DNA from: Pseudoalteromonas sp. Scap06
GTDB taxonomy: Bacteria; Pseudomonadota; Gammaproteobacteria; Enterobacterales; Alteromonadaceae
DNA length: 64,000 nucleotides
Reading direction: 5' to 3'
NCBI RefSeq assembly: GCF_013394165.1
Contig: NZ_CP041330.1
Span: forward strand, 2,224,501 to 2,288,500
In this document: one piece after another, positions 1 to 64,000 of the stretch
Layout of the letters: every line of letters starts with the position of its first letter
Numbering within the stretch: position 1 is the first letter of the stretch
Translations under genes and position numbers: made by a program
Notes under the pieces: model-generated
What the model was told of the DNA's origin: nothing
Database searches by the model: none
What the model saw: the letters and a program-made list of their open reading frames with translations, nothing else

Positions 1-2256
1 ACGTAATGCGTTACCACCACAAGATGGGTCAAAGTTAGCTGAACTAACATCAAAACAACGATTAAGTACAGTAGTACGACTAGTACTTGATATTGCATCT
101 TCTACTGAAATATCATAATAATCAACAGTTAAAGAAAGCTCTTCTGTCATCTGCCAAACAACACCTACACTGTATGTGTCAGCAGTTTCTTCTTTAACAT
201 TCTCGTTACCGCCAATAAAACCACCAGCGCTTTGAGCTTCGATCTGTGTAAGCTCAAATTTTCCATCAGCTGCTACACGCGCGGCAACTTCAGGAATTGA
301 CAAACAGTTTTGAGCTGCATTACCTGTGTCAGAAGCAGTAACGCCGCTACACGGATCTGTTACACCAGCAAAAGTCTCACTTCGACCACCGAATAAATCT
401 GCAATATTAGGTGTGCGGATTGCTGTTGCAGCAGAAGCACGGAATTTAAGCGTATCTAATGGAGAGTACTGAATACCAGCATTCCATGTTGTCTGACCGC
501 CAACAATTTCATGGTCTGAATAGCGAGCAGCTAAGTCAACTTCAAGGTTGTCAAGTATTGGTAGAATTGTTTCAGCGTAGTAATCATTTGAGTAGTAACT
601 ACCATCTGTTGGTAACGACTTATTAGTACTAGAAGCACCCGTTTGAGCTAAATCACCAGGGTTAAAGAAACCACTTTCAAAACGGTGCTCTGCACCAAAT
701 GCAACTCCTACAAAACCACCAGGAAGCTCGATTGGTAATTGACCAACAAGTGATGCTGAAACAATAAATTGTTCAGTTTGACCAGCGATTTTTGCAGGCA
801 CTTTAATATAATCAACTGCTTCTTGAGATACTGTACCAGCGCCGAACAAATTAAGCGGTACACAGCCCTGTAAAATAGCAAGGTCGTCAGCACATTGTAG
901 TGTGCCATCTGCATTCTCTACAACGTCAAATGCTTTGGCTGCTCTCTCGATATTAACTTGACCACCGCTGTCTTGACGTTGGTCTGTTTTACCCCAAGAA
1001 ACATAAGTATTCAAAGACCAGTCATCATTTATAAACCAGTCAAAGCCAGTTGCGATACGGATTGTATCACGCTCTAAATCTGTAGAACGAGGACCAAACT
1101 CAACCATACGGCGAACCAGATTAGGGATATTATCATCCATAGTTAAATCAGGGTTAGCAGCCATTAAGTTTTGACGTAACAAATCAGGAATCATTGGGTT
1201 ACTTAGCTTGATCCCGCCTACACCACCTCGTTCTGGAATAAACACATCATTAGTAGCGAATGGAGTTGGTTCAATTGTTGAACCATAAGTTTTTGAAGAG
1301 TTCCAGTTCATTTCAGCAAAAAATTGAACCTCATCATTAATATCTTGCTTGATATTTAGAGCTGCATATTTTCTTTCTAATGGTGTTACAAGCTGGCGAA
1401 AAGCTGCACGGTTAAAGGCTTCACCACCTGCAAGTCCTTGATAAGGTGTACCATCACCATTAAAACTACCAATACGTCCTTGAGGAGGGTAAGATGAGAA
1501 TACTTTGTCTACGTACTCATTACCATTTTCATCAAGTAATATCGCTTCGTCAAACTCTGAAAAAGCACGGTCTGCAGGCTTTAGGCCTTTATCATCATCG
1601 TAACCAAAAGATGCTGTTACATTACCTGTGCTCCAGCTGTTACCAGCGGTTAAGCTTAATGAATACTTTTCGCGGTCACCCTCAGATGAAATACCAGTTT
1701 GTGCATTAACTTCAACACCTTCAACATTGTTACGGGTAATAATATTAACTACACCAGCAACAGCATCAGTACCATAAACCGCTGAAGATGCGCTTTTAAG
1801 GATATCAATGCGCTCAATCATAGATGCTGGAATAGAGTTTAAATCTACTGCGTAACCACTAGAAGGCGAACGGCCAGATACAAATCGACGACCATTAACT
1901 AATACAAGTGTTCTTGACTCACCAAGGTTACGAAGCGATGTTGTATTTAGACCAACACCAGAAGTGCTAAATGATGAATTAGATTGGTCTGCACCAGCAA
2001 TTGTTACTGGAGACTGATTTAAGATATCAGAAACATTGATAGCACCCATTGCTACTATATCTGAACGACCAATTGTAGTAATTGGAACCGTAGTTTCTAT
2101 ATCAGTACGCTTGATACGTGAACCTGTAACCTGAATACGTTCAACTTTTTCAGCGCCTTCTTCTGCAGCAATTGTGCTTGCTGAGAAAGCAGCAGTAGAA
2201 GCTGCACCAAAAGCGATCGCTAAACGAACTGCTTTTGAAACTTTGTTATTTAACAT
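1..2256 (-). CDS. TonB-dependent receptor, C-terminal end beyond the window
   Basis: The frame is open from ATG at 2254-2256 to the window edge (752 codons), so only the N-terminal part of an outer-membrane TonB-dependent receptor is present. A signal peptide (MLNNKVSKAVRLAIAFGAAS) is followed by a plug domain with the family motifs TSLRNLGESRTLVLVNGRR and DAVAGVVNIIT, then beta-barrel sequence such as FRASAATAIRTPNI. Such receptors import large ligands (siderophores, vitamins, oligosaccharides or peptides) using the proton-motive force through TonB-ExbBD. The ligand cannot be told from sequence. A Shine-Dalgarno GGGAGA precedes the start. It stands alone, divergent from nothing close, with a long upstream gap. 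Confidence 0.93.
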   Translation of the reverse strand, partial: MLNNKVSKAVRLAIAFGAASTAAFSASTIAAEEGAEKVERIQVTGSRIKRTDIETTVPITTIGRSDIVAMGAINVSDILNQSPVTIAGADQSNSSFSTSGVGLNTTSLRNLGESRTLVLVNGRRFVSGRSPSSGYAVDLNSIPASMIERIDILKSASSAVYGTDAVAGVVNIITRNNVEGVEVNAQTGISSEGDREKYSLSLTAGNSWSTGNVTASFGYDDDKGLKPADRAFSEFDEAILLDENGNEYVDKVFSSYPPQGRIGSFNGDGTPYQGLAGGEAFNRAAFRQLVTPLERKYAALNIKQDINDEVQFFAEMNWNSSKTYGSTIEPTPFATNDVFIPERGGVGGIKLSNPMIPDLLRQNLMAANPDLTMDDNIPNLVRRMVEFGPRSTDLERDTIRIATGFDWFINDDWSLNTYVSWGKTDQRQDSGGQVNIERAAKAFDVVENADGTLQCADDLAILQGCVPLNLFGAGTVSQEAVDYIKVPAKIAGQTEQFIVSASLVGQLPIELPGGFVGVAFGAEHRFESGFFNPGDLAQTGASSTNKSLPTDGSYYSNDYYAETILPILDNLEVDLAARYSDHEIVGGQTTWNAGIQYSPLDTLKFRASAATAIRTPNIADLFGGRSETFAGVTDPCSGVTASDTGNAAQNCLSIPEVAARVAADGKFELTQIEAQSAGGFIGGNENVKEETADTYSVGVVWQMTEELSLTVDYYDISVEDAISSTSRTTVLNRCFDVSSANFDPSCGGNALR

Positions 2257-2657
2257 TTGATTCTCCCTAGAATACTATTTGTTTTTTTATTTTTGACCAC
2301 TTTTGTTAATTAAATTGTGATCATGCCCTAGATGATAATACTTTGACCACAACACGGTCAACATTAAATTAACCTTAAAAACACTTTAAGTGACGTCTCG
2401 TTATCATTTTTAAGTTTATTTGGTTCGCTTTTTAAGCTTTTTTTTGGATTTGATTTAGAAACAACCTAAAAACAAAAAGATAAATAATTGATTTAAATGG
2501 CAATTATTAATTTATGTTAGATTTTTATTTTGTAGTGATTTAAAACAATTCTGTAATCATGATCACAAATGTTAACTTTAAAATTTACAATTTTTATGCG
2601 AAATAGGAACTTATAATCGAAAAAACCTACAAAGCACCTATTTTTCTCATAGCTAAG
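2257..2657. other. Gene-free gap upstream of the receptor
   Basis: About 400 bp of very AT-rich DNA between the receptor start and the end of polB. It must hold the receptor promoter. The only recognisable element I see is a CRP-like palindrome listed separately. No ORF of interest and no RNA gene was seen. Confidence 0.6.
2552..2567. promoter_or_regulatory. CRP-like palindrome
   Basis: TGTAA-N6-TCACA differs by one base from the CRP core TGTGA-N6-TCACA. It lies about 300 bp before the TonB-dependent receptor start, far for a class I/II site, so its role is uncertain. Catabolite control of such receptors is common, but the assignment here is inference from the motif only. Confidence 0.35.
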
Positions 2658-5006
2658 TTAAAATAATGTAGCTTGAGTAGATTCAGTTGATGTGTTTAAA
2701 GCGCTTAATATCATTTGCGCTACGGGTTCAAGCTGTCTTTGAATGTATAGGGGGTAATTAAGGATATTTTTACCAGTATAAAGTTCGGCGCCAGTTATTG
2801 CGTAAACATATTCGATTACTTGCCCGCGTTTTATTTCAAACTCAGGATGGCTCGCTTTGTGTTTTTTAACTGCTTGAACGTGAGGTGGGATATTTTTAAT
2901 ATAATCGTTAAGGTGCTGCCCTAAACGCTTTCTATATACTAATTTACGGTCAAACTCACCATTATAAAGCTTTTGAGTGTAGCTATTTATAATATCGTGC
3001 AGTTGCTGTATTTCGAAGTTGTCGGTAAATAATGTCTCGAATAACTGTGTTTGAAACTCTTGTGCAAACTCAGTCCAATCGCTACGTACTGTTTCCATAC
3101 CTTTAAATACAAGTTTTTTCTCATTATTTTTAGTTACTTGCCCCACATAACGTTTTTTAGAACCTGTTTTTTTACCTCGTATAGTTGGCATAAAAAACGG
3201 ACTGTAATGGGTTTCAAATTCAATTTCCAAATAGCTTTTTAAGTCATAACGCTGCTTTAATTCTACTTGCCACTTTTCGTTGATATGTCGAACAAGTTGG
3301 CAGCCAATTTCGTTACATTGCTCAGGGCTTTTATCTTCACTAAGTTTTACAAACGTAGAGTCGGTATCACCATATATCACCTCAAAGCCTTGCACTTCTA
3401 TCCATTTACGGGTTGTTTGCATTATTTCATGGCCACGTAAAGTGATAGAACTCGATAAGCGCGGGTCGTAAAACCGACAGCCTTTTGAGCCGAGTACACC
3501 ATATAAACTATTCATAATAATTTTAATCGCTTGCGAGAGCATGGGTTGATTAGTGTCTTTGGCTTGTTGGCGAGTTTGTGTCAGGTGCTCAATTAATTTA
3601 GGCAGGTGGTGCTGCGTTCTTGAAAATAATGCCTGATTAAATCCTTCAACTGCTTGTTCTGGCTCATTTAGCCCTACGATTAAACCTAGCGGGTCAATAC
3701 AAAACGTACGCATAATTGAAGGATATAAGCTTTTGAAATCCAATACCAAAACGTTTTTATACAGCCCTGGTGTCGACTCCATCACATAGCCACCTGGGCT
3801 CTCAAATGAGAGCCCATGATCGCCTAAATTGGGGGCAATATAACCACTGCGGTGTAATAACGGTAAGTATAAGTTTGTAAATGCGGCAACTGATCCACCC
3901 ATGCGTTCAAGTTCGAGCCCAGTGATTTGAGTTCTAACTATGGCAAATTCAAATAACTTTAATTTTTCGAAAATTTGATTAACCAAAATACAGTCTTGAC
4001 GGTTGTAGGCAGCAAGAGCTAGCTTGTCTTCATTAAATTGACGAACAATTTCTGTTAATCGGTTGTCAGTTTTTATTAATTTAGATTCGTTAAGCACCCG
4101 CTCTGCAACATTAGCTAACGAAAAGCTGTCAAATCTATAAGTGGCATTCTTCAAGGTATCAATGCCATCAATGACGCACCGCCCTGGGAGCGTTAATCGG
4201 GTGTAATGACCCTTATTAATATATAAAGGTTGATTATCTCGACCAAAGTTTAGAGTAAGCCCTAACGCCTCAGCGCGTTCTTGCAATAAACTAAAATCAA
4301 AATCAATAACATTCCAACCAACAATAACATCGGGATCATTATTTATAATGTACTGCTGCAGCTTGGTGAGTAGGTTAATTTCGTCATAGCACCAGTCTAT
4401 TTCAAATGTCGAGTCGCTCTGCAGCTGTTGCTCACCTATCATCAATACACAATCTAAACCATTTCCCACCAGTGCAACACTAAATAACACCCCGTCGCCA
4501 TTGCATTCTATATCCAAAGAAACAGACTTAAGCGTTGGCGTATACTCGGTGTTTGCTTTTAGCTTTGCATCACTAATTTCAATAAAGCCGTTTTGAGCTT
4601 TGGCGTTACCGGTTACCCATACACCTCCTTTAATAAAGCGCTCCATTAAAAAGCGATCACTGTGGCGCACATCGGCTTCGTAAATTGGCATTACTTGCTC
4701 TAAAAGAGCTCTTGCAGTGTATAGGCTTTTTATATCGTTAAAGTAACAGGCAACACACTCGCTACCACTAAAGTGACAAAGCTCAACATTATTAAACTGG
4801 ACGTTAACACTCGCCTTAGTCAACAAGGTATTCGCTGCCTGCTGCTGTGCTAATGGGATGAAGAATACCGCTTGCTGGTTTTCAATCGTCACTTTTATCG
4901 GGCCCTGATCAGAGCTTAGCCAGTAACACAAAGTAATACCTTGTGCATTTTTAGCCCCGTATTGTTGCCTTGATAAAATAAAGCCCTGATAGATTGCTTG
5001 TGTCAA
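2658..5006 (-). CDS. polB: DNA polymerase II (family B)
   Basis: Family B polymerase used in translesion synthesis and replication restart. The exonuclease domain shows SLDIECNGD and NVIDFDFSLL. The polymerase domain shows DFKSLYPSIMRTF (motif A), KIIMNSLYGVLGS (motif B) and YGDTDSTFV (motif C, catalytic Asp pair). The frame is open to 5066, but I choose TTG at 5004-5006: a GTGGGA Shine-Dalgarno precedes it, the resulting MTQAIYQGFIL aligns with the E. coli PolB N-terminus (MAQAGFIL), and the product is 782 aa against 783 in E. coli. This start frees a 60-bp region with a LexA-like box shared with dinG. The GTG/ATG alternatives at 5063-5066 would abut the dinG start. Confidence 0.95.
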   Translation of the reverse strand: MTQAIYQGFILSRQQYGAKNAQGITLCYWLSSDQGPIKVTIENQQAVFFIPLAQQQAANTLLTKASVNVQFNNVELCHFSGSECVACYFNDIKSLYTARALLEQVMPIYEADVRHSDRFLMERFIKGGVWVTGNAKAQNGFIEISDAKLKANTEYTPTLKSVSLDIECNGDGVLFSVALVGNGLDCVLMIGEQQLQSDSTFEIDWCYDEINLLTKLQQYIINNDPDVIVGWNVIDFDFSLLQERAEALGLTLNFGRDNQPLYINKGHYTRLTLPGRCVIDGIDTLKNATYRFDSFSLANVAERVLNESKLIKTDNRLTEIVRQFNEDKLALAAYNRQDCILVNQIFEKLKLFEFAIVRTQITGLELERMGGSVAAFTNLYLPLLHRSGYIAPNLGDHGLSFESPGGYVMESTPGLYKNVLVLDFKSLYPSIMRTFCIDPLGLIVGLNEPEQAVEGFNQALFSRTQHHLPKLIEHLTQTRQQAKDTNQPMLSQAIKIIMNSLYGVLGSKGCRFYDPRLSSSITLRGHEIMQTTRKWIEVQGFEVIYGDTDSTFVKLSEDKSPEQCNEIGCQLVRHINEKWQVELKQRYDLKSYLEIEFETHYSPFFMPTIRGKKTGSKKRYVGQVTKNNEKKLVFKGMETVRSDWTEFAQEFQTQLFETLFTDNFEIQQLHDIINSYTQKLYNGEFDRKLVYRKRLGQHLNDYIKNIPPHVQAVKKHKASHPEFEIKRGQVIEYVYAITGAELYTGKNILNYPLYIQRQLEPVAQMILSALNTSTESTQATLF

Positions 5007-5026
5007 TGTTCGATCCCACTTAATAT
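4998..5026 (+). promoter_or_regulatory. Candidate dinG promoter
   Basis: TTGTGT at 4998-5003, a 17-bp spacer and TAATAT at 5021-5026 point toward dinG. The predicted transcription start falls in the LexA-like box that follows, which suits SOS repression. Confidence 0.45.
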
Positions 5027-5031
5027 ATACA

Positions 5032-5047
5032 CTGTAATTATATACAT
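5032..5047. promoter_or_regulatory. LexA-like SOS box between polB and dinG
   Basis: CTGTAATTATATACAT fits CTGT-N8-ACAG with one mismatch at the last base. It lies 20 bp before the dinG ATG and 26 bp before the proposed TTG start of polB. On the minus strand it contains a TATAAT that could be the polB -10 element. Both polB and dinG are LexA-regulated in E. coli, so one box controlling both directions is a reasonable reading. Confidence 0.6.
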
Positions 5048-5066
5048 ATTTTAGGTTAATCATCAC

Positions 5067-7142
5067 ATGCTATCGAGCTCACTTAAAAAAACAATTAGAC
5101 AAGTACACCAGCATGTTGCAAATAACCTAACCGATTACCGCCCTCGCAGTAGTCAAAACTATTTAGTTGCTGAAATCGCCAAAACATTAGCCGGTGAATA
5201 CCATAAAAAACAACGTATTTGTGTTATTGAAGCAGGCACCGGCACCGGTAAGTCATTAGCTTACTGTCTAGGCGCTCTACCATTGGCATTAGCACAAAAA
5301 AAGAAACTGGTTATTTCTACGGCTACTGTTGCTTTGCAAGAGCAATTAATCGCTAAAGAACTGCCGTTTTTTAAAAAGCACTCAGGGCTCGATTTTAAAT
5401 TTGATTTAGTAAAAGGCCGCCAACGTTATATTTGCGCTCACAAACTTCATAATGCGCTGAACAGCGATAGCCAAACTCAAATGGAGTTTATGCCTACCCT
5501 TACATCACCACTAAGTGATATGGAAACTAAGTGCTTAAAGCAACTTTACGATGCCTATGTAAACAAAAAATGGCAAGGCGATAGAGACAGCTGGGCTGAT
5601 ACCATTCCTGATAGGGTATGGGGACTAATTGCTTGCGATAAGCATGCTTGCCAACGCCAGATGAAAGCACACCAAACATGTCCTTTTCAACTCGCCCGCC
5701 AGCAGTTAATGCAAATGGATGTATTAGTTATAAACCATTCGTTACTGTTAGCCGATTTAGATTTAGGGGGCGGAAAAATTTTACCCGAACCCGACAATAC
5801 CATTTATGTAATCGATGAAGCGCATCACCTTGCGCATATTACCCGCGACTTTTCATCTGCTGCAGCTACCATAAAAGGCACGATAGATTGGCTCGACAAA
5901 CTCACTAAATTTAGTGGCAAAATGGCCAAAGTGTTAGTGGGGCAAAAAGGTATTGGGCAAAACTTTAAGTTATGCGATAGCGTTAACGATGCTAACAAAG
6001 ATTTAAAAGTAGTCCGCGATATTCTCGACAACGCCGATTTTGAATATTCAAAAGACGATACCTATCGCTTTGAACATGGTGAAATTCCTAAATCGTTACA
6101 CGCTAAGGCAAAAGACATTAGTGAGGCTACGCTTGATGCTTTACGCTGTTTGAATAAAATGCACGATACCCTCACACAAGATGTAAGCGACGGTGATATT
6201 AAACCTTATGTTGCCGACCCCATTCTGGCTGAAAGTGGGCAATACATAAACCGGTTAGAACAACTTAATAAATTATGGTTTAGTTACGCCACTAAAGGTG
6301 AAGGCACGCCGCATGCGCGTTGGATAAAACGACTTGAATATAAAAGCCATCATGATCACTTGCTTAGCGACTGCCCCATTGAGGTCGGTTACTATTTAAA
6401 AGACAAGCTGTGGAGCGAATGTGCTGGAGCCGTGCTATGTTCTGCTACCTTGAGCGCACTAGGCTCATTTGATCATTTTGCCTATGAAAGTGGCCTTGCT
6501 AAAGAAGAAGGGGTAAAGTTTATTAAAGTCCCCTCCCCGTTTGACTACCCAAAACAAGCCACTCTGCGTATTCCGACGTCAAGCATAGAGCCAACAGATA
6601 AAGAATTCAGCGATCATATTGCTAAAACATTACCCGAATACCTAAACACTAAAAAAGCTAACTTAGTGTTATTTGCCTCTTACTGGCAAATGGACCATGT
6701 AAGTAAGTTTCTTAGAACAAAAGGATTTAACTTATTAGTACAAGGTGAAATGTCACGAGAAGCTTTACTCAAATTACACACTAAAAATATTGATGAAGGC
6801 AAAGGCAGTATTTTATTTGGCACCCAAAGCCTTTCTGAAGGACTTGATTTACCTGGTAAATATTTAGAAAACCTGATTATTACAAAAATTCCATTTGCGG
6901 TGCCCACCTCGCCTATCGAAGAAGCACAAGCGGAGTTTGTGCAAAGTAAAGGCGGTAATCCGTTTTTATCGATAACCGTGCCAGACGCAGCAAAGAAATT
7001 GGTACAAAGCTGTGGTAGACTGCTGCGCAAAGAAAGTGATATTGGCACAATAACTATTTTAGATAGACGCTTAATCACCAAACGATATGGCAAAGCCATG
7101 CTCGACACCTTACCACCTTTTAAAAGACAAATAGATTACTGA
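5067..7142 (+). CDS. dinG: ATP-dependent DNA helicase DinG
   Basis: XPD-like superfamily 2 helicase (691 aa; E. coli 716) that unwinds D-loops, R-loops and G-quadruplexes with 5'-3' polarity. The Walker A motif EAGTGTGKS is at 55-63 and the DEAH box IDEAHH near 249. Four cysteines that can bind the 4Fe-4S cluster are at about 123 (RYIC), 190 and 195 (ACDKHAC) and 205 (CPF), matching the DinG pattern. C-terminal motifs include LSEGLDLPG and QSCGRLLR. It is divergent from polB with a shared LexA-like box, and its stop overlaps the next start (TGATG), so the TSUP gene is probably cotranscribed. Confidence 0.95.
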   Translation: MLSSSLKKTIRQVHQHVANNLTDYRPRSSQNYLVAEIAKTLAGEYHKKQRICVIEAGTGTGKSLAYCLGALPLALAQKKKLVISTATVALQEQLIAKELPFFKKHSGLDFKFDLVKGRQRYICAHKLHNALNSDSQTQMEFMPTLTSPLSDMETKCLKQLYDAYVNKKWQGDRDSWADTIPDRVWGLIACDKHACQRQMKAHQTCPFQLARQQLMQMDVLVINHSLLLADLDLGGGKILPEPDNTIYVIDEAHHLAHITRDFSSAAATIKGTIDWLDKLTKFSGKMAKVLVGQKGIGQNFKLCDSVNDANKDLKVVRDILDNADFEYSKDDTYRFEHGEIPKSLHAKAKDISEATLDALRCLNKMHDTLTQDVSDGDIKPYVADPILAESGQYINRLEQLNKLWFSYATKGEGTPHARWIKRLEYKSHHDHLLSDCPIEVGYYLKDKLWSECAGAVLCSATLSALGSFDHFAYESGLAKEEGVKFIKVPSPFDYPKQATLRIPTSSIEPTDKEFSDHIAKTLPEYLNTKKANLVLFASYWQMDHVSKFLRTKGFNLLVQGEMSREALLKLHTKNIDEGKGSILFGTQSLSEGLDLPGKYLENLIITKIPFAVPTSPIEEAQAEFVQSKGGNPFLSITVPDAAKKLVQSCGRLLRKESDIGTITILDRRLITKRYGKAMLDTLPPFKRQIDY

Positions 7143-7918
7143 TGTTTGAACTTGCACTCGACCCAACAACTTGGGCTATTTTATGTGGCGTTGCACTTTT
7201 AGCGGGCTTTATTGATGCTATTGCTGGCGGTGGTGGTTTACTCACTGTACCGGCACTGTTAACGGCGGGATTACCTCCTCATTTGACGCTTGGCACTAAT
7301 AAATTGGCCGCCAGTTTTGGCTCGTTAACGGCCAGTATCACCTATTATAAAAAACAGTTATTTAGTCCACGATTTTGGTTTGCTTCTATTATGGCTACCG
7401 CCATAGGTGCTTTGTTAGGCACACTTATTGTTGATCATTTAAGTATCGAGTTTTTAAATAAGCTCTTACCCATTATTATTATTTTAGTGGCTTGCTACAG
7501 CTTGTTTGGTAATTTAAGTACCACACAAAGTGATGATCTGCCTAAATTAACCCGCACAATAAAAGTAAAACAGTGGCTACAAGGATTAAGCCTAGGTTTT
7601 TTTGATGGTTTAGCTGGGCCTGGAACGGGAACTTTTTGGACTGCCTCAAACGGTATGCTTTATAAAATGAGTTTGCTACTTAATTGTGGTTTGGCGCGTT
7701 CAATGAATTTTGTTTCTAACTTTATCTCGCTGATCACCTTTGTTGCACTTGGCCATGTTAACTTCTTACTGGGAATTACAATGGGCTTCTTTATCATGCT
7801 TGGTGCATGGTTTGGCGCACATTCAGCGATTCGTTTTGGCAGTAAATTTATTCGTCCAGTATTTAATACTATGGTTATACTTTTAGCATTAAAACTAATT
7901 TACGAGGCATACTTTTAA
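7142..7918 (+). CDS. TSUP/TauE-SafE family membrane transporter (YfcA-like)
   Basis: 258 aa, strongly hydrophobic with about eight membrane segments. The N-terminus has the family's glycine-rich LLAGFIDAIAGGGGLLTVPA, and the second half has the internal repeat FFDGLAGPGTGTFW. TSUP proteins export or import sulfite, sulfoacetate or other small organic anions; the substrate is not predictable. It overlaps the dinG stop by one base and lies one base before priC, so it sits inside a compact dinG-TSUP-priC transcript. Confidence 0.85.
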   Translation: MFELALDPTTWAILCGVALLAGFIDAIAGGGGLLTVPALLTAGLPPHLTLGTNKLAASFGSLTASITYYKKQLFSPRFWFASIMATAIGALLGTLIVDHLSIEFLNKLLPIIIILVACYSLFGNLSTTQSDDLPKLTRTIKVKQWLQGLSLGFFDGLAGPGTGTFWTASNGMLYKMSLLLNCGLARSMNFVSNFISLITFVALGHVNFLLGITMGFFIMLGAWFGAHSAIRFGSKFIRPVFNTMVILLALKLIYEAYF

Positions 7919-7919
7919 T

Positions 7920-8528
7920 ATGCAATCTGCTGCTTTAGACAAACTACGCCAACAAGTTGCCACGCTTAAGCAACAAGCAGAGCAATTTGACAAAGCAAAG
8001 CTCTTTTCTAAAAACCGGTATATGCAGGCACAGCCGAGCCTATTTGACAGAGCCGTGTTTAGCACCAAAAGTATGAACTTAGCCGACTACGTAGTAGAAA
8101 TAGAAGATGAAATAGCCAGCTTACCACCGAGCGAACACCGTCATGCATACACCTATGCACTTGAGCGTATTGCCAGTCAGGTACAAGCGGTATTTAATGT
8201 TATTAAATCGACCCCTATTTGGGTGAAAGAAAATAAAAGTCATTATAAGCCTCGTGCTAAACAGCCTGTTTATAAACAAGCGGTGCAAAAAATCATGCAA
8301 TCATCCCACGAATTATATGATGAACTTAAACAAAACCATGAATTTGAACGTCGCCTAGTACTGATGATTGAAGAGCGTAAACTGCAAATGGAAAAAGCAT
8401 CGCCTGCGCAAGCACAAAAGCTTAACCAAGAAATTTTAACTACTCATGCACGACTCGGCCGTTGTAGAAAAGCAATTTCTGCCACCGAAGACAAAATTCA
8501 ACAAGTAGAAAAACAACAGCTACGCTAA
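7920..8528 (+). CDS. priC: Primosomal replication protein PriC (N'')
   Basis: 202 aa, nearly all helical. The family core is visible in RYMQAQPSLFDRAVF, NLADYVVEIEDEI and LERIASQVQAVF, and the basic C-terminal half is typical. PriC loads DnaB helicase at stalled forks after binding single-stranded DNA or SSB. The YbaM-like gene found three genes downstream is a direct neighbour of priC in E. coli, which supports the call. Its TAA stop shares a base with the next ATG (TAATG), so translation is probably coupled. Confidence 0.8.
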   Translation: MQSAALDKLRQQVATLKQQAEQFDKAKLFSKNRYMQAQPSLFDRAVFSTKSMNLADYVVEIEDEIASLPPSEHRHAYTYALERIASQVQAVFNVIKSTPIWVKENKSHYKPRAKQPVYKQAVQKIMQSSHELYDELKQNHEFERRLVLMIEERKLQMEKASPAQAQKLNQEILTTHARLGRCRKAISATEDKIQQVEKQQLR

Positions 8529-9415
8529 TGCAGCTTTTTTATCACCCTCTCTACTCTGCTTTAACGCTCCCTGAGCGCCATCGATTTCCAATTAAAAAGT
8601 ATCAACAGCTCAAGCATGAAGTTGAACGTTTAGGCTATACGCGGTTTATATCGCCTTCGCCAGCAACTAAAGCGCAGTTAAGCTTATGCCATAGCTCAGA
8701 TTATATTGCTGACTTTTTAAACGGGTCGTTAACTGACAAAGCGGTGAAGAAAATGGGATTTCCTCACTCTTATAAACTTGTTGAGCGAACTCTTTACTCT
8801 GTTGGTGCCAGTATTCAAGCCGCTGAAACAGCACTTGAAAGTGGTTTAGCGGTTAATTTAAGTGGCGGCTATCACCATGCTTACAGCAATTACGGCAGTG
8901 GCTTTTGTATTTTTAATGATTTAGCCATTGCGGCAGCGCATCTTATTTCAACAGAGCAAGCCGACACTGTATTAATATTTGATTGTGACGTACACCAAGG
9001 TGACGGTACCGCGCAAATAACCCAACAGCACGAGCAGATAATTAGTTGCTCAATTCACTGTGAACAAAACTTTCCTCGGCAAAAACAGCTCTCAAACTAT
9101 GACTTTGGCTTACCTGCAAACACCACAGATGCAGAGTATTTAACAACACTAGAGCAAGCTCTTGAGTTATGTGTTCGTCTGCACCAGCCCGATATTATTT
9201 TATATAATGCGGGCGCCGATATTTATACCAAAGACGAACTCGGCTTATTTGATGTTTCCTTAGCTGGTGTGTATAAACGCGACTTTGCTGTTCTTAACTT
9301 TTGTAAGCAGCGAAACATACCACTGACGTGCGCTTTAGGTGGCGGTTATCAACGTAACATCAACAATTTAGTTAGTGTCCATAAGCAACTATTTAAAGCG
9401 ACTCTCGATTTATAA
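8528..9415 (+). CDS. Histone deacetylase superfamily protein
   Basis: 295 aa arginase/deacetylase-fold hydrolase. Zinc-site signatures are present: LSGGYHHA (catalytic histidine pair), FCIFNDLAIAA, FDCDVHQGDGT (Asp and His ligands), YNAGADIY and the C-terminal LGGGYQ. Bacterial members deacetylate acetylated small molecules, polyamines or proteins; no substrate can be named here. The gene is translationally coupled to priC, an association that may be positional only. Confidence 0.85.
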   Translation: MQLFYHPLYSALTLPERHRFPIKKYQQLKHEVERLGYTRFISPSPATKAQLSLCHSSDYIADFLNGSLTDKAVKKMGFPHSYKLVERTLYSVGASIQAAETALESGLAVNLSGGYHHAYSNYGSGFCIFNDLAIAAAHLISTEQADTVLIFDCDVHQGDGTAQITQQHEQIISCSIHCEQNFPRQKQLSNYDFGLPANTTDAEYLTTLEQALELCVRLHQPDIILYNAGADIYTKDELGLFDVSLAGVYKRDFAVLNFCKQRNIPLTCALGGGYQRNINNLVSVHKQLFKATLDL

Positions 9416-9465
9416 CAATCCTTGGTATAGACTCATTACAGACAATAAAAAAGAGTGACAGGAAT

Positions 9466-9738
9466 ATGCGATTAGATGACGACATACACAATTTTTACGA
9501 AAAACTCGTTTTAGAAGAAATAGAAAAACGTAAACTTAATGAACGTTACAACGACGATGTAATGGCTGACTTTTGCTGCACCGTTCTCAATCAATTACCA
9601 CCCCGCTATATTCGTTACGATGTAGATATGGCGTTTTATTTAACTCAAACAGATCGTTTAGATATGCAGCAACGCGTAGAAGTTGCCATTAATTTTGCGA
9701 TTGATCAAATAGCTAAAAAGAAAGCGCTCCATGAGTAA
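9466..9738 (+). CDS. ComFB-like late competence domain protein
   Basis: 90 aa. The sequence MADFCCTVLNQLPPRYIRYD followed by VDMAFYLTQ is the core of the ComFB family, known from Bacillus competence operons and more recently as a c-di-nucleotide-binding fold in cyanobacteria. Its function in gammaproteobacteria is unknown to me. A ribosome-binding GACAGG lies upstream, and the end overlaps the YbaM-like start by 8 bp. Confidence 0.7.
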   Translation: MRLDDDIHNFYEKLVLEEIEKRKLNERYNDDVMADFCCTVLNQLPPRYIRYDVDMAFYLTQTDRLDMQQRVEVAINFAIDQIAKKKALHE

Positions 9739-9886
9739 CCCACTAGAAGAAGCTCCTACACACGTGAAACTGGCTGTTGATTTAATTATGATTTTAGAGC
9801 AACACGATGTAGAGCCAGAAGAAGTATTAAAAGCGCTCGATATCGTAAAAAGTGACTTTGAAAATAAAGTAACAAAGCGCACTTAG
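9731..9886 (+). CDS. ybaM: YbaM-like small protein (DUF2496)
   Basis: 51 aa from ATG at 9731. APTHVKLAVDLIMILEQ and ALDIVKSDFENK match E. coli YbaM (DDVKLAVDLIMLLE, ALDIVKRDYEKK) closely from memory of that family. In E. coli ybaM is cotranscribed with priC, which is found three genes upstream here. Function is unknown. It overlaps the ComFB-like gene by 8 bp, and its stop codon lies in the stem of a terminator hairpin. Confidence 0.8.
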   Translation: MSNPLEEAPTHVKLAVDLIMILEQHDVEPEEVLKALDIVKSDFENKVTKRT

Positions 9887-9894
9887 CGCTTTTT
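9874..9894 (+). terminator. Rho-independent terminator of the dinG-ybaM group
   Basis: AAAGCGC and GCGCTTT pair around a 5-nt loop and run into TTTTT. The ybaM stop codon is in the hairpin. Confidence 0.75.
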
Positions 9895-9899
9895 ACTTC

Positions 9900-12065
9900 C
9901 TAAACGCAAACCCTATTTGTAGATTGTTGTACCAGTAACAATAACTGCGCGGCCGCTTTAGCATCATCTAATGCACGGTGATGGTTAGTTAAATCTAAAT
10001 TAAAGTGTGCAGATAAATTCCCCAGTGAGTACGACTTTAATCCCTTAAATGCTTTACGTGATTCAACAACGGTACATAGTTTTGGCATTTTAAAGTTGAT
10101 TCCCAGCCCATCAAGCTCTTTTTTAATAAAGCCATAATCAAAATTAACATTGTGAGCGACAAAAATACTACCCGAAAGCTTATCTAATAAAGTCGAAGCA
10201 ATGTCGCTAAATATAGGCGCATCACTTACCATGGCGTCGTTGATACCGGTTAGTTTAGTAATAAAACGAGGGATAGGCCGCTCTGGGTTTATCAGCGTAG
10301 TCCATGTATCAATAATGTTGCCTTGCTGTATTTTAACAACACCAATTTCGGTAATTCGGTTCCCCCCTTTTAGGCCCCCTGTTGTTTCAATATCTACCAC
10401 ACTATAAATCCGCTTAGGATCTACATACCAGTTTACCGCTGCAATATTTACGATAAAGCCACAGTTTTTTAAATTATCGATACTCACTAACTGGTTTCTT
10501 TTGAGCTTATCGCCAGGCGCTTTAACCTCTTCAAAATGAACGGCGTTATTATCAACAATCATTAAATCGGGATAACCATCTTTTAGCTGTCGGTAGTTCT
10601 TTGCCATATTTTTTAAATGCTGAAGTAAAGCCGTTATTGGGCTATTTAATATAAGCATCTCTACTGGCTTTAAAACATCTGGGTGCCACCTAAATAAGCC
10701 ATTTGGTTGCTCATAATACTTCGCGGCATGGTTACACACTAAACGCAGCAATTTGGGGGTACTATTACACGCAGCCAGCCGCGCTTCTATTTGTGAGGAT
10801 TGATTTAAGTAAAAGGAGTCTGTTTTTAACGCTTGTGGGAAAATATCAAATTCATTACAAAGCGACGTCGGGGTTTCAATAAATAGCTCTTGCCAAAAAA
10901 CCAGCGAAAATAGGCTTTGCCACAAAGTATTTTCAGTATAAAAAACCTGTTTGCCTTGACGAGTGTAGTGATCGCTTACACCTAACTCAACATCGCCGCG
11001 GTAGAGTTCATCAACTTCTATAATGCAGCGTGTACTGGCTAACATTTCACTGAGCCGCGAACGGGTTTGCTTGTTAAATTTACGCATTAAAAAGTCATCT
11101 GCAAAATACAGTAACTCATCAGTAAGCGGGTTTTCTATAATTTGCTCAAGCTGCGTTTTTACCCATTGCTTATTGCCTTGTCGATATTGCTCCCTTATTT
11201 GAATCTCGAGGGCTTGTGCATCGTCTTCGCAAGCATTAAGTACATCAAACGCAAGTGTTGGGTTAGTTGTTTTTAGTTGCTTATAAAGTATAACCAGTAA
11301 CTTGTTTTTTAACTCTTGTGCAAGATCCCCTAACGCTACTTCATTTATTAGCTTCTTTGCTAGTACCTCTCTTTCATTGTCATCTTTTGTATTTTTAAGC
11401 GTTAGCCGCAAACGGTTTAATGCATAGTTAGACTGCGCTTCCTCTATTGAATCAAAGCGCGACAAGCTTTCACTATGCTCTTGCCTAACAGGTGTTACGC
11501 CTAAATCTCGCAGTACAAATCGATTTTGATGATTAATATCGCCTGCACTGAGCCTGCCGATATATAAAAATTCAAAATACTCGTAATACTCTTCTCTATT
11601 ATTTATCACGTACTGATTATATAAGTGTGCAAGACACTCTGGCTTAGATTCAAAGAATGAACTAACTATTTCAACTAAGTTACTTTTAGCAGCGCTTTTT
11701 TTAAATAATGGCGGTTGTTCTTGCTTTTCTAGCAGCTCTGTTAAGGCCGGTTTTGTTAGGTGACTTAGTAGTTGCCTATAATCTTTATGAGAAGGTTCAG
11801 CAATTAACTTTGCCGCTTTTAATTTAAAAAGTGCTTGGTATGGCAAGCTAATTTCTTCGTAGTTTAATGATTGGGTTTGAACTAAATAAGGCTTACGAGA
11901 ATAAATGCGCGCCAACATACACTGGCTCTGTTCGTCGAGCGTGTTTATTTTACTAATAAATGAAATATGCTTTTGCTCGAGTAAATGCATGCATTTCTCG
12001 CTCACAAACGTTAATAGCTCTCTAAAATGTGCCAAATAATATTTCGCTGGTAACTCTTTTTTCAT
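9900..12065 (-). CDS. FAN1-like VRR-NUC nuclease fused to a DEDDh (DnaQ-like) exonuclease
   Basis: 721 aa from ATG at 12063-12065. Residues 1 to about 545 resemble bacterial FAN1: an N-terminal YYLAHFRELL region, a helical middle, and a C-terminal VRR-NUC domain with GYPDLMIVD near 497 followed by FEEVKAPGD and a downstream Gln (the PD-EVK active site). Residues about 550-715 are a complete DEDDh 3'-5' exonuclease: VVDIETTGG (D, E), HNVNFDYG (D) and HHRALDDAK (H, D). FAN1 cuts branched and cross-linked DNA, and a DnaQ-type exonuclease could trim the product. The upstream ATG at 12075-12077 overlaps a near-perfect LexA box, so I prefer the inner start. Roles are inferred from domains. Confidence 0.85.
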   Translation of the reverse strand: MKKELPAKYYLAHFRELLTFVSEKCMHLLEQKHISFISKINTLDEQSQCMLARIYSRKPYLVQTQSLNYEEISLPYQALFKLKAAKLIAEPSHKDYRQLLSHLTKPALTELLEKQEQPPLFKKSAAKSNLVEIVSSFFESKPECLAHLYNQYVINNREEYYEYFEFLYIGRLSAGDINHQNRFVLRDLGVTPVRQEHSESLSRFDSIEEAQSNYALNRLRLTLKNTKDDNEREVLAKKLINEVALGDLAQELKNKLLVILYKQLKTTNPTLAFDVLNACEDDAQALEIQIREQYRQGNKQWVKTQLEQIIENPLTDELLYFADDFLMRKFNKQTRSRLSEMLASTRCIIEVDELYRGDVELGVSDHYTRQGKQVFYTENTLWQSLFSLVFWQELFIETPTSLCNEFDIFPQALKTDSFYLNQSSQIEARLAACNSTPKLLRLVCNHAAKYYEQPNGLFRWHPDVLKPVEMLILNSPITALLQHLKNMAKNYRQLKDGYPDLMIVDNNAVHFEEVKAPGDKLKRNQLVSIDNLKNCGFIVNIAAVNWYVDPKRIYSVVDIETTGGLKGGNRITEIGVVKIQQGNIIDTWTTLINPERPIPRFITKLTGINDAMVSDAPIFSDIASTLLDKLSGSIFVAHNVNFDYGFIKKELDGLGINFKMPKLCTVVESRKAFKGLKSYSLGNLSAHFNLDLTNHHRALDDAKAAAQLLLLVQQSTNRVCV

Positions 12066-12076
12066 AAAACCGCCCA

Positions 12077-12096
12077 TACTGTATATAAAAACAGTA
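12077..12096. promoter_or_regulatory. LexA SOS box of the FAN1/exonuclease gene
   Basis: TACTGTATATAAAAACAGTA contains CTGT-N8-ACAG exactly, with symmetric TA flanks, and differs from the E. coli consensus only in the central AT spacer. It lies 12-31 bp before the proposed start. I regard it as a strong SOS operator. Confidence 0.8.
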
Positions 12097-12255
12097 TCTA
12101 GTATCTCGTTATTTTTATCAACCCAATAAAATTTTTATGCATACGTATTACTATTGAAATATCTTTTTTAGCGTGATCACTCTGTGCTAAGGTTGCCAGC
12201 AAATTTAGTGCTACTTTAACTACATTACACATAATAAAAATTAGGATTGAACAAC

Positions 12256-13680
12256 ATGACGACACAGCATGCAACTAAAGGTGAGCATAGCGCACAGACT
12301 AAGTGCTCGCTTTTATATGTTATTTTTATATCGGCCGTTGCCGCTATTGGTGGCTTTTTATTTGGTTTCGATTCGGGCGTTATAAACGGCACCGTATCGG
12401 CATTAGGTAATACATTTAACTCAAGCAGTGTTGCAACTGGTTTTAATGTTGCATCTGTATTATTAGGTTGTGCGCTGGGGGCTTTAGCTGCTGGCCCATT
12501 AGCTGACAAATTTGGCCGTCGCGCTATTATGATTGTCACTGCCATTATATTTGCAGTCAGCGCTTTTGGCTCTGGGGTTGCCGATAGTTCTGCTGAGTTT
12601 ATTTTTTACCGCTTATTTGGCGGATTAGGCATAGGTGCAGCCTCTGTTTTAGCACCTGCTTATATTGCAGAAGTAGCACCAGCAAGTTTACGTGGTCGTT
12701 TAGCGACATTACAACAACTCGCTATCGTACTTGGTTTATTTGCAGCCTTTTTAAGTAATTACCTAATTGCTAACGCCGCTGGCGGTGCCGAAGGTATTTT
12801 AATGTTAGATTTAGCCGCATGGCGCTGGATGTTTTGGGCTGAACTTGTTCCTGCAGGCTTATTTTTAATTGGCGTACTTTTTATTCCTGAGTCACCGCGT
12901 TACCTAGTCGCACAAGGTAAACTTAAACACGCTAAAACTGTATTTAATAAAATCTCAAATGACGATGCTGATACGCAAATCAATGACGTGAAACAGTCTC
13001 TGCAAAGTGATAAAAAACCAAGTATTCGCGACTTATTTATTGATGGCAGTAAAAAAGTACATCCTATTGTTTGGGTGGGTGTGGCTTTATCAGTTTTCCA
13101 ACAATTTGTTGGTATTAACGTGGTATTTTATTACGGCTCAGAGCTATGGCAAGCCGCTGGTTTTGATGAATCACAATCACTGTTTATTAATGTACTTGCA
13201 GGCACCACCAATATTTTATCTACCTTTATAGCTATTGCCTTAGTCGATAAAGTAGGCCGTAAGCCACTATTATTGGTAGGTAGCATAGGTATGTTTATTA
13301 GTTTAAGTGCACTTACCTACACCTTTGGAAGTGCAGGCCTTGATGAAGCGGGCAAGTTAGCACTTAGCGAAAATATGGGTACCTTTGCATTAATAATGGC
13401 TAATTTATTTGTGGTATTTTTTGGCTTAAGCTGGGGCCCTATTGTATGGGTACTACTTGGTGAAATGTTCAATAACCGTATTCGCGGAGCAGCCCTTGCT
13501 GTTGCAGCTAGCGCACAATGGATAGCTAACTTTGCTATTACTATGACCTTCCCGATTATGCTCGGCAGTATTGGTTTAGCAGGTGCTTATGGCTTTTACA
13601 CTCTTTCGGCATTTATTAGTGTATTTTTTGTGGTTAAATACATCAAAGAAACACGCGGCATGAAATTAGAGTCAATGTAA
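12256..13680 (+). CDS. MFS sugar porter (sugar:proton symporter)
   Basis: 474 aa with 12 predicted membrane segments. Sugar-porter signatures are all present: GFLFGFDSGVINGT in helix 1, ADKFGRRAIM in loop 2-3, YRLFGGLGIGAASVLAPAYI, PESPRYLV before the central loop, QQFVGINVVFYYG in helix 7, DKVGRKPLL and the closing KETRG. Homologues such as XylE, GalP and GlcP carry hexoses or pentoses; the substrate is open. An AGGA Shine-Dalgarno at 12243 decides for ATG 12256 over the TTG nine bases upstream. It stands alone. Confidence 0.9.
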   Translation: MTTQHATKGEHSAQTKCSLLYVIFISAVAAIGGFLFGFDSGVINGTVSALGNTFNSSSVATGFNVASVLLGCALGALAAGPLADKFGRRAIMIVTAIIFAVSAFGSGVADSSAEFIFYRLFGGLGIGAASVLAPAYIAEVAPASLRGRLATLQQLAIVLGLFAAFLSNYLIANAAGGAEGILMLDLAAWRWMFWAELVPAGLFLIGVLFIPESPRYLVAQGKLKHAKTVFNKISNDDADTQINDVKQSLQSDKKPSIRDLFIDGSKKVHPIVWVGVALSVFQQFVGINVVFYYGSELWQAAGFDESQSLFINVLAGTTNILSTFIAIALVDKVGRKPLLLVGSIGMFISLSALTYTFGSAGLDEAGKLALSENMGTFALIMANLFVVFFGLSWGPIVWVLLGEMFNNRIRGAALAVAASAQWIANFAITMTFPIMLGSIGLAGAYGFYTLSAFISVFFVVKYIKETRGMKLESM

Positions 13681-13686
13681 TTATAT

Positions 13687-13726
13687 AGCCTGAGTAGCGC
13701 CGACTTTCCATTAGTTTACTCAGGCT
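13687..13726. terminator. Long perfect hairpin between convergent genes
   Basis: AGCCTGAGTA and TACTCAGGCT pair perfectly around a 20-nt loop, between the sugar porter and the convergent hybrid kinase. There is no clear T-run on either strand, so it is an atypical terminator or mRNA 3' stabiliser. Confidence 0.5.
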
Positions 13727-13842
13727 AATCCCCCCATTCTATTATCTTATTTTTCTGCTCATAAAACTAATTAGATACATTTAACCATTTGGCAAGCGGA
13801 TACTCTCTGGCACGGTGTAAGCTTTTGCCTGTTGAACTATTA

Positions 13843-16599
13843 TCAGCTGAGAATGTTACCAATCACAGTGTATAAATCATCACTATTAATTGGTTTGGCA
13901 ATAAAGTCATCCATACCTGCTATTAAACATCGCTGTTTATCTTCTTCATAGGCATTAGCCGTAATCGCTACTATAGGCACTCGCAAACCTGTTTTAACTT
14001 CCATAACTCTAATCGTACGTGTGCATTCATAGCCATCCATATTAGGCATTTGGCAATCCATTAAAATCAAATCAAACGATTGATCTTTTAATACATCAAG
14101 AGCCTTAACACCATCCTCGGCCATAACTATCACCGCTTCAGTCGGCTCCAACATTTTTGAAATAACATGTCGGTTAATCGCATTATCTTCAACTAACAGT
14201 ATGTGCTTACCCAACAGGTTTGGTTGCATAGCTGTTTTTTTAGGTAATGTTGATGGGGCTTCTGCTGATTTTGGTGCACTAATGCTAAATGTAAACGTAC
14301 TACCTTTACCCTCTTCGCTATGTAACTGAATTTCACCGTCCATCATTTTTATTAGCTTTTGAGAAATAGCCAACCCGAGCCCTGTTCCTCCATATTTACG
14401 CGCAACGCCCACATCAGCTTGAGTAAATTCGCTAAATAACAGTGATTGCTGTGCCTTCGCAATACCAATACCACTATCTTCAACGCTAACTTGAAGCTTA
14501 TTATCGTGATAATCAAACGATAAATTTACAAAGCCTTGCTGCGTAAATTTATACGCATTAGAGAGTAAATTTATGATCACCTGATTTAAGCGTAATTCAT
14601 CAATACTAATACACTGTGGCAAATTATTAGTTTGAATAACCGTAAATTCTACCTCTTTGGCAGCAACAATCGAGGAAAATAAAGAGCGTATATTTTCGAT
14701 AAATGGAGTTAGCTGCGTGGGCCTAATATTTAGCTCCATGGCATTTGCTTCAATTTTAGAAAAATCTAAAATATCGTTAAGAATATTAAGCAAGTTTTTG
14801 GCACTTTTTTGCTGTGTGATTAACAATTCCTTTTGTTCGGTACTCAAGGACTGATCTCGAAGCAAAACCTCTCCCATACCTAATATGCCATTCATAGGTG
14901 TTCTAAGTTCATGACTCATGTTTGCTAAAAATTGTGACTTAGCAATATTTGCTTCATTGGCGAGTTTAACCGTTTGTGTTAATTCAGTTGTTTGCTCTGC
15001 GACTTTACTTTCTAATTGCTGATTAAATTGGCTAAGCTGCTTATTGAGTTCTTCATTTTCTATATTAGATGCTTCTAAATTGCCAATTGAATGCTGTAAC
15101 GCACTGCCCAACATGTCAAATTGATACTGCAATTGTAGTACTTCATACCAACTAGATTCCGTATTGAATACCTGCTTTTTTGTTTTGCTAAAGTCTTGAA
15201 TTAAATTAGTCAGCTCTCTAATTGGCTTGGTAAGTAAGTGAGTAAATTTATAAATAAACAACACAACCAATACCATCGAAATTAAGCCTAGTAGCATGGT
15301 TGGCAACCATGTACCCACGACCACTATGGTTATGTACTTTCGATTATAAAAAGAAATGACCTGCCAACCATTTTTGTCATCAATAAACTGACTGGTGTGA
15401 TACATTTCATTATCAGCAGAGCGAAATAGTTGGCTGTTAGGTTGACGCTGAGCTTTAAAAGCTTGCAGGTTAAAGTCACTCAGTGCAGTAAACTGATTTA
15501 GTGAACTAAATACTACTTTTTTGTTGGCATCTAAAATTACTAACTGCCCTTTATATTCAAATAAGTCCGGAATAAATCGCTCTAGTCGGTCTAGTTGGAG
15601 CGAGCCCTCAATAACACCATAAAATTCATCATCTCTATAAATAGGAGCGGAAAGTGCTACGATCGGTTGATTCCCTAATCCCCTTCCTCGAAATACACCA
15701 CTGCTATAACCGAAAGGGTACTGCTGAGCTTGAGAAAAATAAGAGCGATCATTAACATAACGCTGCTCTTTAGTTAGTCCACTTAGTAGCTCGCTCGGCA
15801 TGCTGTTTTTAACAAGGCCCTTTGGACTGGCATAAAGGCTAGTTAAAAAACCTGGATATAAAGCCATCAACTGCTCTAACTGAGGCTGAATTTGTCCACC
15901 AACGCTAATTGTATTACTGGTCATTACAACCGCGTTTTTATGAAACTGTAAATAATCATTGAGCTGAGTGCTAATTGATTGAGACTGCTCTTCGAGTTGC
16001 GTATTCACTTCGTATTCTAAACGCGAATAATGCTGATTAACCAAAGAAACACTGGTGATCAACACCACTAAAATAATGATAACGCTAACAATATAACTTA
16101 AAATACGTGCAAGAGGTTGTCCTTGATAGACTCGACTGGCATGAGGAACAAACAGACTGACCAAGTCGACCAGGGCCAATGCAATCATGGCATTTATTAA
16201 GTACTTTGAGGCAGCCACAACAAGTGTGAGCCAAGGCAGGCCTATAACAAAGTGACCCAAAAACCACACCAGTGGTAAACCTACTAAAAACCAAAATACA
16301 GCGCCTAAGGGAAGTATTGGCTTAGAACGCTTTAAACAAAAGGCATAAAGCCAAAACAGCTCAAGCACATAAACAACACTGTTCCAGCTATGTCCCCAGC
16401 GATAAAATAAAAAACCAGTTACAATCGCTAAGCTAAGGAGAGAATAACGAAGCCCTGCAAACACTAGGCTAAGTATTACAAACGTCTGACCAAATAAAAA
16501 TTCAGAGCTATCAAAAAAATACAGAGGTAAAAGATTAACGCAACCTCCAATAAGCCCGAGTAATATTGCCAGCGCCCATTTATTCCTCTGAGATGTCAT
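13843..16599 (-). CDS. Hybrid sensor histidine kinase/response regulator
   Basis: 918 aa. Six or so membrane segments fill residues 1-150. A further segment near 170-190 leads to a periplasmic Cache-like sensor to about 410 ([10 protein letters not shown] and [10 protein letters not shown] bracket it), then a membrane segment, a HAMP-like linker and a coiled coil. The kinase core follows: [10 protein letters not shown] (phospho-His), [11 protein letters not shown] (N box), [12 protein letters not shown] and [10 protein letters not shown] (G boxes). A C-terminal receiver carries the phospho-Asp in [13 protein letters not shown]. No output domain or His-phosphotransfer domain is included, so a separate partner is expected. 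The ligand is unknown. The gene is the last chromosomal gene before the island. Confidence 0.92.
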
Positions 16600-16787
16600 A
16601 TTGACCCTTAATAGCTTTATTGAACACCTGCGGCGTAAAGTATAATCACGAGTTTTAATTATTACTTACCCATTAGCTATTGTCTATAAAGACAAAGAAT
16701 TAGCTAAGTGCGTAAAAGCTAGAATTAGCGCACGAATAACAAAATAAAATATTAGAAAATAGATAAATGGAATTTTAATACACCCAA

Positions 16788-16917
16788 TGTTGTTTGAAGT
16801 GTAAGTTGGCATAAGATTGAAGCTTATAATGGCATAAAGTTACTAAATACAGGCTTTATGTAGCTAACCACTTAATAATACAGCCCAGTTTAGTTGACTG
16901 CTCTGTGCCTTGAGCAG
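16788..16917 (+). repeat. Left end of unit A with two TnsB-like sites
   Basis: Starts TGTTGTTTGAAG. Two similar 21-bp sites follow at 16794-16814 and 16817-16837, each of the form TTGAAG-N5-AT or GT-GGCATAA. The segment is homologous to 23403-23579 (left end of unit B) up to a shared GAGCAG. Compared with that copy it lacks about 47 bp, consistent with a deletion fusing the first two sites. TGT termini with serial inward sites are the hallmark of Tn7-type ends. Confidence 0.75.
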
Positions 16918-17033
16918 ACCTTGAAAATCTTTAATGTCCAAAATCAAGATTTGATAATCATATAGAAAGCTTCTCGAGTTTTTCGATACAGTTGTGTTGA
17001 CCAAAACATAAACTGTATTTCGAGGAGCTTGGT

Positions 17034-17887
17034 ATGAAACTATATGGTGGCATTGACTTGTATTCAAAAAATTTTGTTGTTGCTATCATTAATGAACAAG
17101 GTGAAACACTTACCGTTAAGCGTTTAAATAATGACATGTCTGTCATTTTATCTTTTCTAAGTCCTTATAAAGACAACTTAAAAGAGCTTGTTGTCGAATC
17201 AACATTTAATTGGTACTGGTTAGTCGACGCTTTAATGGATACAGAGTTTAAAGTCCACTAAAAACTTATTAATCAGTACAAAGTTGTTACATGCGACATC
17301 TTGGATATAAGCTCAGTAGCAACAAAATAAAACAAATGGCCGCTATCAGAAAAGGCGTTGATACTGAGCAGGTACATGCAGACTTTAGCTCAATGAATAC
17401 AGCACTGTCAGTCATTTCTAACCTCTCATTAATACGCTGTGCCCAACAGCAAATTAATGTGATAGAAGGCGCTATTTTAAAACAAACATCACTCTCCCCT
17501 GAGTTTATGAACCTAGCCAGTATTGATGGAATTGGGAATACCTTAGCACTGACCATTATGTTAGAGACAGGCACTATTAAACGTTTTAATAGCCCAGGGA
17601 ATTTCTCATCGTATTGTCGCTGTGTTAAAGGAGCAAGGTACAGTAATGGAAAGAAAAAAGGCGCTACGAATCAGAAGAATGGTAATCGTTATTTAGCGTG
17701 GGCTTTTACTGAGGCCGCTAATTTTGCCATTCGGTACAACCCGACAATCAAAAAATATTATCAACGAAAACTGGCTAAAACGAACCAAGTTATCGCAATT
17801 AAAACGGTTGCGCATAAGCTCGCAAGAGCCTGTTATCACAGGCTTAAAGATAATGTTCCATTTGATGAACACAAGGCTTTTTCCTAG
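17034..17887 (+). pseudogene. IS110-family transposase remnant, internally deleted
   Basis: The N-terminal part (17034-17261) has GGIDLYSKNF with the first catalytic Asp and VVESTFNWYW with the Glu of the DEDD RuvC-like domain. It then stops at TAA. The C-terminal part (17291-17887) has the Tnp_20 region: IDGIGNTLALTIMLETG, NPGN-type FSSYCRCVKGA, KKKGATNQKNGNRYLAWAF. Family members are about 330-340 aa; the two parts total 273 aa, so roughly 60-70 residues, including the later catalytic Asp pair, are missing. It cannot be active. It lies just inside the left end of unit A. A Shine-Dalgarno GAGGAGC precedes the start. Confidence 0.85.
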
Positions 17888-18582
17888 CGACGAAAAAACA
17901 AATTAGGTTAATGTGTTGAGCTAGTAATGGGGTTGGTAAAACCACTAGATTTGATTGAGCCTGCACGTTAACCGCTCATATTTTAAATACTGGATATGCC
18001 CAATGTTTGAGCCACCAAGGGCTGGTTATGTTCAAGCATAAACCACAGAATTGTTACAGCGCAGTGTGTAAACACAGCCAGAAACTGGACTGACATTGGT
18101 ACTAAACGATGACTGAGGCGAAAGCCAAGGGCATTAATTAATCATCAATAATGCTTAATTAAACTGCCTAAATTCATATCGCGTTTTTTACCTAAGCCAT
18201 AGTGCATATTCACACCAATCGACGTTATTACTAGGTGCGTAGTCATATTTAAATTGAGTTTAAACAATAAAAAACACTTAGTTTTTGAATAAAAGATCAA
18301 GGAAACACAGCTGCCTGCTTGACCGGAACTTTCTAATGGGTGACCCCATTCACTTCAAAAATATTAAAGGATGATTGGTGGCAACTAAATTGTGACCTTG
18401 AACTAAATTCTTCACCTGAATTTAAGATAGAAAAAAATCAGTATCTTTAAAAAAGTTTTATCAACTCATCTAAAAAACGTGGGTGCTCCAACAATTGTTT
18501 TTAGCTATTCCTTTCTTTTTTATTGGTGGTATACCTTGGTTAGTTTGGGGTGTTTCCGTGCGAATTTGATGCTGTTCGCGTG
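17888..18582. other. Non-coding stretch after the IS110 remnant
   Basis: Nearly 700 bp without a credible gene. The first 250-300 bp probably include the right flank of the IS110 element. IS110 elements keep a bridge-type RNA in one non-coding flank; the 115 bp before 17034 and this stretch are both candidates but I cannot fold them reliably. From about 18140 to 18580 the sequence is AT-rich and I see nothing further, apart from the promoter-distal side of the response regulator gene. Confidence 0.4.
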
Positions 18583-19197
18583 TTAAATTAGGTTTTGATT
18601 AATGGCTTTTATAACGGCCTGAGTGCGGTCTTCTACCTCTAACTTAGCAAGGATTTGTGACACATGATTACGAATAGTCCCCTCAGAGTTATCTAATTTT
18701 TTGGCAATCACTTTGTTCGACATGCCTAAAGACAAACACTGCAATACGGTTTGTTCTTTGCCTGTTAAGCAGAGCTGAGGGCTTAACTGCTTTTTGAGTA
18801 AAAAATCAGTCACCGCACTTTGCAATACTCGCTCACCTGCAACGACCTGCTTGATAGCGCTAATAAGTTCTTCAAGCTCAATGTTTTTAAGCACATACCC
18901 ACGAGCACCTAGATTAAGGGCTTTGACTAATACATCACAATCTTCAAATGTGGTAATGATCAGCACAGGGGTTTTATCACCCTTTTCACGCATTTTTTGC
19001 AGCACGCCGAGCCCATCTAAATTCGGCATTCTCATATCGAGTAAAGCAATGTCAAAACTATGCTCAGCTAATAGTGCAAGCGCTTGTAAGCCATCTTCAG
19101 CTTGGGCTTCGATATTAATGGCGCTATCGAGGTTAAGTAAATTAGCGAGGCCTAAACGAACTAAGGTCTGATCTTCAACTAGTAGGCACTTTATCAT
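18583..19197 (-). CDS. NarL/LuxR-type response regulator
   Basis: 204 aa. Receiver domain at 1-120 with acidic pocket VEDQ, phospho-Asp in IALLDMRMPNLDG, Thr in LIITTFED and Lys in GYVLKNIE. The C-terminal GerE-type HTH at about 140-200 has LTGKEQTVLQCLSLGMSNK and the recognition helix EGTIRNHVSQILAKL. It overlaps the upstream histidine kinase gene by 23 bp, forming a cognate pair. Pairs of this DesK-DesR/LiaSR type often control a neighbouring membrane gene, and the divergent acyltransferase is the obvious candidate. It is cargo of unit A. Confidence 0.92.
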   Translation of the reverse strand: MIKCLLVEDQTLVRLGLANLLNLDSAINIEAQAEDGLQALALLAEHSFDIALLDMRMPNLDGLGVLQKMREKGDKTPVLIITTFEDCDVLVKALNLGARGYVLKNIELEELISAIKQVVAGERVLQSAVTDFLLKKQLSPQLCLTGKEQTVLQCLSLGMSNKVIAKKLDNSEGTIRNHVSQILAKLEVEDRTQAVIKAINQNLI

Positions 19198-20332
19198 GGC
19201 TTTTTTCTTCTAAATTGAGTGGCAGTGTCATGGTATTGATCAGTGTTTCTTGCTCAAGGTGTTGTGAAAATTCACCGCCAAATTGTGCCATTCGCTCATT
19301 TAATCCTGCTAATCCATTCCCTTGTTTTGGTAAATGGGTCTCTGGCTGATTATGATACGCCTTTGCAATTAACAGCGGCTGTTGGCCAACGTGGGTGACA
19401 TTTACATGCAAAGTAAAATGGTTTGCTTGGGTATGTTTAAGGGTGTTGCTGATCATCTCTTGGGTAAACCGCAATACACACAGGGTATCGTCTTGAGGAA
19501 GCTGCTCTGTCTCCTTACTTAGTTGGAGATCACAGTGTAAATTAGGTGTCAGTTCGCAAATGGCCTCAAGAGCTTGCTTAAGAATCGTTTTGTCATTGCG
19601 TTGAGTGGAAACGATTTCGCGCACCTCAGCCAATACTTCTTGGCTAAGTTGGTGGCAAAGAGAGAGGGTTTCAACGGTGGCTTCATTTGCTGCTCTTTTA
19701 GCAAAATCTAAATTAATGCTGAGCGCGGTAAGCTTATGGCCGAGTGAGTCATGGAGCTCGCGTGATATATTTTGTCGCTCTTGCGCTGCATGCATCGCCC
19801 CCATCATGTGTTGGGTGGCTTTTAACTCTTTGTAGTTTTGGCGGGATTGGTAATGTGTATTTAAACTTTCGACAATACGCCGGCTAACAAACCAATTCAT
19901 CAAGCAAAAGAAAAACCAAATTGTAAACGTGACCCAAGGAATGCCATTTTCCCAGCGCGCATAATGCGTTAAACCATACACCAGCATGGCGGCCACAACG
20001 CAAGCCAGTATTTTAGGAAGCGAAAAATGAGGACTAAAAACCGCGGTAAACATCACTAGGTGGATAAAAACTAAGGATGTTGAACTCAGTTGTATCATTG
20101 CCAAAATAAGCAGGAAATAGCCAAGTGCTACGCCGTGAACAAATTTGTTAGGCTGTTTTAACACATACAGCAAAATAGCTAAAATGGAACCACTTACTAT
20201 GATTTGCAAATATAGCGCTAATTCTGAGTTGGCATAATAGGCACACGCCGATGTCACTCCAAGCCACGATGCCAATGTTGAGAAATGCCAATCGGTTGTA
20301 TGTCGTATAGTTGATTCCATTACTGTGGCCAT
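19175..20332 (-). CDS. DesK-like sensor histidine kinase
   Basis: 385 aa. Five or six membrane segments (about 15-160) have almost no periplasmic loop, so the signal is probably sensed in the membrane. The HisKA_3 dimerisation motif SRELHDSLGHKLTALSINLD holds the phospho-His. HATPase motifs are EMISNTLKHTQAN (N box) and GNGLAGLNERMAQFGG (G box). It is the partner of the overlapping response regulator. A candidate operator pair lies in the 126-bp gap to the divergent acyltransferase. Confidence 0.9.
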   Translation of the reverse strand: MATVMESTIRHTTDWHFSTLASWLGVTSACAYYANSELALYLQIIVSGSILAILLYVLKQPNKFVHGVALGYFLLILAMIQLSSTSLVFIHLVMFTAVFSPHFSLPKILACVVAAMLVYGLTHYARWENGIPWVTFTIWFFFCLMNWFVSRRIVESLNTHYQSRQNYKELKATQHMMGAMHAAQERQNISRELHDSLGHKLTALSINLDFAKRAANEATVETLSLCHQLSQEVLAEVREIVSTQRNDKTILKQALEAICELTPNLHCDLQLSKETEQLPQDDTLCVLRFTQEMISNTLKHTQANHFTLHVNVTHVGQQPLLIAKAYHNQPETHLPKQGNGLAGLNERMAQFGGEFSQHLEQETLINTMTLPLNLEEKSHDKVPTS

Positions 20333-20374
20333 ATTTTTTTAGCAATTATTGCAGAACTCGCGTTGTAAAAACAG

Positions 20375-20400
20375 TGACATCTGTCATAGCTCGGGCTATG
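20375..20400. promoter_or_regulatory. Candidate operator of the two-component system
   Basis: Two adjacent inverted repeats lie in the divergent promoter gap: TGACA-TC-TGTCA (20375-20386) and CATAGC-TCGG-GCTATG (20385-20400). Dyads of this kind are usual targets of NarL-type regulators, and their position between the kinase gene and the acyltransferase suggests control of both. Binding is inferred only from symmetry and position. Confidence 0.4.
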
Positions 20401-20470
20401 AGCTTTGTGACTAGTGCCATGAAACCTCATTCATTTATGCTTTATTAATAAAAAATAGTTGGGCACATTA

Positions 20471-21640
20471 ATGAATAAAGACAGTCGATTACATTACATT
20501 GATAATTTACGCAGCCTCGCGCTATTGCTCGGCATCGTATTTCATGCCGCTTTAGCCTACAGTCCGTTCTTTGGCAATATTTGGTTTACGGCAGACTCAA
20601 GCACACATGGTCTATTTGATTATATTACGCATACGCTGCACTTATTTCGGATGCCGTTATTTTTTATTATTGCAGGGTTTTGCAGTGCACTTTTAATAGA
20701 TAAATCGAGCAACGCGCGCTTTTTACATCATCGCAGTAAACATATTCTACTGCCTTTTATTGTATTTTTACCTTTAAGCTTTGCCGTTTACTACCATGCA
20801 TTGAGTTTTGGAGCCGGTATAGCTAATCCAATACCGCCGATTTTTGCTGTGTTTAAAGTTATTAAAGAGCCTGTTGTTAGCACTATGCACTTATGGTTTT
20901 TGTGGAACTTATTCCAGTTTTGCTTAATTCACTGGTTGTTGAAAACAACTAACTTATTAGGCAATAAATTCGATGCGCTTAGCGTTCACCCTTTATTTAT
21001 GTGGGTTGTACTTCCCATCGTGTTAACGTTTTCATTAATGGGGCAATCTATTCCATTTCCTGCTCCTGATAAACTCACGCCACAGTTATGGTCGTATGGT
21101 TTTTACGGCAGTTTTTATTGGTTAGGAGTGGGGCTTTATAAAAAACAGCAGCTCATTTGGTCATATCATAAGTACTTATGGCCTCTTATTTTGGGTATTG
21201 CAATATCGCTGACTGGTTATTTTTCTTTATTACCAGCCGCGCCAAGCTTAGATGAAGTGATTGCCGCCGCAACTTCGGGGTATTTTGCCGCAGCGGGAGA
21301 GCTACATGTATTACATGTTTTATCACAAGGACTGAGTGTTATTTTGTTAACCGCCATAACGTTTTTACTTGGGCATCGTTTTTTAAATCACCAAAGTAAG
21401 CTCAGTCGCAGCATCTCAAATGCATCATATTGGATTTATTTAATACATGTGCCAGTGCTGATTTATATTCAGATGCCATTGATTAATACTAATTGGCCAG
21501 TTTTAGTAAAGTTTATAGTAAGCGTGGTGGTTACATTGCTTATAGGTCAAATAAGTTATTTATTATTAGTTAAAAATATGTGGCTGGGCGCACTACTTAA
21601 CGGTAGGCAAACCAAGAGAAAGGTAATACAGTCAGCTTAA
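20471..21640 (+). CDS. Acyltransferase-3 family membrane protein (OpgC/OafA-like)
   Basis: 389 aa with about ten membrane segments. The family signature opens the protein: LHYIDNLRSLALLLGIVFH, with the catalytic-type His, then FRMPLFFIIAGFCSALL. HRSKHILLPFIVFLPL and SYWIYLIHVPVLI are further acyltransferase-3 landmarks. Members move acetyl or succinyl groups onto periplasmic glucans, O-antigen or peptidoglycan. The target here is unknown. I chose ATG 20471 over the TTG twelve bases upstream. It is divergent from the kinase gene and probably regulated by it. Confidence 0.85.
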   Translation: MNKDSRLHYIDNLRSLALLLGIVFHAALAYSPFFGNIWFTADSSTHGLFDYITHTLHLFRMPLFFIIAGFCSALLIDKSSNARFLHHRSKHILLPFIVFLPLSFAVYYHALSFGAGIANPIPPIFAVFKVIKEPVVSTMHLWFLWNLFQFCLIHWLLKTTNLLGNKFDALSVHPLFMWVVLPIVLTFSLMGQSIPFPAPDKLTPQLWSYGFYGSFYWLGVGLYKKQQLIWSYHKYLWPLILGIAISLTGYFSLLPAAPSLDEVIAAATSGYFAAAGELHVLHVLSQGLSVILLTAITFLLGHRFLNHQSKLSRSISNASYWIYLIHVPVLIYIQMPLINTNWPVLVKFIVSVVVTLLIGQISYLLLVKNMWLGALLNGRQTKRKVIQSA

Positions 21641-21693
21641 ATGTCGTTACTTGGTAATGACTTAAAAGCAGCACTACATAAAGGAATACTATT

Positions 21694-21993
21694 ATGCATG
21701 CAATAACAATCAAATCGACCATCGCCACGATTCAACAAGGGGCGGTTAAAGCAGACGGCAAATTTTGGCTAACCAACACCGATATTCATTTTGCGCCGTT
21801 GAATGCACAATTTGGGTTAGGGCCTTATATGTTTGCACGGTGTGAAATTGTAAAAGTGAGTAAGTGCTCTGGTAAAGTTTCGGGTATTTTGCCTTATACA
21901 CATGATGCAATTGAAATCGTATTAAAAGATGGTAATAAATATCAATTCATTGTCTCGAATCCAATTGAATGGATTAAATTAATTAACCAATAG
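21694..21993 (+). CDS. GRAM/PH-like domain small protein
   Basis: 99 aa. The pattern of short beta strands (GKFWLTNTDIHFAPLN, then VSGILPYTHDAIEIVLKDG and YQFIVSNPIEWIKLIN) fits the GRAM-like PH fold found in small bacterial proteins that bind membranes or lipids. No catalytic residues are seen. An AAAGGAA Shine-Dalgarno lies just upstream. It follows the acyltransferase by 53 bp and may be cotranscribed. Confidence 0.65.
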   Translation: MHAITIKSTIATIQQGAVKADGKFWLTNTDIHFAPLNAQFGLGPYMFARCEIVKVSKCSGKVSGILPYTHDAIEIVLKDGNKYQFIVSNPIEWIKLINQ

Positions 21994-22425
21994 TTTAAAG
22001 CACAAACGCTGGTAGCCCACAAAAATAACTATTGTTTTAATGTACCTAATAATGCACGATAAAATATATCACTATTTTATTGTGTATATAGTAAGCACAT
22101 GGATTTAATAAAAACGCTTTTGATTGACTGCTTCTCGCTCACTAGGGACTGTTAGATAAAATCAAAATCCTCTTTTCAAACTGAGATGTGGGCTACTACA
22201 AATATGTTATTAAATTTTTATGTAAGAGGAATTGGTAAAAAACAATCACCGGATAAGCTGTTAAAGTTTATTGGCATATAGCATCCGATTTATTTCAGTC
22301 ATTTAAATACCCACATCCATGTGGGTATTGAAATTACTAAAATATAATAGTTGGTTTTTAAAGGTAGCTTTGATTTTCGTTTTATATAACGCGGCCTAAA
22401 TAATGTTTTCTTTATCTAAATTAAC
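21994..22425. other. Intergenic stretch with a 24-bp palindrome
   Basis: No gene seen in 432 bp of AT-rich DNA. A perfect palindrome at 22306-22329 (arms AATACCCACAT / ATGTGGGTATT with only two bases between) could be an operator or cruciform. It is not followed by a T-run in the plus direction, so a normal terminator is less likely. Confidence 0.5.
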
Positions 22426-23013
22426 TTAATTAGAAAAAATATTATCGAGATCTTCGTCAATATAAACATCCGTTAATCCATTATCTTCTACAGCAGATTT
22501 AAACTTATCTGTACAATACAAACGAGAACCACCTGTAAATTTACTCTTAAAAACAGGCTTGTTTTTTACATCATCATTTATGAAAGCAATTTTGATATAA
22601 TCTAAAGGATAACCATCTAAATATTCGCGTTCACATTTTGCTTCATCTTCTAGTCCAAATGTACGCAAGTTAAAGATTACAATAGGTTCACCATCAGCTT
22701 TTGTTTCAATAAACTCACCTAAAGGCGCTAATAAATCTTTTAAAGCTTCATAAGCATTCATCCGAAGAGCGATAAACCCATCTATGATACTTATATCGTA
22801 GTTATCTTTTAGATAATCAGGTAAAAAAGGCAACTCATAACCTTAAGGCCATTACGCTAATAAAGAGTCGTTATTCATATGGATATCAAGTAGAAACATG
22901 CAAGCATCTTGATTAGATGGCAACATTGGTTGTATTTTTTCCGCGAATGAAAGTATGTCCCACTCAACCATGTCGTAAGAATTAGTAACGGGCTTTAACG
23001 AAAACAACTTCAT
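22426..23013 (-). pseudogene. Imm11-like immunity protein gene, interrupted
   Basis: ATG at 23011-23013 opens a 53-codon frame (MKLFSLKPVTNSYDMVEW...) ending in TAA at 22852. In the same frame, after WP and a second TAA at 22843-22845, the reading continues as GYELPFLPDYLKDNYD to 22426. The longer part has the layout of Imm11/DUF1629 immunity proteins (ALRMNAYEAL, then YCTDKFKSAVEDNGLTDVYI). Two in-frame stops a few codons apart, with both halves plausible as one protein, suggest a short deletion or mutation in a linker. A reinitiating downstream product is possible. The start overlaps the toxin-tail stop (ATGA), the usual toxin/immunity arrangement. Confidence 0.6.
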
Positions 23014-23147
23014 GATTTACTATCCCAATTAGCATTTTTACGCAGCATAACACTGGCTGGCATCTTATGATTTTTTATTTTCACGCCACGTAATGTATTT
23101 ATAAAATTGAGCTTATAGATTTTGTTTCTTGAATTAGTAAGCGCCAT
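23010..23147 (-). pseudogene. C-terminal tail of a polymorphic toxin, truncated
   Basis: The frame from ATG at 23145-23147 encodes 45 aa (TLRGVKIKNHKMPASVMLRK ... NANWDSKS) and stops in an ATGA overlap with the Imm11-like gene. Going upstream, the frame hits a stop inside the 243-bp repeat that begins at 23160, so the repeat boundary appears to have replaced the rest of the toxin. The toxin class cannot be named from the tail. Functionally dead as it stands. Confidence 0.5.
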
Positions 23148-23159
23148 TCTATTAAGCAA

Positions 23160-23402
23160 TTTTTAAAAGGTATTCAAAGAGGGAACCGTGCCTTAAAATG
23201 TTTGATTTGTAGCAAAAACCATAATATTTAACATAAATTTCTATGAAATTTATACTTTCAGTATTTGTATAAGAAATAAAACGCTGTCGGTTGGCTTTAC
23301 TTTATAAAAACATTAATTGAAAAAAGTTATTCTGATACAAGATTTAAGTAAAACTCACTTAAAATACATGGATTAATATTTGAAGAATTATAAGCACCCA
23401 AA
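23160..23402. repeat. 243-bp direct repeat, copy 1 (end of unit A)
   Basis: Matches 30488-30730 without gaps and with about ten substitutions by eye. Both copies end in GCACCCAAA, which in copy 2 is the distal arm of the ffs terminator. Copy 1 abuts the TGTTG end of unit B. No coding frame or TnsB-like site is visible in it. It is either the ffs-proximal end module of the element or captured ffs-downstream DNA. Confidence 0.9.
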
Positions 23403-23579
23403 TGTTGTTTGAAGCATAAGTTGACATAGGCACATTAGATTTCATTGAGCTACAAGTGAAGTGTAACTTGGCATAATATTGAAGCATATAATGGCATAAA
23501 GTTACCAATTACAGGCTTTATGAAGCCAACTAAATAAAAATACTACCAAGTTTAGTTTACTGCTATGTGCCATGAGCAG
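23403..23579 (+). repeat. Left end of unit B with three TnsB-like sites
   Basis: TGTTG terminus followed by three related sites: 23409-23428 (TTGAAGCATAAGTTGACATA), 23456-23476 (GTGAAGTGTAACTTGGCAT..) and 23479-23499 (TTGAAGCATATAATGGCATA.). The rough consensus is TGAAG-CATAA-TTGGCATAA. Several same-orientation sites of about 20 bp behind a TGT terminus are the structure TnsB binds in Tn7 and in I-F3 CRISPR-associated transposons. Homologous to 16788-16917. Confidence 0.8.
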
Positions 23580-23668
23580 TCATTCATGATTAACTCGTTT
23601 CTGCCCCATTCCCACTTAGAATGTTCGCTCATTATCTGTTCATGTGGTGTTGTCATACCTGGCTTCAT
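23552..23668 (-). pseudogene. Unrecognised coding tail reading into the left end
   Basis: From ATG at 23666-23668 a 38-aa frame (MKPGMTTPHEQIMSEHSKWE ... CSWHIAVN) ends at TAA inside the conserved left end. The copy in unit A keeps the same last residues in frame (CSRHRAVN, then stop), so both elements once had a gene ending here. It could be the 3' end of a transposition or cargo gene that was next to the left end. I do not recognise it, and a chance frame remains possible. Confidence 0.3.
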
Positions 23669-23742
23669 CCAAAAAATGTGGAAGCGTTACACTTATCAGG
23701 GTCAATACCTTAACCAAAGGAGTGAAATACCTAGAAATGAAA

Positions 23743-23770
23743 AATGACCAGTCAAGCAAATCTGGTCATT
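23743..23770 (-). terminator. Terminator of the secreted-protein gene
   Basis: AATGACCAG and CTGGTCATT pair perfectly around a 10-nt loop, and on the minus strand the stem runs into TTTTC. It follows the gene ending at 23803. Confidence 0.75.
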
Positions 23771-23802
23771 GTAATTAGTCTGGGGTTCGTAGTGTTTTGA
23801 TG

Positions 23803-24600
23803 TTAGTCAACTAGCTTCGGAACATCGCCGCTGAGGTCGATCCAAGGGTTAGTACCTAGGGTCTCAGTACCTTGCACACTTGGTTCTTCGTAACGCATCT
23901 CAAAGTTTTTAGGACCGTGTGCATATGCAACAACCAAACCATAAGGTGCATCTAAGAAACCTCCGTGAGGGCCTAGTCCAGGGTAACTAATTCTCCATGC
24001 ATCACCATCCGTTGATACATAGCCCAGAGTTAGTTTACCTACTACATTATTCGCTAGCGCGAAAAACCATGTCCACTCCCCACCTGACACTATAGTCATC
24101 ACTTCATCAATACCCTGGCCATTGTCTGAACTATTGACATGCAATTTGCCAAATTTCTCCTGTAAATAGTGCATAACTTCTGGAGTCATTGCTTTCATAT
24201 CATAAACCTTTGGATATGGAGCAACGCCAACTTCAGATGTCGACAAGAAGCCGCCTCTGTGTACCTCTGGTACTCGGCCAGCTTTCTTGATTTGATCCAA
24301 TAAGTCACCGCGATGCATAGAAAAGAGTGAGATTAGTTTCTCGGTTTCTTTCTTTGTAATAGCTCTTTTTTTGGATATTTCGAGGATAGGCTTAGCCTCT
24401 TCAGGTAGGGGAACCCTACTAACTCGTACTCCAACAGTTTTGAGCACTTTGTTTACTTTTTCAACTCCTCGCGTCGGCACTCGACCATCACTGTAAGACA
24501 AGGTAAGTTGGCCCTCTGTTGATATCGTTTTCGCTACGCTTTGTGCGACCGGCATAGTGGCAATCGCGCTCACTAAGACTAAGTTAATTAATTTTTTCAT
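23803..24600 (-). CDS. Secreted protein of unknown function
   Basis: 265 aa. A clear signal peptide (MKKLINLVLVSAIATMPVAQ, cleavage near VAKT) predicts export to the periplasm or outside. The mature part has a basic helical region to about residue 110, then a Gly/Trp/Tyr-rich half (SGGEWTWFFAL, YPGLGPHGGFLD) that looks like a compact beta domain. No cysteine pair or known motif was recognised. It is divergent from the DMT transporter over a 292-bp gap containing LysR-type palindromes like the one at the LysR gene, so it may belong to that regulon. Confidence 0.75.
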   Translation of the reverse strand: MKKLINLVLVSAIATMPVAQSVAKTISTEGQLTLSYSDGRVPTRGVEKVNKVLKTVGVRVSRVPLPEEAKPILEISKKRAITKKETEKLISLFSMHRGDLLDQIKKAGRVPEVHRGGFLSTSEVGVAPYPKVYDMKAMTPEVMHYLQEKFGKLHVNSSDNGQGIDEVMTIVSGGEWTWFFALANNVVGKLTLGYVSTDGDAWRISYPGLGPHGGFLDAPYGLVVAYAHGPKNFEMRYEEPSVQGTETLGTNPWIDLSGDVPKLVD

Positions 24601-24689
24601 TATTCGCTCTCCTGACGGATTATAGGACGGTGAGTTGTGTTTTCAGGCCTAAGTGTAGGAGTTGTGCTAAATCAAATAAACAGCACTCA

Positions 24690-24708
24690 GGTAAACTAAT
24701 TGTTTACC
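24690..24708. promoter_or_regulatory. Palindrome with the same arms as the LysR-gene operator
   Basis: GGTAAAC-TAATT-GTTTACC: the same heptamers as at 26793-26809, in the opposite arrangement. It lies in the divergent gap between the secreted-protein gene and the DMT transporter. Confidence 0.4.
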
Positions 24709-24773
24709 AACAGTGAATTAATGACATTTAGATAGATTAATTCTGAGTAATTCACTATGAATTGTTTACTCTT

Positions 24774-24790
24774 GGTAAATAGTTAAATTA
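24774..24790. promoter_or_regulatory. Second copy of the LysR-type operator motif
   Basis: GTTTACTCTTGGTAAAT matches the 17-bp palindrome GTTTACCATTGGTAAAC at the LysR gene in all but a few positions and has the same spacing. It lies about 100 bp before the DMT transporter start. Confidence 0.45.
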
Positions 24791-24892
24791 CTAAATGGAT
24801 GTTTAATTAGTAAAGACGGCTGTTAGGGTTAAGTTTATGGTACTTAACCATTAGTAGAGAACTTCCCCTCTCCTTAAATAGATGGTCTCGAT

Positions 24893-25780
24893 GTGAAAAA
24901 TATTAAATATCACCTTTTGTCCTTATTAGTGACAGCACTGGTTGCAGGATCTTTTTTATCTTCAGAAAAACTATCCGGTGTAATCAATCCATTCTCCTTA
25001 ACGTTATTGAGGTTCCTGCTTTCAGCGCTGGTATTACTTCCTTTTATTCTAACAAAGAAACGTTTTCTCAAAATAGCGAAAAATGTTTTTCCTAGAAGTC
25101 TTATCATGAGCCTTTTCTTTGCAATCTTCTTTATATGTATGTTCATGGCATTGGAGACAACCACGGCATTAAACACAGGAACATTGTATACATTAGTGCC
25201 ATTTATTACTGCCATTGTCAGTGTTTTCCTCTTTAAGGAAAAATTATCAATTCCGATGCTTGGCGTTTATTTGCTAGGGGCTATAGGTACATGCTGGGTG
25301 ATTGTGCAAGGAAACTTAGAGACATTATTGAGACTGAACCTCAATAAGGGAGACATCTTATTTTTGCTCGGCTGTATCTCTATGGTGTGCTTCTCTGTCT
25401 CGATGAAAGTTTTTCATCGTGGAGAAGAAACCATTGTTACCGTATTTTGTACTCTGTTGGGAGGTGCCTTCTGGATGATGCTAGCATTGTTTGTATTCCA
25501 TCAACCACTAGACTGGTTTGCCTTAAATGCCGAGCTTGCCCTGCACATGCTATACCTCGCTTTGTTTGCGACTTTGGTCTCAACCTTTATCATCCACAAA
25601 ACTACTATTGTACTGGGGCCTGCAAAAGTGATGGCCTATATTTATCTAAGTCCTGTATTTGTTGCGTTTATCATGTTTTTATTTCAGGGAAAAAGTATAC
25701 CTACAGCGGTATATCCGGGTATTGCATTATCCATCTTTTCTACAGTGATATTACAGCTGGCGAATAGTAACGCCAAGTGA
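24893..25780 (+). CDS. EamA/DMT-superfamily transporter
   Basis: 295 aa with ten membrane segments in two EamA repeats, typical of drug/metabolite exporters (RhtA/YdcZ-like). The first repeat ends near IGTCWVIVQGN and the second near STVILQLANS. The start is GTG at 24893; an ATG two bases earlier is out of frame. The substrate is unknown. The gene sits between LysR-type palindromes and the LysR gene, so export may be part of the same stress response. Base composition and flanking repeats mark it as cargo of unit B. Confidence 0.85.
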   Translation: MKNIKYHLLSLLVTALVAGSFLSSEKLSGVINPFSLTLLRFLLSALVLLPFILTKKRFLKIAKNVFPRSLIMSLFFAIFFICMFMALETTTALNTGTLYTLVPFITAIVSVFLFKEKLSIPMLGVYLLGAIGTCWVIVQGNLETLLRLNLNKGDILFLLGCISMVCFSVSMKVFHRGEETIVTVFCTLLGGAFWMMLALFVFHQPLDWFALNAELALHMLYLALFATLVSTFIIHKTTIVLGPAKVMAYIYLSPVFVAFIMFLFQGKSIPTAVYPGIALSIFSTVILQLANSNAK

Positions 25781-25803
25781 AACTAAGTCTGTTGAAAAAC
25801 CTG

Positions 25804-25830
25804 GCCACCTTCTCGCAAAGGTGGCGTTTT
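25804..25830 (+). terminator. Terminator between the DMT transporter and lysR-type gene
   Basis: GCCACCTT and AAGGTGGC pair around a 6-nt loop, followed by GTTTT. It separates the convergent genes. Confidence 0.7.
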
Positions 25831-25868
25831 CATGTTTAAGTAAGCAATTGGATAGGAGATTATGAAGG

Positions 25869-26768
25869 TTAATGTTGTTTTCTTTCGAAGTGTTTGACGA
25901 CAAAATCAATAAAAGCCCTGACTTTTTGAGACTGCTCTTTATGGAAAGGGTAAACAACATACAGTGAATGATCTTCCACTTGCCACATCGGTAAAATCTC
26001 AACTAATTCTCCAGATTCTAACTCATCATTAACGAATAAATCAGGCAGTAACAAAATACCATGGCCTGCGCACGCTGTTTGCTTGAGTGCTAACCCGTTA
26101 TTTACCACGTAAGAGTTAGGTGGAAGTTCGATCTCTTTGACTTCATCCTCATTTCTGAATAGCCAGCGTCTTGCTGATGAAGAGAAACTGTATATGAGGC
26201 ATTTATGGTGAGCGAGATCTTCAGGCTTGAGGACCTTACTGCACTTTGAAAGGTACTCCGGAGAAGCACAAAGCACTCTTCTCATATTGATAAGCTTTCG
26301 GGATCTCAGGCTGGAGTTACTTAGTTCGCCCCCACCCCTAATTGCAATATCAATTCCTTGTTCAATTAGATCGATATATTGGTCGCTCATGACAATTTCA
26401 ACAGATAACTCGGGATGTTGATGCATGAATTCACAAACGATGGGGTTAATTTCTAAAAGGCCTAAGGACATAGGAACACTTATTTTCAGTGAGCCTTTTA
26501 AGATATCAGAGGACTCCATAACGGATAAATCAGCATGTTTCAAATCATCTAATATGTTGCAAACTTGTCTATAATAAAGTTGTCCATTATCAGTAATATG
26601 CATGTTGCGAGTAGTACGGTTGATCAACGGACTTTTAAGATAGTCCTCCAGCTCATTAATATTCTTACTAATAGCGGCTTTTGATAGGCTTAAATCTTCT
26701 GCTGCCGCTTTGAAGCTTCCTAGTTCCACAACCCTTCTGTAAACGGTTAGAGCCCTTATTTTATCCAC
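25869..26768 (-). CDS. LysR-family transcriptional regulator
   Basis: N-terminal winged HTH (IRALTVYRRVVELGSFKAAA, then LSKAAISKNINELE) and a C-terminal substrate-binding domain (GSLKISVPMSLGL, IDIAIRGG, GHGILLLPD). I chose GTG at 26766-26768 (299 aa): it is preceded by GAGG at good spacing and gives MDKIRALTV, the usual family N-terminus. The ATG at 26799-26801 would add 11 residues and would lie inside a perfect palindrome that looks like the operator. It is divergent from the FMN reductase-Dps-GHR-DsbA group, the usual layout for an activator and its target. The inducer is unknown; a quinone or oxidant is likely from the targets. Confidence 0.9.
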   Translation of the reverse strand: MDKIRALTVYRRVVELGSFKAAAEDLSLSKAAISKNINELEDYLKSPLINRTTRNMHITDNGQLYYRQVCNILDDLKHADLSVMESSDILKGSLKISVPMSLGLLEINPIVCEFMHQHPELSVEIVMSDQYIDLIEQGIDIAIRGGGELSNSSLRSRKLINMRRVLCASPEYLSKCSKVLKPEDLAHHKCLIYSFSSSARRWLFRNEDEVKEIELPPNSYVVNNGLALKQTACAGHGILLLPDLFVNDELESGELVEILPMWQVEDHSLYVVYPFHKEQSQKVRAFIDFVVKHFERKQH

Positions 26769-26792
26769 GACAACCTCATTTAACTCTCTATT

Positions 26793-26809
26793 GTTTACCA
26801 TTGGTAAAC
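26793..26809. promoter_or_regulatory. Candidate LysR operator
   Basis: GTTTACCATTGGTAAAC is a perfect 7-bp inverted repeat with a 3-bp centre, containing a T-N11-A LysR box. It lies in the gap between the regulator and the divergent redox operon and recurs in related form at 24690 and 24774. Confidence 0.6.
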
Positions 26810-26914
26810 TATTTTGTTACTAATATATAGTTTATTCATCATAAGTGGTCAATTAATATTTATTGTAATCGCCAACGCAAGAGGTTGGTCTCAAATATTA
26901 GATAGGATGAAATC

Positions 26915-27454
26915 ATGAAAAAAGTACTCGCATTTTCGGGAAGTAATCATAGCCAATCAATTCATAATACTCTGATTCGCGCGTTAGCAGCTTGTGCTGC
27001 TCGAACAGAAGTGACTATTTTGGATTTGACTGATTTTGATTTACCAATGTATAGCATTGATGTGGAGTCAAAGGGTATCCCTACTGATGCAATAAGGCTG
27101 AGACAAGTACTAGTTGAGCACGATGCTTTGATTATCGCCTCACCGGAACACAACGGATCTATGCCTGCATTCTTAAAAAATGTGATTGACTGGCTTTCAC
27201 GTGTTGCTGAACCAAGTAAGCCCTTTTTTGGTAGCGATAAGAAGCCCGTTCTTTTAGTCAGTACCTCTCCTGGACCAAATGGTGGTGCAACCAATCTCAA
27301 AACGATGGCAGAGTTAATGCCATGGTGGGGGGGTGATGTTAAAGGTTCATATAGTTTAGGGAGTTATCAAGAGAAAAGTCATGAGGGTGAGTTTGACCAG
27401 AAAACAAAAATAGAGCTGAAAGCTCTGATGTCTTCCTTTGAATATTCACTGTAG
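26915..27454 (+). CDS. NADPH-dependent FMN reductase
   Basis: 179 aa flavodoxin-fold reductase of the ChrR/YieF/ArsH-type superfamily. The FMN phosphate loop is [15 protein letters not shown] near the N-terminus, followed by [20 protein letters not shown] and the [10 protein letters not shown] region. Members reduce quinones, chromate, azo dyes or free flavin by NAD(P)H. First gene of the operon divergent from the LysR regulator; the Dps gene follows after 10 bp. Confidence 0.88.
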
Positions 27455-27464
27455 GAGTATAAAT

Positions 27465-27929
27465 ATGAAAGTAGATATTGGAATAAATGAACAGGATCGA
27501 GTTGTGATTGTAGAAGCGCTTAAACGCCTTCTAGCAGACTCATACACCTTATATTTGCAAACACATAATTTTCATTGGAATGTTACTGGCCCCCAATTTC
27601 GCGAGCTACACCTTATGTTTGAAGAACAATACAACGCATTGGCAATCGCCGTCGATGATATTGCTGAGCGAATCCGAACACTGGATGAAGTTGCGCCTGG
27701 GACTTACAAAGCGTTCGCTAAACTGAGTTCAATTGCTGAAGTCGATGGCGTGCCTGCGGCGACGGGAATGGTATCTATTCTTATTCGTTCTCATGAAAAA
27801 GTAGTTAAGACTTGCAGAGACGTGCTGAGATTGGCTCAAGATGGGGATGATGAATCTTCTGCATCATTGGTCTCTGATCGAATGCGAGAGCATGAAAAAG
27901 CGGCATGGATGTTACGTTCAATGTTGTGA
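27465..27929 (+). CDS. dps: Dps-family ferritin (DNA protection during starvation)
   Basis: 154 aa. The ferroxidase motif [20 protein letters not shown] and [11 protein letters not shown] give the conserved His, Asp and Glu ligands at the dimer interface. Dps dodecamers oxidise Fe(II) with peroxide, store iron and shield DNA. ATG 27465 has a TAGGAG Shine-Dalgarno at the right distance and is preferred over the in-frame start at 27438. The N-terminus is short with little of the lysine tail that binds DNA. It is in a redox-stress operon, unlike the usual stand-alone dps. Confidence 0.92.
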
Positions 27930-27950
27930 GTCAAATTTATCACTGTATAC

Positions 27951-27988
27951 CTCAACAATGTAACGTTGAGTAAAAGTTCACGTTACAT
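27951..27988 (+). other. Alternative hairpins between dps and the GHR gene
   Basis: CTCAAC/GTTGAG (27951-27956 with 27965-27970) and ATGTAACG/CGTTACAT (27958-27965 with 27981-27988) share bases, so only one can form. No T-run follows, which leaves processing or attenuation within the operon as options. Confidence 0.3.
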
Positions 27989-28020
27989 TAGTCTCTGTTT
28001 CAAGTACTTAGGAGTAACGA

Positions 28021-28902
28021 ATGGCTGTATTAGAAAAAGGGATATGGTATCCCAATAAAGAAGCAAATAACTTGTCTAATGAGGACAGCTTCGAACTGCC
28101 GAAAGCCGCTGAGCAAGGGCGATATCACTTGTATATGTCGTTTGCTTGCCCTTTTGCTCATAGACCTTATCTAGTGATCAACTATTTGGGGTTGAATAAT
28201 GCAATCACTGTTTCTTCTGTTGCAGCAAAACGATATTCCGACGGATGGTTATTTGACGACTTCAACGCGGATCCTTTGTATAGTTCTCAAAATCTGGTAG
28301 AACTTTACCAACGAGCAAATCCAAATTACACAGGAAGAGTGACAGTACCTGTACTTTGGGATAAACAAGAGCATACCATTGTAGGTAATGACTCCTCTTC
28401 GATAGCGATGGAGTTAGCTACCAAATGGTTACCTTTAGCTAAGAACAAAGTTGAATTGGTTCCAAATAGTCTGCGAGAAGAAATAGAGAAGCTCAACGAG
28501 TGGTTGCATCTTAATGTGAATCGAAAAGTCTACCACGTTGGTTTTGCCACAGTTCAAGCAGAATATGACCAAGCCAGTGACACCTTGTTTGATGCTATGG
28601 GGAAGCTTGACAGGAGACTAAATCAAACTTGTTATCTAAATGGTTCGAATATTACTCTATCGGATCTATTTTTATTGCCAACACTTGTCAGGTTTGAAGC
28701 GGTTTATGAAGTTCATTTTAAGGCTAATAAAGAGCCGCTAAAAAATTTCGAGAACTTATACCGCTATATGTTGGATTTACTCAGTGAAGAGAGCATCAGA
28801 AAAACGATTGATATCGAATACATGAAGCAGCATTACTACTTCTCGCACAAGCACATTAACCCACATGGAATCGTTCCAGCAGGGCCTGACATCAGTTGGT
28901 GA
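28021..28902 (+). CDS. Glutathionyl-hydroquinone reductase (Xi-class GST)
   Basis: 293 aa. The Xi-class signature is FACPFAHRPYLV with the catalytic Cys (usually CPWAHR), and the C-terminus has HKHINPHGIVPAGP, nearly diagnostic of the YqjG/ECM4 family. These enzymes remove glutathione from glutathionyl-hydroquinones, using a second glutathione. The Trp in CPWAHR is Phe here. Length is slightly below the usual 310-330 aa. A GGAG Shine-Dalgarno lies upstream. It fits with the FMN reductase in a quinone-detoxifying set. Confidence 0.85.
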   Translation: MAVLEKGIWYPNKEANNLSNEDSFELPKAAEQGRYHLYMSFACPFAHRPYLVINYLGLNNAITVSSVAAKRYSDGWLFDDFNADPLYSSQNLVELYQRANPNYTGRVTVPVLWDKQEHTIVGNDSSSIAMELATKWLPLAKNKVELVPNSLREEIEKLNEWLHLNVNRKVYHVGFATVQAEYDQASDTLFDAMGKLDRRLNQTCYLNGSNITLSDLFLLPTLVRFEAVYEVHFKANKEPLKNFENLYRYMLDLLSEESIRKTIDIEYMKQHYYFSHKHINPHGIVPAGPDISW

Positions 28903-28934
28903 ACCAGTAATATTTTCAACCTTGGAGAAAAGTA

Positions 28935-29570
28935 ATGAGCAAAAAGATTAGAGTCGATTTTTTTCACGATGTCATTTGTGGGTGGTGTTATGTTTTGTCA
29001 GCTAGACTACGCCAACTTGCAGAAGAGTTTAATTTAGATATCCATCATCATGCATTTGCTTTGTCAGCCACACGGGAAGAAATGATTGGCAAGTTTGGTT
29101 CAATGAAGCAAGCAAAGCAAATCATTTTGGGGCACTGGGAGCAATGTGCGCGTGCCGACGATAACAAGCGCGTTAACGTCGAAGGGATGCGTCAGCAGAA
29201 GTTTGAATACCCATTTTCAACGCCAGGTTTGGTGGCATGTAAGGCCGCCGAACAACAGGGAGGAGCCAGTGCTTACTGGAACTATTTTGATGCTGTAACA
29301 CATGCACATATGAGTGAAAACAGAAATATCGGTGATTTGGACGAGCTTATAGAAACTGCCGGTGAGGTTGGGCTAGATAAACCTCGTTTTCTTGATGACT
29401 TTGCTTCTTCTGAACGACAAACTGAGATACAACGCGATAGGAAGTTAGCTCAAGAATATGGCATTACTTCTACGCCAACGCTGATTATCAATAAAAGGTG
29501 GGTTGTTCCGGGGGCTCTCGATATCAATGCACTACGTGAAACACTAAAAGAGATAGCAACCAAGGTTTGA
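28935..29570 (+). CDS. DsbA-family oxidoreductase (FrnE-like)
   Basis: 211 aa thioredoxin-fold protein with an inserted helical domain. The active site near residue 13 is DVICGWCYVLS, a CGWC redox pair. TSTPTLIINKRWVVPGA carries the cis-proline loop. There is no signal peptide, so it is cytoplasmic, like FrnE and polyketide-linked DsbA homologues that handle disulfides or isomerise thiol adducts. Last gene of the operon, followed by a terminator. Confidence 0.85.
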   Translation: MSKKIRVDFFHDVICGWCYVLSARLRQLAEEFNLDIHHHAFALSATREEMIGKFGSMKQAKQIILGHWEQCARADDNKRVNVEGMRQQKFEYPFSTPGLVACKAAEQQGGASAYWNYFDAVTHAHMSENRNIGDLDELIETAGEVGLDKPRFLDDFASSERQTEIQRDRKLAQEYGITSTPTLIINKRWVVPGALDINALRETLKEIATKV

Positions 29571-29611
29571 CTTCCACTGAAAGTCTTGTTAGCTATTTAC
29601 ACTGCTTTTTT

Positions 29612-29640
29612 GCCAGCTGGATTGCTGGCTCTTTTATTTT
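29612..29640 (+). terminator. Terminator of the redox operon
   Basis: GCCAGC and GCTGGC pair around a 6-nt loop and are followed by TCTTTTATTTT. Confidence 0.75.
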
Positions 29641-29813
29641 CGCATGAATTATCCTGATCCATGCCACCCACACTAGAAAAAGGCCCGAGGTCACTTCTGT
29701 CCAAAAAACAAGTTTACTCGACAGTTTGCTTTTCGCTAATAGCCGAACTTCGCAAATTTCTAGAATTAAGTTATGGTTAGATAATAACAGCTCTTATATT
29801 TTGGGAGTTTAAT

Positions 29814-30101
29814 ATGGCTAAAACAATAAAAACTAGCAGCACCATTGATAAATCGGAGAGTTTCGATTATGAAAATGTAAAAGCTGCATTAGATGGTCGG
29901 CTGTCCGTAGATGATCTTAGAGCAGCTGAACAAGGTGTATTTATGAATAATTTTGACGAAGCTATAAACTCTAATTTAGAACAGGATTTTTCTAAGCATT
30001 TTGAAAAACTGAGCAGTAACGAAAAACTTTATGGCTTAGATGATAAGGATAAAATTATCTGTGAAACAAGAAATAGATCAAGTATGAATAAACACAAATA
30101 G
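29814..30101 (+). CDS. Small acidic protein of unknown function
   Basis: 95 aa. The start at 29814 has a GGGAG Shine-Dalgarno eight bases before it. The sequence is helical and acidic in the middle (VKAALDGRLSVDDLRAAEQG) with a hydrophilic tail. No family was recognised. It has its own promoter region, separated from the redox operon by a terminator, and ends before a strong bidirectional terminator shared with the CRISPR array, so it is in the part of unit B where the transposition machinery would be expected. Confidence 0.6.
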   Translation: MAKTIKTSSTIDKSESFDYENVKAALDGRLSVDDLRAAEQGVFMNNFDEAINSNLEQDFSKHFEKLSSNEKLYGLDDKDKIICETRNRSSMNKHK

Positions 30102-30130
30102 CTCATACCTTAATTAAAGTTGAATAAAAA

Positions 30131-30157
30131 GACCCCAGCGTTTGCTGGGGTCTTTTT
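30131..30157. terminator. Bidirectional terminator
   Basis: GACCCCAGC and GCTGGGGTC pair perfectly around GTTT, with TTTTT on one side and AAAAA on the other, so it works in both directions. It ends the 95-aa gene on the plus strand and the CRISPR transcript on the minus strand. Confidence 0.88.
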
Positions 30158-30158
30158 A

Positions 30159-30367
30159 TTTAGCCTCTGCCTTTTCGGCAGTTAAAAGTCACAAGTTGTG
30201 CTTGTTTACTTCCTGGCCTAATTTCAGCTGCCTATTCGGCAGAAGATACACGTGTAGGAACTACACGACTATTTTCTAAATTTTCAGCTGCCTACTCGGC
30301 AGTTCACAAAAAGGCTCACAACTTCCCGCTTTGCTGTACATTTTCAGCTACCTACTCGGCAGCTCAC
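30159..30367 (-). CRISPR. Type I-F3-like CRISPR array, four repeats, last two divergent
   Basis: Read on the minus strand, 28-nt repeats at 30340-30367, 30280-30307 and 30220-30247 are exactly 60 bp apart with 32-nt spacers, the type I-F geometry. The first two read GTGARCTGCCGAGTAGG..GCTGAAAAT and resemble the repeat of Tn7-CRISPR element Tn6677, with stem CTGCC/GGYAG. The third starts differently, and the fourth (about 30159-30186) is further degraded but keeps CTGCC-GAAAA-GGCAG. Divergent terminal repeats around a private homing spacer are characteristic of I-F3 transposons. No cas gene adjoins the AT-rich leader side (30368-30487). Confidence 0.88.
30168..30227 (-). ncRNA. Predicted homing guide RNA directed at ffs
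   Basis: Built from the 8-nt handle CTGAAATT of the third repeat, the 32-nt spacer 30188-30219, and about 20 nt of the fourth repeat. The spacer (minus strand AGGCCAGGAAGTAAACAAGC, then ACAACTTGTGAC) matches ffs at 24 of 32 positions, starting at its first base. Mismatches are at 6, 12, 13, 15, 18, 19, 24 and 25. Cascade flips out every sixth base, so mismatches at 6, 12, 18 and 24 are tolerated. It is the element's own targeting RNA by this evidence. Expression and processing by a Cas6 encoded elsewhere are inferred. Confidence 0.8.
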
Positions 30368-30487
30368 TATAAAAAGTAGTTTAAATTTTTATAAATAACA
30401 AACTGTTAAGTGATTTTTATATTTTTACACTTTACTTTTACCTAATCGTATAACTTATTAAAAGCATTATTAATATTCGATTGCTAC

Positions 30488-30730
30488 TTTTTAAAAGGTA
30501 TTCAATGAAGGAACCGTGCCTTGAAATGTTTGATTTGTAGCAAAAACCATCATTATTAACATTAATTTCTATGAAATTTATACTTTCAGTATTTGTATAA
30601 GAAATAAAACGCTGTCGGTTGGCTTTACTTTATAAAAACATTAAGTGAAAAGAGTTATTCTGATACAAAATTTAAGTAAAACTCACTTAAAATACATGGA
30701 TTAATATTTGAAGAATTATAAGCACCCAAA
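30488..30730. repeat. 243-bp direct repeat, copy 2 (joins ffs terminator)
   Basis: Second copy of 23160-23402. It begins immediately after the CRISPR leader region and continues without a break into the ffs terminator. No gene is seen in it. The sharp start at both copies, in unrelated left contexts (a toxin tail and a CRISPR leader), shows that it is a discrete unit. Confidence 0.9.
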
Positions 30731-30745
30731 TGAGGAGTTTGGGTG
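30723..30745 (-). terminator. ffs terminator
   Basis: CACCCAAA and TTTGGGTG pair around a 7-nt loop at the 3' end of the SRP RNA. The element junctions fall in this loop, so each insertion keeps the distal arm on its far side. The T-run after the stem is weak. Confidence 0.7.
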
Positions 30746-30856
30746 GCAGTCTTACCAGCCACATCTCGGCACACACGTCACAAACTGTGGCTGCTCCCTT
30801 CCGGGCCTGACCAGGTTCGCCTGCTAGTGTTGCGAGAGGACCAATAAGACTACCAT
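30742..30856 (-). ncRNA. ffs: 4.5S SRP RNA
   Basis: Small SRP RNA that binds Ffh for membrane targeting of nascent proteins. The minus strand holds the conserved M-domain hairpin CAGGCCCGGAAGGGAGCAGC, as in E. coli. The closing helix is visible: GGTAGTCTTA at the 5' side pairs with TAAGACTGCC at the 3' side, with one G-U. About 115 nt, ends estimated from that helix. A good promoter lies upstream. Its 3' end is the attachment site of the Tn7-like units. Confidence 0.93.
30777..30808 (-). other. Protospacer of the homing guide within ffs
   Basis: The 32-nt match lies in the conserved M-domain hairpin, where mutation is constrained. The two bases 5' of it are TC, against the CC of classical type I-F, compatible with the relaxed PAM of I-F3 systems. 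Its PAM-distal end is about 47 bp from the element junction at 30730/30731, and these systems insert about 48-50 bp downstream of their target. Confidence 0.75.
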
Positions 30857-30882
30857 TGAGGGCCTTGGTTGGCGCGATTGAG

Positions 30883-30911
30883 ATTATCTCTACTTTTGCT
30901 CTGTTATTCAA
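30883..30911 (-). promoter_or_regulatory. ffs promoter
   Basis: On the minus strand TTGAAT, a 17-bp spacer and GATAAT, followed by a GC-rich discriminator-like CGCGCC, as at stable-RNA promoters. Transcription would begin about 20-25 nt before the mature 5' end, implying 5' processing. Confidence 0.75.
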
Positions 30912-30985
30912 GGGATAATCAAAAAAGAAAGTGCGATTGCATACTTCATATACAATCGCAGTCTATTTGGGTGTTAAAGCGATTA

Positions 30986-31864
30986 TTAATTGCTCTCTAA
31001 CTCAGCTTTTATGTTACGTAGTGCCGCTTTTACTTTTTTCATGTTCTCTGGGCCCATGCGTAAAAGTTGCTTTTGCGCAGCGGGTAATTGCTCCCATTCT
31101 GAAAACGCATACTGATAGGTCACTGAATCACGCAATAATGGTAAGCTACCTTTTGGCTCAGGAGTATCAAGTAACAGGTCAATGGCATCTTCAAGTGTTT
31201 GAGTAAACTCATCATCACCATAACCAATCTCAGTGTATGCGCTGTTGATCAGCGGTTTATACTCTTCGTATAAACGCACAGTTTGAGCTGCACTCATACT
31301 TGTGAGTATTTTTACATACGGGGTATAGCGTTCATAGCTATTAGGGTCAATTGTTAAAATATCCCCTTCGTTTACGCTAAAACCCTCTTCTAATTTTGCA
31401 ACTGGGGTATGCTTGGTAGCCACTTTGCCTTTTGCTAAATTATCAATAAATACCACGCCACGACGAATAACATCATCATTTAACACTAAGCTCATCGCTA
31501 CATCCCCCAAATATTCATCTAATTTTGCGATGACTACAGGATCGCTGTCGTTTAACGCTGGTAAAGGCACAACTTCAGCTTCAGGCTCAACTTCTGGGCG
31601 CTGAGCTGGAACGGCTAATTCGGCAGGTTTTTCAGGCTTAACAGAGGGCGCACCTACCACAGGGTCGTTCTCAGGTTTTAGCTCCATAATAGGTTGTTCT
31701 TTTACTGGTTCTTCAACCTGCATAACTGTTTTTGGAGCTTCACTTGGTTTTAATAAAGCAAACGCAGCGGCAATAATGATGATTAATAAAATAACCCCAG
31801 CAAAGATAAGGTTGTTATTCGGCGGACGTTTTTGAACGTCTGATCCTGATGGTTTATCTGACAT
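30986..31864 (-). CDS. DUF3014 single-pass membrane protein
   Basis: 292 aa. A cytoplasmic N-terminus, a membrane segment at about 19-40 (LIFAGVILLIIIIAAAFALL) and a Pro/Glu-rich linker lead to a periplasmic DUF3014 domain from about 105: LPALNDSDPVVIAKLDEYL, RRGVVFIDNLAKG and ERYTPYVKI are family landmarks. Function is unknown. It flanks ffs upstream and is ordinary chromosome. Confidence 0.8.
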   Translation of the reverse strand: MSDKPSGSDVQKRPPNNNLIFAGVILLIIIIAAAFALLKPSEAPKTVMQVEEPVKEQPIMELKPENDPVVGAPSVKPEKPAELAVPAQRPEVEPEAEVVPLPALNDSDPVVIAKLDEYLGDVAMSLVLNDDVIRRGVVFIDNLAKGKVATKHTPVAKLEEGFSVNEGDILTIDPNSYERYTPYVKILTSMSAAQTVRLYEEYKPLINSAYTEIGYGDDEFTQTLEDAIDLLLDTPEPKGSLPLLRDSVTYQYAFSEWEQLPAAQKQLLRMGPENMKKVKAALRNIKAELESN

Positions 31865-32036
31865 ACGAACTCCATAAATATAAAAATGCGATACTGTTTA
31901 GAGTACTCTAAACAGGTTTAATTCATAACTTACACTAATATTTATTAATGTAGCTAATGTATCCTTTGATTCTTCTAGCTTAAAGACTTACAGTGAATAA
32001 ATAAAGTAAAGACAGTGAACAGTTTAAATACGTAAT

Positions 32037-33182
32037 ATGAAAATTAAGCAAGTCGATCCTAGTAAACCAAAAGTGGCTTTATTACTTACCGGTGGTGGTG
32101 CCCGAGCGGCTTACCAAGTGGGCGTGTTAAAAGCATTAGCGCAAAGTATGCCCAGAACTGCCCCACTGCCCTTTAGAGTGATAAATGGAACCTCTGCTGG
32201 CGCAATTAATTCTGCGGCGTTAGCGTGTTACGCTTCATGTATGCATTTAGCCGTTAGAAAGCTAGAAACAGTATGGAAAAACTTTTCCACCTCTATGGTA
32301 TACAAAAGTGACTTTCTGAGTGTATTTGGCCATATTACTCGTAATATTTTAACTAGTTTTCAGTCTGAGCATATAAACCATCCACCAGCGAGTTTGTTAA
32401 ATAATCGGCCACTTAGAAAACTATTAAACGATATTCTTGATTTACATCGAATTGAACGTAACTTACATCGTGACTATTTAGAGGCGCTGTCGATTACAGC
32501 ATCTAGTTATACTACTGGTGATTCTGTTGCTTTTTTTCAGTCAAATACACAGCATTCTTGGCAACGAGCAAAGCGCGAGGGTCGCGCTACGCGTATCAAT
32601 GTTGAGCATTTAATGGCCTCTAGTGCTATTCCTATGGTGTTCCCTAGTGTAAATATTTATAACCACTATTTTGGTGATGGTTCAATACATCAACTTTCAC
32701 CTTTAAGCCCGTCTATTCACTTAGGGGCAAACAAAATATTTATTATTGGTGTTGAGCAACCCAAGGAACCTCATCCTCCAGGTTACTCTGCGCATTTTCC
32801 AGGGCTTTCTGCGGTAGCAGGTCACTTACTCGACAGTGTATTTACCGACACCATGCAGTCTGATTTAGAACGCTTAGATAGAGTAAACCGTACACTGGGG
32901 TTATTACCAAATAAGCAAAAGCATCAAGAGTTAAAACAAATAGACAGCTTTATCATTAACCCCTCGCAAAACTTTAATGCAATTGCAGCGCAATACTATG
33001 ACGATATGCCTTGGGCAATTAAAGTGTTACTGCGTATGATAGGTGTAAAAAAACGCTCTCAGTCGAGTTTAACCAGTTATTTATTATTTGAAAAACGCTA
33101 CACCCAGCACTTAATTCAAATTGGATACGAAGATGGTATGAAGCAACTGCCCGAGATGAGAAAGTTTTTAGAGCTAGACTAA
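32037..33182 (+). CDS. Patatin-like phospholipase (RssA-like)
   Basis: 381 aa cytoplasmic hydrolase. Oxyanion hole GGGARAAYQVGVLKAL at about 19-34, nucleophile elbow NGTSAGAINS with the catalytic Ser, and the Asp of the dyad in FGDGSIHQ. Patatin proteins hydrolyse acyl esters of phospholipids. It begins just after the DUF3014 divergent promoter gap and converges with the antiporter gene, ending 10 bp before it. Confidence 0.88.
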   Translation: MKIKQVDPSKPKVALLLTGGGARAAYQVGVLKALAQSMPRTAPLPFRVINGTSAGAINSAALACYASCMHLAVRKLETVWKNFSTSMVYKSDFLSVFGHITRNILTSFQSEHINHPPASLLNNRPLRKLLNDILDLHRIERNLHRDYLEALSITASSYTTGDSVAFFQSNTQHSWQRAKREGRATRINVEHLMASSAIPMVFPSVNIYNHYFGDGSIHQLSPLSPSIHLGANKIFIIGVEQPKEPHPPGYSAHFPGLSAVAGHLLDSVFTDTMQSDLERLDRVNRTLGLLPNKQKHQELKQIDSFIINPSQNFNAIAAQYYDDMPWAIKVLLRMIGVKKRSQSSLTSYLLFEKRYTQHLIQIGYEDGMKQLPEMRKFLELD

Positions 33183-33192
33183 GAAGCCACTC

Positions 33193-35166
33193 TTACTCAA
33201 TGCCATCAAGTAAGTAATGCTCAACATGCTCTACTCGCCTAGGTTTACCTTGCAATACTAAAATATCATTTGCGTATAATATGGTATGCTCCTGTGGCAT
33301 CTCTATCTCCTCGCCTTCACGTCGAAGCGCCTTAATTAGCACCTTTCTTTTAGCTAAATTAAGCTCACTAATAGCCTTGTTTACCGCAAATGCTTTATCC
33401 GGCAAGGCAATGACATGTAAGTACTCTAAGCGTTCGGGCAAATTGGTATCGCTTTCGATGTTTTCGCCTGCAAAAAAGCTTTGTAATAGCTTATAGCGGT
33501 TACGCCTCTCACTACTAACGCGGCGAATTATTCGGCTCATTGGTACACCCGACATAGACAACACATGTGAGACCAGCATTAAGCTTGCCTCTAATGCCTC
33601 AGGAACAACCTCAGTGACGCCTAAATCTTTTAAACGCTCTAGTTGGCTGTCATCACGGGTTCTTATGAGTATTTTTACCCTAGGAGCAACCTGCTTTATA
33701 GCATCAATCACTATTTGAGTTTGTTGAAATTCCGTAAAAGTAATAATCACTAAACGTGCTCGCTCTATCCCTGCACACTTTAAAATATCTTTTTGCTCAA
33801 CGTGACCAAACAATAATGGTTCACCCGCCGCTTTTCCTTCTTGTACTAATATGGGGTCGCTTTCAATGGCCACATAATCAATAGCCTCTGGCGATAAAAA
33901 GCGGGCAATAGTTTGCCCTACCCGAGAAAATCCACATATAACTACATGATTATTATAAAGCGTACTGCTTTGTGGCTCATCTTCATAGGCAAACTTAGCG
34001 CGTTCTAACATACCCAGTCGCTTTAAAATAAAGGGAGTTTTATCGATTAAATACGGGGTGAGTGCCATAGAAATTACACCCATGGCAATTAAAAATGATA
34101 CTTGCTCCGCACTCAGTAAGTCATGCTGTGCTGCAAGTGCGATTAACACAAAACCAAACTCTCCCATTTGCCATAACATAATAGCGCAGGCTAATGCGTC
34201 CTGTTTTCGCTCTCCCATAAATAAAGACGACACGGTTACTACGGCGATTTTTAAGATTAGAATTCCTAGTAAGGCAACAACAATAATCCCTGCATGATTA
34301 ACAACAAAGCTGATATCTAGCTGCATACCTACGGTGACAAAAAATAAACCCATTAAAATATCACGAAACGGGCGAATATCCGCTTCTAGCTGATGGCGGT
34401 AATGGCTTTCACCAAGCATCATACCCGCTAAAAATGCCCCTAATGCCATTGATAAGCCAAATGAATAAGTAAGTAAACCCGCAAACAAAGCAACTAATAG
34501 AGTCGTTAACACAAATAGTTCATCACTTTTTGCTAATGCCACTTCATTAAAAACTTTAGGTAAAACCCATTTTCCAATAGCCCATAACAAAAGGCATACA
34601 AACGCCCCTTTAGAAAGTGCAAACAATAATGCCCAGCCAATATCATTAGAATCACTGCTGGCAAATAATGGTAAAATAATCAGTAATGGTACAACGGCAA
34701 TGTCTTGAAATAGTAAAACGCCGATTGCTAATTGCCCTCGGCGTTTATTTAAATCGCCGCTCTCTTTTAATAATTTAGCAACTACCGCAGTAGAGGAAAG
34801 CATAATAATAATGCCCATGGTAAAACTGGTTAATAAATTAAAATTTAATAAGTACAGAATCACAATCAGCAAAATACTACTAACAAATACTTGCAACGAC
34901 CCTAAACCAAATACAATGTTACGCATTGCCATTAGGTGCGATACTGAAAACTCCAAACCTAAGCTAAATAGCAAAAATACAATACCTAGCTCTGCAATAA
35001 AGTCTATTTCATGGCTTTGTGTCATCCAGCCGACACCATGACCACCCGCGAATAAACCCACAGCCAAGTATGCCAATACAGGGGGAAGCCCTATGCGCTT
35101 AAATATCCATACAAATAAAACCGCAGCGACTAAAAGTCCAAAAATCTGAGCATTAATACTTTGCAA
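33193..35166 (-). CDS. CPA2-family cation:proton antiporter (KefB/YbaL-like)
   Basis: 657 aa. About twelve membrane segments occupy residues 1-380, with FLLFSLGLEFSVSHLMA and LLFQDIAVVPLLIILPLF (the conserved Gln-Asp of the family). An RCK/TrkA-N domain follows with HVVICGFSRVGQTIARFL, a Rossmann NAD site, and a TrkA-C domain near the end (LPDKAFAVNKAISELNL, then LVLQGKPRRVEHV). Such proteins export K+ or Na+ in exchange for protons. The glutathione-adduct gating residues of KefB/KefC cannot be confirmed by eye. Confidence 0.88.
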   Translation of the reverse strand: MQSINAQIFGLLVAAVLFVWIFKRIGLPPVLAYLAVGLFAGGHGVGWMTQSHEIDFIAELGIVFLLFSLGLEFSVSHLMAMRNIVFGLGSLQVFVSSILLIVILYLLNFNLLTSFTMGIIIMLSSTAVVAKLLKESGDLNKRRGQLAIGVLLFQDIAVVPLLIILPLFASSDSNDIGWALLFALSKGAFVCLLLWAIGKWVLPKVFNEVALAKSDELFVLTTLLVALFAGLLTYSFGLSMALGAFLAGMMLGESHYRHQLEADIRPFRDILMGLFFVTVGMQLDISFVVNHAGIIVVALLGILILKIAVVTVSSLFMGERKQDALACAIMLWQMGEFGFVLIALAAQHDLLSAEQVSFLIAMGVISMALTPYLIDKTPFILKRLGMLERAKFAYEDEPQSSTLYNNHVVICGFSRVGQTIARFLSPEAIDYVAIESDPILVQEGKAAGEPLLFGHVEQKDILKCAGIERARLVIITFTEFQQTQIVIDAIKQVAPRVKILIRTRDDSQLERLKDLGVTEVVPEALEASLMLVSHVLSMSGVPMSRIIRRVSSERRNRYKLLQSFFAGENIESDTNLPERLEYLHVIALPDKAFAVNKAISELNLAKRKVLIKALRREGEEIEMPQEHTILYANDILVLQGKPRRVEHVEHYLLDGIE

Positions 35167-35292
35167 CGCAAACCTTAAAACAATCTATGGAGTGTGACTT
35201 AACTATAGCAACCGCATAACTTTCAGCCAGAATAAAAATATGGCACGCAATCTGCTTATTTATAAAAAGTAATACTATAGGGGGAATAAATA

Positions 35293-36189
35293 GTGGAAAA
35301 CGTTCATATTTTGACACAACGTATCTCTGGACGCGGTGAATTTTTGCCGTTCTCAGCGGAGCAATACAATAGCAATACACCAACAGCACTACATGAGCTG
35401 GCGGCCAAACTGCAAACTAGCCTAGTGCTGGAAGATATTTTAGGTACATTTGCAAGCTTTGCAAAACAACTGCTTAATTTTTCTGGGGTGCACTTTCAAT
35501 CAGCTCATATTGATGTAAAAACACCTAATAGTGATGTTGAAAACCCAGCCTACTCATTTGATCTAAAAGTGGAAAATGAGCATTTAGGCACACTCACTTA
35601 TTACACCAAATATCCGCTTAGTGCGGCTATTGAAAAAAAGCTGCAGCACTTTCACAGCGTATTAATATATCCACTGCGAAATGCAATAATGTACAGCCGT
35701 GTATTAAAGCTAGCAACTAAAGACTCTTTAACGGGGTTAAACAACCGTAGTCAATTTAATGACATGTTACAACAAAAGCTTGAAAGTCATAGACGTAACG
35801 GCCATCCATTTAGTTTAATGCTGCTTGATTTAGATAATTTTAAACAAGTAAATGATAACTATGGTCATAAAATTGGCGATGACGTTTTAATAGAATTTGC
35901 CACAGTTTTATCTAGTAGTATTAGAGGCACAGATTCGGTATTTCGTTTTGGCGGCGATGAGTTTTCAATACTAATTGAGGACCCCGCTTTTACCACCAAT
36001 AAAGTGATTGCTGAACGTATTATGCGTTTAGTAAGAAACTCACCGATTATGTCTAAATACAATGTAACAACCAGTATTGGTTTTACCCTAACTAACAGTG
36101 ATGATTGCCAAAATGAGATATTTTCTCGTGCGGATAAGGGCTTATATAAAGCAAAGGCATCTGGGCGAAACTGCGCAAAAGCTTACTAA
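35293..36189 (+). CDS. Diguanylate cyclase with N-terminal GAF-like sensor
   Basis: 298 aa, soluble. Residues about 30-130 look like a GAF-type sensory domain. The GGDEF domain from about 138 (ATKDSLTGLNNRSQF) has the active site FRFGGDEFSIL, with an RGTD motif five residues before it that fits the RxxD inhibitory site. Product feedback by c-di-GMP is therefore likely. The GTG start at 35293 has a GGGGGAA Shine-Dalgarno seven bases upstream. Confidence 0.92.
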   Translation: MENVHILTQRISGRGEFLPFSAEQYNSNTPTALHELAAKLQTSLVLEDILGTFASFAKQLLNFSGVHFQSAHIDVKTPNSDVENPAYSFDLKVENEHLGTLTYYTKYPLSAAIEKKLQHFHSVLIYPLRNAIMYSRVLKLATKDSLTGLNNRSQFNDMLQQKLESHRRNGHPFSLMLLDLDNFKQVNDNYGHKIGDDVLIEFATVLSSSIRGTDSVFRFGGDEFSILIEDPAFTTNKVIAERIMRLVRNSPIMSKYNVTTSIGFTLTNSDDCQNEIFSRADKGLYKAKASGRNCAKAY

Positions 36190-36212
36190 GCAATAAAAGA
36201 GCAAAATATTAG

Positions 36213-36243
36213 AAAAGCTCAGCCTCCCCCGCTGGGCTTTTTT
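36213..36243 (+). terminator. Terminator of the diguanylate cyclase gene
   Basis: AAAAGCTCAGC pairs with GCTGGGCTTTTTT around CTCCCCC, with one G-U/mismatch. The T-run overlaps the end of the convergent gene. Confidence 0.8.
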
Positions 36244-36246
36244 ACG

Positions 36247-36588
36247 CTACTTTTTTAATATAAAGTATTTGTAAATTAGTAGCATGACGCAAAAGCCAAA
36301 AAAGAAGCCACTGAGTAAATTAAGTAGTGCGGCAATTGTTGCAAGCGGTGTAAAAAGCACCAACAGTAAAGGCGTACTCACTCCTAAAATGAAAAACACG
36401 CCCCCTTTACCCAACCAGTAGGCAAGTAAAATGGCGGCACATACCATGCCACCCAATACAGCGTAGCCGAGGGTAGTAATACTAAGGGTTAAAAATACAT
36501 TCGCTAAAACCGCAATCAATAGCGTAATTAATATGCCAATGGGTGCCTTATTGATAAGCGACAGCCCAACATGAGCTTGTTGACTCAT
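36247..36588 (-). CDS. Small four-helix membrane protein of unknown function
   Basis: 113 aa with four hydrophobic segments (APIGILITLLIAVLANVF, YAVLGGMVCAAILLAYWL, GGVFFILGVSTPLLLVLF, LLNLLSGFFFGFCVMLLIY) and short polar ends. No family was recognised. It overlaps the end of tilS by 4 bp (ATGA) and is presumably cotranslated with it. Confidence 0.65.
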   Translation of the reverse strand: MSQQAHVGLSLINKAPIGILITLLIAVLANVFLTLSITTLGYAVLGGMVCAAILLAYWLGKGGVFFILGVSTPLLLVLFTPLATIAALLNLLSGFFFGFCVMLLIYKYFILKK

Positions 36589-37895
36589 AATTTATACTCC
36601 CAAATTACACCATGTTCATCTTTATGGTTATCACTAACAAAATAACCAACCACTTGCACTAGCTCATCGTTGTAAAAAATTAATGGAATATCAGCACGTA
36701 GCCAAGGCGCTACCTTTGCATCTTTAAACCAATGTTTAAGCGTATTACTACCTGGTTTTTTGAGTGGTTTAATACGCGCACTATTGCAGTTAAAGCGCAC
36801 ACTAACTTGTTCATCCGTTTTAGGGGCTCGTATACCCACTCCTTGCTGACATGATAATTTTTTTCCGTCACTCAAAACCAGCTCATTACTTATTACCTGC
36901 TCAATATTAACGGCTAATGGCTTTGGTTGCACAAAATAAAGTAAACCTTGATGGCGACGTATTTGCCCATCACTTAGCTCAATTTTTATTTGTGCATCAG
37001 CTTGTGCATGAATGGCTTGGCTCATTATTTGTGTTAATTGCTTTTGTGAGGGCATAGTGTGGCTAAATAATGCCAGCCACGCGCGTAATACATTAGCAAT
37101 GCGAATAGCGCTGTAATGAGCCATATTTTGTATATTAAGCGCCTGATGTTGGTTAAGACACTGTGCGAGATCTTGCTGGGTATATTCATCAAGCAGTGCT
37201 TGCTGCTGCTGTAATAATTCAATACTTCGTGCTGTACACTGCTCAAACCCAGTAAAACGCTCTGCCAACTTAGGCACTATTTGCTGGCGCAAAAAATTAC
37301 GATCAAAGCGTTCATTGGCGTTGGATTCATCGGTAATATGGCTAATATTAAATTGCTGGGCAAACGCTTCTATCTCGCTGCGTTTTACCGCCAATAATGG
37401 CCTATAGCACTCACGGCCACTTTCAAGCACGCGAGTTTGCTGCATAGCGCCGAGCCCTTTTAAGCCTGAGCCGCGCTTTAAACGAAGTAAAAATGTCTCT
37501 ACTTGGTCGTTTAAATGCTGGCCTAACAAAATGACACTATCATTTGGGCTATATTCATCAAGCGCTTGATAACGAGCTTCGCGAGCCTGCGCTTCAATAC
37601 TGATGCGCGATTGCTGCTTAATTATGACGTGTGCCGCTTTAAAATAAATTGAAAGTTGCTCACAACGTGCTTGGCAAAATTGCTGCCAGTGATGGGAGTT
37701 ATCACTTAAGCCATGATTTACATAAATTGCACTTAAATTTAATTGTGGCCACTGCTCTTTTAACCCATGCATTATCTGCAACAACACCACCGAATCTACG
37801 CCACCAGATAAGGCCACAGTAAATGTGAATTGCCCGTTTTCTATATAGTGATTAAGGGCTTTTTGTACCTGCAGATAAATTTGTGATGTGTTCAT
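36585..37895 (-). CDS. tilS: tRNA(Ile)-lysidine synthetase
   Basis: 436 aa from ATG at 37893-37895, giving MNTSQIYLQVQKAL before the PP-loop ALSGGVDSVVLL. The in-frame start 12 codons earlier is less likely because the family starts near the PP-loop. Further hallmarks are YVNHGLSDNS, GQHLNDQVETFLLRLKRG and the C-terminal TilS domain (NCNSARIKPLKKPGS). The enzyme adds lysine to C34 of the tRNA that reads AUA, so it is essential. As in E. coli it lies near accA. Confidence 0.93.
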   Translation of the reverse strand: MNTSQIYLQVQKALNHYIENGQFTFTVALSGGVDSVVLLQIMHGLKEQWPQLNLSAIYVNHGLSDNSHHWQQFCQARCEQLSIYFKAAHVIIKQQSRISIEAQAREARYQALDEYSPNDSVILLGQHLNDQVETFLLRLKRGSGLKGLGAMQQTRVLESGRECYRPLLAVKRSEIEAFAQQFNISHITDESNANERFDRNFLRQQIVPKLAERFTGFEQCTARSIELLQQQQALLDEYTQQDLAQCLNQHQALNIQNMAHYSAIRIANVLRAWLALFSHTMPSQKQLTQIMSQAIHAQADAQIKIELSDGQIRRHQGLLYFVQPKPLAVNIEQVISNELVLSDGKKLSCQQGVGIRAPKTDEQVSVRFNCNSARIKPLKKPGSNTLKHWFKDAKVAPWLRADIPLIFYNDELVQVVGYFVSDNHKDEHGVIWEYKL

Positions 37896-37965
37896 TATTA
37901 TAACCAATGAGTGAATTGCTAATAACCCCAATAAGAAAGGCTCTACGTTACGTTATTTTAAAACA

Positions 37966-37991
37966 AAAAAAGCCGCATAGGCGGCTTTTTT
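37966..37991. terminator. Terminator after accA
   Basis: AAAAAAGCCGC and GCGGCTTTTTT pair around ATAG. The A and T runs make it bidirectional. On the minus strand it ends the accA transcript. Confidence 0.85.
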
Positions 37992-37996
37992 CTATA

Positions 37997-38032
37997 TTTA
38001 GCTACATTTAGCTACATTTAGCTATGTTTAGC
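37997..38032. repeat. Short 10-bp tandem repeat at the accA stop
   Basis: About three and a half copies of TTTAGCTACA/TTTAGCTATG lie between the terminator and the accA stop codon, and include that stop. It resembles replication slippage and may have no function. Confidence 0.7.
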
Positions 38033-38984
38033 AATAACCAAACGACATTAAACGCTTGTAACGTTGGTCAAGCATTTCTTCAAGCGATAACGCTTGTAAA
38101 TCTGCTAAATCGCGCTTAAGGCGAACTTTTAAATTGCGTGCCATGGCATCATAATTACGGTGTGCACCACCTAGCGGCTCATCAACTAGGTTGTTGATTA
38201 AATCTAGCTCTTTAACACGCTCGGCTGTTACACCCATTGCTTCTGCTGCAAGTGGCGCTTTATCAGCACTTTTCCATAAAATAGAGGCACAGCCTTCTGG
38301 TGAAATAACTGAGTAAGTGCTGTATTGCAGCATGTTTACTCTGTCGCCTACACCAATCGCTAATGCACCACCTGAACCACCTTCACCAATAACAGTACAA
38401 ATTGTAGGTACTTTTAGTGCGGCCATTACTTTTAGGTTACGTGCAATTGCTTCAGACTGACCACGCTCTTCTGCGCCAACACCTGGGTATGCACCTGGGG
38501 TGTCGATAAATGTCATGATTGGCATTTTAAAACGCTCAGCCATTTCCATTAAGCGCAATGCTTTACGGTAGCCTTCTGGTTTTGGCATGCCAAAATTACG
38601 TTTAATTTTTTCAGCAGTACCACGGCCCTTTTGCTGACCGATCACCATAACAGGTTCACCATCTAAACGAGCAACGCCGCCTAAAATTGCAGGGTCGTTA
38701 GCAAACGTACGATCACCCGCAAACTCGTCAAATTCCGTAAAAATACGCTCGATATAATCTCGAGTATAAGGACGCAGCGGATGACGTGCTAGCTGTGATA
38801 CTTGCCAAGCACCAAGTTCAGAGAAAATTTTCTCCTTCATTTGTGCGCTCTTTTCTTTAAGTTTGCTGACTTCCTCTTCTAATCCAAGGTCTAATTCGCC
38901 AGCGCGGCTTACATTTTGTAATTCTTCAATTTTTGCTTCTAATTCTGCGATTGGAAGCTCAAAATCAAGATAATTGAGGCTCAT
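38028..38984 (-). CDS. accA: Acetyl-CoA carboxylase carboxyltransferase subunit alpha
   Basis: 318 aa (E. coli 319). Together with AccD it transfers CO2 from carboxybiotin to acetyl-CoA, the first step of fatty-acid synthesis. Motifs: [17 protein letters not shown] at the start, [35 protein letters not shown] and [15 protein letters not shown] with the oxyanion glycines. Follows dnaE after 16 bp, the same order as E. coli. Confidence 0.97.
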
Positions 38985-39000
38985 GCTCTAAACTACCTAA

Positions 39001-42000
39001 TTAGTTAAATTCTAGTTCTACATTTTGCGCTGCCATCAGCGATAACTTATGAATTAAGTCGTCACTTGGCGTAACACACCATTCGATCCCTAGGGTTAAT
39101 TGCACCAACGCATCGGGGCGTTGATAATATACCTTGATCGGACACGTTCCCATTTTGTATGGTTCGAGTACTTTTTGTAATTTATCGAAGAAACCAGCCT
39201 CGATCTGCACCATATTCAGCGTCATCTTAATCGCTTTTATACGCTTTTCACGCGCCTGAGCAATGGTGTTTATTTCTCTGGCGGTCATTGTAATACCACC
39301 AGAGAAGTTATCAAAGCTGACCTGTCCGGATATCACCAAAATATTATTGATTTGCAACATATCTTGGTACATTTCAAACTGTTCTGGAAACAAGCGTACA
39401 TCAATTCGGGCGCTTTTGTCATCTAAAGTTATCAAGCCCCAGCGATTTCCTTTTTTATTAATTAAGGTTCTCGCGGCAATCACCAAGCCCGCCCCAGTTG
39501 AGACTACATCACGGTTAGTGGGCTGCAAATCAATGAGTCGGCCACTAGTATAATGGCCAAGCTCTCGTCGATACTGGTTTATAGGATGGCCAGTTAAATA
39601 AAGGCCTAAGGTATCTTTTTCACCATCAAGCCACTGATTATCTGTAAGTGGTGTGGCTTTAAAAAACGCTTGTTCTACTTCGTCAGGCTCTGTGGCCAGT
39701 AAACCAAACAAGTCACTTTGCCCTAACAGCTCAGCTTTGTTGTGTTGATCGGCTGCGCGCATTGCATCTTTTAAACTTGCCAGCAGCGTTGCTCGCCCAG
39801 GTTGGCTTTTTTCTGGTCCTAGCTGATCTAATGCACCTGCATAAATTAATTTTTCGGTGACACGTTTATTTAAGCGCTTTAAATCAACACGCGCACAAAA
39901 ATCAAATAAATCCTTAAATGGGCCGCCTTTCGCTCGCGCTTCTAATATGGCATCAACGGGGGCTTCACCCACGCCTTTAATTGCTCCTATACCGTAAACA
40001 ACTTCACCTTGAAGATTAACAGTAAACTTGTATTCACCGGCGTTTACATCGGGCGGTAACAAAGTGAGTTTCATGTTTTCACACTCATCCACCAGCGTTA
40101 CTATTTTGTCGGTGTTATCCATATCGGCCGACATTACCGCAGCCATAAACTCGGCCGGATAATGGGTTTTCATCCACAGCGTTTGATACGATACCAATGC
40201 ATAAGCTGCTGAGTGAGATTTGTTAAAACCATAACCCGCGAACTTTTCAACCAAGTCGAATATTTTTATCGCAAGCTCGCCATCTATTCCATTATTACGC
40301 GCGCCCTCTTCAAAGGTTGAGCGCTGTTTTGCCATTTCTTCGGGCTTTTTCTTACCCATGGCACGACGTAACATATCGGCGCCGCCTAGTGTATAACCGG
40401 CCAGCACCTGCGCTATTTGCATAACTTGTTCTTGATACAAAATAATGCCGTAAGTCGGCTCAAGAATCGGCTTTAAACTTTCGTGTTGATATTGCGCATC
40501 GGGGTATGAAATCTCTTCTCTGCCGAGCTTTCGGTCGATGAAGTTATCTACCATGCCTGATTGCAGTGGACCTGGACGGAACAAAGCAACAAGGGCTATC
40601 ATATCTTCGAAGCAATCGGGCTTTAATCGGCGAACTAGGTCTTTCATGCCGCGTGATTCTAGCTGGAATACGGCGGTGGTTTCAGCGCGCAGCAGTAGTT
40701 CTATACTTTTTTTATCATCCAGTGGAATGGTGTTGATATCAACCGGCTGTTTGCCTTCACGCTTTAAGCGTTCATTGGTCATATCCACTGCCCACTGCAA
40801 GATGGTCAGCGTACGTAAGCCTAAAAAGTCAAACTTAACCAAACCGGCGGTTTCTACATCGTTTTTATCAAACTGAGTAACCGGAAACTTGCCTTCATCA
40901 TCACAATAGAGCGCAGCAAAATCGGTAATCGTGGTCGGCGATATTACAACCCCCCCTGCGTGTTTACCGGCATTACGGGTACAACCCTCGAGAATACGAC
41001 ACATGTCGATTAAGTCTTTAACTTCTTCATCGCCGTCGTAGGCTTCTTGCAAACGAGGTTCAACTTCAAACGCTTTGGCCAAGGTCATTCCCGGATCGCC
41101 CGGAATAAGCTTAGAAATACGATCAACAAATCCATAAGGATGACCAAGTACCCGGCCTACATCGCGTATAACCGCTTTGGCCGCCATAGTACCAAAGGTA
41201 ATAATTTGCGATACCGCATCACGGCCATACAAGGCCGATACGTGATCAATTACTTCATCACGTCTATCCATACAAAAATCGACGTCAAAGTCGGGCATAG
41301 AAACACGTTCTGGATTCAAGAAGCGCTCGAAGAGTAAATCGAACTCTAGTGGATCAAGGTCGGTAATTTTAAGCGCATAAGCTACTAAGGAGCCCGCACC
41401 TGAACCACGCCCTGGACCTACAGGAATATTGTTATCTTTACTCCATTGAATAAATTCCATTACGATCAAGAAGTAGCCTGGGAATCCCATTTGGTTAATT
41501 ACATCGAGCTCTATCTTTAAACGCTCATCGTATTCGCCGCGTTTTTCTTGGCGTTCTTGTTCATTAGGGAATAAAAACTGCAGTCGTTCTTCAAGTCCGT
41601 CTTGTGAGACTTTAACCAAAAACTCATCAATTTTTAGTGAGCCTGTGGGATAATCTGGTAGGAAATACTCACCTAATTGAACGGTTACATTACAGCGCTT
41701 TGCGATTTCTACGGTATTTTGTAACGCCTCTGGAATATCACTAAATAGCTCTGCCATTTGCTCTGGCGTTTTTAGGTATTGCTCTTGTGAAAAACGCTTT
41801 GGTCGGCGTTTATCATCTAGGGTATAACCATCAAAAATAGCCACCCGAATTTCATGGGCTTCAAAGTTTTCTGGCTTTAAAAAAACCACTTCATTGGTAG
41901 CCACTACAGGCAGTTGCTCTGTGGTTGCAAGCTCCACTGCCATATGCAAATAATTTTCTTCTTGAGCACGGTTGGTACGAATAAGCTCAATATAATAATG

Positions 42001-42492
42001 ATCGCTAAAGTGCTGCTTATAAAAGCTTACCACCGACTCAACAATAGCGGGGTTGCCTTTTATTAATGCTTTTCCTAAATCGCCATCTTTAGCACCCGAG
42101 AGTATGATGAGCCCCTCTTTTAAATCAACTAACCATTCACGGTCAATCACTGGGCGATGAAACACATGACCACGTTGGTAGGCTTTAGAAATCAATAAAG
42201 TAATATTTTTATAGCCAGTGTTATCTTTAGCTAATAACGTTATCCGGCTTGGTTCATCAGGAAACTCAGGACTACGTACCCAAAAATCAGCACCAACAAG
42301 TGGCTTGATACCTGCGTTATGCGCTGCGCCATAAAAACGCACTAAACCACAAAAGTTCATTTGATCGGTAATTGCCAGCGCTGGCATTTCAAGCTCTTGT
42401 GCTTTAGCGACTATTGGTTTGGTTTTTGCCAAACCATCAACCATCGAAAAGTCTGAGTGCACTCGTAAGTGAACAAAATCAGGAGCTGGCAT
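39001..42492 (-). CDS. dnaE: DNA polymerase III subunit alpha
   Basis: 1163 aa (E. coli 1160), the replicative polymerase. PHP domain at 1-280 ([18 protein letters not shown]), palm with [16 protein letters not shown] and catalytic aspartates in [14 protein letters not shown], fingers with [19 protein letters not shown], then the OB-fold and C-terminal domain that binds the clamp ([10 protein letters not shown] region precedes). Two bases separate it from rnhB, an arrangement conserved in gammaproteobacteria. Confidence 0.97.
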
Positions 42493-42494
42493 AA

Positions 42495-43094
42495 TTACTC
42501 CTTACCCGAAAGCGCAAGCACACGCTGCACCGGTTTAAAGCTCTTACGATGCTCATCTATAGCGCCGTATTGCTCAAGCGCTGCAAAGTGTGCTTTGGTC
42601 GGATACCCCTTATGCCCTGCAAACCCATATTGTGGATAGCGCGCATCAAGTTCAATCATTTCATCATCACGAGCCACTTTTGCTAAAATAGATGCGGCTG
42701 ATATTTCAGCGACTAAGCTATCACCTTTAACCACCGCTTGGGCGGGCATAGCTAATTTAGGCAGGCGGTTACCATCTACAAACACAAATTCAGGCACGGT
42801 GCTAAGTGCTTCCACTGCGCGGCTCATAGCAAGCATAGTGGCTTGTAATATATTTAGCTCATCTATTTCACTGGGGCTACAACGGCCAATGGCGTAACAC
42901 AGTGCTTTTTCTTTTATTTCAGTGGCTAATAATTGACGTTTTTTATCCGTTAATTTTTTAGAATCGGCCAAGCCTGCGATTGGCTTAGCGGGATTTAAAA
43001 TAACAGCGGCAGTAACCACGTCGCCCACCAGCGGTCCACGACCCACTTCATCTACACCGGCAATTAGGGTTACATTAGGTCGTTCAATTTGCAT
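42495..43094 (-). CDS. rnhB: Ribonuclease HII
   Basis: 199 aa. Removes RNA primers and single ribonucleotides from DNA. The DEDD site is visible in [17 protein letters not shown] (Asp, Glu) and [10 protein letters not shown] (Asp), with [19 protein letters not shown] later. The N-terminus overlaps lpxB by 11 bp, so the two are translated together. Confidence 0.96.
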
Positions 43095-44241
43095 TTATTA
43101 ACTCCGCCACTGCATTTGCAGCTTGTTTACTTGCATCTAATCTAATTTTTTCATGTATGGCTAAAAAGCGGGCTTTTAATTCTTTATTGTCACTATTTAG
43201 CATAGGGGTAAGTGCTGCTGTTAAATTAGCGACATTACACTCGCTTTGCAAAAACTCTGGCACTAATTCTTCGTCTGCCAATAAATTAGGTAACGAAAAA
43301 TATTTAATATTAAAGGTAAATAAGATTTTAAAAATCCAATAACTCATGGGTTTAATTTTATAACCAACCACCATTGGTTTTTTATATAACATGCCCTCAA
43401 GCGTTGCCGTACCTGATGCCAGTAATATGGCATCAGCGGCTTGCATGGCTAAATTTGATTGGCCGTCTAGTAAGTTAACATTAAGTGAGGGCGCTGTGGC
43501 ATTTAAAATAGCAATAAACTGCGCTTTGCGCTTTTCGTTCACCAGTGGCACAACGACTTTAAGCGCTGGGTTCTGTGCTTGCAACTGAGCCGCTGTTTTT
43601 ATGTAAGTTTCACTTAACAAGCCCACTTCTGAGCCCCGGCTCCCGGGTAATAACGCTAACACCTTGTCATCAGCACTTAAGCCTAATTGGCTGCGGGCTT
43701 GGCTATCATCGTGCTCAAGTGCAATGTCGTCGGCTAATGTGTGGCCTACAAAAGTACACGGTACTTGGTGCTTGTCGTAAAATTCTTTTTCAAAAGGTAA
43801 TAAAGCCAATACTAAGTTAGTGGCTGCACTTATGGTGTGAATGCGTTTTTCACGCCACGCCCATACTGAAGGGCTAACGTATTGCACAGTTTTAATACCC
43901 GCATCTTTTAACGGTTTTTCTACACGTAAATTAAAATCGGGCGCGTCAATGCCTATAAACACATCAGGAGGATTATCAATAAAATGCTGCACAAGTTGTT
44001 TGCGAATTTTTAGCAAGCGCGGTAAACGGCCAAGGACTTCAACCAACCCCATAACCGACAGTTCATCCATATCAAACAGCGTTTTGCAGCCTTGTGCTTG
44101 CATTTTAGGACCTGCAATACCTTCAAAGATTGCATCAGGAAAATGCGCTTTAAGCGCTTTTATGAGCCCTTCACCTAAAATATCGCCCGACAGTTCACCT
44201 GCCACAATACCAATTCGTAGTTGTTTTTTATCTTTTTTCAT
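43084..44241 (-). CDS. lpxB: Lipid-A-disaccharide synthase
   Basis: 385 aa. Peripheral inner-membrane GT-B enzyme that joins UDP-2,3-diacylglucosamine and lipid [21 protein letters not shown] opens the protein; [33 protein letters not shown] and [12 protein letters not shown] follow, all typical. In E. coli lpxA precedes lpxB directly. Here they are separated by a cytochrome bd operon on the other strand, so lpxB must have its own promoter in the 44242-44535 gap. Confidence 0.96.
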
Positions 44242-44415
44242 TTGCTATTTTTTCACAAGTAAACCCGGCGTTCATATCGATTAGTTTACCGTGTTTTAAG
44301 GCCAGGTTAAACGCTTAAAACGCACCACTTTTTTCTAGCTTACTCTTAATTGATGATTGCGTATTTTATAGACTGATGTAATGTCATAGTATATTAAAGT
44401 TTTCTAATATACATA

Positions 44416-44444
44416 TTGACAAAAATTGTACAAACGCCAATAAT
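44416..44444 (+). promoter_or_regulatory. Promoter of the cytochrome bd operon
   Basis: TTGACA at 44416-44421, 17 bp, then AATAAT at 44439-44444. A near-consensus sigma-70 promoter whose start site would lie just at a hairpin (44450-44475). No convincing FNR or ArcA site was identified. Confidence 0.75.
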
Positions 44445-44449
44445 GATGC

Positions 44450-44475
44450 AAACTTTCAGAAATTACTGAAAGTTT
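44450..44475 (+). other. Hairpin at the 5' end of the cyd transcript
   Basis: AAACTTTCAG and CTGAAAGTTT are perfect inverted repeats with a 6-nt loop, followed by ATTAAAA. At the presumed +1 it could protect the mRNA 5' end, attenuate transcription or be an operator. Confidence 0.5.
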
Positions 44476-44535
44476 ATTAAAAAACATTAACAATTGCTTT
44501 GTGCTGTCACTGCATCACAACCAAAGGAGCCAAAA

Positions 44536-46119
44536 ATGATAGATGAAACCTTTGTGGATCTATCGCGATTACAGTTTGCTGTCACCGCTCTATTTCATTT
44601 TTTATTTGTGCCGTTAACAATCGGTATGACCTGGATTTTAGTTATTATGGAATCGGTTTATGTTATGACCGGTCGCGAGATTTATCGTGATATGACTAAG
44701 TTTTGGGGCAAGTTATTTGGTATTAACTTTGCTATTGGTGTGGCTACCGGCCTCACCATGGAATTTGAGTTTGGTACTAACTGGTCGTATTACTCTCATT
44801 ATGTGGGTGATGTATTTGGTGCACCACTAGCTATTGAAGGCTTAATGGCCTTCTTTTTAGAGTCAACCTTTGTGGGGATGTTCTTTTTAGGTTGGGACAG
44901 GCTCTCTAAACGCCAGCATTTAGGGGTAACATTTTTAATGGCGCTGGGCACAAATATGTCTGCGCTATGGATTTTAGTTGCTAATGCGTGGATGCAAAAC
45001 CCAGTCGGGGCAGAGTTTAACTATCAAACCATGCGTATGGAAATGACTAGTTTTGCAGAGCTAGTATTTAACCCTGTAGCGCAAGTTAAGTTTATTCATA
45101 CTGTGTCTGCAGGTTATGTTGCGGCGTCTATGTTTGTGCTTGGGATTAGTAGCTGGTACATATTAAAAGGACGTGATTTGGCATTTGCTAAACGTTCGTT
45201 CTCGGTGGCATCAGGCTTTGGTTTAGCCTCTATTTTATGTGTTATTTTACTCGGTGATGAATCTGGCTACGAAGTCGGTGAAGTACAAAAAGTAAAACTC
45301 GCGACCATTGAAGCTGAATGGCATACCGAAGAAGCCCCCGCAGCTTTTACCATGCTTGGTATTCCTGACTCTGAAGAGCAAGTAACTCATGCTGCGGTTA
45401 AAATTCCTTACGCATTAGGTATTATTGCAACGCGCTCACTTGATGAACAAGTGATTGGTATTTCAGATCTTGAGAAAAAACACGAGAAGCGTATTCGCAA
45501 TGGCATGATTGCTTATGAATACCTAGAAAAACTTCGCGCAGGTGACGATACCCCTGCAAATATCGAAAAGTTTGATAACGTGAAAGATGATTTAGGCTAT
45601 GGCCTATTACTGAAACGTTATACCCCTAACGTGGTAGATGCCAGTGAGGCACAAATACAACAAGCCGTTAAAGACTCCTTCCCTAAAGTGGGTCCTATGT
45701 TTTGGTCATTTAGGATTATGGTTGGCTGTGGTGTAATTATGCTTGGCGTGTTTATTCTCTCTTTTTATTACAACGCACATCGTATTATTGAACAAAAACG
45801 TTGGTTGTTGTGGGCGGCGGTATTGAGCATTCCTCTGCCTTGGATTGCTATTGAATTTGGTTGGATTGTGGCTGAATATGGCCGCCAGCCATGGGCTATT
45901 TCTGAAGTATTACCGACCTTTTTAGCAACGTCATCGCTGACGGTAAATGATATTTTAATTAGCTTGACCGGTTTTATTGTTTTCTATACTGGATTGGCGA
46001 TTGTTGAAGCATGGTTAATGATTAAATTTATTAAGCAAGGCCCAAGCTCCCTTCATACCGGTAAGTACCATTTTGAATTACCTGATCACAGCACGGCTGC
46101 TAAAGGAGAACTATCATGA
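44536..46119 (+). CDS. cydA: Cytochrome bd ubiquinol oxidase subunit I
   Basis: 527 aa, nine membrane segments. Subunit carrying haems b558, b595 and d and the quinol site. FAVTALFHFLFVPLTIGM has the haem-ligand His, and the Q-loop is the stretch with KLATIEAEWHTEEAPAAFTM and IPYALGIIATRS. I chose ATG 44536, with AAAGGAG before it, giving MIDETFVDLSRLQFA; the in-frame start at 44494 adds a segment lacking family similarity. Head of a cydA-B-X-D-C operon for high-affinity, ROS-tolerant respiration. Confidence 0.97.
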   Translation: MIDETFVDLSRLQFAVTALFHFLFVPLTIGMTWILVIMESVYVMTGREIYRDMTKFWGKLFGINFAIGVATGLTMEFEFGTNWSYYSHYVGDVFGAPLAIEGLMAFFLESTFVGMFFLGWDRLSKRQHLGVTFLMALGTNMSALWILVANAWMQNPVGAEFNYQTMRMEMTSFAELVFNPVAQVKFIHTVSAGYVAASMFVLGISSWYILKGRDLAFAKRSFSVASGFGLASILCVILLGDESGYEVGEVQKVKLATIEAEWHTEEAPAAFTMLGIPDSEEQVTHAAVKIPYALGIIATRSLDEQVIGISDLEKKHEKRIRNGMIAYEYLEKLRAGDDTPANIEKFDNVKDDLGYGLLLKRYTPNVVDASEAQIQQAVKDSFPKVGPMFWSFRIMVGCGVIMLGVFILSFYYNAHRIIEQKRWLLWAAVLSIPLPWIAIEFGWIVAEYGRQPWAISEVLPTFLATSSLTVNDILISLTGFIVFYTGLAIVEAWLMIKFIKQGPSSLHTGKYHFELPDHSTAAKGELS

Positions 46120-47255
46120 TTTTTGATTATGAAACATTAAAAATGCTCTGGTGGTTAATTATTGGTGTGCTGTTAATTGGTTTTGCCATTACCGATGGTA
46201 TGGACATGGGCGTTGCTATGTTACTGCGCTTTGTGGGCAAAACAGACAGTGAACGGCGTACCGTTATTAATACCATTGGTGCCCACTGGGATGGTAACCA
46301 AGTATGGTTTATTACTGCAGGCGGTGCCTTGTTTGCAGCGTGGCCTATGGTTTATGCGGCAGCGTTTTCTGGTTTTTACTTTGCCATGATGCTGGTGTTA
46401 TTTGCATTATTTTTTAGGCCTCTTGGCTTTGATTATCGCTCTAAAGTTGACTCTAAACGCTGGCGTAATAACTGGGACTGGGGCTTATTCGCCGGCAGTG
46501 CCATACCTGCCCTAGTATTTGGTGTCGCGTTTGGTAACTTGTTTTTAGGCGTGCCGTTTCATATCGATAATTTATTAAGAGTCAGTTATCAAGGGTCGTT
46601 TTTTGCTTTACTTAATCCGTTTGCGCTCATTGCCGGCTTGGTTAGTATTACTATGTTAGTGGCACATGCGGGCATGTGGTTACAACTGCGAACCGCTGAT
46701 CAAGTTGCTGAGCGCTCAGGACAATATGGTCGCTACTCATTACTTGCCTTTATAGTGTTATTTGCGGCAGCTGGTGTGTGGGTTGCCAACCTAACGGGCT
46801 ATCAAATTGCCTCTATGGGTGACACCCAAGGCCATGCAGATCCACTGGCTAAAGTAGTTACCACTGCTCAAGGCGCATGGCTTAATAACTACAGTGAGCG
46901 TCCATGGACAATGACCTTCCCTATTTTGGCATTTGCGATGGCACTGTGTGCACTCCTGTTTTCTAAATTGAATAAGCCCGCTTTGGGATTATTAGCAACC
47001 AGTGTGATGTTAATTGGGGTGATTATGACTGCGGGCATATCGTTATTTCCGTTTATTATGCCTTCAAGCAATAACCCTGATATTAGCTTAACAATTTGGG
47101 ATGCGGTATCGAGCCACAGAACACTCAATGTTATGTTTATTGCTGTGGTTATATTTGTGCCACTCATTTTAGCCTACACCACCTGGTGTTATGTGAAAAT
47201 GTGGCGCAGAGTGACCGTTGATGAAATTGAAAATAACCCTCACGGCAGTTATTAA
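46116..47255 (+). CDS. cydB: Cytochrome bd ubiquinol oxidase subunit II
   Basis: 379 aa, identical in length to E. coli CydB. Motifs: FAITDGMDMGVAMLLRF at the N-terminus, GAHWDGNQVWFITAGGALFAA, and GMWLQLRTADQVAERS. Forms the membrane heterodimer with CydA. Its ATG overlaps the cydA stop by 4 bp, and a SD (AAGGAG) lies in the cydA end. Confidence 0.97.
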   Translation: MIFDYETLKMLWWLIIGVLLIGFAITDGMDMGVAMLLRFVGKTDSERRTVINTIGAHWDGNQVWFITAGGALFAAWPMVYAAAFSGFYFAMMLVLFALFFRPLGFDYRSKVDSKRWRNNWDWGLFAGSAIPALVFGVAFGNLFLGVPFHIDNLLRVSYQGSFFALLNPFALIAGLVSITMLVAHAGMWLQLRTADQVAERSGQYGRYSLLAFIVLFAAAGVWVANLTGYQIASMGDTQGHADPLAKVVTTAQGAWLNNYSERPWTMTFPILAFAMALCALLFSKLNKPALGLLATSVMLIGVIMTAGISLFPFIMPSSNNPDISLTIWDAVSSHRTLNVMFIAVVIFVPLILAYTTWCYVKMWRRVTVDEIENNPHGSY

Positions 47256-47267
47256 GGAGACTAAATT

Positions 47268-47432
47268 ATGTGGTATTTCGCGTGGATTTTAGGTGTACTG
47301 CTTGCTTGTACCTTAGGCGTTATAAACGTGATGTGGTATGAATTTCATCAAAATAAAAACAGCATTGCTGATGATGAACAAGCCACCCATGATTTATTAA
47401 ACGAGCATAATACAAATCACAATGACGACTAA
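47268..47432 (+). CDS. cydX: Cytochrome bd-I accessory subunit CydX
   Basis: 54 aa. MWYFAWILGVLLACTLGVIN is the standard CydX/CbdX start: one membrane helix with the WYFAW motif and a conserved Glu. It stabilises haem d in the CydAB dimer. AAGGAGA before the start is strong. Its end overlaps the cydD start by 11 bp. The tail beyond residue 35 is longer and more hydrophilic than E. coli's 37-aa CydX. Confidence 0.92.
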   Translation: MWYFAWILGVLLACTLGVINVMWYEFHQNKNSIADDEQATHDLLNEHNTNHNDD

Positions 47433-49197
47433 TCCCCGACCAAATCGCGCGCAGCAACAACCCCTGCGCGCTTTTTTAAAACAGCAGAGTAAACCGGCGG
47501 CAATGTGGTTAAAGCTAAGCATTGCACTTGGCACAGTTAATGCGATTTTAATGATTGCAGGAGCTTACTTACTCGCGCAAACCATTCATGAGGTGATGTT
47601 TGAAGGGCATAGTTTAGCCCAAGTAACCCACTATTTATGGCCTTTAGCGGGTATTATTTTACTGCGCGCCATTTTCTTAGCGTTAAGTGAGCGCTTGAGC
47701 GCATTTGCTACCCTTAAAATTAAATCGGCTATTCGCCAAACCTTACTCGATAAACTCACACAACTCGGCCCAAGTTATATAGAGCAACATGGCCAAGGTG
47801 CAACACTTAACACGCTGCACAATGGCGTAGAAGCACTGCATGACTACTATGCAAAGTACTTACCTGGGGTTGCCTACAGTGCGCTTATTCCTATTGCAAT
47901 ATTAGTGGTTATATTTCCGACCGATTACAAAGCAGGATTAATATTTTTATTAACTGCACCACTTATTCCATTTTTTATGATTTTAGTTGGCCACAAAGCC
48001 GAGGCACTTAATCAAAAACGTTGGCAACAACTGGCAGTGTTAGGTAACTACTTTTTTGATCGCGTACAAGGGCTTACTCAACTAAAATTATTTAATGCCA
48101 CACGCAAAGAGCTTAAACAAATCGCGCGTATTTCCGATGACTTTAGACACGCAACGCTGAACGTGTTAAAAATTGCTTTTTTATCCTCTTTTGCTCTGGA
48201 ATTTTTAGCCACAATTAGTGTGGCACTGGTAGCGGTAATTATTGGCTTTAGATTATTTTTTGGCACCCTAGATTTTGCTACTGGCTTTGTAGTGCTGTTA
48301 CTAGCACCTGAATTTTATTTACCCCTTCGCCAATTAGGCAGCCATTACCATGCACGCCTGCAGGGAATTAGTGCTGCTGCAGATATGTTGATTATTTTAA
48401 ATGCACCACTGCCCGAAAATGATGATAGCCACACAGCAAAGATCAATGTTAATGCTAGTAGAGCTATAAGCATCCATGAGCTCAACTTTAGTTACCCTAA
48501 TAGCAATGAGGGAATAAATAATATTAATTTAACCCTGCCAAGCACAGGACTAGTAGCCATTGTCGGAGCTAGCGGCTCAGGTAAGAGCACCCTACTTGAT
48601 TGCATGCTTGGTTTTCACCCAGAAGTAATACAACACATATCCATTGGACAACAACCATTGACGACAGCGGATATAAGCCAATTACAACAAAACATTGCAT
48701 GGATCCCACAAAAGCCAACCTTATTTTACGACACCCTAGCCGCCAACATAAAATTAGGTAACCCAGACGCTTCATATGAAGCACTTGTACATGCTGCAGA
48801 GCAAGCAGGTGCGCTGGAATTTATTAACGAGCTACCCGATGGCTTTAACACCTTAATAGGTGAGCAAGGTGAAGGACTATCTGGCGGGCAAAAACAGCGT
48901 ATAGCATTAGCTCGTGCATTTTTAAAACACGCCCCTATTCTAATGCTCGATGAGCCAACCGCTCATTTAGATAGTCAAACCGAGCAACTCATTCAAAACG
49001 CAATTGCTGAGTATGCAAAAAACCACTTGGTGATCACCATCGCACATCGCTTAAATACAGTAAAAAATGCTAAGCAACTTATCGTTATGGAAAACGGCTG
49101 CATCGTTCAACACGGCGATTTTAAAGCGCTCAGCCAGCAACCTGGCGAATTTGCAAAGCTGCTAAAAACAGCACAACAAGGGGTAACTAATGGCTAA
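47422..49197 (+). CDS. cydD: Thiol reductant ABC exporter subunit CydD
   Basis: 591 aa ABC exporter half: six membrane helices, then an ATPase with Walker A IVGASGSGKSTLLD, signature LSGGQKQRIALARA, Walker B ILMLDEPTAHLD and H-loop TIAHRLNTV. With CydC it forms the heterodimer that exports glutathione and cysteine to the periplasm and is needed for bd oxidase assembly. The start overlaps cydX and the end overlaps cydC by 8 bp, so the five genes are one translationally coupled unit. Confidence 0.95.
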   Translation: MTTNPRPNRAQQQPLRAFLKQQSKPAAMWLKLSIALGTVNAILMIAGAYLLAQTIHEVMFEGHSLAQVTHYLWPLAGIILLRAIFLALSERLSAFATLKIKSAIRQTLLDKLTQLGPSYIEQHGQGATLNTLHNGVEALHDYYAKYLPGVAYSALIPIAILVVIFPTDYKAGLIFLLTAPLIPFFMILVGHKAEALNQKRWQQLAVLGNYFFDRVQGLTQLKLFNATRKELKQIARISDDFRHATLNVLKIAFLSSFALEFLATISVALVAVIIGFRLFFGTLDFATGFVVLLLAPEFYLPLRQLGSHYHARLQGISAAADMLIILNAPLPENDDSHTAKINVNASRAISIHELNFSYPNSNEGINNINLTLPSTGLVAIVGASGSGKSTLLDCMLGFHPEVIQHISIGQQPLTTADISQLQQNIAWIPQKPTLFYDTLAANIKLGNPDASYEALVHAAEQAGALEFINELPDGFNTLIGEQGEGLSGGQKQRIALARAFLKHAPILMLDEPTAHLDSQTEQLIQNAIAEYAKNHLVITIAHRLNTVKNAKQLIVMENGCIVQHGDFKALSQQPGEFAKLLKTAQQGVTNG

Positions 49198-50926
49198 TTT
49201 TATTCGTTTGCTCAAATTGTGCCGCCCTCATTATAAAGCGATGCTTTTAGGGACGTTTCTAGCGTCACTCACGGTGCTAGCAAATGTAGGCTTACTCGCT
49301 ATTTCAGGCTGGTTTTTAGCTTCTATGGCAGCCGCAGGAATTGCCGGCGTCCATATGAACTACTTTACCCCAGCTGGCACCATCCGCTTTTTAGCGATTG
49401 TGCGCACCGCCTCACGTTACGCTGAACGCTTAGTTACTCACAACGCCACATTTTTATTGTTAAGTGAAATACGAGTAAACATGTTCGCCACTCTCAGCAA
49501 GCTCAATAACCTTGATTTAGCTATGAGCCGCAGTGCCGATTTAGTTAATCGCTTACAAAACGATGTAGACGCATTAGATAAGTTTTATTTAAATGTGTTG
49601 CTGCCGATGTTAGTAGCTTTACTGACTGTGCCTATTATTATGCTGTTTATGTCAGCCTACAATGTAAATGTCGCCCTTATTTGTTTTGTTGGCATTATTA
49701 TTATTGGGGTGATTATACCGGCAATATTGAGTAAGCAATTAGATAAAAATAGTCACCAAGAAACCTTACTTAGTGCACAACTTAGAGCAGAGCTATCAGA
49801 CACCCTTACGGGCCTTAGAGAACTAAATATTTATCAAGCTCGAAACCAACAACTCACTAAGTGTGATCAGTTAAGTGTACAGTATAATCAGCAATTATTT
49901 ATTCGTCATAAGACTCTTGGCAACGCTGATGGCTTAAGCTTACTCATAGTGCAATTGGCTATGCTTGCCAGCATTATTACTATTGTGCCGCTAGTGTTTA
50001 GCGGTGCTATGGTCAATGTAGAGCTGGCGATGTTGAGCCTGTTTGTGCTTGCCAGTTTTGAAAGCGTATTGTTACTGCCTAATGCCTTTATTGAGCTTCC
50101 TAATGTACTAAAAGCAGCTGAGCGACTCTTTATTCTTGAAGACAAAACGCTTAGCACAAATAATGTATCAACCACAGATATTGAGCTATTAAATAAGCAC
50201 TGGGCATTATCATTAAATAATGTCAGCTATCACTATGGCCAAAAGCAGGCATTAAATAATGTGAGTTTTGAGCTCCCCGCGAAGCAAAAAGTGGCTATTG
50301 TTGGTAGAAGCGGCAGTGGTAAAACTACCTTAGTGAATTTGCTCAGTAGTTTATGGCCACTGCAGCAAGGAACAATAAACTTACAAAGCGACAAAAAAAT
50401 CATAAGCCTGCATGATTTAAATAATGAGAGTCGTGCAAAGACATTAAATATTTTAGCTCAGCAGCATCATATTTTTGATGGCACATTAAGCGAAAACCTT
50501 GCTTATGCAGCTCCCGATGCAACCTCTCAACAAATGATAGCAGCATTAACACAGGCAGAACTTGGTGGTTGGTTCTCTGAGCTCAAACAAGGGCTGAAAA
50601 CCCGTTTAGGTACCGGCGGGCGAAATGTGTCTCAAGGTCAATCAAGACGTATAGCCTTGGCACAGGCCCTGCTACAAAAACCCGCCATTTTAGTACTCGA
50701 TGAACCGACTGAAGGGCTCGATAATATTTCTAAACAAGCTGTTATGAATAGTGTTTTACAGCTAAAAGAGCATGCCAGTGTATTAACAATTACTCATGAT
50801 CCAGCATTGTTATCGCAAATGGATAGTGTTATCTGGTTAGATAGTGGACAAATCATCGCTCAAGGTTCACATCAACAATTGCTCAATGAACACCCTGACT
50901 ATGTGGCGTTAACAACCCGCTTTTAG
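49190..50926 (+). CDS. cydC: Thiol reductant ABC exporter subunit CydC
   Basis: 578 aa. Six-helix membrane domain with NVGLLAISGWFLASMAAAGI and IRFLAIVRTASRYAERLVTH, family landmarks of CydC. ATPase: Walker A IVGRSGSGKTTLVN, signature VSQGQSRRIALAQ, Walker B ILVLDEPTEGLD, H-loop TITHDPAL. The signature begins VSQGQ, the weaker half-site form usual in CydC. Last gene of the cyd operon. Confidence 0.95.
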   Translation: MANFIRLLKLCRPHYKAMLLGTFLASLTVLANVGLLAISGWFLASMAAAGIAGVHMNYFTPAGTIRFLAIVRTASRYAERLVTHNATFLLLSEIRVNMFATLSKLNNLDLAMSRSADLVNRLQNDVDALDKFYLNVLLPMLVALLTVPIIMLFMSAYNVNVALICFVGIIIIGVIIPAILSKQLDKNSHQETLLSAQLRAELSDTLTGLRELNIYQARNQQLTKCDQLSVQYNQQLFIRHKTLGNADGLSLLIVQLAMLASIITIVPLVFSGAMVNVELAMLSLFVLASFESVLLLPNAFIELPNVLKAAERLFILEDKTLSTNNVSTTDIELLNKHWALSLNNVSYHYGQKQALNNVSFELPAKQKVAIVGRSGSGKTTLVNLLSSLWPLQQGTINLQSDKKIISLHDLNNESRAKTLNILAQQHHIFDGTLSENLAYAAPDATSQQMIAALTQAELGGWFSELKQGLKTRLGTGGRNVSQGQSRRIALAQALLQKPAILVLDEPTEGLDNISKQAVMNSVLQLKEHASVLTITHDPALLSQMDSVIWLDSGQIIAQGSHQQLLNEHPDYVALTTRF

Positions 50927-50938
50927 CCCTTAGCAGTA

Positions 50939-51331
50939 TTACTTATTCTCAATAACGGTGACCGATACATCAATAACGCCGGCGCTAGAGTCGGCTATTT
51001 TTTCAAACATAGCTTTTGATAGATCTATAATTCGCCCCTGAATATAAGGACCCCTGTCATTAATTCTCACCACTACTGACTTATTATTAGCACTATTAGT
51101 AACTTTTACCCGTGTACCAAACGGGAGTTTTAAGTGAGCAGCTGTTGCTGCTTGTTGGCTAAATCGCTCGCCACTGGCAGTAGTTCGGCCGTGGTACTTA
51201 TCAGCATAAAATGATGCTTTACCTTGCTCTGCAACATCACGTTGTTGATTATTTATATTACTTGGCAAAGCACTACATGCATTTAAAATAACCAATAGCA
51301 TTGAAAGCAATACTAACTTTATCAGTTTCAT
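50939..51331 (-). CDS. RlpA-like septal ring lipoprotein (DPBB domain)
   Basis: 130 aa lipoprotein: signal MKLIKLVLLSMLLVILNACS with a lipobox Cys at about 19. A double-psi beta-barrel follows with GKASFYADKYHGRTTASGER, LPFGTRVKVTN and RINDRGPY-type residues, ending DLSKAMFEKIA. The SPOR domain of full RlpA is missing, so it is a short RlpA-type protein. RlpA of Pseudomonas cleaves denuded glycan. Convergent with cydC, 12 bp apart. Confidence 0.85.
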   Translation of the reverse strand: MKLIKLVLLSMLLVILNACSALPSNINNQQRDVAEQGKASFYADKYHGRTTASGERFSQQAATAAHLKLPFGTRVKVTNSANNKSVVVRINDRGPYIQGRIIDLSKAMFEKIADSSAGVIDVSVTVIENK

Positions 51332-51410
51332 TCTTTATACTTTATAGGGAAATGTGTAGGAAGTGTAATAGGACAAGGCTGAGTAGAGACTGAATTATTA
51401 ATCAGCTAAT

Positions 51411-51447
51411 AAAAAACCACCTTGATTACTCAACGGTGGTTTTTTAA
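51411..51447 (-). terminator. Terminator of the lpxA operon
   Basis: AAAAAACCACC and GGTGGTTTTTT pair around 13 nt. On the minus strand the T-run follows the stem. Downstream of lpxA. Confidence 0.85.
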
Positions 51448-51468
51448 ATCTGTTAAAAGTACTATTTG

Positions 51469-52239
51469 TTAACGCACAATACCGCGTTCAGAACTTTTAA
51501 CGAAATCAATCATCAGTTGCACTGCTGGAAACTTTGCAGCATCTTCAGCAAGTAATTCAATCGCTTCATCAACACCTAAGCTCTTGCGGTAAAACGCTTT
51601 ATAAGCGCGGCGTACTGCCATGATTTCATCACTTTCAAAACCACGGCGTTTCATGCCTTCAGTATTGATTGCCGCAGGGCCTGCTGGCATACCTATGGTA
51701 GTAACGAATGGAGGCACGTCTTTATTTACCCCCGAATACATACCAACAAATGCATGCGCACCAATTTTACAAAATTGATGCACACCGGAGTTGCCCGCTA
51801 AAATCACCCAATCACCAACATGAACGTGACCCGCTACACTGGCATTATTTGCAAAAATAACGTTATCACCAACAACAGCATCATGCGCAACATGAGTGTA
51901 AGCCATAAATAGATTATTGCTGCCTATTTTAGTGACGCCCTCATCTTGGATTGTGCCGCGGTGAATAGTCGCACACTCGCGAATAACATTATTGTCGCCA
52001 ATAATTAAGCTGGTTGGCTCGTTGTTATATTTTTTGTCTTGGCAGGCTTCGCCTACAGAAGCAAACTGAAAAATATGGTTACCAGAGCCAATGGTAGCAG
52101 GCCCTTTAACAACAACGTGAGACTCAATTATACAGTCATCACCAATAACAACATCATTACCGATGTAACTGTATGGTCCAACTGACACATTGTTACCAAG
52201 TTTTGCACCCGGTTCGATTATTGCCGTAGCATGGATCAC
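51469..52239 (-). CDS. lpxA: UDP-N-acetylglucosamine acyltransferase
   Basis: 256 aa. First step of lipid A synthesis, moving 3-hydroxyacyl from ACP to UDP-GlcNAc. Left-handed beta-helix with hexapeptide repeats (IEPGAKLGNNVSVG, VIGDDCIIESHVVVKG) and the catalytic-region His in FMAYTHVAHDAVVGDN. C-terminal helical part as in E. coli. Two bases from fabZ. Final gene of the minus-strand operon because the cyd operon now follows instead of lpxB. Confidence 0.97.
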   Translation of the reverse strand: MIHATAIIEPGAKLGNNVSVGPYSYIGNDVVIGDDCIIESHVVVKGPATIGSGNHIFQFASVGEACQDKKYNNEPTSLIIGDNNVIRECATIHRGTIQDEGVTKIGSNNLFMAYTHVAHDAVVGDNVIFANNASVAGHVHVGDWVILAGNSGVHQFCKIGAHAFVGMYSGVNKDVPPFVTTIGMPAGPAAINTEGMKRRGFESDEIMAVRRAYKAFYRKSLGVDEAIELLAEDAAKFPAVQLMIDFVKSSERGIVR

Positions 52240-52241
52240 AA

Positions 52242-52718
52242 TTAAAACTCTCTTCTAGCACACATGATTTCGGCGCTACACACTGTTTTGCCGTCAACTT
52301 TAGCTTCAGCCGCAAATTTCCATATGTTACGACGCTCTTTTAAAAACTTAACATGAAGATGCATGGTATCACCTGGTACAACCGGCTGCTTAAAACGGGC
52401 ATTGTCTACGGCTGCAAATAGGTAAAGTTCGTTTTCGCTGCGATTTTCAACCGTTTTAAACCCTAATAGACCCGTTGCTTGCGCCATTGACTCTAATATT
52501 AGCACACCAGGAAAAATCGGCTGATTTGGGAAATGGCCAGTGAAAATAGGTTCATTAATCGATACATTTTTAATTGCATGCAACGATTCACCTGGGGTGA
52601 AATCGATTACACGATCAATTAGTAGCATCGGGTAACGGTGCGGTAATAAACTTAAAATTTCTTGAATATCAAGGCTATTTAATTCGTTTGCCAAAATAGC
52701 ATCCTTATTAGTGTTCAA
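52242..52718 (-). CDS. fabZ: 3-hydroxyacyl-ACP dehydratase
   Basis: 158 aa hot-dog-fold dehydratase of fatty-acid synthesis. The active site is [15 protein letters not shown] (His) and [18 protein letters not shown] (Glu). Sits between lpxD and lpxA as in E. coli, balancing fatty-acid and lipid A supply from the shared 3-hydroxymyristoyl-ACP pool. Confidence 0.97.
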
Positions 52719-52721
52719 CGT

Positions 52722-53744
52722 TCATGACTTGTTCAATGCTTCAAGCGCTTTTAGACGTGATTTCATGTCTGAAAGGTTGCGCAAATGAGCAATTGATTTT
52801 CGCCATTCTTTGTTAGTCGTATGAGGCATACCAGATGAGTAGATACCTGGTTCGTTGATTGATTTGGTCACCATACTCATGCCAGTAATTATAACACCAT
52901 CACACACAGACATGTGACCGTTAATTGCGCTCATGCCGCCAATCTGGCAATTTTTACCTATGGTGACACTGCCTGCAAGTACAGTACAACCGGCAATAGC
53001 AGTGCCTGAGTTAACTTCAACGTTGTGTGCTATTTGACACTGGTTATCAATAATAACGTTACTGTGGATAATAGTATCATCAAGCGCACCACGATCTATC
53101 GTGGTACTTGCGCCAATTTCTACTTTATCGCCAATGATCACAGAGCCTAATTGTGGAATTTTAAGCCACTGACCACGTTCATTTGCATAGCCAAAGCCAT
53201 CACTACCAATGACCGTATTAGCTTGCAATAAACAATCTGCGCCAATCTCAACATCATGATAAATGCTCACACTTGGCCAAAGTTTGGTGCCTGAGCCTAT
53301 TTTAGCACGTTCACCAATAAAACTGTTCGGACCAATTTGTGCGTTATCACCAATTACAGCATCAGCTTCAATTACAACATTAGCACCAATGGCTGCACTT
53401 TTGCTCACTTGTGCACTGGCATGTATTACCGCACTCGGGTGTATACCGCTATTTGCACTACGTGGTGTAGTATCCATAAACTGAGCGAGTTTGGCATAAC
53501 AAACATAAGGATTGGCAACGATGATTTTATTGCCTGAAAAGTAAGGCGCATCGTCAGGGCTAAGTATTACTGCGCTGGCCTTTGTTGTCTCAAGCTGAGA
53601 TCGATATTTCTTGTTCGCTAAAAATGCAATATGCCCAGTATGGGCATTTGCAAGTGTCGCTATTTTTTTAATTTCTAAAGCGCCATCACCTTGAAGCTCG
53701 GCACCTAGAAGTTCCGCAATTTGCGAAAGCGTATAATTTTGCAT
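52722..53744 (-). CDS. lpxD: UDP-3-O-(3-hydroxymyristoyl)glucosamine N-acyltransferase
   Basis: 340 aa. N-terminal uridine-binding domain (YTLSQIAELLGAELQGDG), then a beta-helix of hexapeptide repeats. The catalytic-type His lies in DNQCQIAHNVEVNSG. C-terminal helices end ALEALNKS. Third step of lipid A synthesis. In the bamA-skp-lpxD-fabZ-lpxA order. Confidence 0.97.
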   Translation of the reverse strand: MQNYTLSQIAELLGAELQGDGALEIKKIATLANAHTGHIAFLANKKYRSQLETTKASAVILSPDDAPYFSGNKIIVANPYVCYAKLAQFMDTTPRSANSGIHPSAVIHASAQVSKSAAIGANVVIEADAVIGDNAQIGPNSFIGERAKIGSGTKLWPSVSIYHDVEIGADCLLQANTVIGSDGFGYANERGQWLKIPQLGSVIIGDKVEIGASTTIDRGALDDTIIHSNVIIDNQCQIAHNVEVNSGTAIAGCTVLAGSVTIGKNCQIGGMSAINGHMSVCDGVIITGMSMVTKSINEPGIYSSGMPHTTNKEWRKSIAHLRNLSDMKSRLKALEALNKS

Positions 53745-53751
53745 AGATTAA

Positions 53752-54270
53752 TTATTTCTTACTTACAGCTGTTACTACTTTTTCAGAAAGATCAGTTACT
53801 TCTTTAGGGTTGAAGTAAATAGTTGTGTCTTTTACTTTAACTTCGTCAAAATCACCTTTTTTAGCAATCTCTTGGATAGTTTCAATGATTAAAGTCTGAA
53901 CTTTAGCCAACTCTTGATTTTGACGTGCTTTAATTTCTTGCTCTAATGGACGGCCCTTTTCAGCAAGGTTTTTTTGCATACCCTGGATTTTATCACGTAA
54001 TGCGTCTTTTTGATCTTGACTCATTGTGGTGCTTTCACGCTTAAACTTTTCAGCTTCAAAGCGAATATCGCCCTGTAACTTTTCAAGCTCTTGACGACGC
54101 TCAGCAAATTCAGTTTGTAAAGACTGTTCGATTTTAGCCATTTGTGGAAGCTGCTTGTAGATTTCTTGCATATCTACAATACCCACTTTATGAGCAAAAG
54201 CATTAACTGATGTACCCATCATAAGTGTAGCTAGAACTGCAACTGCTGTTGATTTGAATAATTTTTTCAC
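53752..54270 (-). CDS. skp: Periplasmic chaperone Skp/OmpH
   Basis: 172 aa. Signal peptide MKKLFKSTAVAVLATLMMGT, cleaved near AFA. The mature part has KVGIVDMQEIYKQLPQMAKI, then a long charged coiled coil (about 60-130) forming the tentacles of the trimer, and a C-terminal strand with DTTIYFNPKEVTDLSEKV. Carries unfolded outer-membrane proteins to BamA, its upstream neighbour. Confidence 0.94.
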   Translation of the reverse strand: MKKLFKSTAVAVLATLMMGTSVNAFAHKVGIVDMQEIYKQLPQMAKIEQSLQTEFAERRQELEKLQGDIRFEAEKFKRESTTMSQDQKDALRDKIQGMQKNLAEKGRPLEQEIKARQNQELAKVQTLIIETIQEIAKKGDFDEVKVKDTTIYFNPKEVTDLSEKVVTAVSKK

Positions 54271-54281
54271 AAAAAACTCCT

Positions 54282-56753
54282 TTAGAAAGTGTTACTAATA
54301 TTAAAACTGATGGTCTTGGTATCGTCATCTTCTTCTTTTTGCAACGGATACGCAAAGCTGATCAGCATAGGACCCATAGGTGAGATCCATTGTAATGATA
54401 AACCGGTTGCAACCCTAAAGCGCATTGGGTCTGAATAATCATCTAATTTTGCACGCTCATCAATACCTAAGTTTTGATAACGATCAACGTTAAACTCGGT
54501 ATCCCAAACGTTGGCAGCATCAACAAAGAAACTAGTACGTACCGAACTGGTATTTTCTTCATCTAAGAACGGTGTAGGAACAATAAGTTCCATACCTGCA
54601 ACCGCCTTCGCGTTACCACCTATACGGCCTTGAGTTCTCAATACATCAAACTCCGATGCTCCACCAATATTACCTGTGGTTGTACCATCACCTGATGGCG
54701 TGCCTGGTATAGATTGTGGTACTCGTGATACTGCACGCGGTAAGATAGTATTTCTATCAAAGCCACGTAGTTCCATTTCTGTAATACGGAAATACTCTTG
54801 GAATGGAAGCGTCTGCTCATACCCATTAGTAGAGCCATAACCATTACCGTAACCTAATGCCGCACGCGTTGAGAACACCCAACGATGGTCGTTTGAAATC
54901 GGCCAGTAGAAACGTGAATCGTAATTTAATTTAAAGTATTTTAAATCTGAATTCGGCGTTGTTGCTGTTAGGTTTAATGTTTGTCTTGAGCCTGCTGTTG
55001 GGAATAAACCACGGTTAACCGTTACACGCGACCAACCCACACTTAACTCATACTTGGTAAACTCAAAGCCCGCATCTGGGTTCTCTGGGTCTAGGAAAGT
55101 TTCACGTAGTACACGTGTTTGCTCATATTCTGCAATATCAGATAGCTCTTCTTCTATCCAACGAGCTCCAAAGTTAATACGGTTTATAGCATCAATTGGA
55201 AAACCAATGTTAGTTCCAAGACCATAACTCTTTGACTTATAGTCAATCAAGCTAAACTGGCTAGCGTCGTAATTACTATAAAAAATACTGCTACCTTGCG
55301 ATACACCATCTGGCGTAAAGTAAGGGTCTGTGTATGACACACTAACGCGTTCAGAACCACGCGAGGTATTAATGTTAAAACCAATTTGATTACCCGTACC
55401 TAAAAAGTTAGATTCGGTTACACCAATATTAAATTGCAGACCTAAGTATGAACCATAAGCAAGACCGGCGTTAAAACTACCTGCAGATTGCTCTTTAACA
55501 GTAAAGTCAACGTCAACTTGATCATCAACACCCGGAACAGGCACTACATTAAAGTCAACCGATTCCATATAAGGTAAGCGTTGAATTTGCAATTTAGAAC
55601 GCTCTAAGTTTTGGTTAGATAACCATGCCCCTTCAAGCTGTGTCATTTCACGCCGCAGTACTTCATCAGCTGTATTTTGGTTACCACCTACAATGATTCG
55701 ACGTACATAAACACGTTTACCAGGGTCAACCGATAAAGTCAGTTGTACCTCTTGGTTTTCATCATCAATTTCTGGAATGGTGCGTACTTCAGCGTTAGCA
55801 TATCCAAAACGAGCTAAGTAACTTTTTATAAACTCTTCTGAAGAAGTTACCACTGAGCCGTTATAAAGCTCTCCGGTGCGAAGCGGGATAACACTTTTGA
55901 TTAGTTCTTCTCGGCCGAGTAAATCACCGATAAAATCAAAGCCTTTTACCTTGTACTTTACGCCTTCGGTAATATTTGCCGTTACATAAACCGATTCACG
56001 CTCAGGACTGACTGACACTTGAGTCGAATCAATATTGAAGCGTAAATAGCCACGGTCTAAATAAAAGCTACGAATTTTTTCTAAATCGCCTTCGATGGTT
56101 TGTTTTTGATAGCGATCGCTACCCATAAACTGCCACCAAGGCAAATCTTGTTGCGACTCAGCAAGCTGTAATAACTCTTCGTTTGAAAAAAGTTCATTAC
56201 CAACTAAGTTGATTTGACGAATAGAGGCAGCATCGCCCTCATCAAACTCGAGTCTCAGTTTAACCCGATTACGTGGCAGCTTAGTGATGCTAATGTCCAC
56301 TTTTGCATTGTATTTACCAATACTGTGGAAAAACTCAACTAAACCTTTTTCAATATTATCGATAACCGTTTTGTCCAGCGGCTCGCCTTGACGAATATCT
56401 TGTTGATCAAGCGACTGGTTTAACTGCTCATCTTTAATGTCTTTATTGCCTTCAAATTCAATAAAGCTAATTGTTGGACGTTCAGTTACTTTAAAAATTA
56501 CGTTATTGCCATCACGCAACGCTTTTATATTGTCAAAGTGACCAGAGCGATAAAGTGACTTAATTGTTTTTGAAATTGTGTATTCATCAACATTGTCGCC
56601 CACGTTAATAGGAATATGCGTTAATGCGGCACCAAGTGCAACACGTTGCAACCCTTCAACTTTTAAATCTTCAACAATAAAGGAGTTTTGGCCTAGGGCT
56701 GCAAAACTTGCACCCAATAAACTTGAAACTACCAAATGTTTTTTTATAGCCAT
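54282..56753 (-). CDS. bamA: Outer-membrane assembly factor BamA
   Basis: 823 aa from ATG at 56751-56753 (MAIKKHLVVSSLLGASFAAL signal; AAAGGA upstream). Five POTRA domains at about 22-420 (FIVEDLKVEGLQRVALGAAL at the first), then a 16-strand barrel with SYLGLQFNIGVTESNFLGTG and the conserved VRGF-like MELRGFDRNT. Ends ISFNISNTF, with the terminal Phe of outer-membrane proteins. The in-frame start 14 codons earlier would disrupt the signal peptide. Confidence 0.96.
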   Translation of the reverse strand: MAIKKHLVVSSLLGASFAALGQNSFIVEDLKVEGLQRVALGAALTHIPINVGDNVDEYTISKTIKSLYRSGHFDNIKALRDGNNVIFKVTERPTISFIEFEGNKDIKDEQLNQSLDQQDIRQGEPLDKTVIDNIEKGLVEFFHSIGKYNAKVDISITKLPRNRVKLRLEFDEGDAASIRQINLVGNELFSNEELLQLAESQQDLPWWQFMGSDRYQKQTIEGDLEKIRSFYLDRGYLRFNIDSTQVSVSPERESVYVTANITEGVKYKVKGFDFIGDLLGREELIKSVIPLRTGELYNGSVVTSSEEFIKSYLARFGYANAEVRTIPEIDDENQEVQLTLSVDPGKRVYVRRIIVGGNQNTADEVLRREMTQLEGAWLSNQNLERSKLQIQRLPYMESVDFNVVPVPGVDDQVDVDFTVKEQSAGSFNAGLAYGSYLGLQFNIGVTESNFLGTGNQIGFNINTSRGSERVSVSYTDPYFTPDGVSQGSSIFYSNYDASQFSLIDYKSKSYGLGTNIGFPIDAINRINFGARWIEEELSDIAEYEQTRVLRETFLDPENPDAGFEFTKYELSVGWSRVTVNRGLFPTAGSRQTLNLTATTPNSDLKYFKLNYDSRFYWPISNDHRWVFSTRAALGYGNGYGSTNGYEQTLPFQEYFRITEMELRGFDRNTILPRAVSRVPQSIPGTPSGDGTTTGNIGGASEFDVLRTQGRIGGNAKAVAGMELIVPTPFLDEENTSSVRTSFFVDAANVWDTEFNVDRYQNLGIDERAKLDDYSDPMRFRVATGLSLQWISPMGPMLISFAYPLQKEEDDDTKTISFNISNTF

Positions 56754-56859
56754 TTTATTATCTTTATCCTTTACAACTGTATTACCGCTTAGCATCGAAA
56801 ACTAAATAGTTACGAGCTTTACAATCGTGTTCTAATTTGTCGTTACCACGCTTAAACAA

Positions 56860-58212
56860 CTACAAGCGCGATACATCATTGAACAAAGCGAAACATGTTA
56901 GAAAAATGAGTAGCAAGGCTCCCACTTTAAAACCAAACTCTTGTGTCTTTTCAGAGACCGGCTTTTTACGAAAAAGTTCAATTATGTAATACATTAAGTG
57001 CCCACCATCAAGCACCGGCAGAGGAAGTAAATTAAATACTCCCAAATTAACGCTGATCAAAGCTAAAAAGCTTAAAAATGCGACTAATCCGTAACTAACA
57101 CTTGTGCCTGCGCCGACTGCAATGCCGACAGGCCCACTTAAATTTTTCACTGACACTTGACCAGTAATTAAGTTACCTATCATGTCAAAACTCAGCGTAA
57201 TTAAACGCCATGTCTCTTTTGTGCCCAGCACAATACTATCTAGTGGCCCATAATGTCTAGTCTCAACAAAATCATCAGGCCACTGCTCTACAACTGGAGC
57301 AACACCTAAAAAGCCTTGTTCAACACCATTACTAACAACTCGGCTCTTTGGGGTAACTAATATGGTTTTTATACTATCTTGTCTTTTTACACTAAATTGT
57401 AAGGATTTGTTAGCCGATTGAGTAATAAGATTAACTAATTGCTGCCAACTGCTCATTGTTTCACCGTTTACAGCCAAAATAACGTCATTAACCTGTAAAT
57501 TTGCCTGTTCAGCAGCAGAGTCTTTGGTAATTGCAGCGATGGTGAGTGTTGCTTGAGGGCGAAACGGCACAATCCCCAACGAACTTAATGGCGGTACGTC
57601 TTGCTGATCAAGCTTCCAGCCATCGAGGTTAAGAGTCTGCGTTGTTTGTTGATAATTTTCGTTACGTAAAGTAACAGCAACGCTTTTATCACCCAAGTGC
57701 GACATCAAAGAGAAAGTCGCATCTTGCCAATTGCTAATATCGTCATCACCAATTTTAATTATTTGCTGAGTAGGCAAAATGCCCGCTTGTTCTGCTCTGC
57801 TGCCTTCAACAACATTGCCTACAACCGGTTTTATGGTTTGCACACCCACCATATACATGACCGCTAAAGAAAAAATAGCGAATAAAAAGTTCGCCATGGG
57901 CCCTGCTGCTACAATAGCTATTCGCGCTTGAACAGATTTAGCATTAAACGATAAATGACGTTGATTGGCAGGTACTTCATCAACACGCTCGTCTAACATT
58001 TTTACGTAACCACCTAGTGGTATTGCCGCAATCACAAACTCAGTATTGTATTTATCGTGCCATTTTAATAGGGGTTTACCAAAACCAATTGAAAAGCGCA
58101 GTACCTTAACGCCAGCCTTGCGTGCTACCCAAAAATGACCATATTCGTGAACGGTCACTAAAATACCGAGCGCAAGTATAAACGAGCCTAAATTCCAAAA
58201 AAAATCGAACAT
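56860..58212 (-). CDS. rseP: Site-2 metalloprotease RseP
   Basis: 450 aa. Intramembrane zinc protease: HEXXH in LVTVHEYGHFWVARKAG, the third ligand in NLLPLPVLDGGH. Two PDZ domains between the first and last membrane segments (NVVEGSRAEQAG, then ITKDSAAEQANLQVNDVILA). Cleaves RseA in the sigma-E response and clears signal peptides. Lies between dxr and bamA. Confidence 0.96.
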   Translation of the reverse strand: MFDFFWNLGSFILALGILVTVHEYGHFWVARKAGVKVLRFSIGFGKPLLKWHDKYNTEFVIAAIPLGGYVKMLDERVDEVPANQRHLSFNAKSVQARIAIVAAGPMANFLFAIFSLAVMYMVGVQTIKPVVGNVVEGSRAEQAGILPTQQIIKIGDDDISNWQDATFSLMSHLGDKSVAVTLRNENYQQTTQTLNLDGWKLDQQDVPPLSSLGIVPFRPQATLTIAAITKDSAAEQANLQVNDVILAVNGETMSSWQQLVNLITQSANKSLQFSVKRQDSIKTILVTPKSRVVSNGVEQGFLGVAPVVEQWPDDFVETRHYGPLDSIVLGTKETWRLITLSFDMIGNLITGQVSVKNLSGPVGIAVGAGTSVSYGLVAFLSFLALISVNLGVFNLLPLPVLDGGHLMYYIIELFRKKPVSEKTQEFGFKVGALLLIFLTCFALFNDVSRL

Positions 58213-58213
58213 C

Positions 58214-59416
58214 TTAATGCACCACTTTTGTTATAAACTGCGTTGCGCTTATGCGTGCTAAACGATCACACTCTAAAACTTCATCTAGAGTTTGCACATT
58301 AGTAAACTTTGCAGTCTCTAACGTTTGCGCATTCACTTTATAAATATCAGTAAAACTAATTTGACCTTGTAAAAATGCATTTACAGCTATTTCATTGGCA
58401 GCATTCACCGTAGTTGTTGCCCCCTGTCCCGCATCACACGCAGCAATTGCCAATTTTAAATTAGGGTAACGCGAGAAATCAGGTTTGGTGAACGAAAAAT
58501 CACAAATATCAGAAAAGTTTAGCGGTTTAACTCCCGCATCAATTCGCTGTGGAAAAGCAAGCGCATGCGCTATTGGGGTGCGCATATCGGGATTTCCCAT
58601 TTGCGCTAAAATAGAGCCATCTTGGTATTGCACCATAGAGTGGATAATACTTTGTGGGTGGATCACCACATCAATATCGCTGGCATCACAGTTAAATAAC
58701 CATTTAGCCTCAATAAACTCTAAACCTTTGTTCATCATCGTGGCTGAATCTACCGATATTTTTTGTCCCATTGACCAATTAGGGTGAGCAACCGCTTCAC
58801 TGACGCTAACACTAGCAAGCGTATTAATGTCACGGTTTAAAAACGGCCCTCCAGAACCAGTTAATAAAATTTTACTAACACCATGCTGCTCAAGCCGTGC
58901 TTGTCCTTGGGTGTTTTGTAACGCACTAGGTAAACACTGAAAAATGGCATTGTGTTCGCTGTCGATGGGTAATAAAGTTGCTTGGTGTTGTTTCACTTTA
59001 TCAATAAACAACTGACCCGACATCACCAATGACTCTTTGTTTGCCAGCAACACTTTTTTACCCGCTTCGACTGCGCTCAAAGTGGGTAGTAATCCAGCCG
59101 CACCAACAATTGCTGACATCACAGTATCAACATCAACATGCGCACAAAGCTCACTCATAGCTTTCTCGCCATGCATTACTTGTGTTTTACTTATGCCTTT
59201 TAAAAGTTCACAAAGCTGCTTAGCGGCTTGCTCTGAAGCCATAACAGCATAACGAGGTTGATGAGCAAGACACAACTCAGCCATTTTTTTTGCATTTTGC
59301 CCAGCGGCTAATGCGAACACCTTGAACTGCTGTTGATTTCTTGCAACAACATCTAACGTGCTAAGACCTATCGACCCCGTCGCACCCAAAATAACCAGTT
59401 GTTGCACTGCACTCAT
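58214..59416 (-). CDS. dxr: 1-deoxy-D-xylulose-5-phosphate reductoisomerase
   Basis: 400 aa. Second step of the MEP isoprenoid pathway. NADPH site VILGATGSIGLSTLDVV; metal and substrate site ANKESLVMSGQLF, PIDSEHNAIFQCL and SGGPFLNRD; flexible loop HPNWSMGQKISVDSATMMNK. Overlaps cdsA by 4 bp. Confidence 0.97.
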   Translation of the reverse strand: MSAVQQLVILGATGSIGLSTLDVVARNQQQFKVFALAAGQNAKKMAELCLAHQPRYAVMASEQAAKQLCELLKGISKTQVMHGEKAMSELCAHVDVDTVMSAIVGAAGLLPTLSAVEAGKKVLLANKESLVMSGQLFIDKVKQHQATLLPIDSEHNAIFQCLPSALQNTQGQARLEQHGVSKILLTGSGGPFLNRDINTLASVSVSEAVAHPNWSMGQKISVDSATMMNKGLEFIEAKWLFNCDASDIDVVIHPQSIIHSMVQYQDGSILAQMGNPDMRTPIAHALAFPQRIDAGVKPLNFSDICDFSFTKPDFSRYPNLKLAIAACDAGQGATTTVNAANEIAVNAFLQGQISFTDIYKVNAQTLETAKFTNVQTLDEVLECDRLARISATQFITKVVH

Positions 59417-60279
59417 AAACTAAGTGTCCAGGCAAAGCAAATAACAAACATCGGCGCTGCTGCAGTTAAGCTATCAATACGGTCTAAAATACCGCCGTGT
59501 CCAGGTAGGCAACTGCCGCTATCTTTAAGACCCGCTTCGCGCTTAAACATACTCTCTAGTAAATCACCTACCGCAGAGAACAAAGCAATAAATGCTGTCA
59601 TTACTGCATAAATAGGCCATACAGAAGTATCAACATTGGTGTAAAAACAAAAAGCCAATACAAATAACACCGCAGCAACCACGCCACCAGCGAGGCCTTC
59701 TATGGTTTTATTTGGACTAACTTTAGGCATTAGCTTATGTTTACCGAAACTTTTACCGGTAAAGTAAGCGCCAATATCGGCACTCCATACAATACCCAGT
59801 ACCACTAAAATCAGCATAGAACCATAGTGTGTTGATTCTGTATATTGCGCACTGCGAAGCGTATTAAGCGCAAGCCACAGTGGTATCAATGTCAGTAAAC
59901 CGGCAATACCGCGCATTACAAGTCCTTCGTTCCAGCCTTTAGCCATAGCGGGGTAACGCCACACTAAATAACTTGCAACCAGCCACCACGAAAACGATAA
60001 GGTAAATAAGTAATTGGCATCACCTACAAGCTTGCCGTTCTGCCATAGGGTTTCTATCGGCCAATGTAAATTAAGTAAGCCTAGTAAAACCGCAACTAAC
60101 AATACAAACGCACCGCGCTTTAGTTTATCGCATAGCCCCATAAAAGCAGACCATTCCCATGCGCCCATTAATACAATAGCACCCGCAAAATAACTAAATA
60201 ACGTTAGTGGGGTGTAAAAAACCAAAGCCAGTGCTAATGGCGCTAGCACTAGTGAGGTTAAAATACGTTGTTTTAACAA
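59413..60279 (-). CDS. cdsA: Phosphatidate cytidylyltransferase
   Basis: 288 aa with about eight membrane segments. Makes CDP-diacylglycerol for phospholipids. The family signature is KDSGSCLPGHGGILDRIDSL near the C-terminus, and IVWSADIGAYFTGKSFGKH holds conserved acidic and basic residues. Between uppS and dxr. Confidence 0.96.
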   Translation of the reverse strand: MLKQRILTSLVLAPLALALVFYTPLTLFSYFAGAIVLMGAWEWSAFMGLCDKLKRGAFVLLVAVLLGLLNLHWPIETLWQNGKLVGDANYLFTLSFSWWLVASYLVWRYPAMAKGWNEGLVMRGIAGLLTLIPLWLALNTLRSAQYTESTHYGSMLILVVLGIVWSADIGAYFTGKSFGKHKLMPKVSPNKTIEGLAGGVVAAVLFVLAFCFYTNVDTSVWPIYAVMTAFIALFSAVGDLLESMFKREAGLKDSGSCLPGHGGILDRIDSLTAAAPMFVICFAWTLSL

Positions 60280-60300
60280 AATGATGACCCTTAATCTATT

Positions 60301-61080
60301 TTAGGTTTGAGCGAGTAATTGTTTTATTTGTTCGCCCGTGCAACCAAAACGTCGCTCTCTGGCAACGTAACATGCAATGGCCTCTGCAAAAGCAGCTTCG
60401 TTAAAGTCAGGCCAAAGTGTATTGGTAAAATAAAGTTCAGCGTAGGCTGCCTGCCAAAGTAAAAAATTACTAATTCTGACATCGCCACCAGTACGGATCA
60501 GTAAATCAGGCTGTGCCTGATCTGCCATACTCATATGCTGTGCAATATGTTCTTCTGTAATGTCTGCGGGATCAATTTCCCCATTTGCTACTTGTAAAGC
60601 AACCAGCTTAGCAGCATGGGTCATATCCCAGCGACCACCGTAATTTGCCGCTACATTTAAGTGCAGGCCGGTATTATTCGCTGTTAGTTCTTGTGCAGTA
60701 TGTACTTTCGCGCGCAAGCTTTCAGAGAATCGAGATAAATCTCCAATGATGGTTAGTTTTACGTTATTTTTATGCAGCTTTTTAACTTCTTTACTTAGTA
60801 CAAATAAAAAAAGCTCCATTAATGTATTTACTTCGTCTTCAGGGCGGCGCCAGTTTTCACTACTAAAAGCAAATAAGGTCAACGATTGTATCCCTAATTT
60901 AGTACAAAACTGCACAGATTGACGAACTGCATCCACGCCCTTTTTATGCCCATATACACGAGGCCTATTTCTAGCTTGTGCCCAACGCCCGTTCCCATCC
61001 ATGATGATAGCAACATGTTTAGGCAAACATTGCTGTGAAATTGTATCAGCGTCTAGAACCATAAATTTTGTGTATTCCAT
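60301..61080 (-). CDS. uppS: Undecaprenyl diphosphate synthase
   Basis: Cis-prenyltransferase making the C55 carrier lipid. [20 protein letters not shown] holds the catalytic Asp and diphosphate site; [19 protein letters not shown] and [12 protein letters not shown] follow. From ATG at 61078-61080 it is 259 aa. That ATG directly follows a terminator-like hairpin and seven Ts and has no Shine-Dalgarno. The next ATG (61060-61062, [11 protein letters not shown]) also has none, so the exact start is open. E. coli UppS is 253 aa. Confidence 0.95.
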
Positions 61081-61117
61081 AAAAAAACGCCGCCTAGTAT
61101 ACCCCAGACGGCGTTTC
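61081..61117 (-). terminator. Terminator-like hairpin at the uppS start
   Basis: On the minus strand AAACGCCGTC pairs with the CGGCGTTTT arm (inner GGCGGCG) and a TTTTTTT run leads straight into the uppS ATG. It looks like a terminator for frr, or an attenuator controlling the uppS-bamA-lpxA part. Confidence 0.7.
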
Positions 61118-61336
61118 AAAACTAATAAATTTAACCTGTACCCGTGATAATAAATCTACTTTAAGCAAATAATTATACAGCTAACAACCTTGTATTTACT
61201 GACAACTGAGTCGTCACTAAAGAGCAGTCACAATCTGTTACCTTTTAAAATCACACTATTAAAATAAAGTGCGAAGACTGATAAGCAGCGACTTAAATAT
61301 CTAACTAAAGCTGTTTATTTGGGTTTAGAACAGTTA

Positions 61337-61894
61337 TTAAATTTCCATCAACTCAGCTTCTTTTGCTGTTAGTTGTGTATCCATTTCTTTAATGAACTTA
61401 TCAGTGATTTTTTGAATTGCATCTTCACCTTGACGTGCTTCGTCTTCAGAGATGTCTTTATCTTTTAATAAGTTTTTAATATCGCCATTTGCATCACGGC
61501 GAATATTACGAATAGCAACACGTCCGCCTTCTACTTCGCCACGCACGATTTTAATTAAATCTTTACGACGCTCTTCAGTTAATGGAGGAAGTGGTACACG
61601 AATAACCGTGCCTGCAGACATTGGGTTTAAACCAAGGTCAGAAGCCATAATCGCTTTCTCAACTGCCTGAGCTAAAGATTTATCAAATACACCAATAGCC
61701 AGTGTACGTGAATCTTCAATAGTTACATTTGCAACTTGGTTTAGAGGCGTTGGTGCGCCGTAGTACGACACCATGATGCCGTCTAAAATTGCAGGATGAG
61801 CACGGCCAGTACGAATTTTAGATAATTGACTACCAAGTGCTGCTACACTTTTTTGCATGCGCTCTTGCGCATCTTTTTGAATATCGTTAATCAC
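61337..61894 (-). CDS. frr: Ribosome recycling factor
   Basis: 185 aa, as in E. coli. Splits post-termination ribosomes with [23 protein letters not shown] and [20 protein letters not shown] are strongly conserved. Follows pyrH after 14 bp. Confidence 0.97.
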
Positions 61895-61908
61895 GGTTTA
61901 ATCCTAAT

Positions 61909-62658
61909 CTAGTTACTAACTTCATCTGAGGCTTGTGAAGAAATAAGGGTTCCTTCTTCTTCACCCATTATTACGCGCTTTAATGCGCCTGATTTATTCA
62001 TATTAAATACGCTCAATGGCATATTATGGTCGCGAGCAAGAGTGAATGCCGCTAAATCCATTACTTTTAATTCTTTATCAATAATTTCATTGTAGCTTAA
62101 GTGACGGTAAAGTGTCGCTTCAGGGTTTTTCACCGGATCATCACTAAATACACCATCTACTTTAGTCGCTTTAATTACCGTATCAGCTTCAATCTCGATG
62201 CCGCGTAAACACGCCGCAGAGTCAGTAGTGAAGAACGGGTTACCTGTACCAGCGGCAAAAATAACAACGCGACCTGTTTTTAACAAGCTAATTGCTTCAG
62301 CCCAGTTATACGCATCACATACGCCATTTAATGGGATAGCTGACATTAAGCGACAATTTACAAACGCACGGTGTAGCGCATCACGCATAGCTAGGCCGTT
62401 CATTACGGTTGCAAGCATCCCCATGTGGTCACCAACAACACGATTCATGCCCGCTTCGGCTAATGAGCCACCGCGTAAAAAGTTACCGCCACCAATAACC
62501 AAACCCACTTCTACGTCGAGTTCTACAAGCTCTTTAATTTCTTGTGCCATACGATCTAAAACTTTTGGGTCGATGCCGAAGCCTTCGTCTCCCATTAAAG
62601 CTTCACCACTTAATTTGAGAAGAACACGTCTAAAAATAGGTTTGCGATTGATAGTCAT
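61909..62658 (-). CDS. pyrH: UMP kinase
   Basis: 249 aa amino-acid-kinase-fold enzyme making [31 protein letters not shown] and [14 protein letters not shown] are the family landmarks. The gene follows a terminator after tsf, so it probably has an extra promoter or depends on readthrough. Confidence 0.97.
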
Positions 62659-62698
62659 AGTTTTGGGGCCAACTTTTATTGAATTATGGATAAAAAAT

Positions 62699-62731
62699 AA
62701 CCGCGCTTATGTTAAACATAAAAGCGCGGTT
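62699..62731 (-). terminator. Terminator between tsf and pyrH
   Basis: AACCGCGCTT and AAGCGCGGTT pair perfectly, and on the minus strand the stem is followed by ATTTTTTATCC. Confidence 0.88.
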
Positions 62732-62816
62732 ATTTTAAAGAATTTCTAAGCGTGACGCAAAAGCAAATAGTACTTTAATTGCATGTATTTTCCTTTTGTA
62801 TCACAAATAGTATGTC

Positions 62817-63668
62817 TTACTGACCTTTAGCAGCTGCAATTTGAGCAGCAACTTCAGCAGCAAAATCTTCTTCTTTCTTCTCGATACCTGCACCAACTTC
62901 CATACGTACAAAGCCAGTAACTGTTGCGTTTTTCTCTTTAAGAATTTCGCCAACAGATTTTTTCGGTTCCATGATGAAAGCTTGACCAGTAAGAGAAACC
63001 TCACCAGTAAACTTCTTCATACGACCAACAACCATTTTCTCAGCGATTTCAGCAGGCTTGCCTTCGTTCATCGCGATGTCGATTTGTACTTGCTTTTCTT
63101 TTTCAACAACATCAGCAGGTACGTCATCTGGAGTTAGGTAATCTGGGTTTGAAGCAGCAACGTGCATTGCAACATGCTTAAGTGTTTCTTCATCAGCAAC
63201 ACCCGCAACAACAACACCAATACGCTCGCCATGACGGTACTCAACTAGTTGCTCGCCAGTGATGTACTGAAGACGACGTACATTGATGTTTTCACCAATT
63301 TTAGTTACTAGCTCAACACGGTCTTCTTCGAACTTAGCTTGTAAGTCTTCGATAGATGTAGTGTCAGCGATAGCAGCATCTGCAACTTTGTTAGCAAATG
63401 CTAGGAAGCTTGCATCTTTAGCAACGAAGTCAGTTTGACAGTTAACTTCTACAAGTACTGCAACACCCGCGTTTTGCTTGATGATGATAGTACCTTCAGC
63501 AGCAATGTTACCTGCTTTTTTAGCAGCCTTTGCAGCACCGCTCTTACGCATGTTCTCAATCGCTAACTCGATGTCACCATCAGTCTCAGTTAACGCTTTT
63601 TTACAATCCATCATGCCAGCGCCAGTACGCTCGCGTAATTCTTTAACTAGGGCAGTAGTTACAGCCAT
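62817..63668 (-). CDS. tsf: Elongation factor Ts
   Basis: 283 aa from ATG at 63666-63668, exactly the E. coli length, giving [20 protein letters not shown]. The longer in-frame start lacks support. [11 protein letters not shown] is the core that strips Mg2+/GDP from EF-Tu. Follows rpsB as in nearly all bacteria. A SD-like AGGATT precedes the start. Confidence 0.97.
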
Positions 63669-63731
63669 TAGTAAATCCTCAAATCTGAAATCAGGTTTAG
63701 ATAAGCGGGTTACCCGCTCCACAAGAATAGC

Positions 63732-63760
63732 AAGTCTTCACCTTTAAAAGATGAAGACTT
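63732..63760 (-). other. Hairpin in the rpsB-tsf spacer
   Basis: AAGTCTTCA and TGAAGACTT pair perfectly around 11 nt. No T-run follows on the minus strand, so it resembles an attenuator or processing signal that sets the rpsB/tsf ratio. Confidence 0.55.
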
Positions 63761-63772
63761 GATGACAGCTAA

Positions 63773-64000
63773 TTACTCAGCTTCTACGAAGTCATCTTTT
63801 TCAGCTTGAGCAACGATGTTACTCTCACGGCCTTCAGTGATCGCAGCTGCAACAGCACTAGTGTAAAGGTTGATTGCACGGATAGCATCATCGTTACCAG
63901 GTACGATGTAATCAACACCGTCTGGGTTAGAGTTAGTATCAACGATTGCAACAACTGGGATACCTAGGTTGTTAGCTTCACGGATAGCAATGTGCTCGTG
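63773..64000 (-). CDS. rpsB: 30S ribosomal protein S2, N-terminal part beyond the window
   Basis: The last 75 codons of rpsB, with [40 protein letters not shown] and a Glu-rich end. Stop TAA at 63773-63775. Most of the protein lies beyond the window edge. Confidence 0.97.

Follow-up and report, generated by a model that had tools for sequence, protein, structure and literature searches.

A probable fossil homing guide of an I-F3b CRISPR Tn7-like transposon beside ffs in Pseudoalteromonas sp. Scap06

Introduction

The closest described systems to the locus that we report here are the type I-F3b CRISPR Tn7-like transposons. In the accessible text of a review, ffs is assigned to I-F3b elements, and atypical guides are described as ones that only the transposon system uses efficiently (PMC11406308). 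According to the available part of another paper, a TC PAM is found in 96.6% of ffs cases (PMC12774636). I-F3b ffs guides with atypical repeats have already been published, as these same parts of the two sources make clear (PMC11406308, PMC12774636). A literature search, whose coverage leaves out most subscription papers, returned no paper whose title concerns I-F3 guides that are orphaned or decayed, and we found nothing on orphan or remnant elements in the accessible parts of two further papers (PMC10293859, PMC12452197).

Here, we analyze an array beside ffs within a 64,000-nucleotide stretch of the Pseudoalteromonas sp. Scap06 genome ("the window"). We think it very probable, from comparison of sequences, that this array is what survives of the distal part of an I-F3b CRISPR Tn7-like transposon, which we call E2, and that its guide is now a fossil. 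The locus is of specialist value, for the route of decay, for the way in which elements have followed one another at ffs, and for the accompanying data set of guides and targets.

The array and its match to ffs

The array lies on the minus strand of the window at 30159-30367. It has four repeats and three spacers of 32 nt each, exactly as the initial annotation had placed them (Table 1). With two mismatches allowed, the repeat pattern finds three of the four repeats in the genome, plus one lone two-mismatch site elsewhere. Searches of spacers 1 to 3 against phage and plasmid sequences gave short, non-significant matches or none (best E of 0.3 for spacer 1 and 3 for spacer 2). For spacer 3, the best match among 7.3 billion bases was 23 of 25 nt (E = 0.2; against phages alone, the best E was 3), so no better target was found that would refute the ffs reading. 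The inverted repeat within spacer 2 is perfect, with a 3-nt loop (30251-30267). The hairpin that follows the array was not listed by the consensus inverted-repeat scan.

Table 1. Features of the window around ffs, in window positions.
Feature	Position	Strand	Remark
Older element E1, remnant	16788..23402		Left end at 16788, CCCAA before it; no array, no right end
Second cas6 fragment and copy of X, directly left of E2	23159..23402		Agrees with the right copy at 234 of 245 aligned columns
Left end of E2, the newer element, TGTTGTTTGAAG...	23403..23602		CCAAA directly before
E2 remnant, cargo and array	23403..30730		EamA, LysR, FMN reductase, ferritin-like/Dps, GST, DsbA-like
Terminator-like hairpin with T run after the array	30126..30157		Read by eye; present in relatives
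R4, terminal atypical repeat past the ffs guide	30159..30187	-	29 nt as cut here
Spacer 3, ffs homing guide	30188..30219	-	24/32 to ffs; orthologous in 22/108 genomes, own included
Repeat R3	30220..30247	-	5' bases (in RNA) unlike relatives; stem intact
Spacer 2	30248..30279	-	Search gave no target; holds 7-bp inverted repeat
Repeat R2	30280..30307	-	
Spacer 1	30308..30339	-	No convincing target
R1, leader-side repeat	30340..30367	-	
Leader region	30368..30500	-	79% identity to intact G064 over 124 bp
3' fragment of cas6, reading frame disrupted	30497..30651	-	tblastn, residues 183-198 of 199, 100%, at 30544-30497
Sequence X, joins cas6 fragment to ffs	30652..30725		74 bp, ends at the CCAAA insertion point
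CCAAA, 5-bp target sequence at ffs terminator, insertion point	30726..30730		Transposon right end absent
ffs (4.5S SRP RNA), attachment gene	30750..30846	-	Rfam RF00169, E 1.8e-14
Protospacer within ffs	30777..30808	-	PAM TC

We confirmed the proposed match of the last spacer to ffs, with 24 of 32 positions identical. The mismatches are at positions 6, 12, 13, 15, 18, 19, 24, and 25. The binomial probability of such a match within the ffs gene is 5.5e-7, and none of 300 shuffled spacers reached 24 matches anywhere in the 64-kb window (the best reached 23), so the chance check leaves the match standing. With ffs as the attachment gene, a TC PAM, and insertion ~50 bp downstream of the protospacer, the locus has the geometry of an I-F3b element. 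The match had been placed about 47 bp from an element junction: the distance (46 bp) holds, but with the right end gone, 30726-30730 marks only the insertion point and not a surviving transposon end.

Comparison with intact I-F3b elements

Like I-F3b elements, the window has I-F repeats and a terminal spacer that lies between atypical repeats and targets the adjacent attachment gene. The start of R4 (CTGCCGAAAAGG) is common to 22 of the 108 genomes of the genus (at most 3 mismatches over the whole pattern).

The intact relative G064 encodes Csy4, Csy3, a Csy2-containing Cas8/5-type protein, TniQ, a TniB-type TnsC, TnsB, and TnsA between its array and ffs. The full order is left end, cargo, array, cas6-cas7-cas8/5-tniQ, cargo, tnsC-tnsB-tnsA, right end, ffs. 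The closest PDB entries to its TniQ and Cas7 are 7u5d and 30ga, which we take to be the A. salmonicida and Pseudoalteromonas transposon complexes. All seven of these CAST genes are also present in G101 and G083. The intact elements are bounded by inverted repeats, TGTTGTTTGAAG at the left end and CTTCAAACAACA at the right, and 5 bp of the ffs terminator are duplicated beside them (CCCAA in G101, CCAAA in G064).

Because orthologous guides are present in the genus and the machinery is intact in G064, spacer 3 is the known I-F3b ffs homing guide and not a new system. This supports the initial annotation of an I-F3-type array with an ffs homing guide as its last spacer, as the guide is common to intact elements. 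The window shares with I-F3b elements at ffs the atypical terminal repeats, the guide in last position, the TC PAM, the left-end motif, the 5-bp target site in the ffs terminator, and a cargo island. Unlike them, it lacks tniQ-cas8/5-cas7, tnsABC, and the right end, it retains only a fragment of cas6, and it holds two truncated elements in succession.

The element of G064 (L072/L073) resembles E2 in its 117-bp guide unit (95.7% identical), in a neighboring 95-aa ORF (94%), and in the flanking histidine-kinase and DUF3014 gene families, but it is 18.2 kb long and has the full machinery and both ends. The guide of the window has one mismatch more than that of G064, at position 19. The leader is less well preserved than the guide unit (Table 1). 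Such good preservation of the guide unit counts against a fossil guide, as it could reflect continued use; it could also reflect recent loss of the machinery.

What the window element has lost

The genome is assembled in two contigs (4.13 Mb) and is rated 100% complete. Three Pfam models found no Csy3, Csy4, or Cas1 in the assembled genome, so we call the array an orphan, in agreement with the initial annotation. When the seven G064 proteins were compared to the window with tblastn, the only match was to the last residues of cas6 (Table 1), and there was no match to any tns gene. (The similarity to the cas6 region at the DNA level extends to ~30651.) In other words, the window contains neither the tniQ-cas8/5-cas7-cas6 operon nor the tnsA-tnsB-tnsC genes at the right end that are expected of an I-F3b element. 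Nor does it have paired ends with TnsB sites and a 5-bp target duplication: it has left ends only, and the right end was not found in window bases 1-34000 with up to 5 substitutions of its motif. The genome has three matches to TnsA and five to TniQ, none of them in the window, and these therefore belong to other Tn7-like loci. The TnsA matches, at C1 587605, 2847046, and 3322564 of the window genome (G000), mark three further Tn7-like loci that encode TnsA and TniQ proteins.

As the right end and the Cas and Tns proteins are absent, we infer that the guide cannot move its own element and is most likely a fossil. The idea that the guide still serves homing was not supported, given the loss of the right end and of the genes for transposition and Cas proteins, and given that 7 of 10 decayed elements (see below) do not have the guide. 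The Cas genes may instead be encoded by DNA that is missing from the assembly, but this is set against its completeness rating.

We also considered whether the array derives from an immune type I-F1 CRISPR system, with an incidental match to ffs. The repeats of I-F1 and I-F3 systems are alike, and other genomes of the genus contain a stronger-scoring group of Csy3 proteins (1e-99 to 1e-154), which we assign to I-F1. However, the cas1 and csy genes expected of I-F1 immunity were not found in the window genome (Csy3, Csy4, and Cas1 were searched), and intact transposons carry orthologs of spacer 3 and of its atypical repeat. Also, the PAM in the window is TC, while the canonical PAM of I-F1 is CC. 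An I-F1 origin is contradicted by these results and extremely improbable.

Two successive insertions beside ffs

The array was thought to sit in its own transposon island, and the left ends at 16788 and 23403 bear this out. The island (16788-30730) consists of two successive insertions, and the right side is missing from both. The sequence to the left of the older element, E1, is 85% identical over 188 bp to the ffs flank of G100, which has no transposon end there. The cargo of E2 (24062-29707) is 86% identical to the Vibrio coralliilyticus plasmid p337, in 3 pieces that cover 47% of a 10-kb query; this is a sign, as far as sequence similarity goes, of transfer between genera.

In the window, ffs is joined to the cas6 fragment by sequence X, and a second copy of the cas6 fragment and X lies directly to the left of E2. 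The two copies are identical at 72 of their first 80 aligned columns and at 162 of the last 165, which is the pattern that a crossover inside cas6 would leave. Because a copy of the cas6 fragment and X adjoins the left end of E2, it appears that E1 was truncated first and that E2 was then inserted between X and ffs.

Within the genus, X is found in the window genome (twice), in G092, and in G068, and there is also a 28-bp match in G103. Among 98 ffs flanks, it matches only those of G000 (the window genome itself), G068, and G092. (These searches of 98 flanks left out eleven genomes whose ffs is too divergent, which were read separately; G060 has an N in ffs.) G092 has the cas6 fragment, X, and ffs in the same arrangement, with no array there; G068 does as well, with a shorter part of cas6 and with the ffs spacer alone as its array. 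Because G092 and G068 share this arrangement, the junction of the cas6 fragment and X is, on this comparison, either older than the split of the three lineages or exchanged among them.

Two other identities for X were rejected. First, X is not a degenerate right end: intact right ends have TnsB-like motifs that, judged by eye, are lacking in X. (A tally of right ends on the 98 ffs flanks used loose motifs, and its 45 positives mix at least two types of end.) Second, X is not the empty-site flank of this lineage, as it is the flank to the left of E1 that matches G100 instead.

We propose the following history for the locus. E1 would have inserted at ffs and been truncated on its right before E2 arrived. 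E2, a type I-F3b element, would have inserted next to the truncated E1, between X and ffs. Everything in E2 from the 3' part of cas6 to the insertion point would then have been removed, and the lost part replaced by a cas6 fragment, X, and ffs like those resident beside E1, probably by recombination within cas6 with an E2-free copy of the locus. The last spacer is the old homing guide, as its orthology shows, and it may still be transcribable. On this history, the locus is a worked example of the death of an RNA-guided transposon, with the machinery side lost by deletion or by allele replacement. Decay of this kind would leave the left end, the cargo, and the homing guide, and elements would succeed one another at one site.

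A family of ffs guides in Pseudoalteromonas

When the array region was searched as DNA against the 108 genomes of the genus, 32 of them gave matches, some to just the hairpin or to single repeats. A stricter pattern (the guide plus the terminal repeat) was found in 22 of the 108, including the window genome. Csy3 is encoded on the same contig as the guide in 19 of these 22; the window genome, G055, and G068 have no Csy3. Three possible arrays, L069-L071 (in G087, in G013 at 1855001, and in G041), had no match to window 23001-33000 at 1e-6. Among named records, the guide pattern returned 10 loci, all from Pseudoalteromonas, and a search of 394 genomes across the order returned, besides the window, one match with 3 mismatches in G210. 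(This guide-like match, at L220, C95 13478-13527, is in a different family of the order.)

All 22 guides have a TC PAM. The 22 pairs of host and guide are a resource on how guides track their target, on which positions are free, and on how long guides survive without their transposon. The initial annotation held that the mismatches to ffs cluster at flipped-out positions, and this is borne out both by the guide in the window and by the 22 pairs: position 6 is mismatched in 21 pairs, 12 in 22, 18 in 22, 24 in 21, and 30 in 6. Overall, 92 of 110 flipped positions are mismatched, compared to 84 of 594 elsewhere, a contrast that is inflated because the search pattern fixes some of the non-flipped positions. 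At the pattern's 12 free non-flipped positions, the rate (76/264) is still far under that at flipped positions. (For G018 and G107, this tally uses their own ffs, while an earlier comparison of guides to ffs used a stand-in for both.)

The base in the guide is nearly fixed at two of these positions, with T in 21/22 guides at position 12 and A in 21/22 at position 18, and ffs is never matched there. Such fixation is not expected from drift at free positions, although common descent may explain part of it. One idea is that selection, and not drift, accounts for the near-invariant mismatches at positions 6, 12, 18, and 24. Positions 6 and 24 of the guide vary, yet they agree with ffs just once each.

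Guides have 528 matches to the ffs of their own host. When hosts were permuted, the mean was 505.8 and the maximum was 525, so that in 0 of 5000 permutations did swapped ffs genes fit as well; this is suggestive only, because the hosts and the elements are related and kinship was not controlled for.

Decayed elements and survival of the guide

We read 14 ffs-side loci that were picked by hand for lacking Csy3 or the guide, including all three of the orphans that bear a guide. Fragments of CAST genes were found by tblastn in 10 of the 14 (the window, G013, G022, G055, G066, G068, G079, G085, G092, and G102). G075 has tnsABC over the whole length, with two of the three genes in pieces in two frames, and tblastn found no CAST genes in G082, G086, or G106. 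The guide was kept in 3 of the 10 decayed elements, a proportion that is biased by our deliberate inclusion of the three orphans. On these hand-chosen loci, 3 of 10 does not support the idea that the guide is selectively retained. As the guide sits at the end of the array that is farthest from cas, deletions on the right-hand side spare it.

The other two orphan arrays, in G068 and G055, are like that of the window in having an ffs guide with the terminal atypical repeat in a genome without Csy3, but the ffs spacer is the sole spacer that they have left. G068 also shares the region of the cas6-fragment/X junction with the window. In contrast, a right end and a fragment of tnsA are still present in G055.

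These orphans raise the possibility that the array is maintained to supply its guide in trans, steering incoming I-F3b transposons to a harmless site at ffs. The guide unit in the window is better preserved than the leader, G068 and G055 retain this spacer and no other, and successive insertions at ffs are seen, all of which would fit. But the guide was kept in so few of the decayed elements (among loci that were chosen, not sampled), and its position in the array lets right-hand deletions spare it. Furthermore, G055 has no leader, as read by eye. Finally, the three orphan guides carry 4, 5, and 6 non-flipped mismatches, which is more than the 2 to 5 of the 19 other guides (one-sided Mann-Whitney p = 0.025, with n = 3 and kinship uncontrolled). 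We consider maintenance for this role to be decidedly unlikely. It is also unlikely, if slightly less so, that orphan ffs arrays are transcribed and loaded by the TniQ-Cascade of an incoming I-F3b element, thereby steering the newcomer to ffs. If this were true, a dead element would shape the landing site of live ones, and homing guides would outlive their transposons and stay usable.

Alternatively, a left end, a guide, and a right end could form a miniature transposon that is moved by helper proteins. G055 has the guide, the right end, an eroded candidate for a left end, and only a fragment of tnsA. G013 (L236 14198-19864) and G085 (L235, 12266-19864 of the reverse complement) have both end motifs beside ffs and only fragments of tnsA, but no guide. 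On the other side, no matching target duplication was seen in G055, which again has no leader. For the window, this explanation was rejected, as the right end is missing, and overall it seems very improbable. A fossil guide in the remnant of E2 is still our preferred reading. It is possible that the elements of G013 and G085 are non-autonomous.

A second type of sequence that ends in approximately CTTCAAACAACA occupies the same place beside ffs in 17 genomes (counted by eye), such as G106 (L232) and G086 (L233). None of these 17 genomes has the ffs guide. In G106 and G086, there are no G064-like Tns proteins within 20 kb, and genes for a phage-type integrase and a Y2/IS91-type transposase lie nearby.
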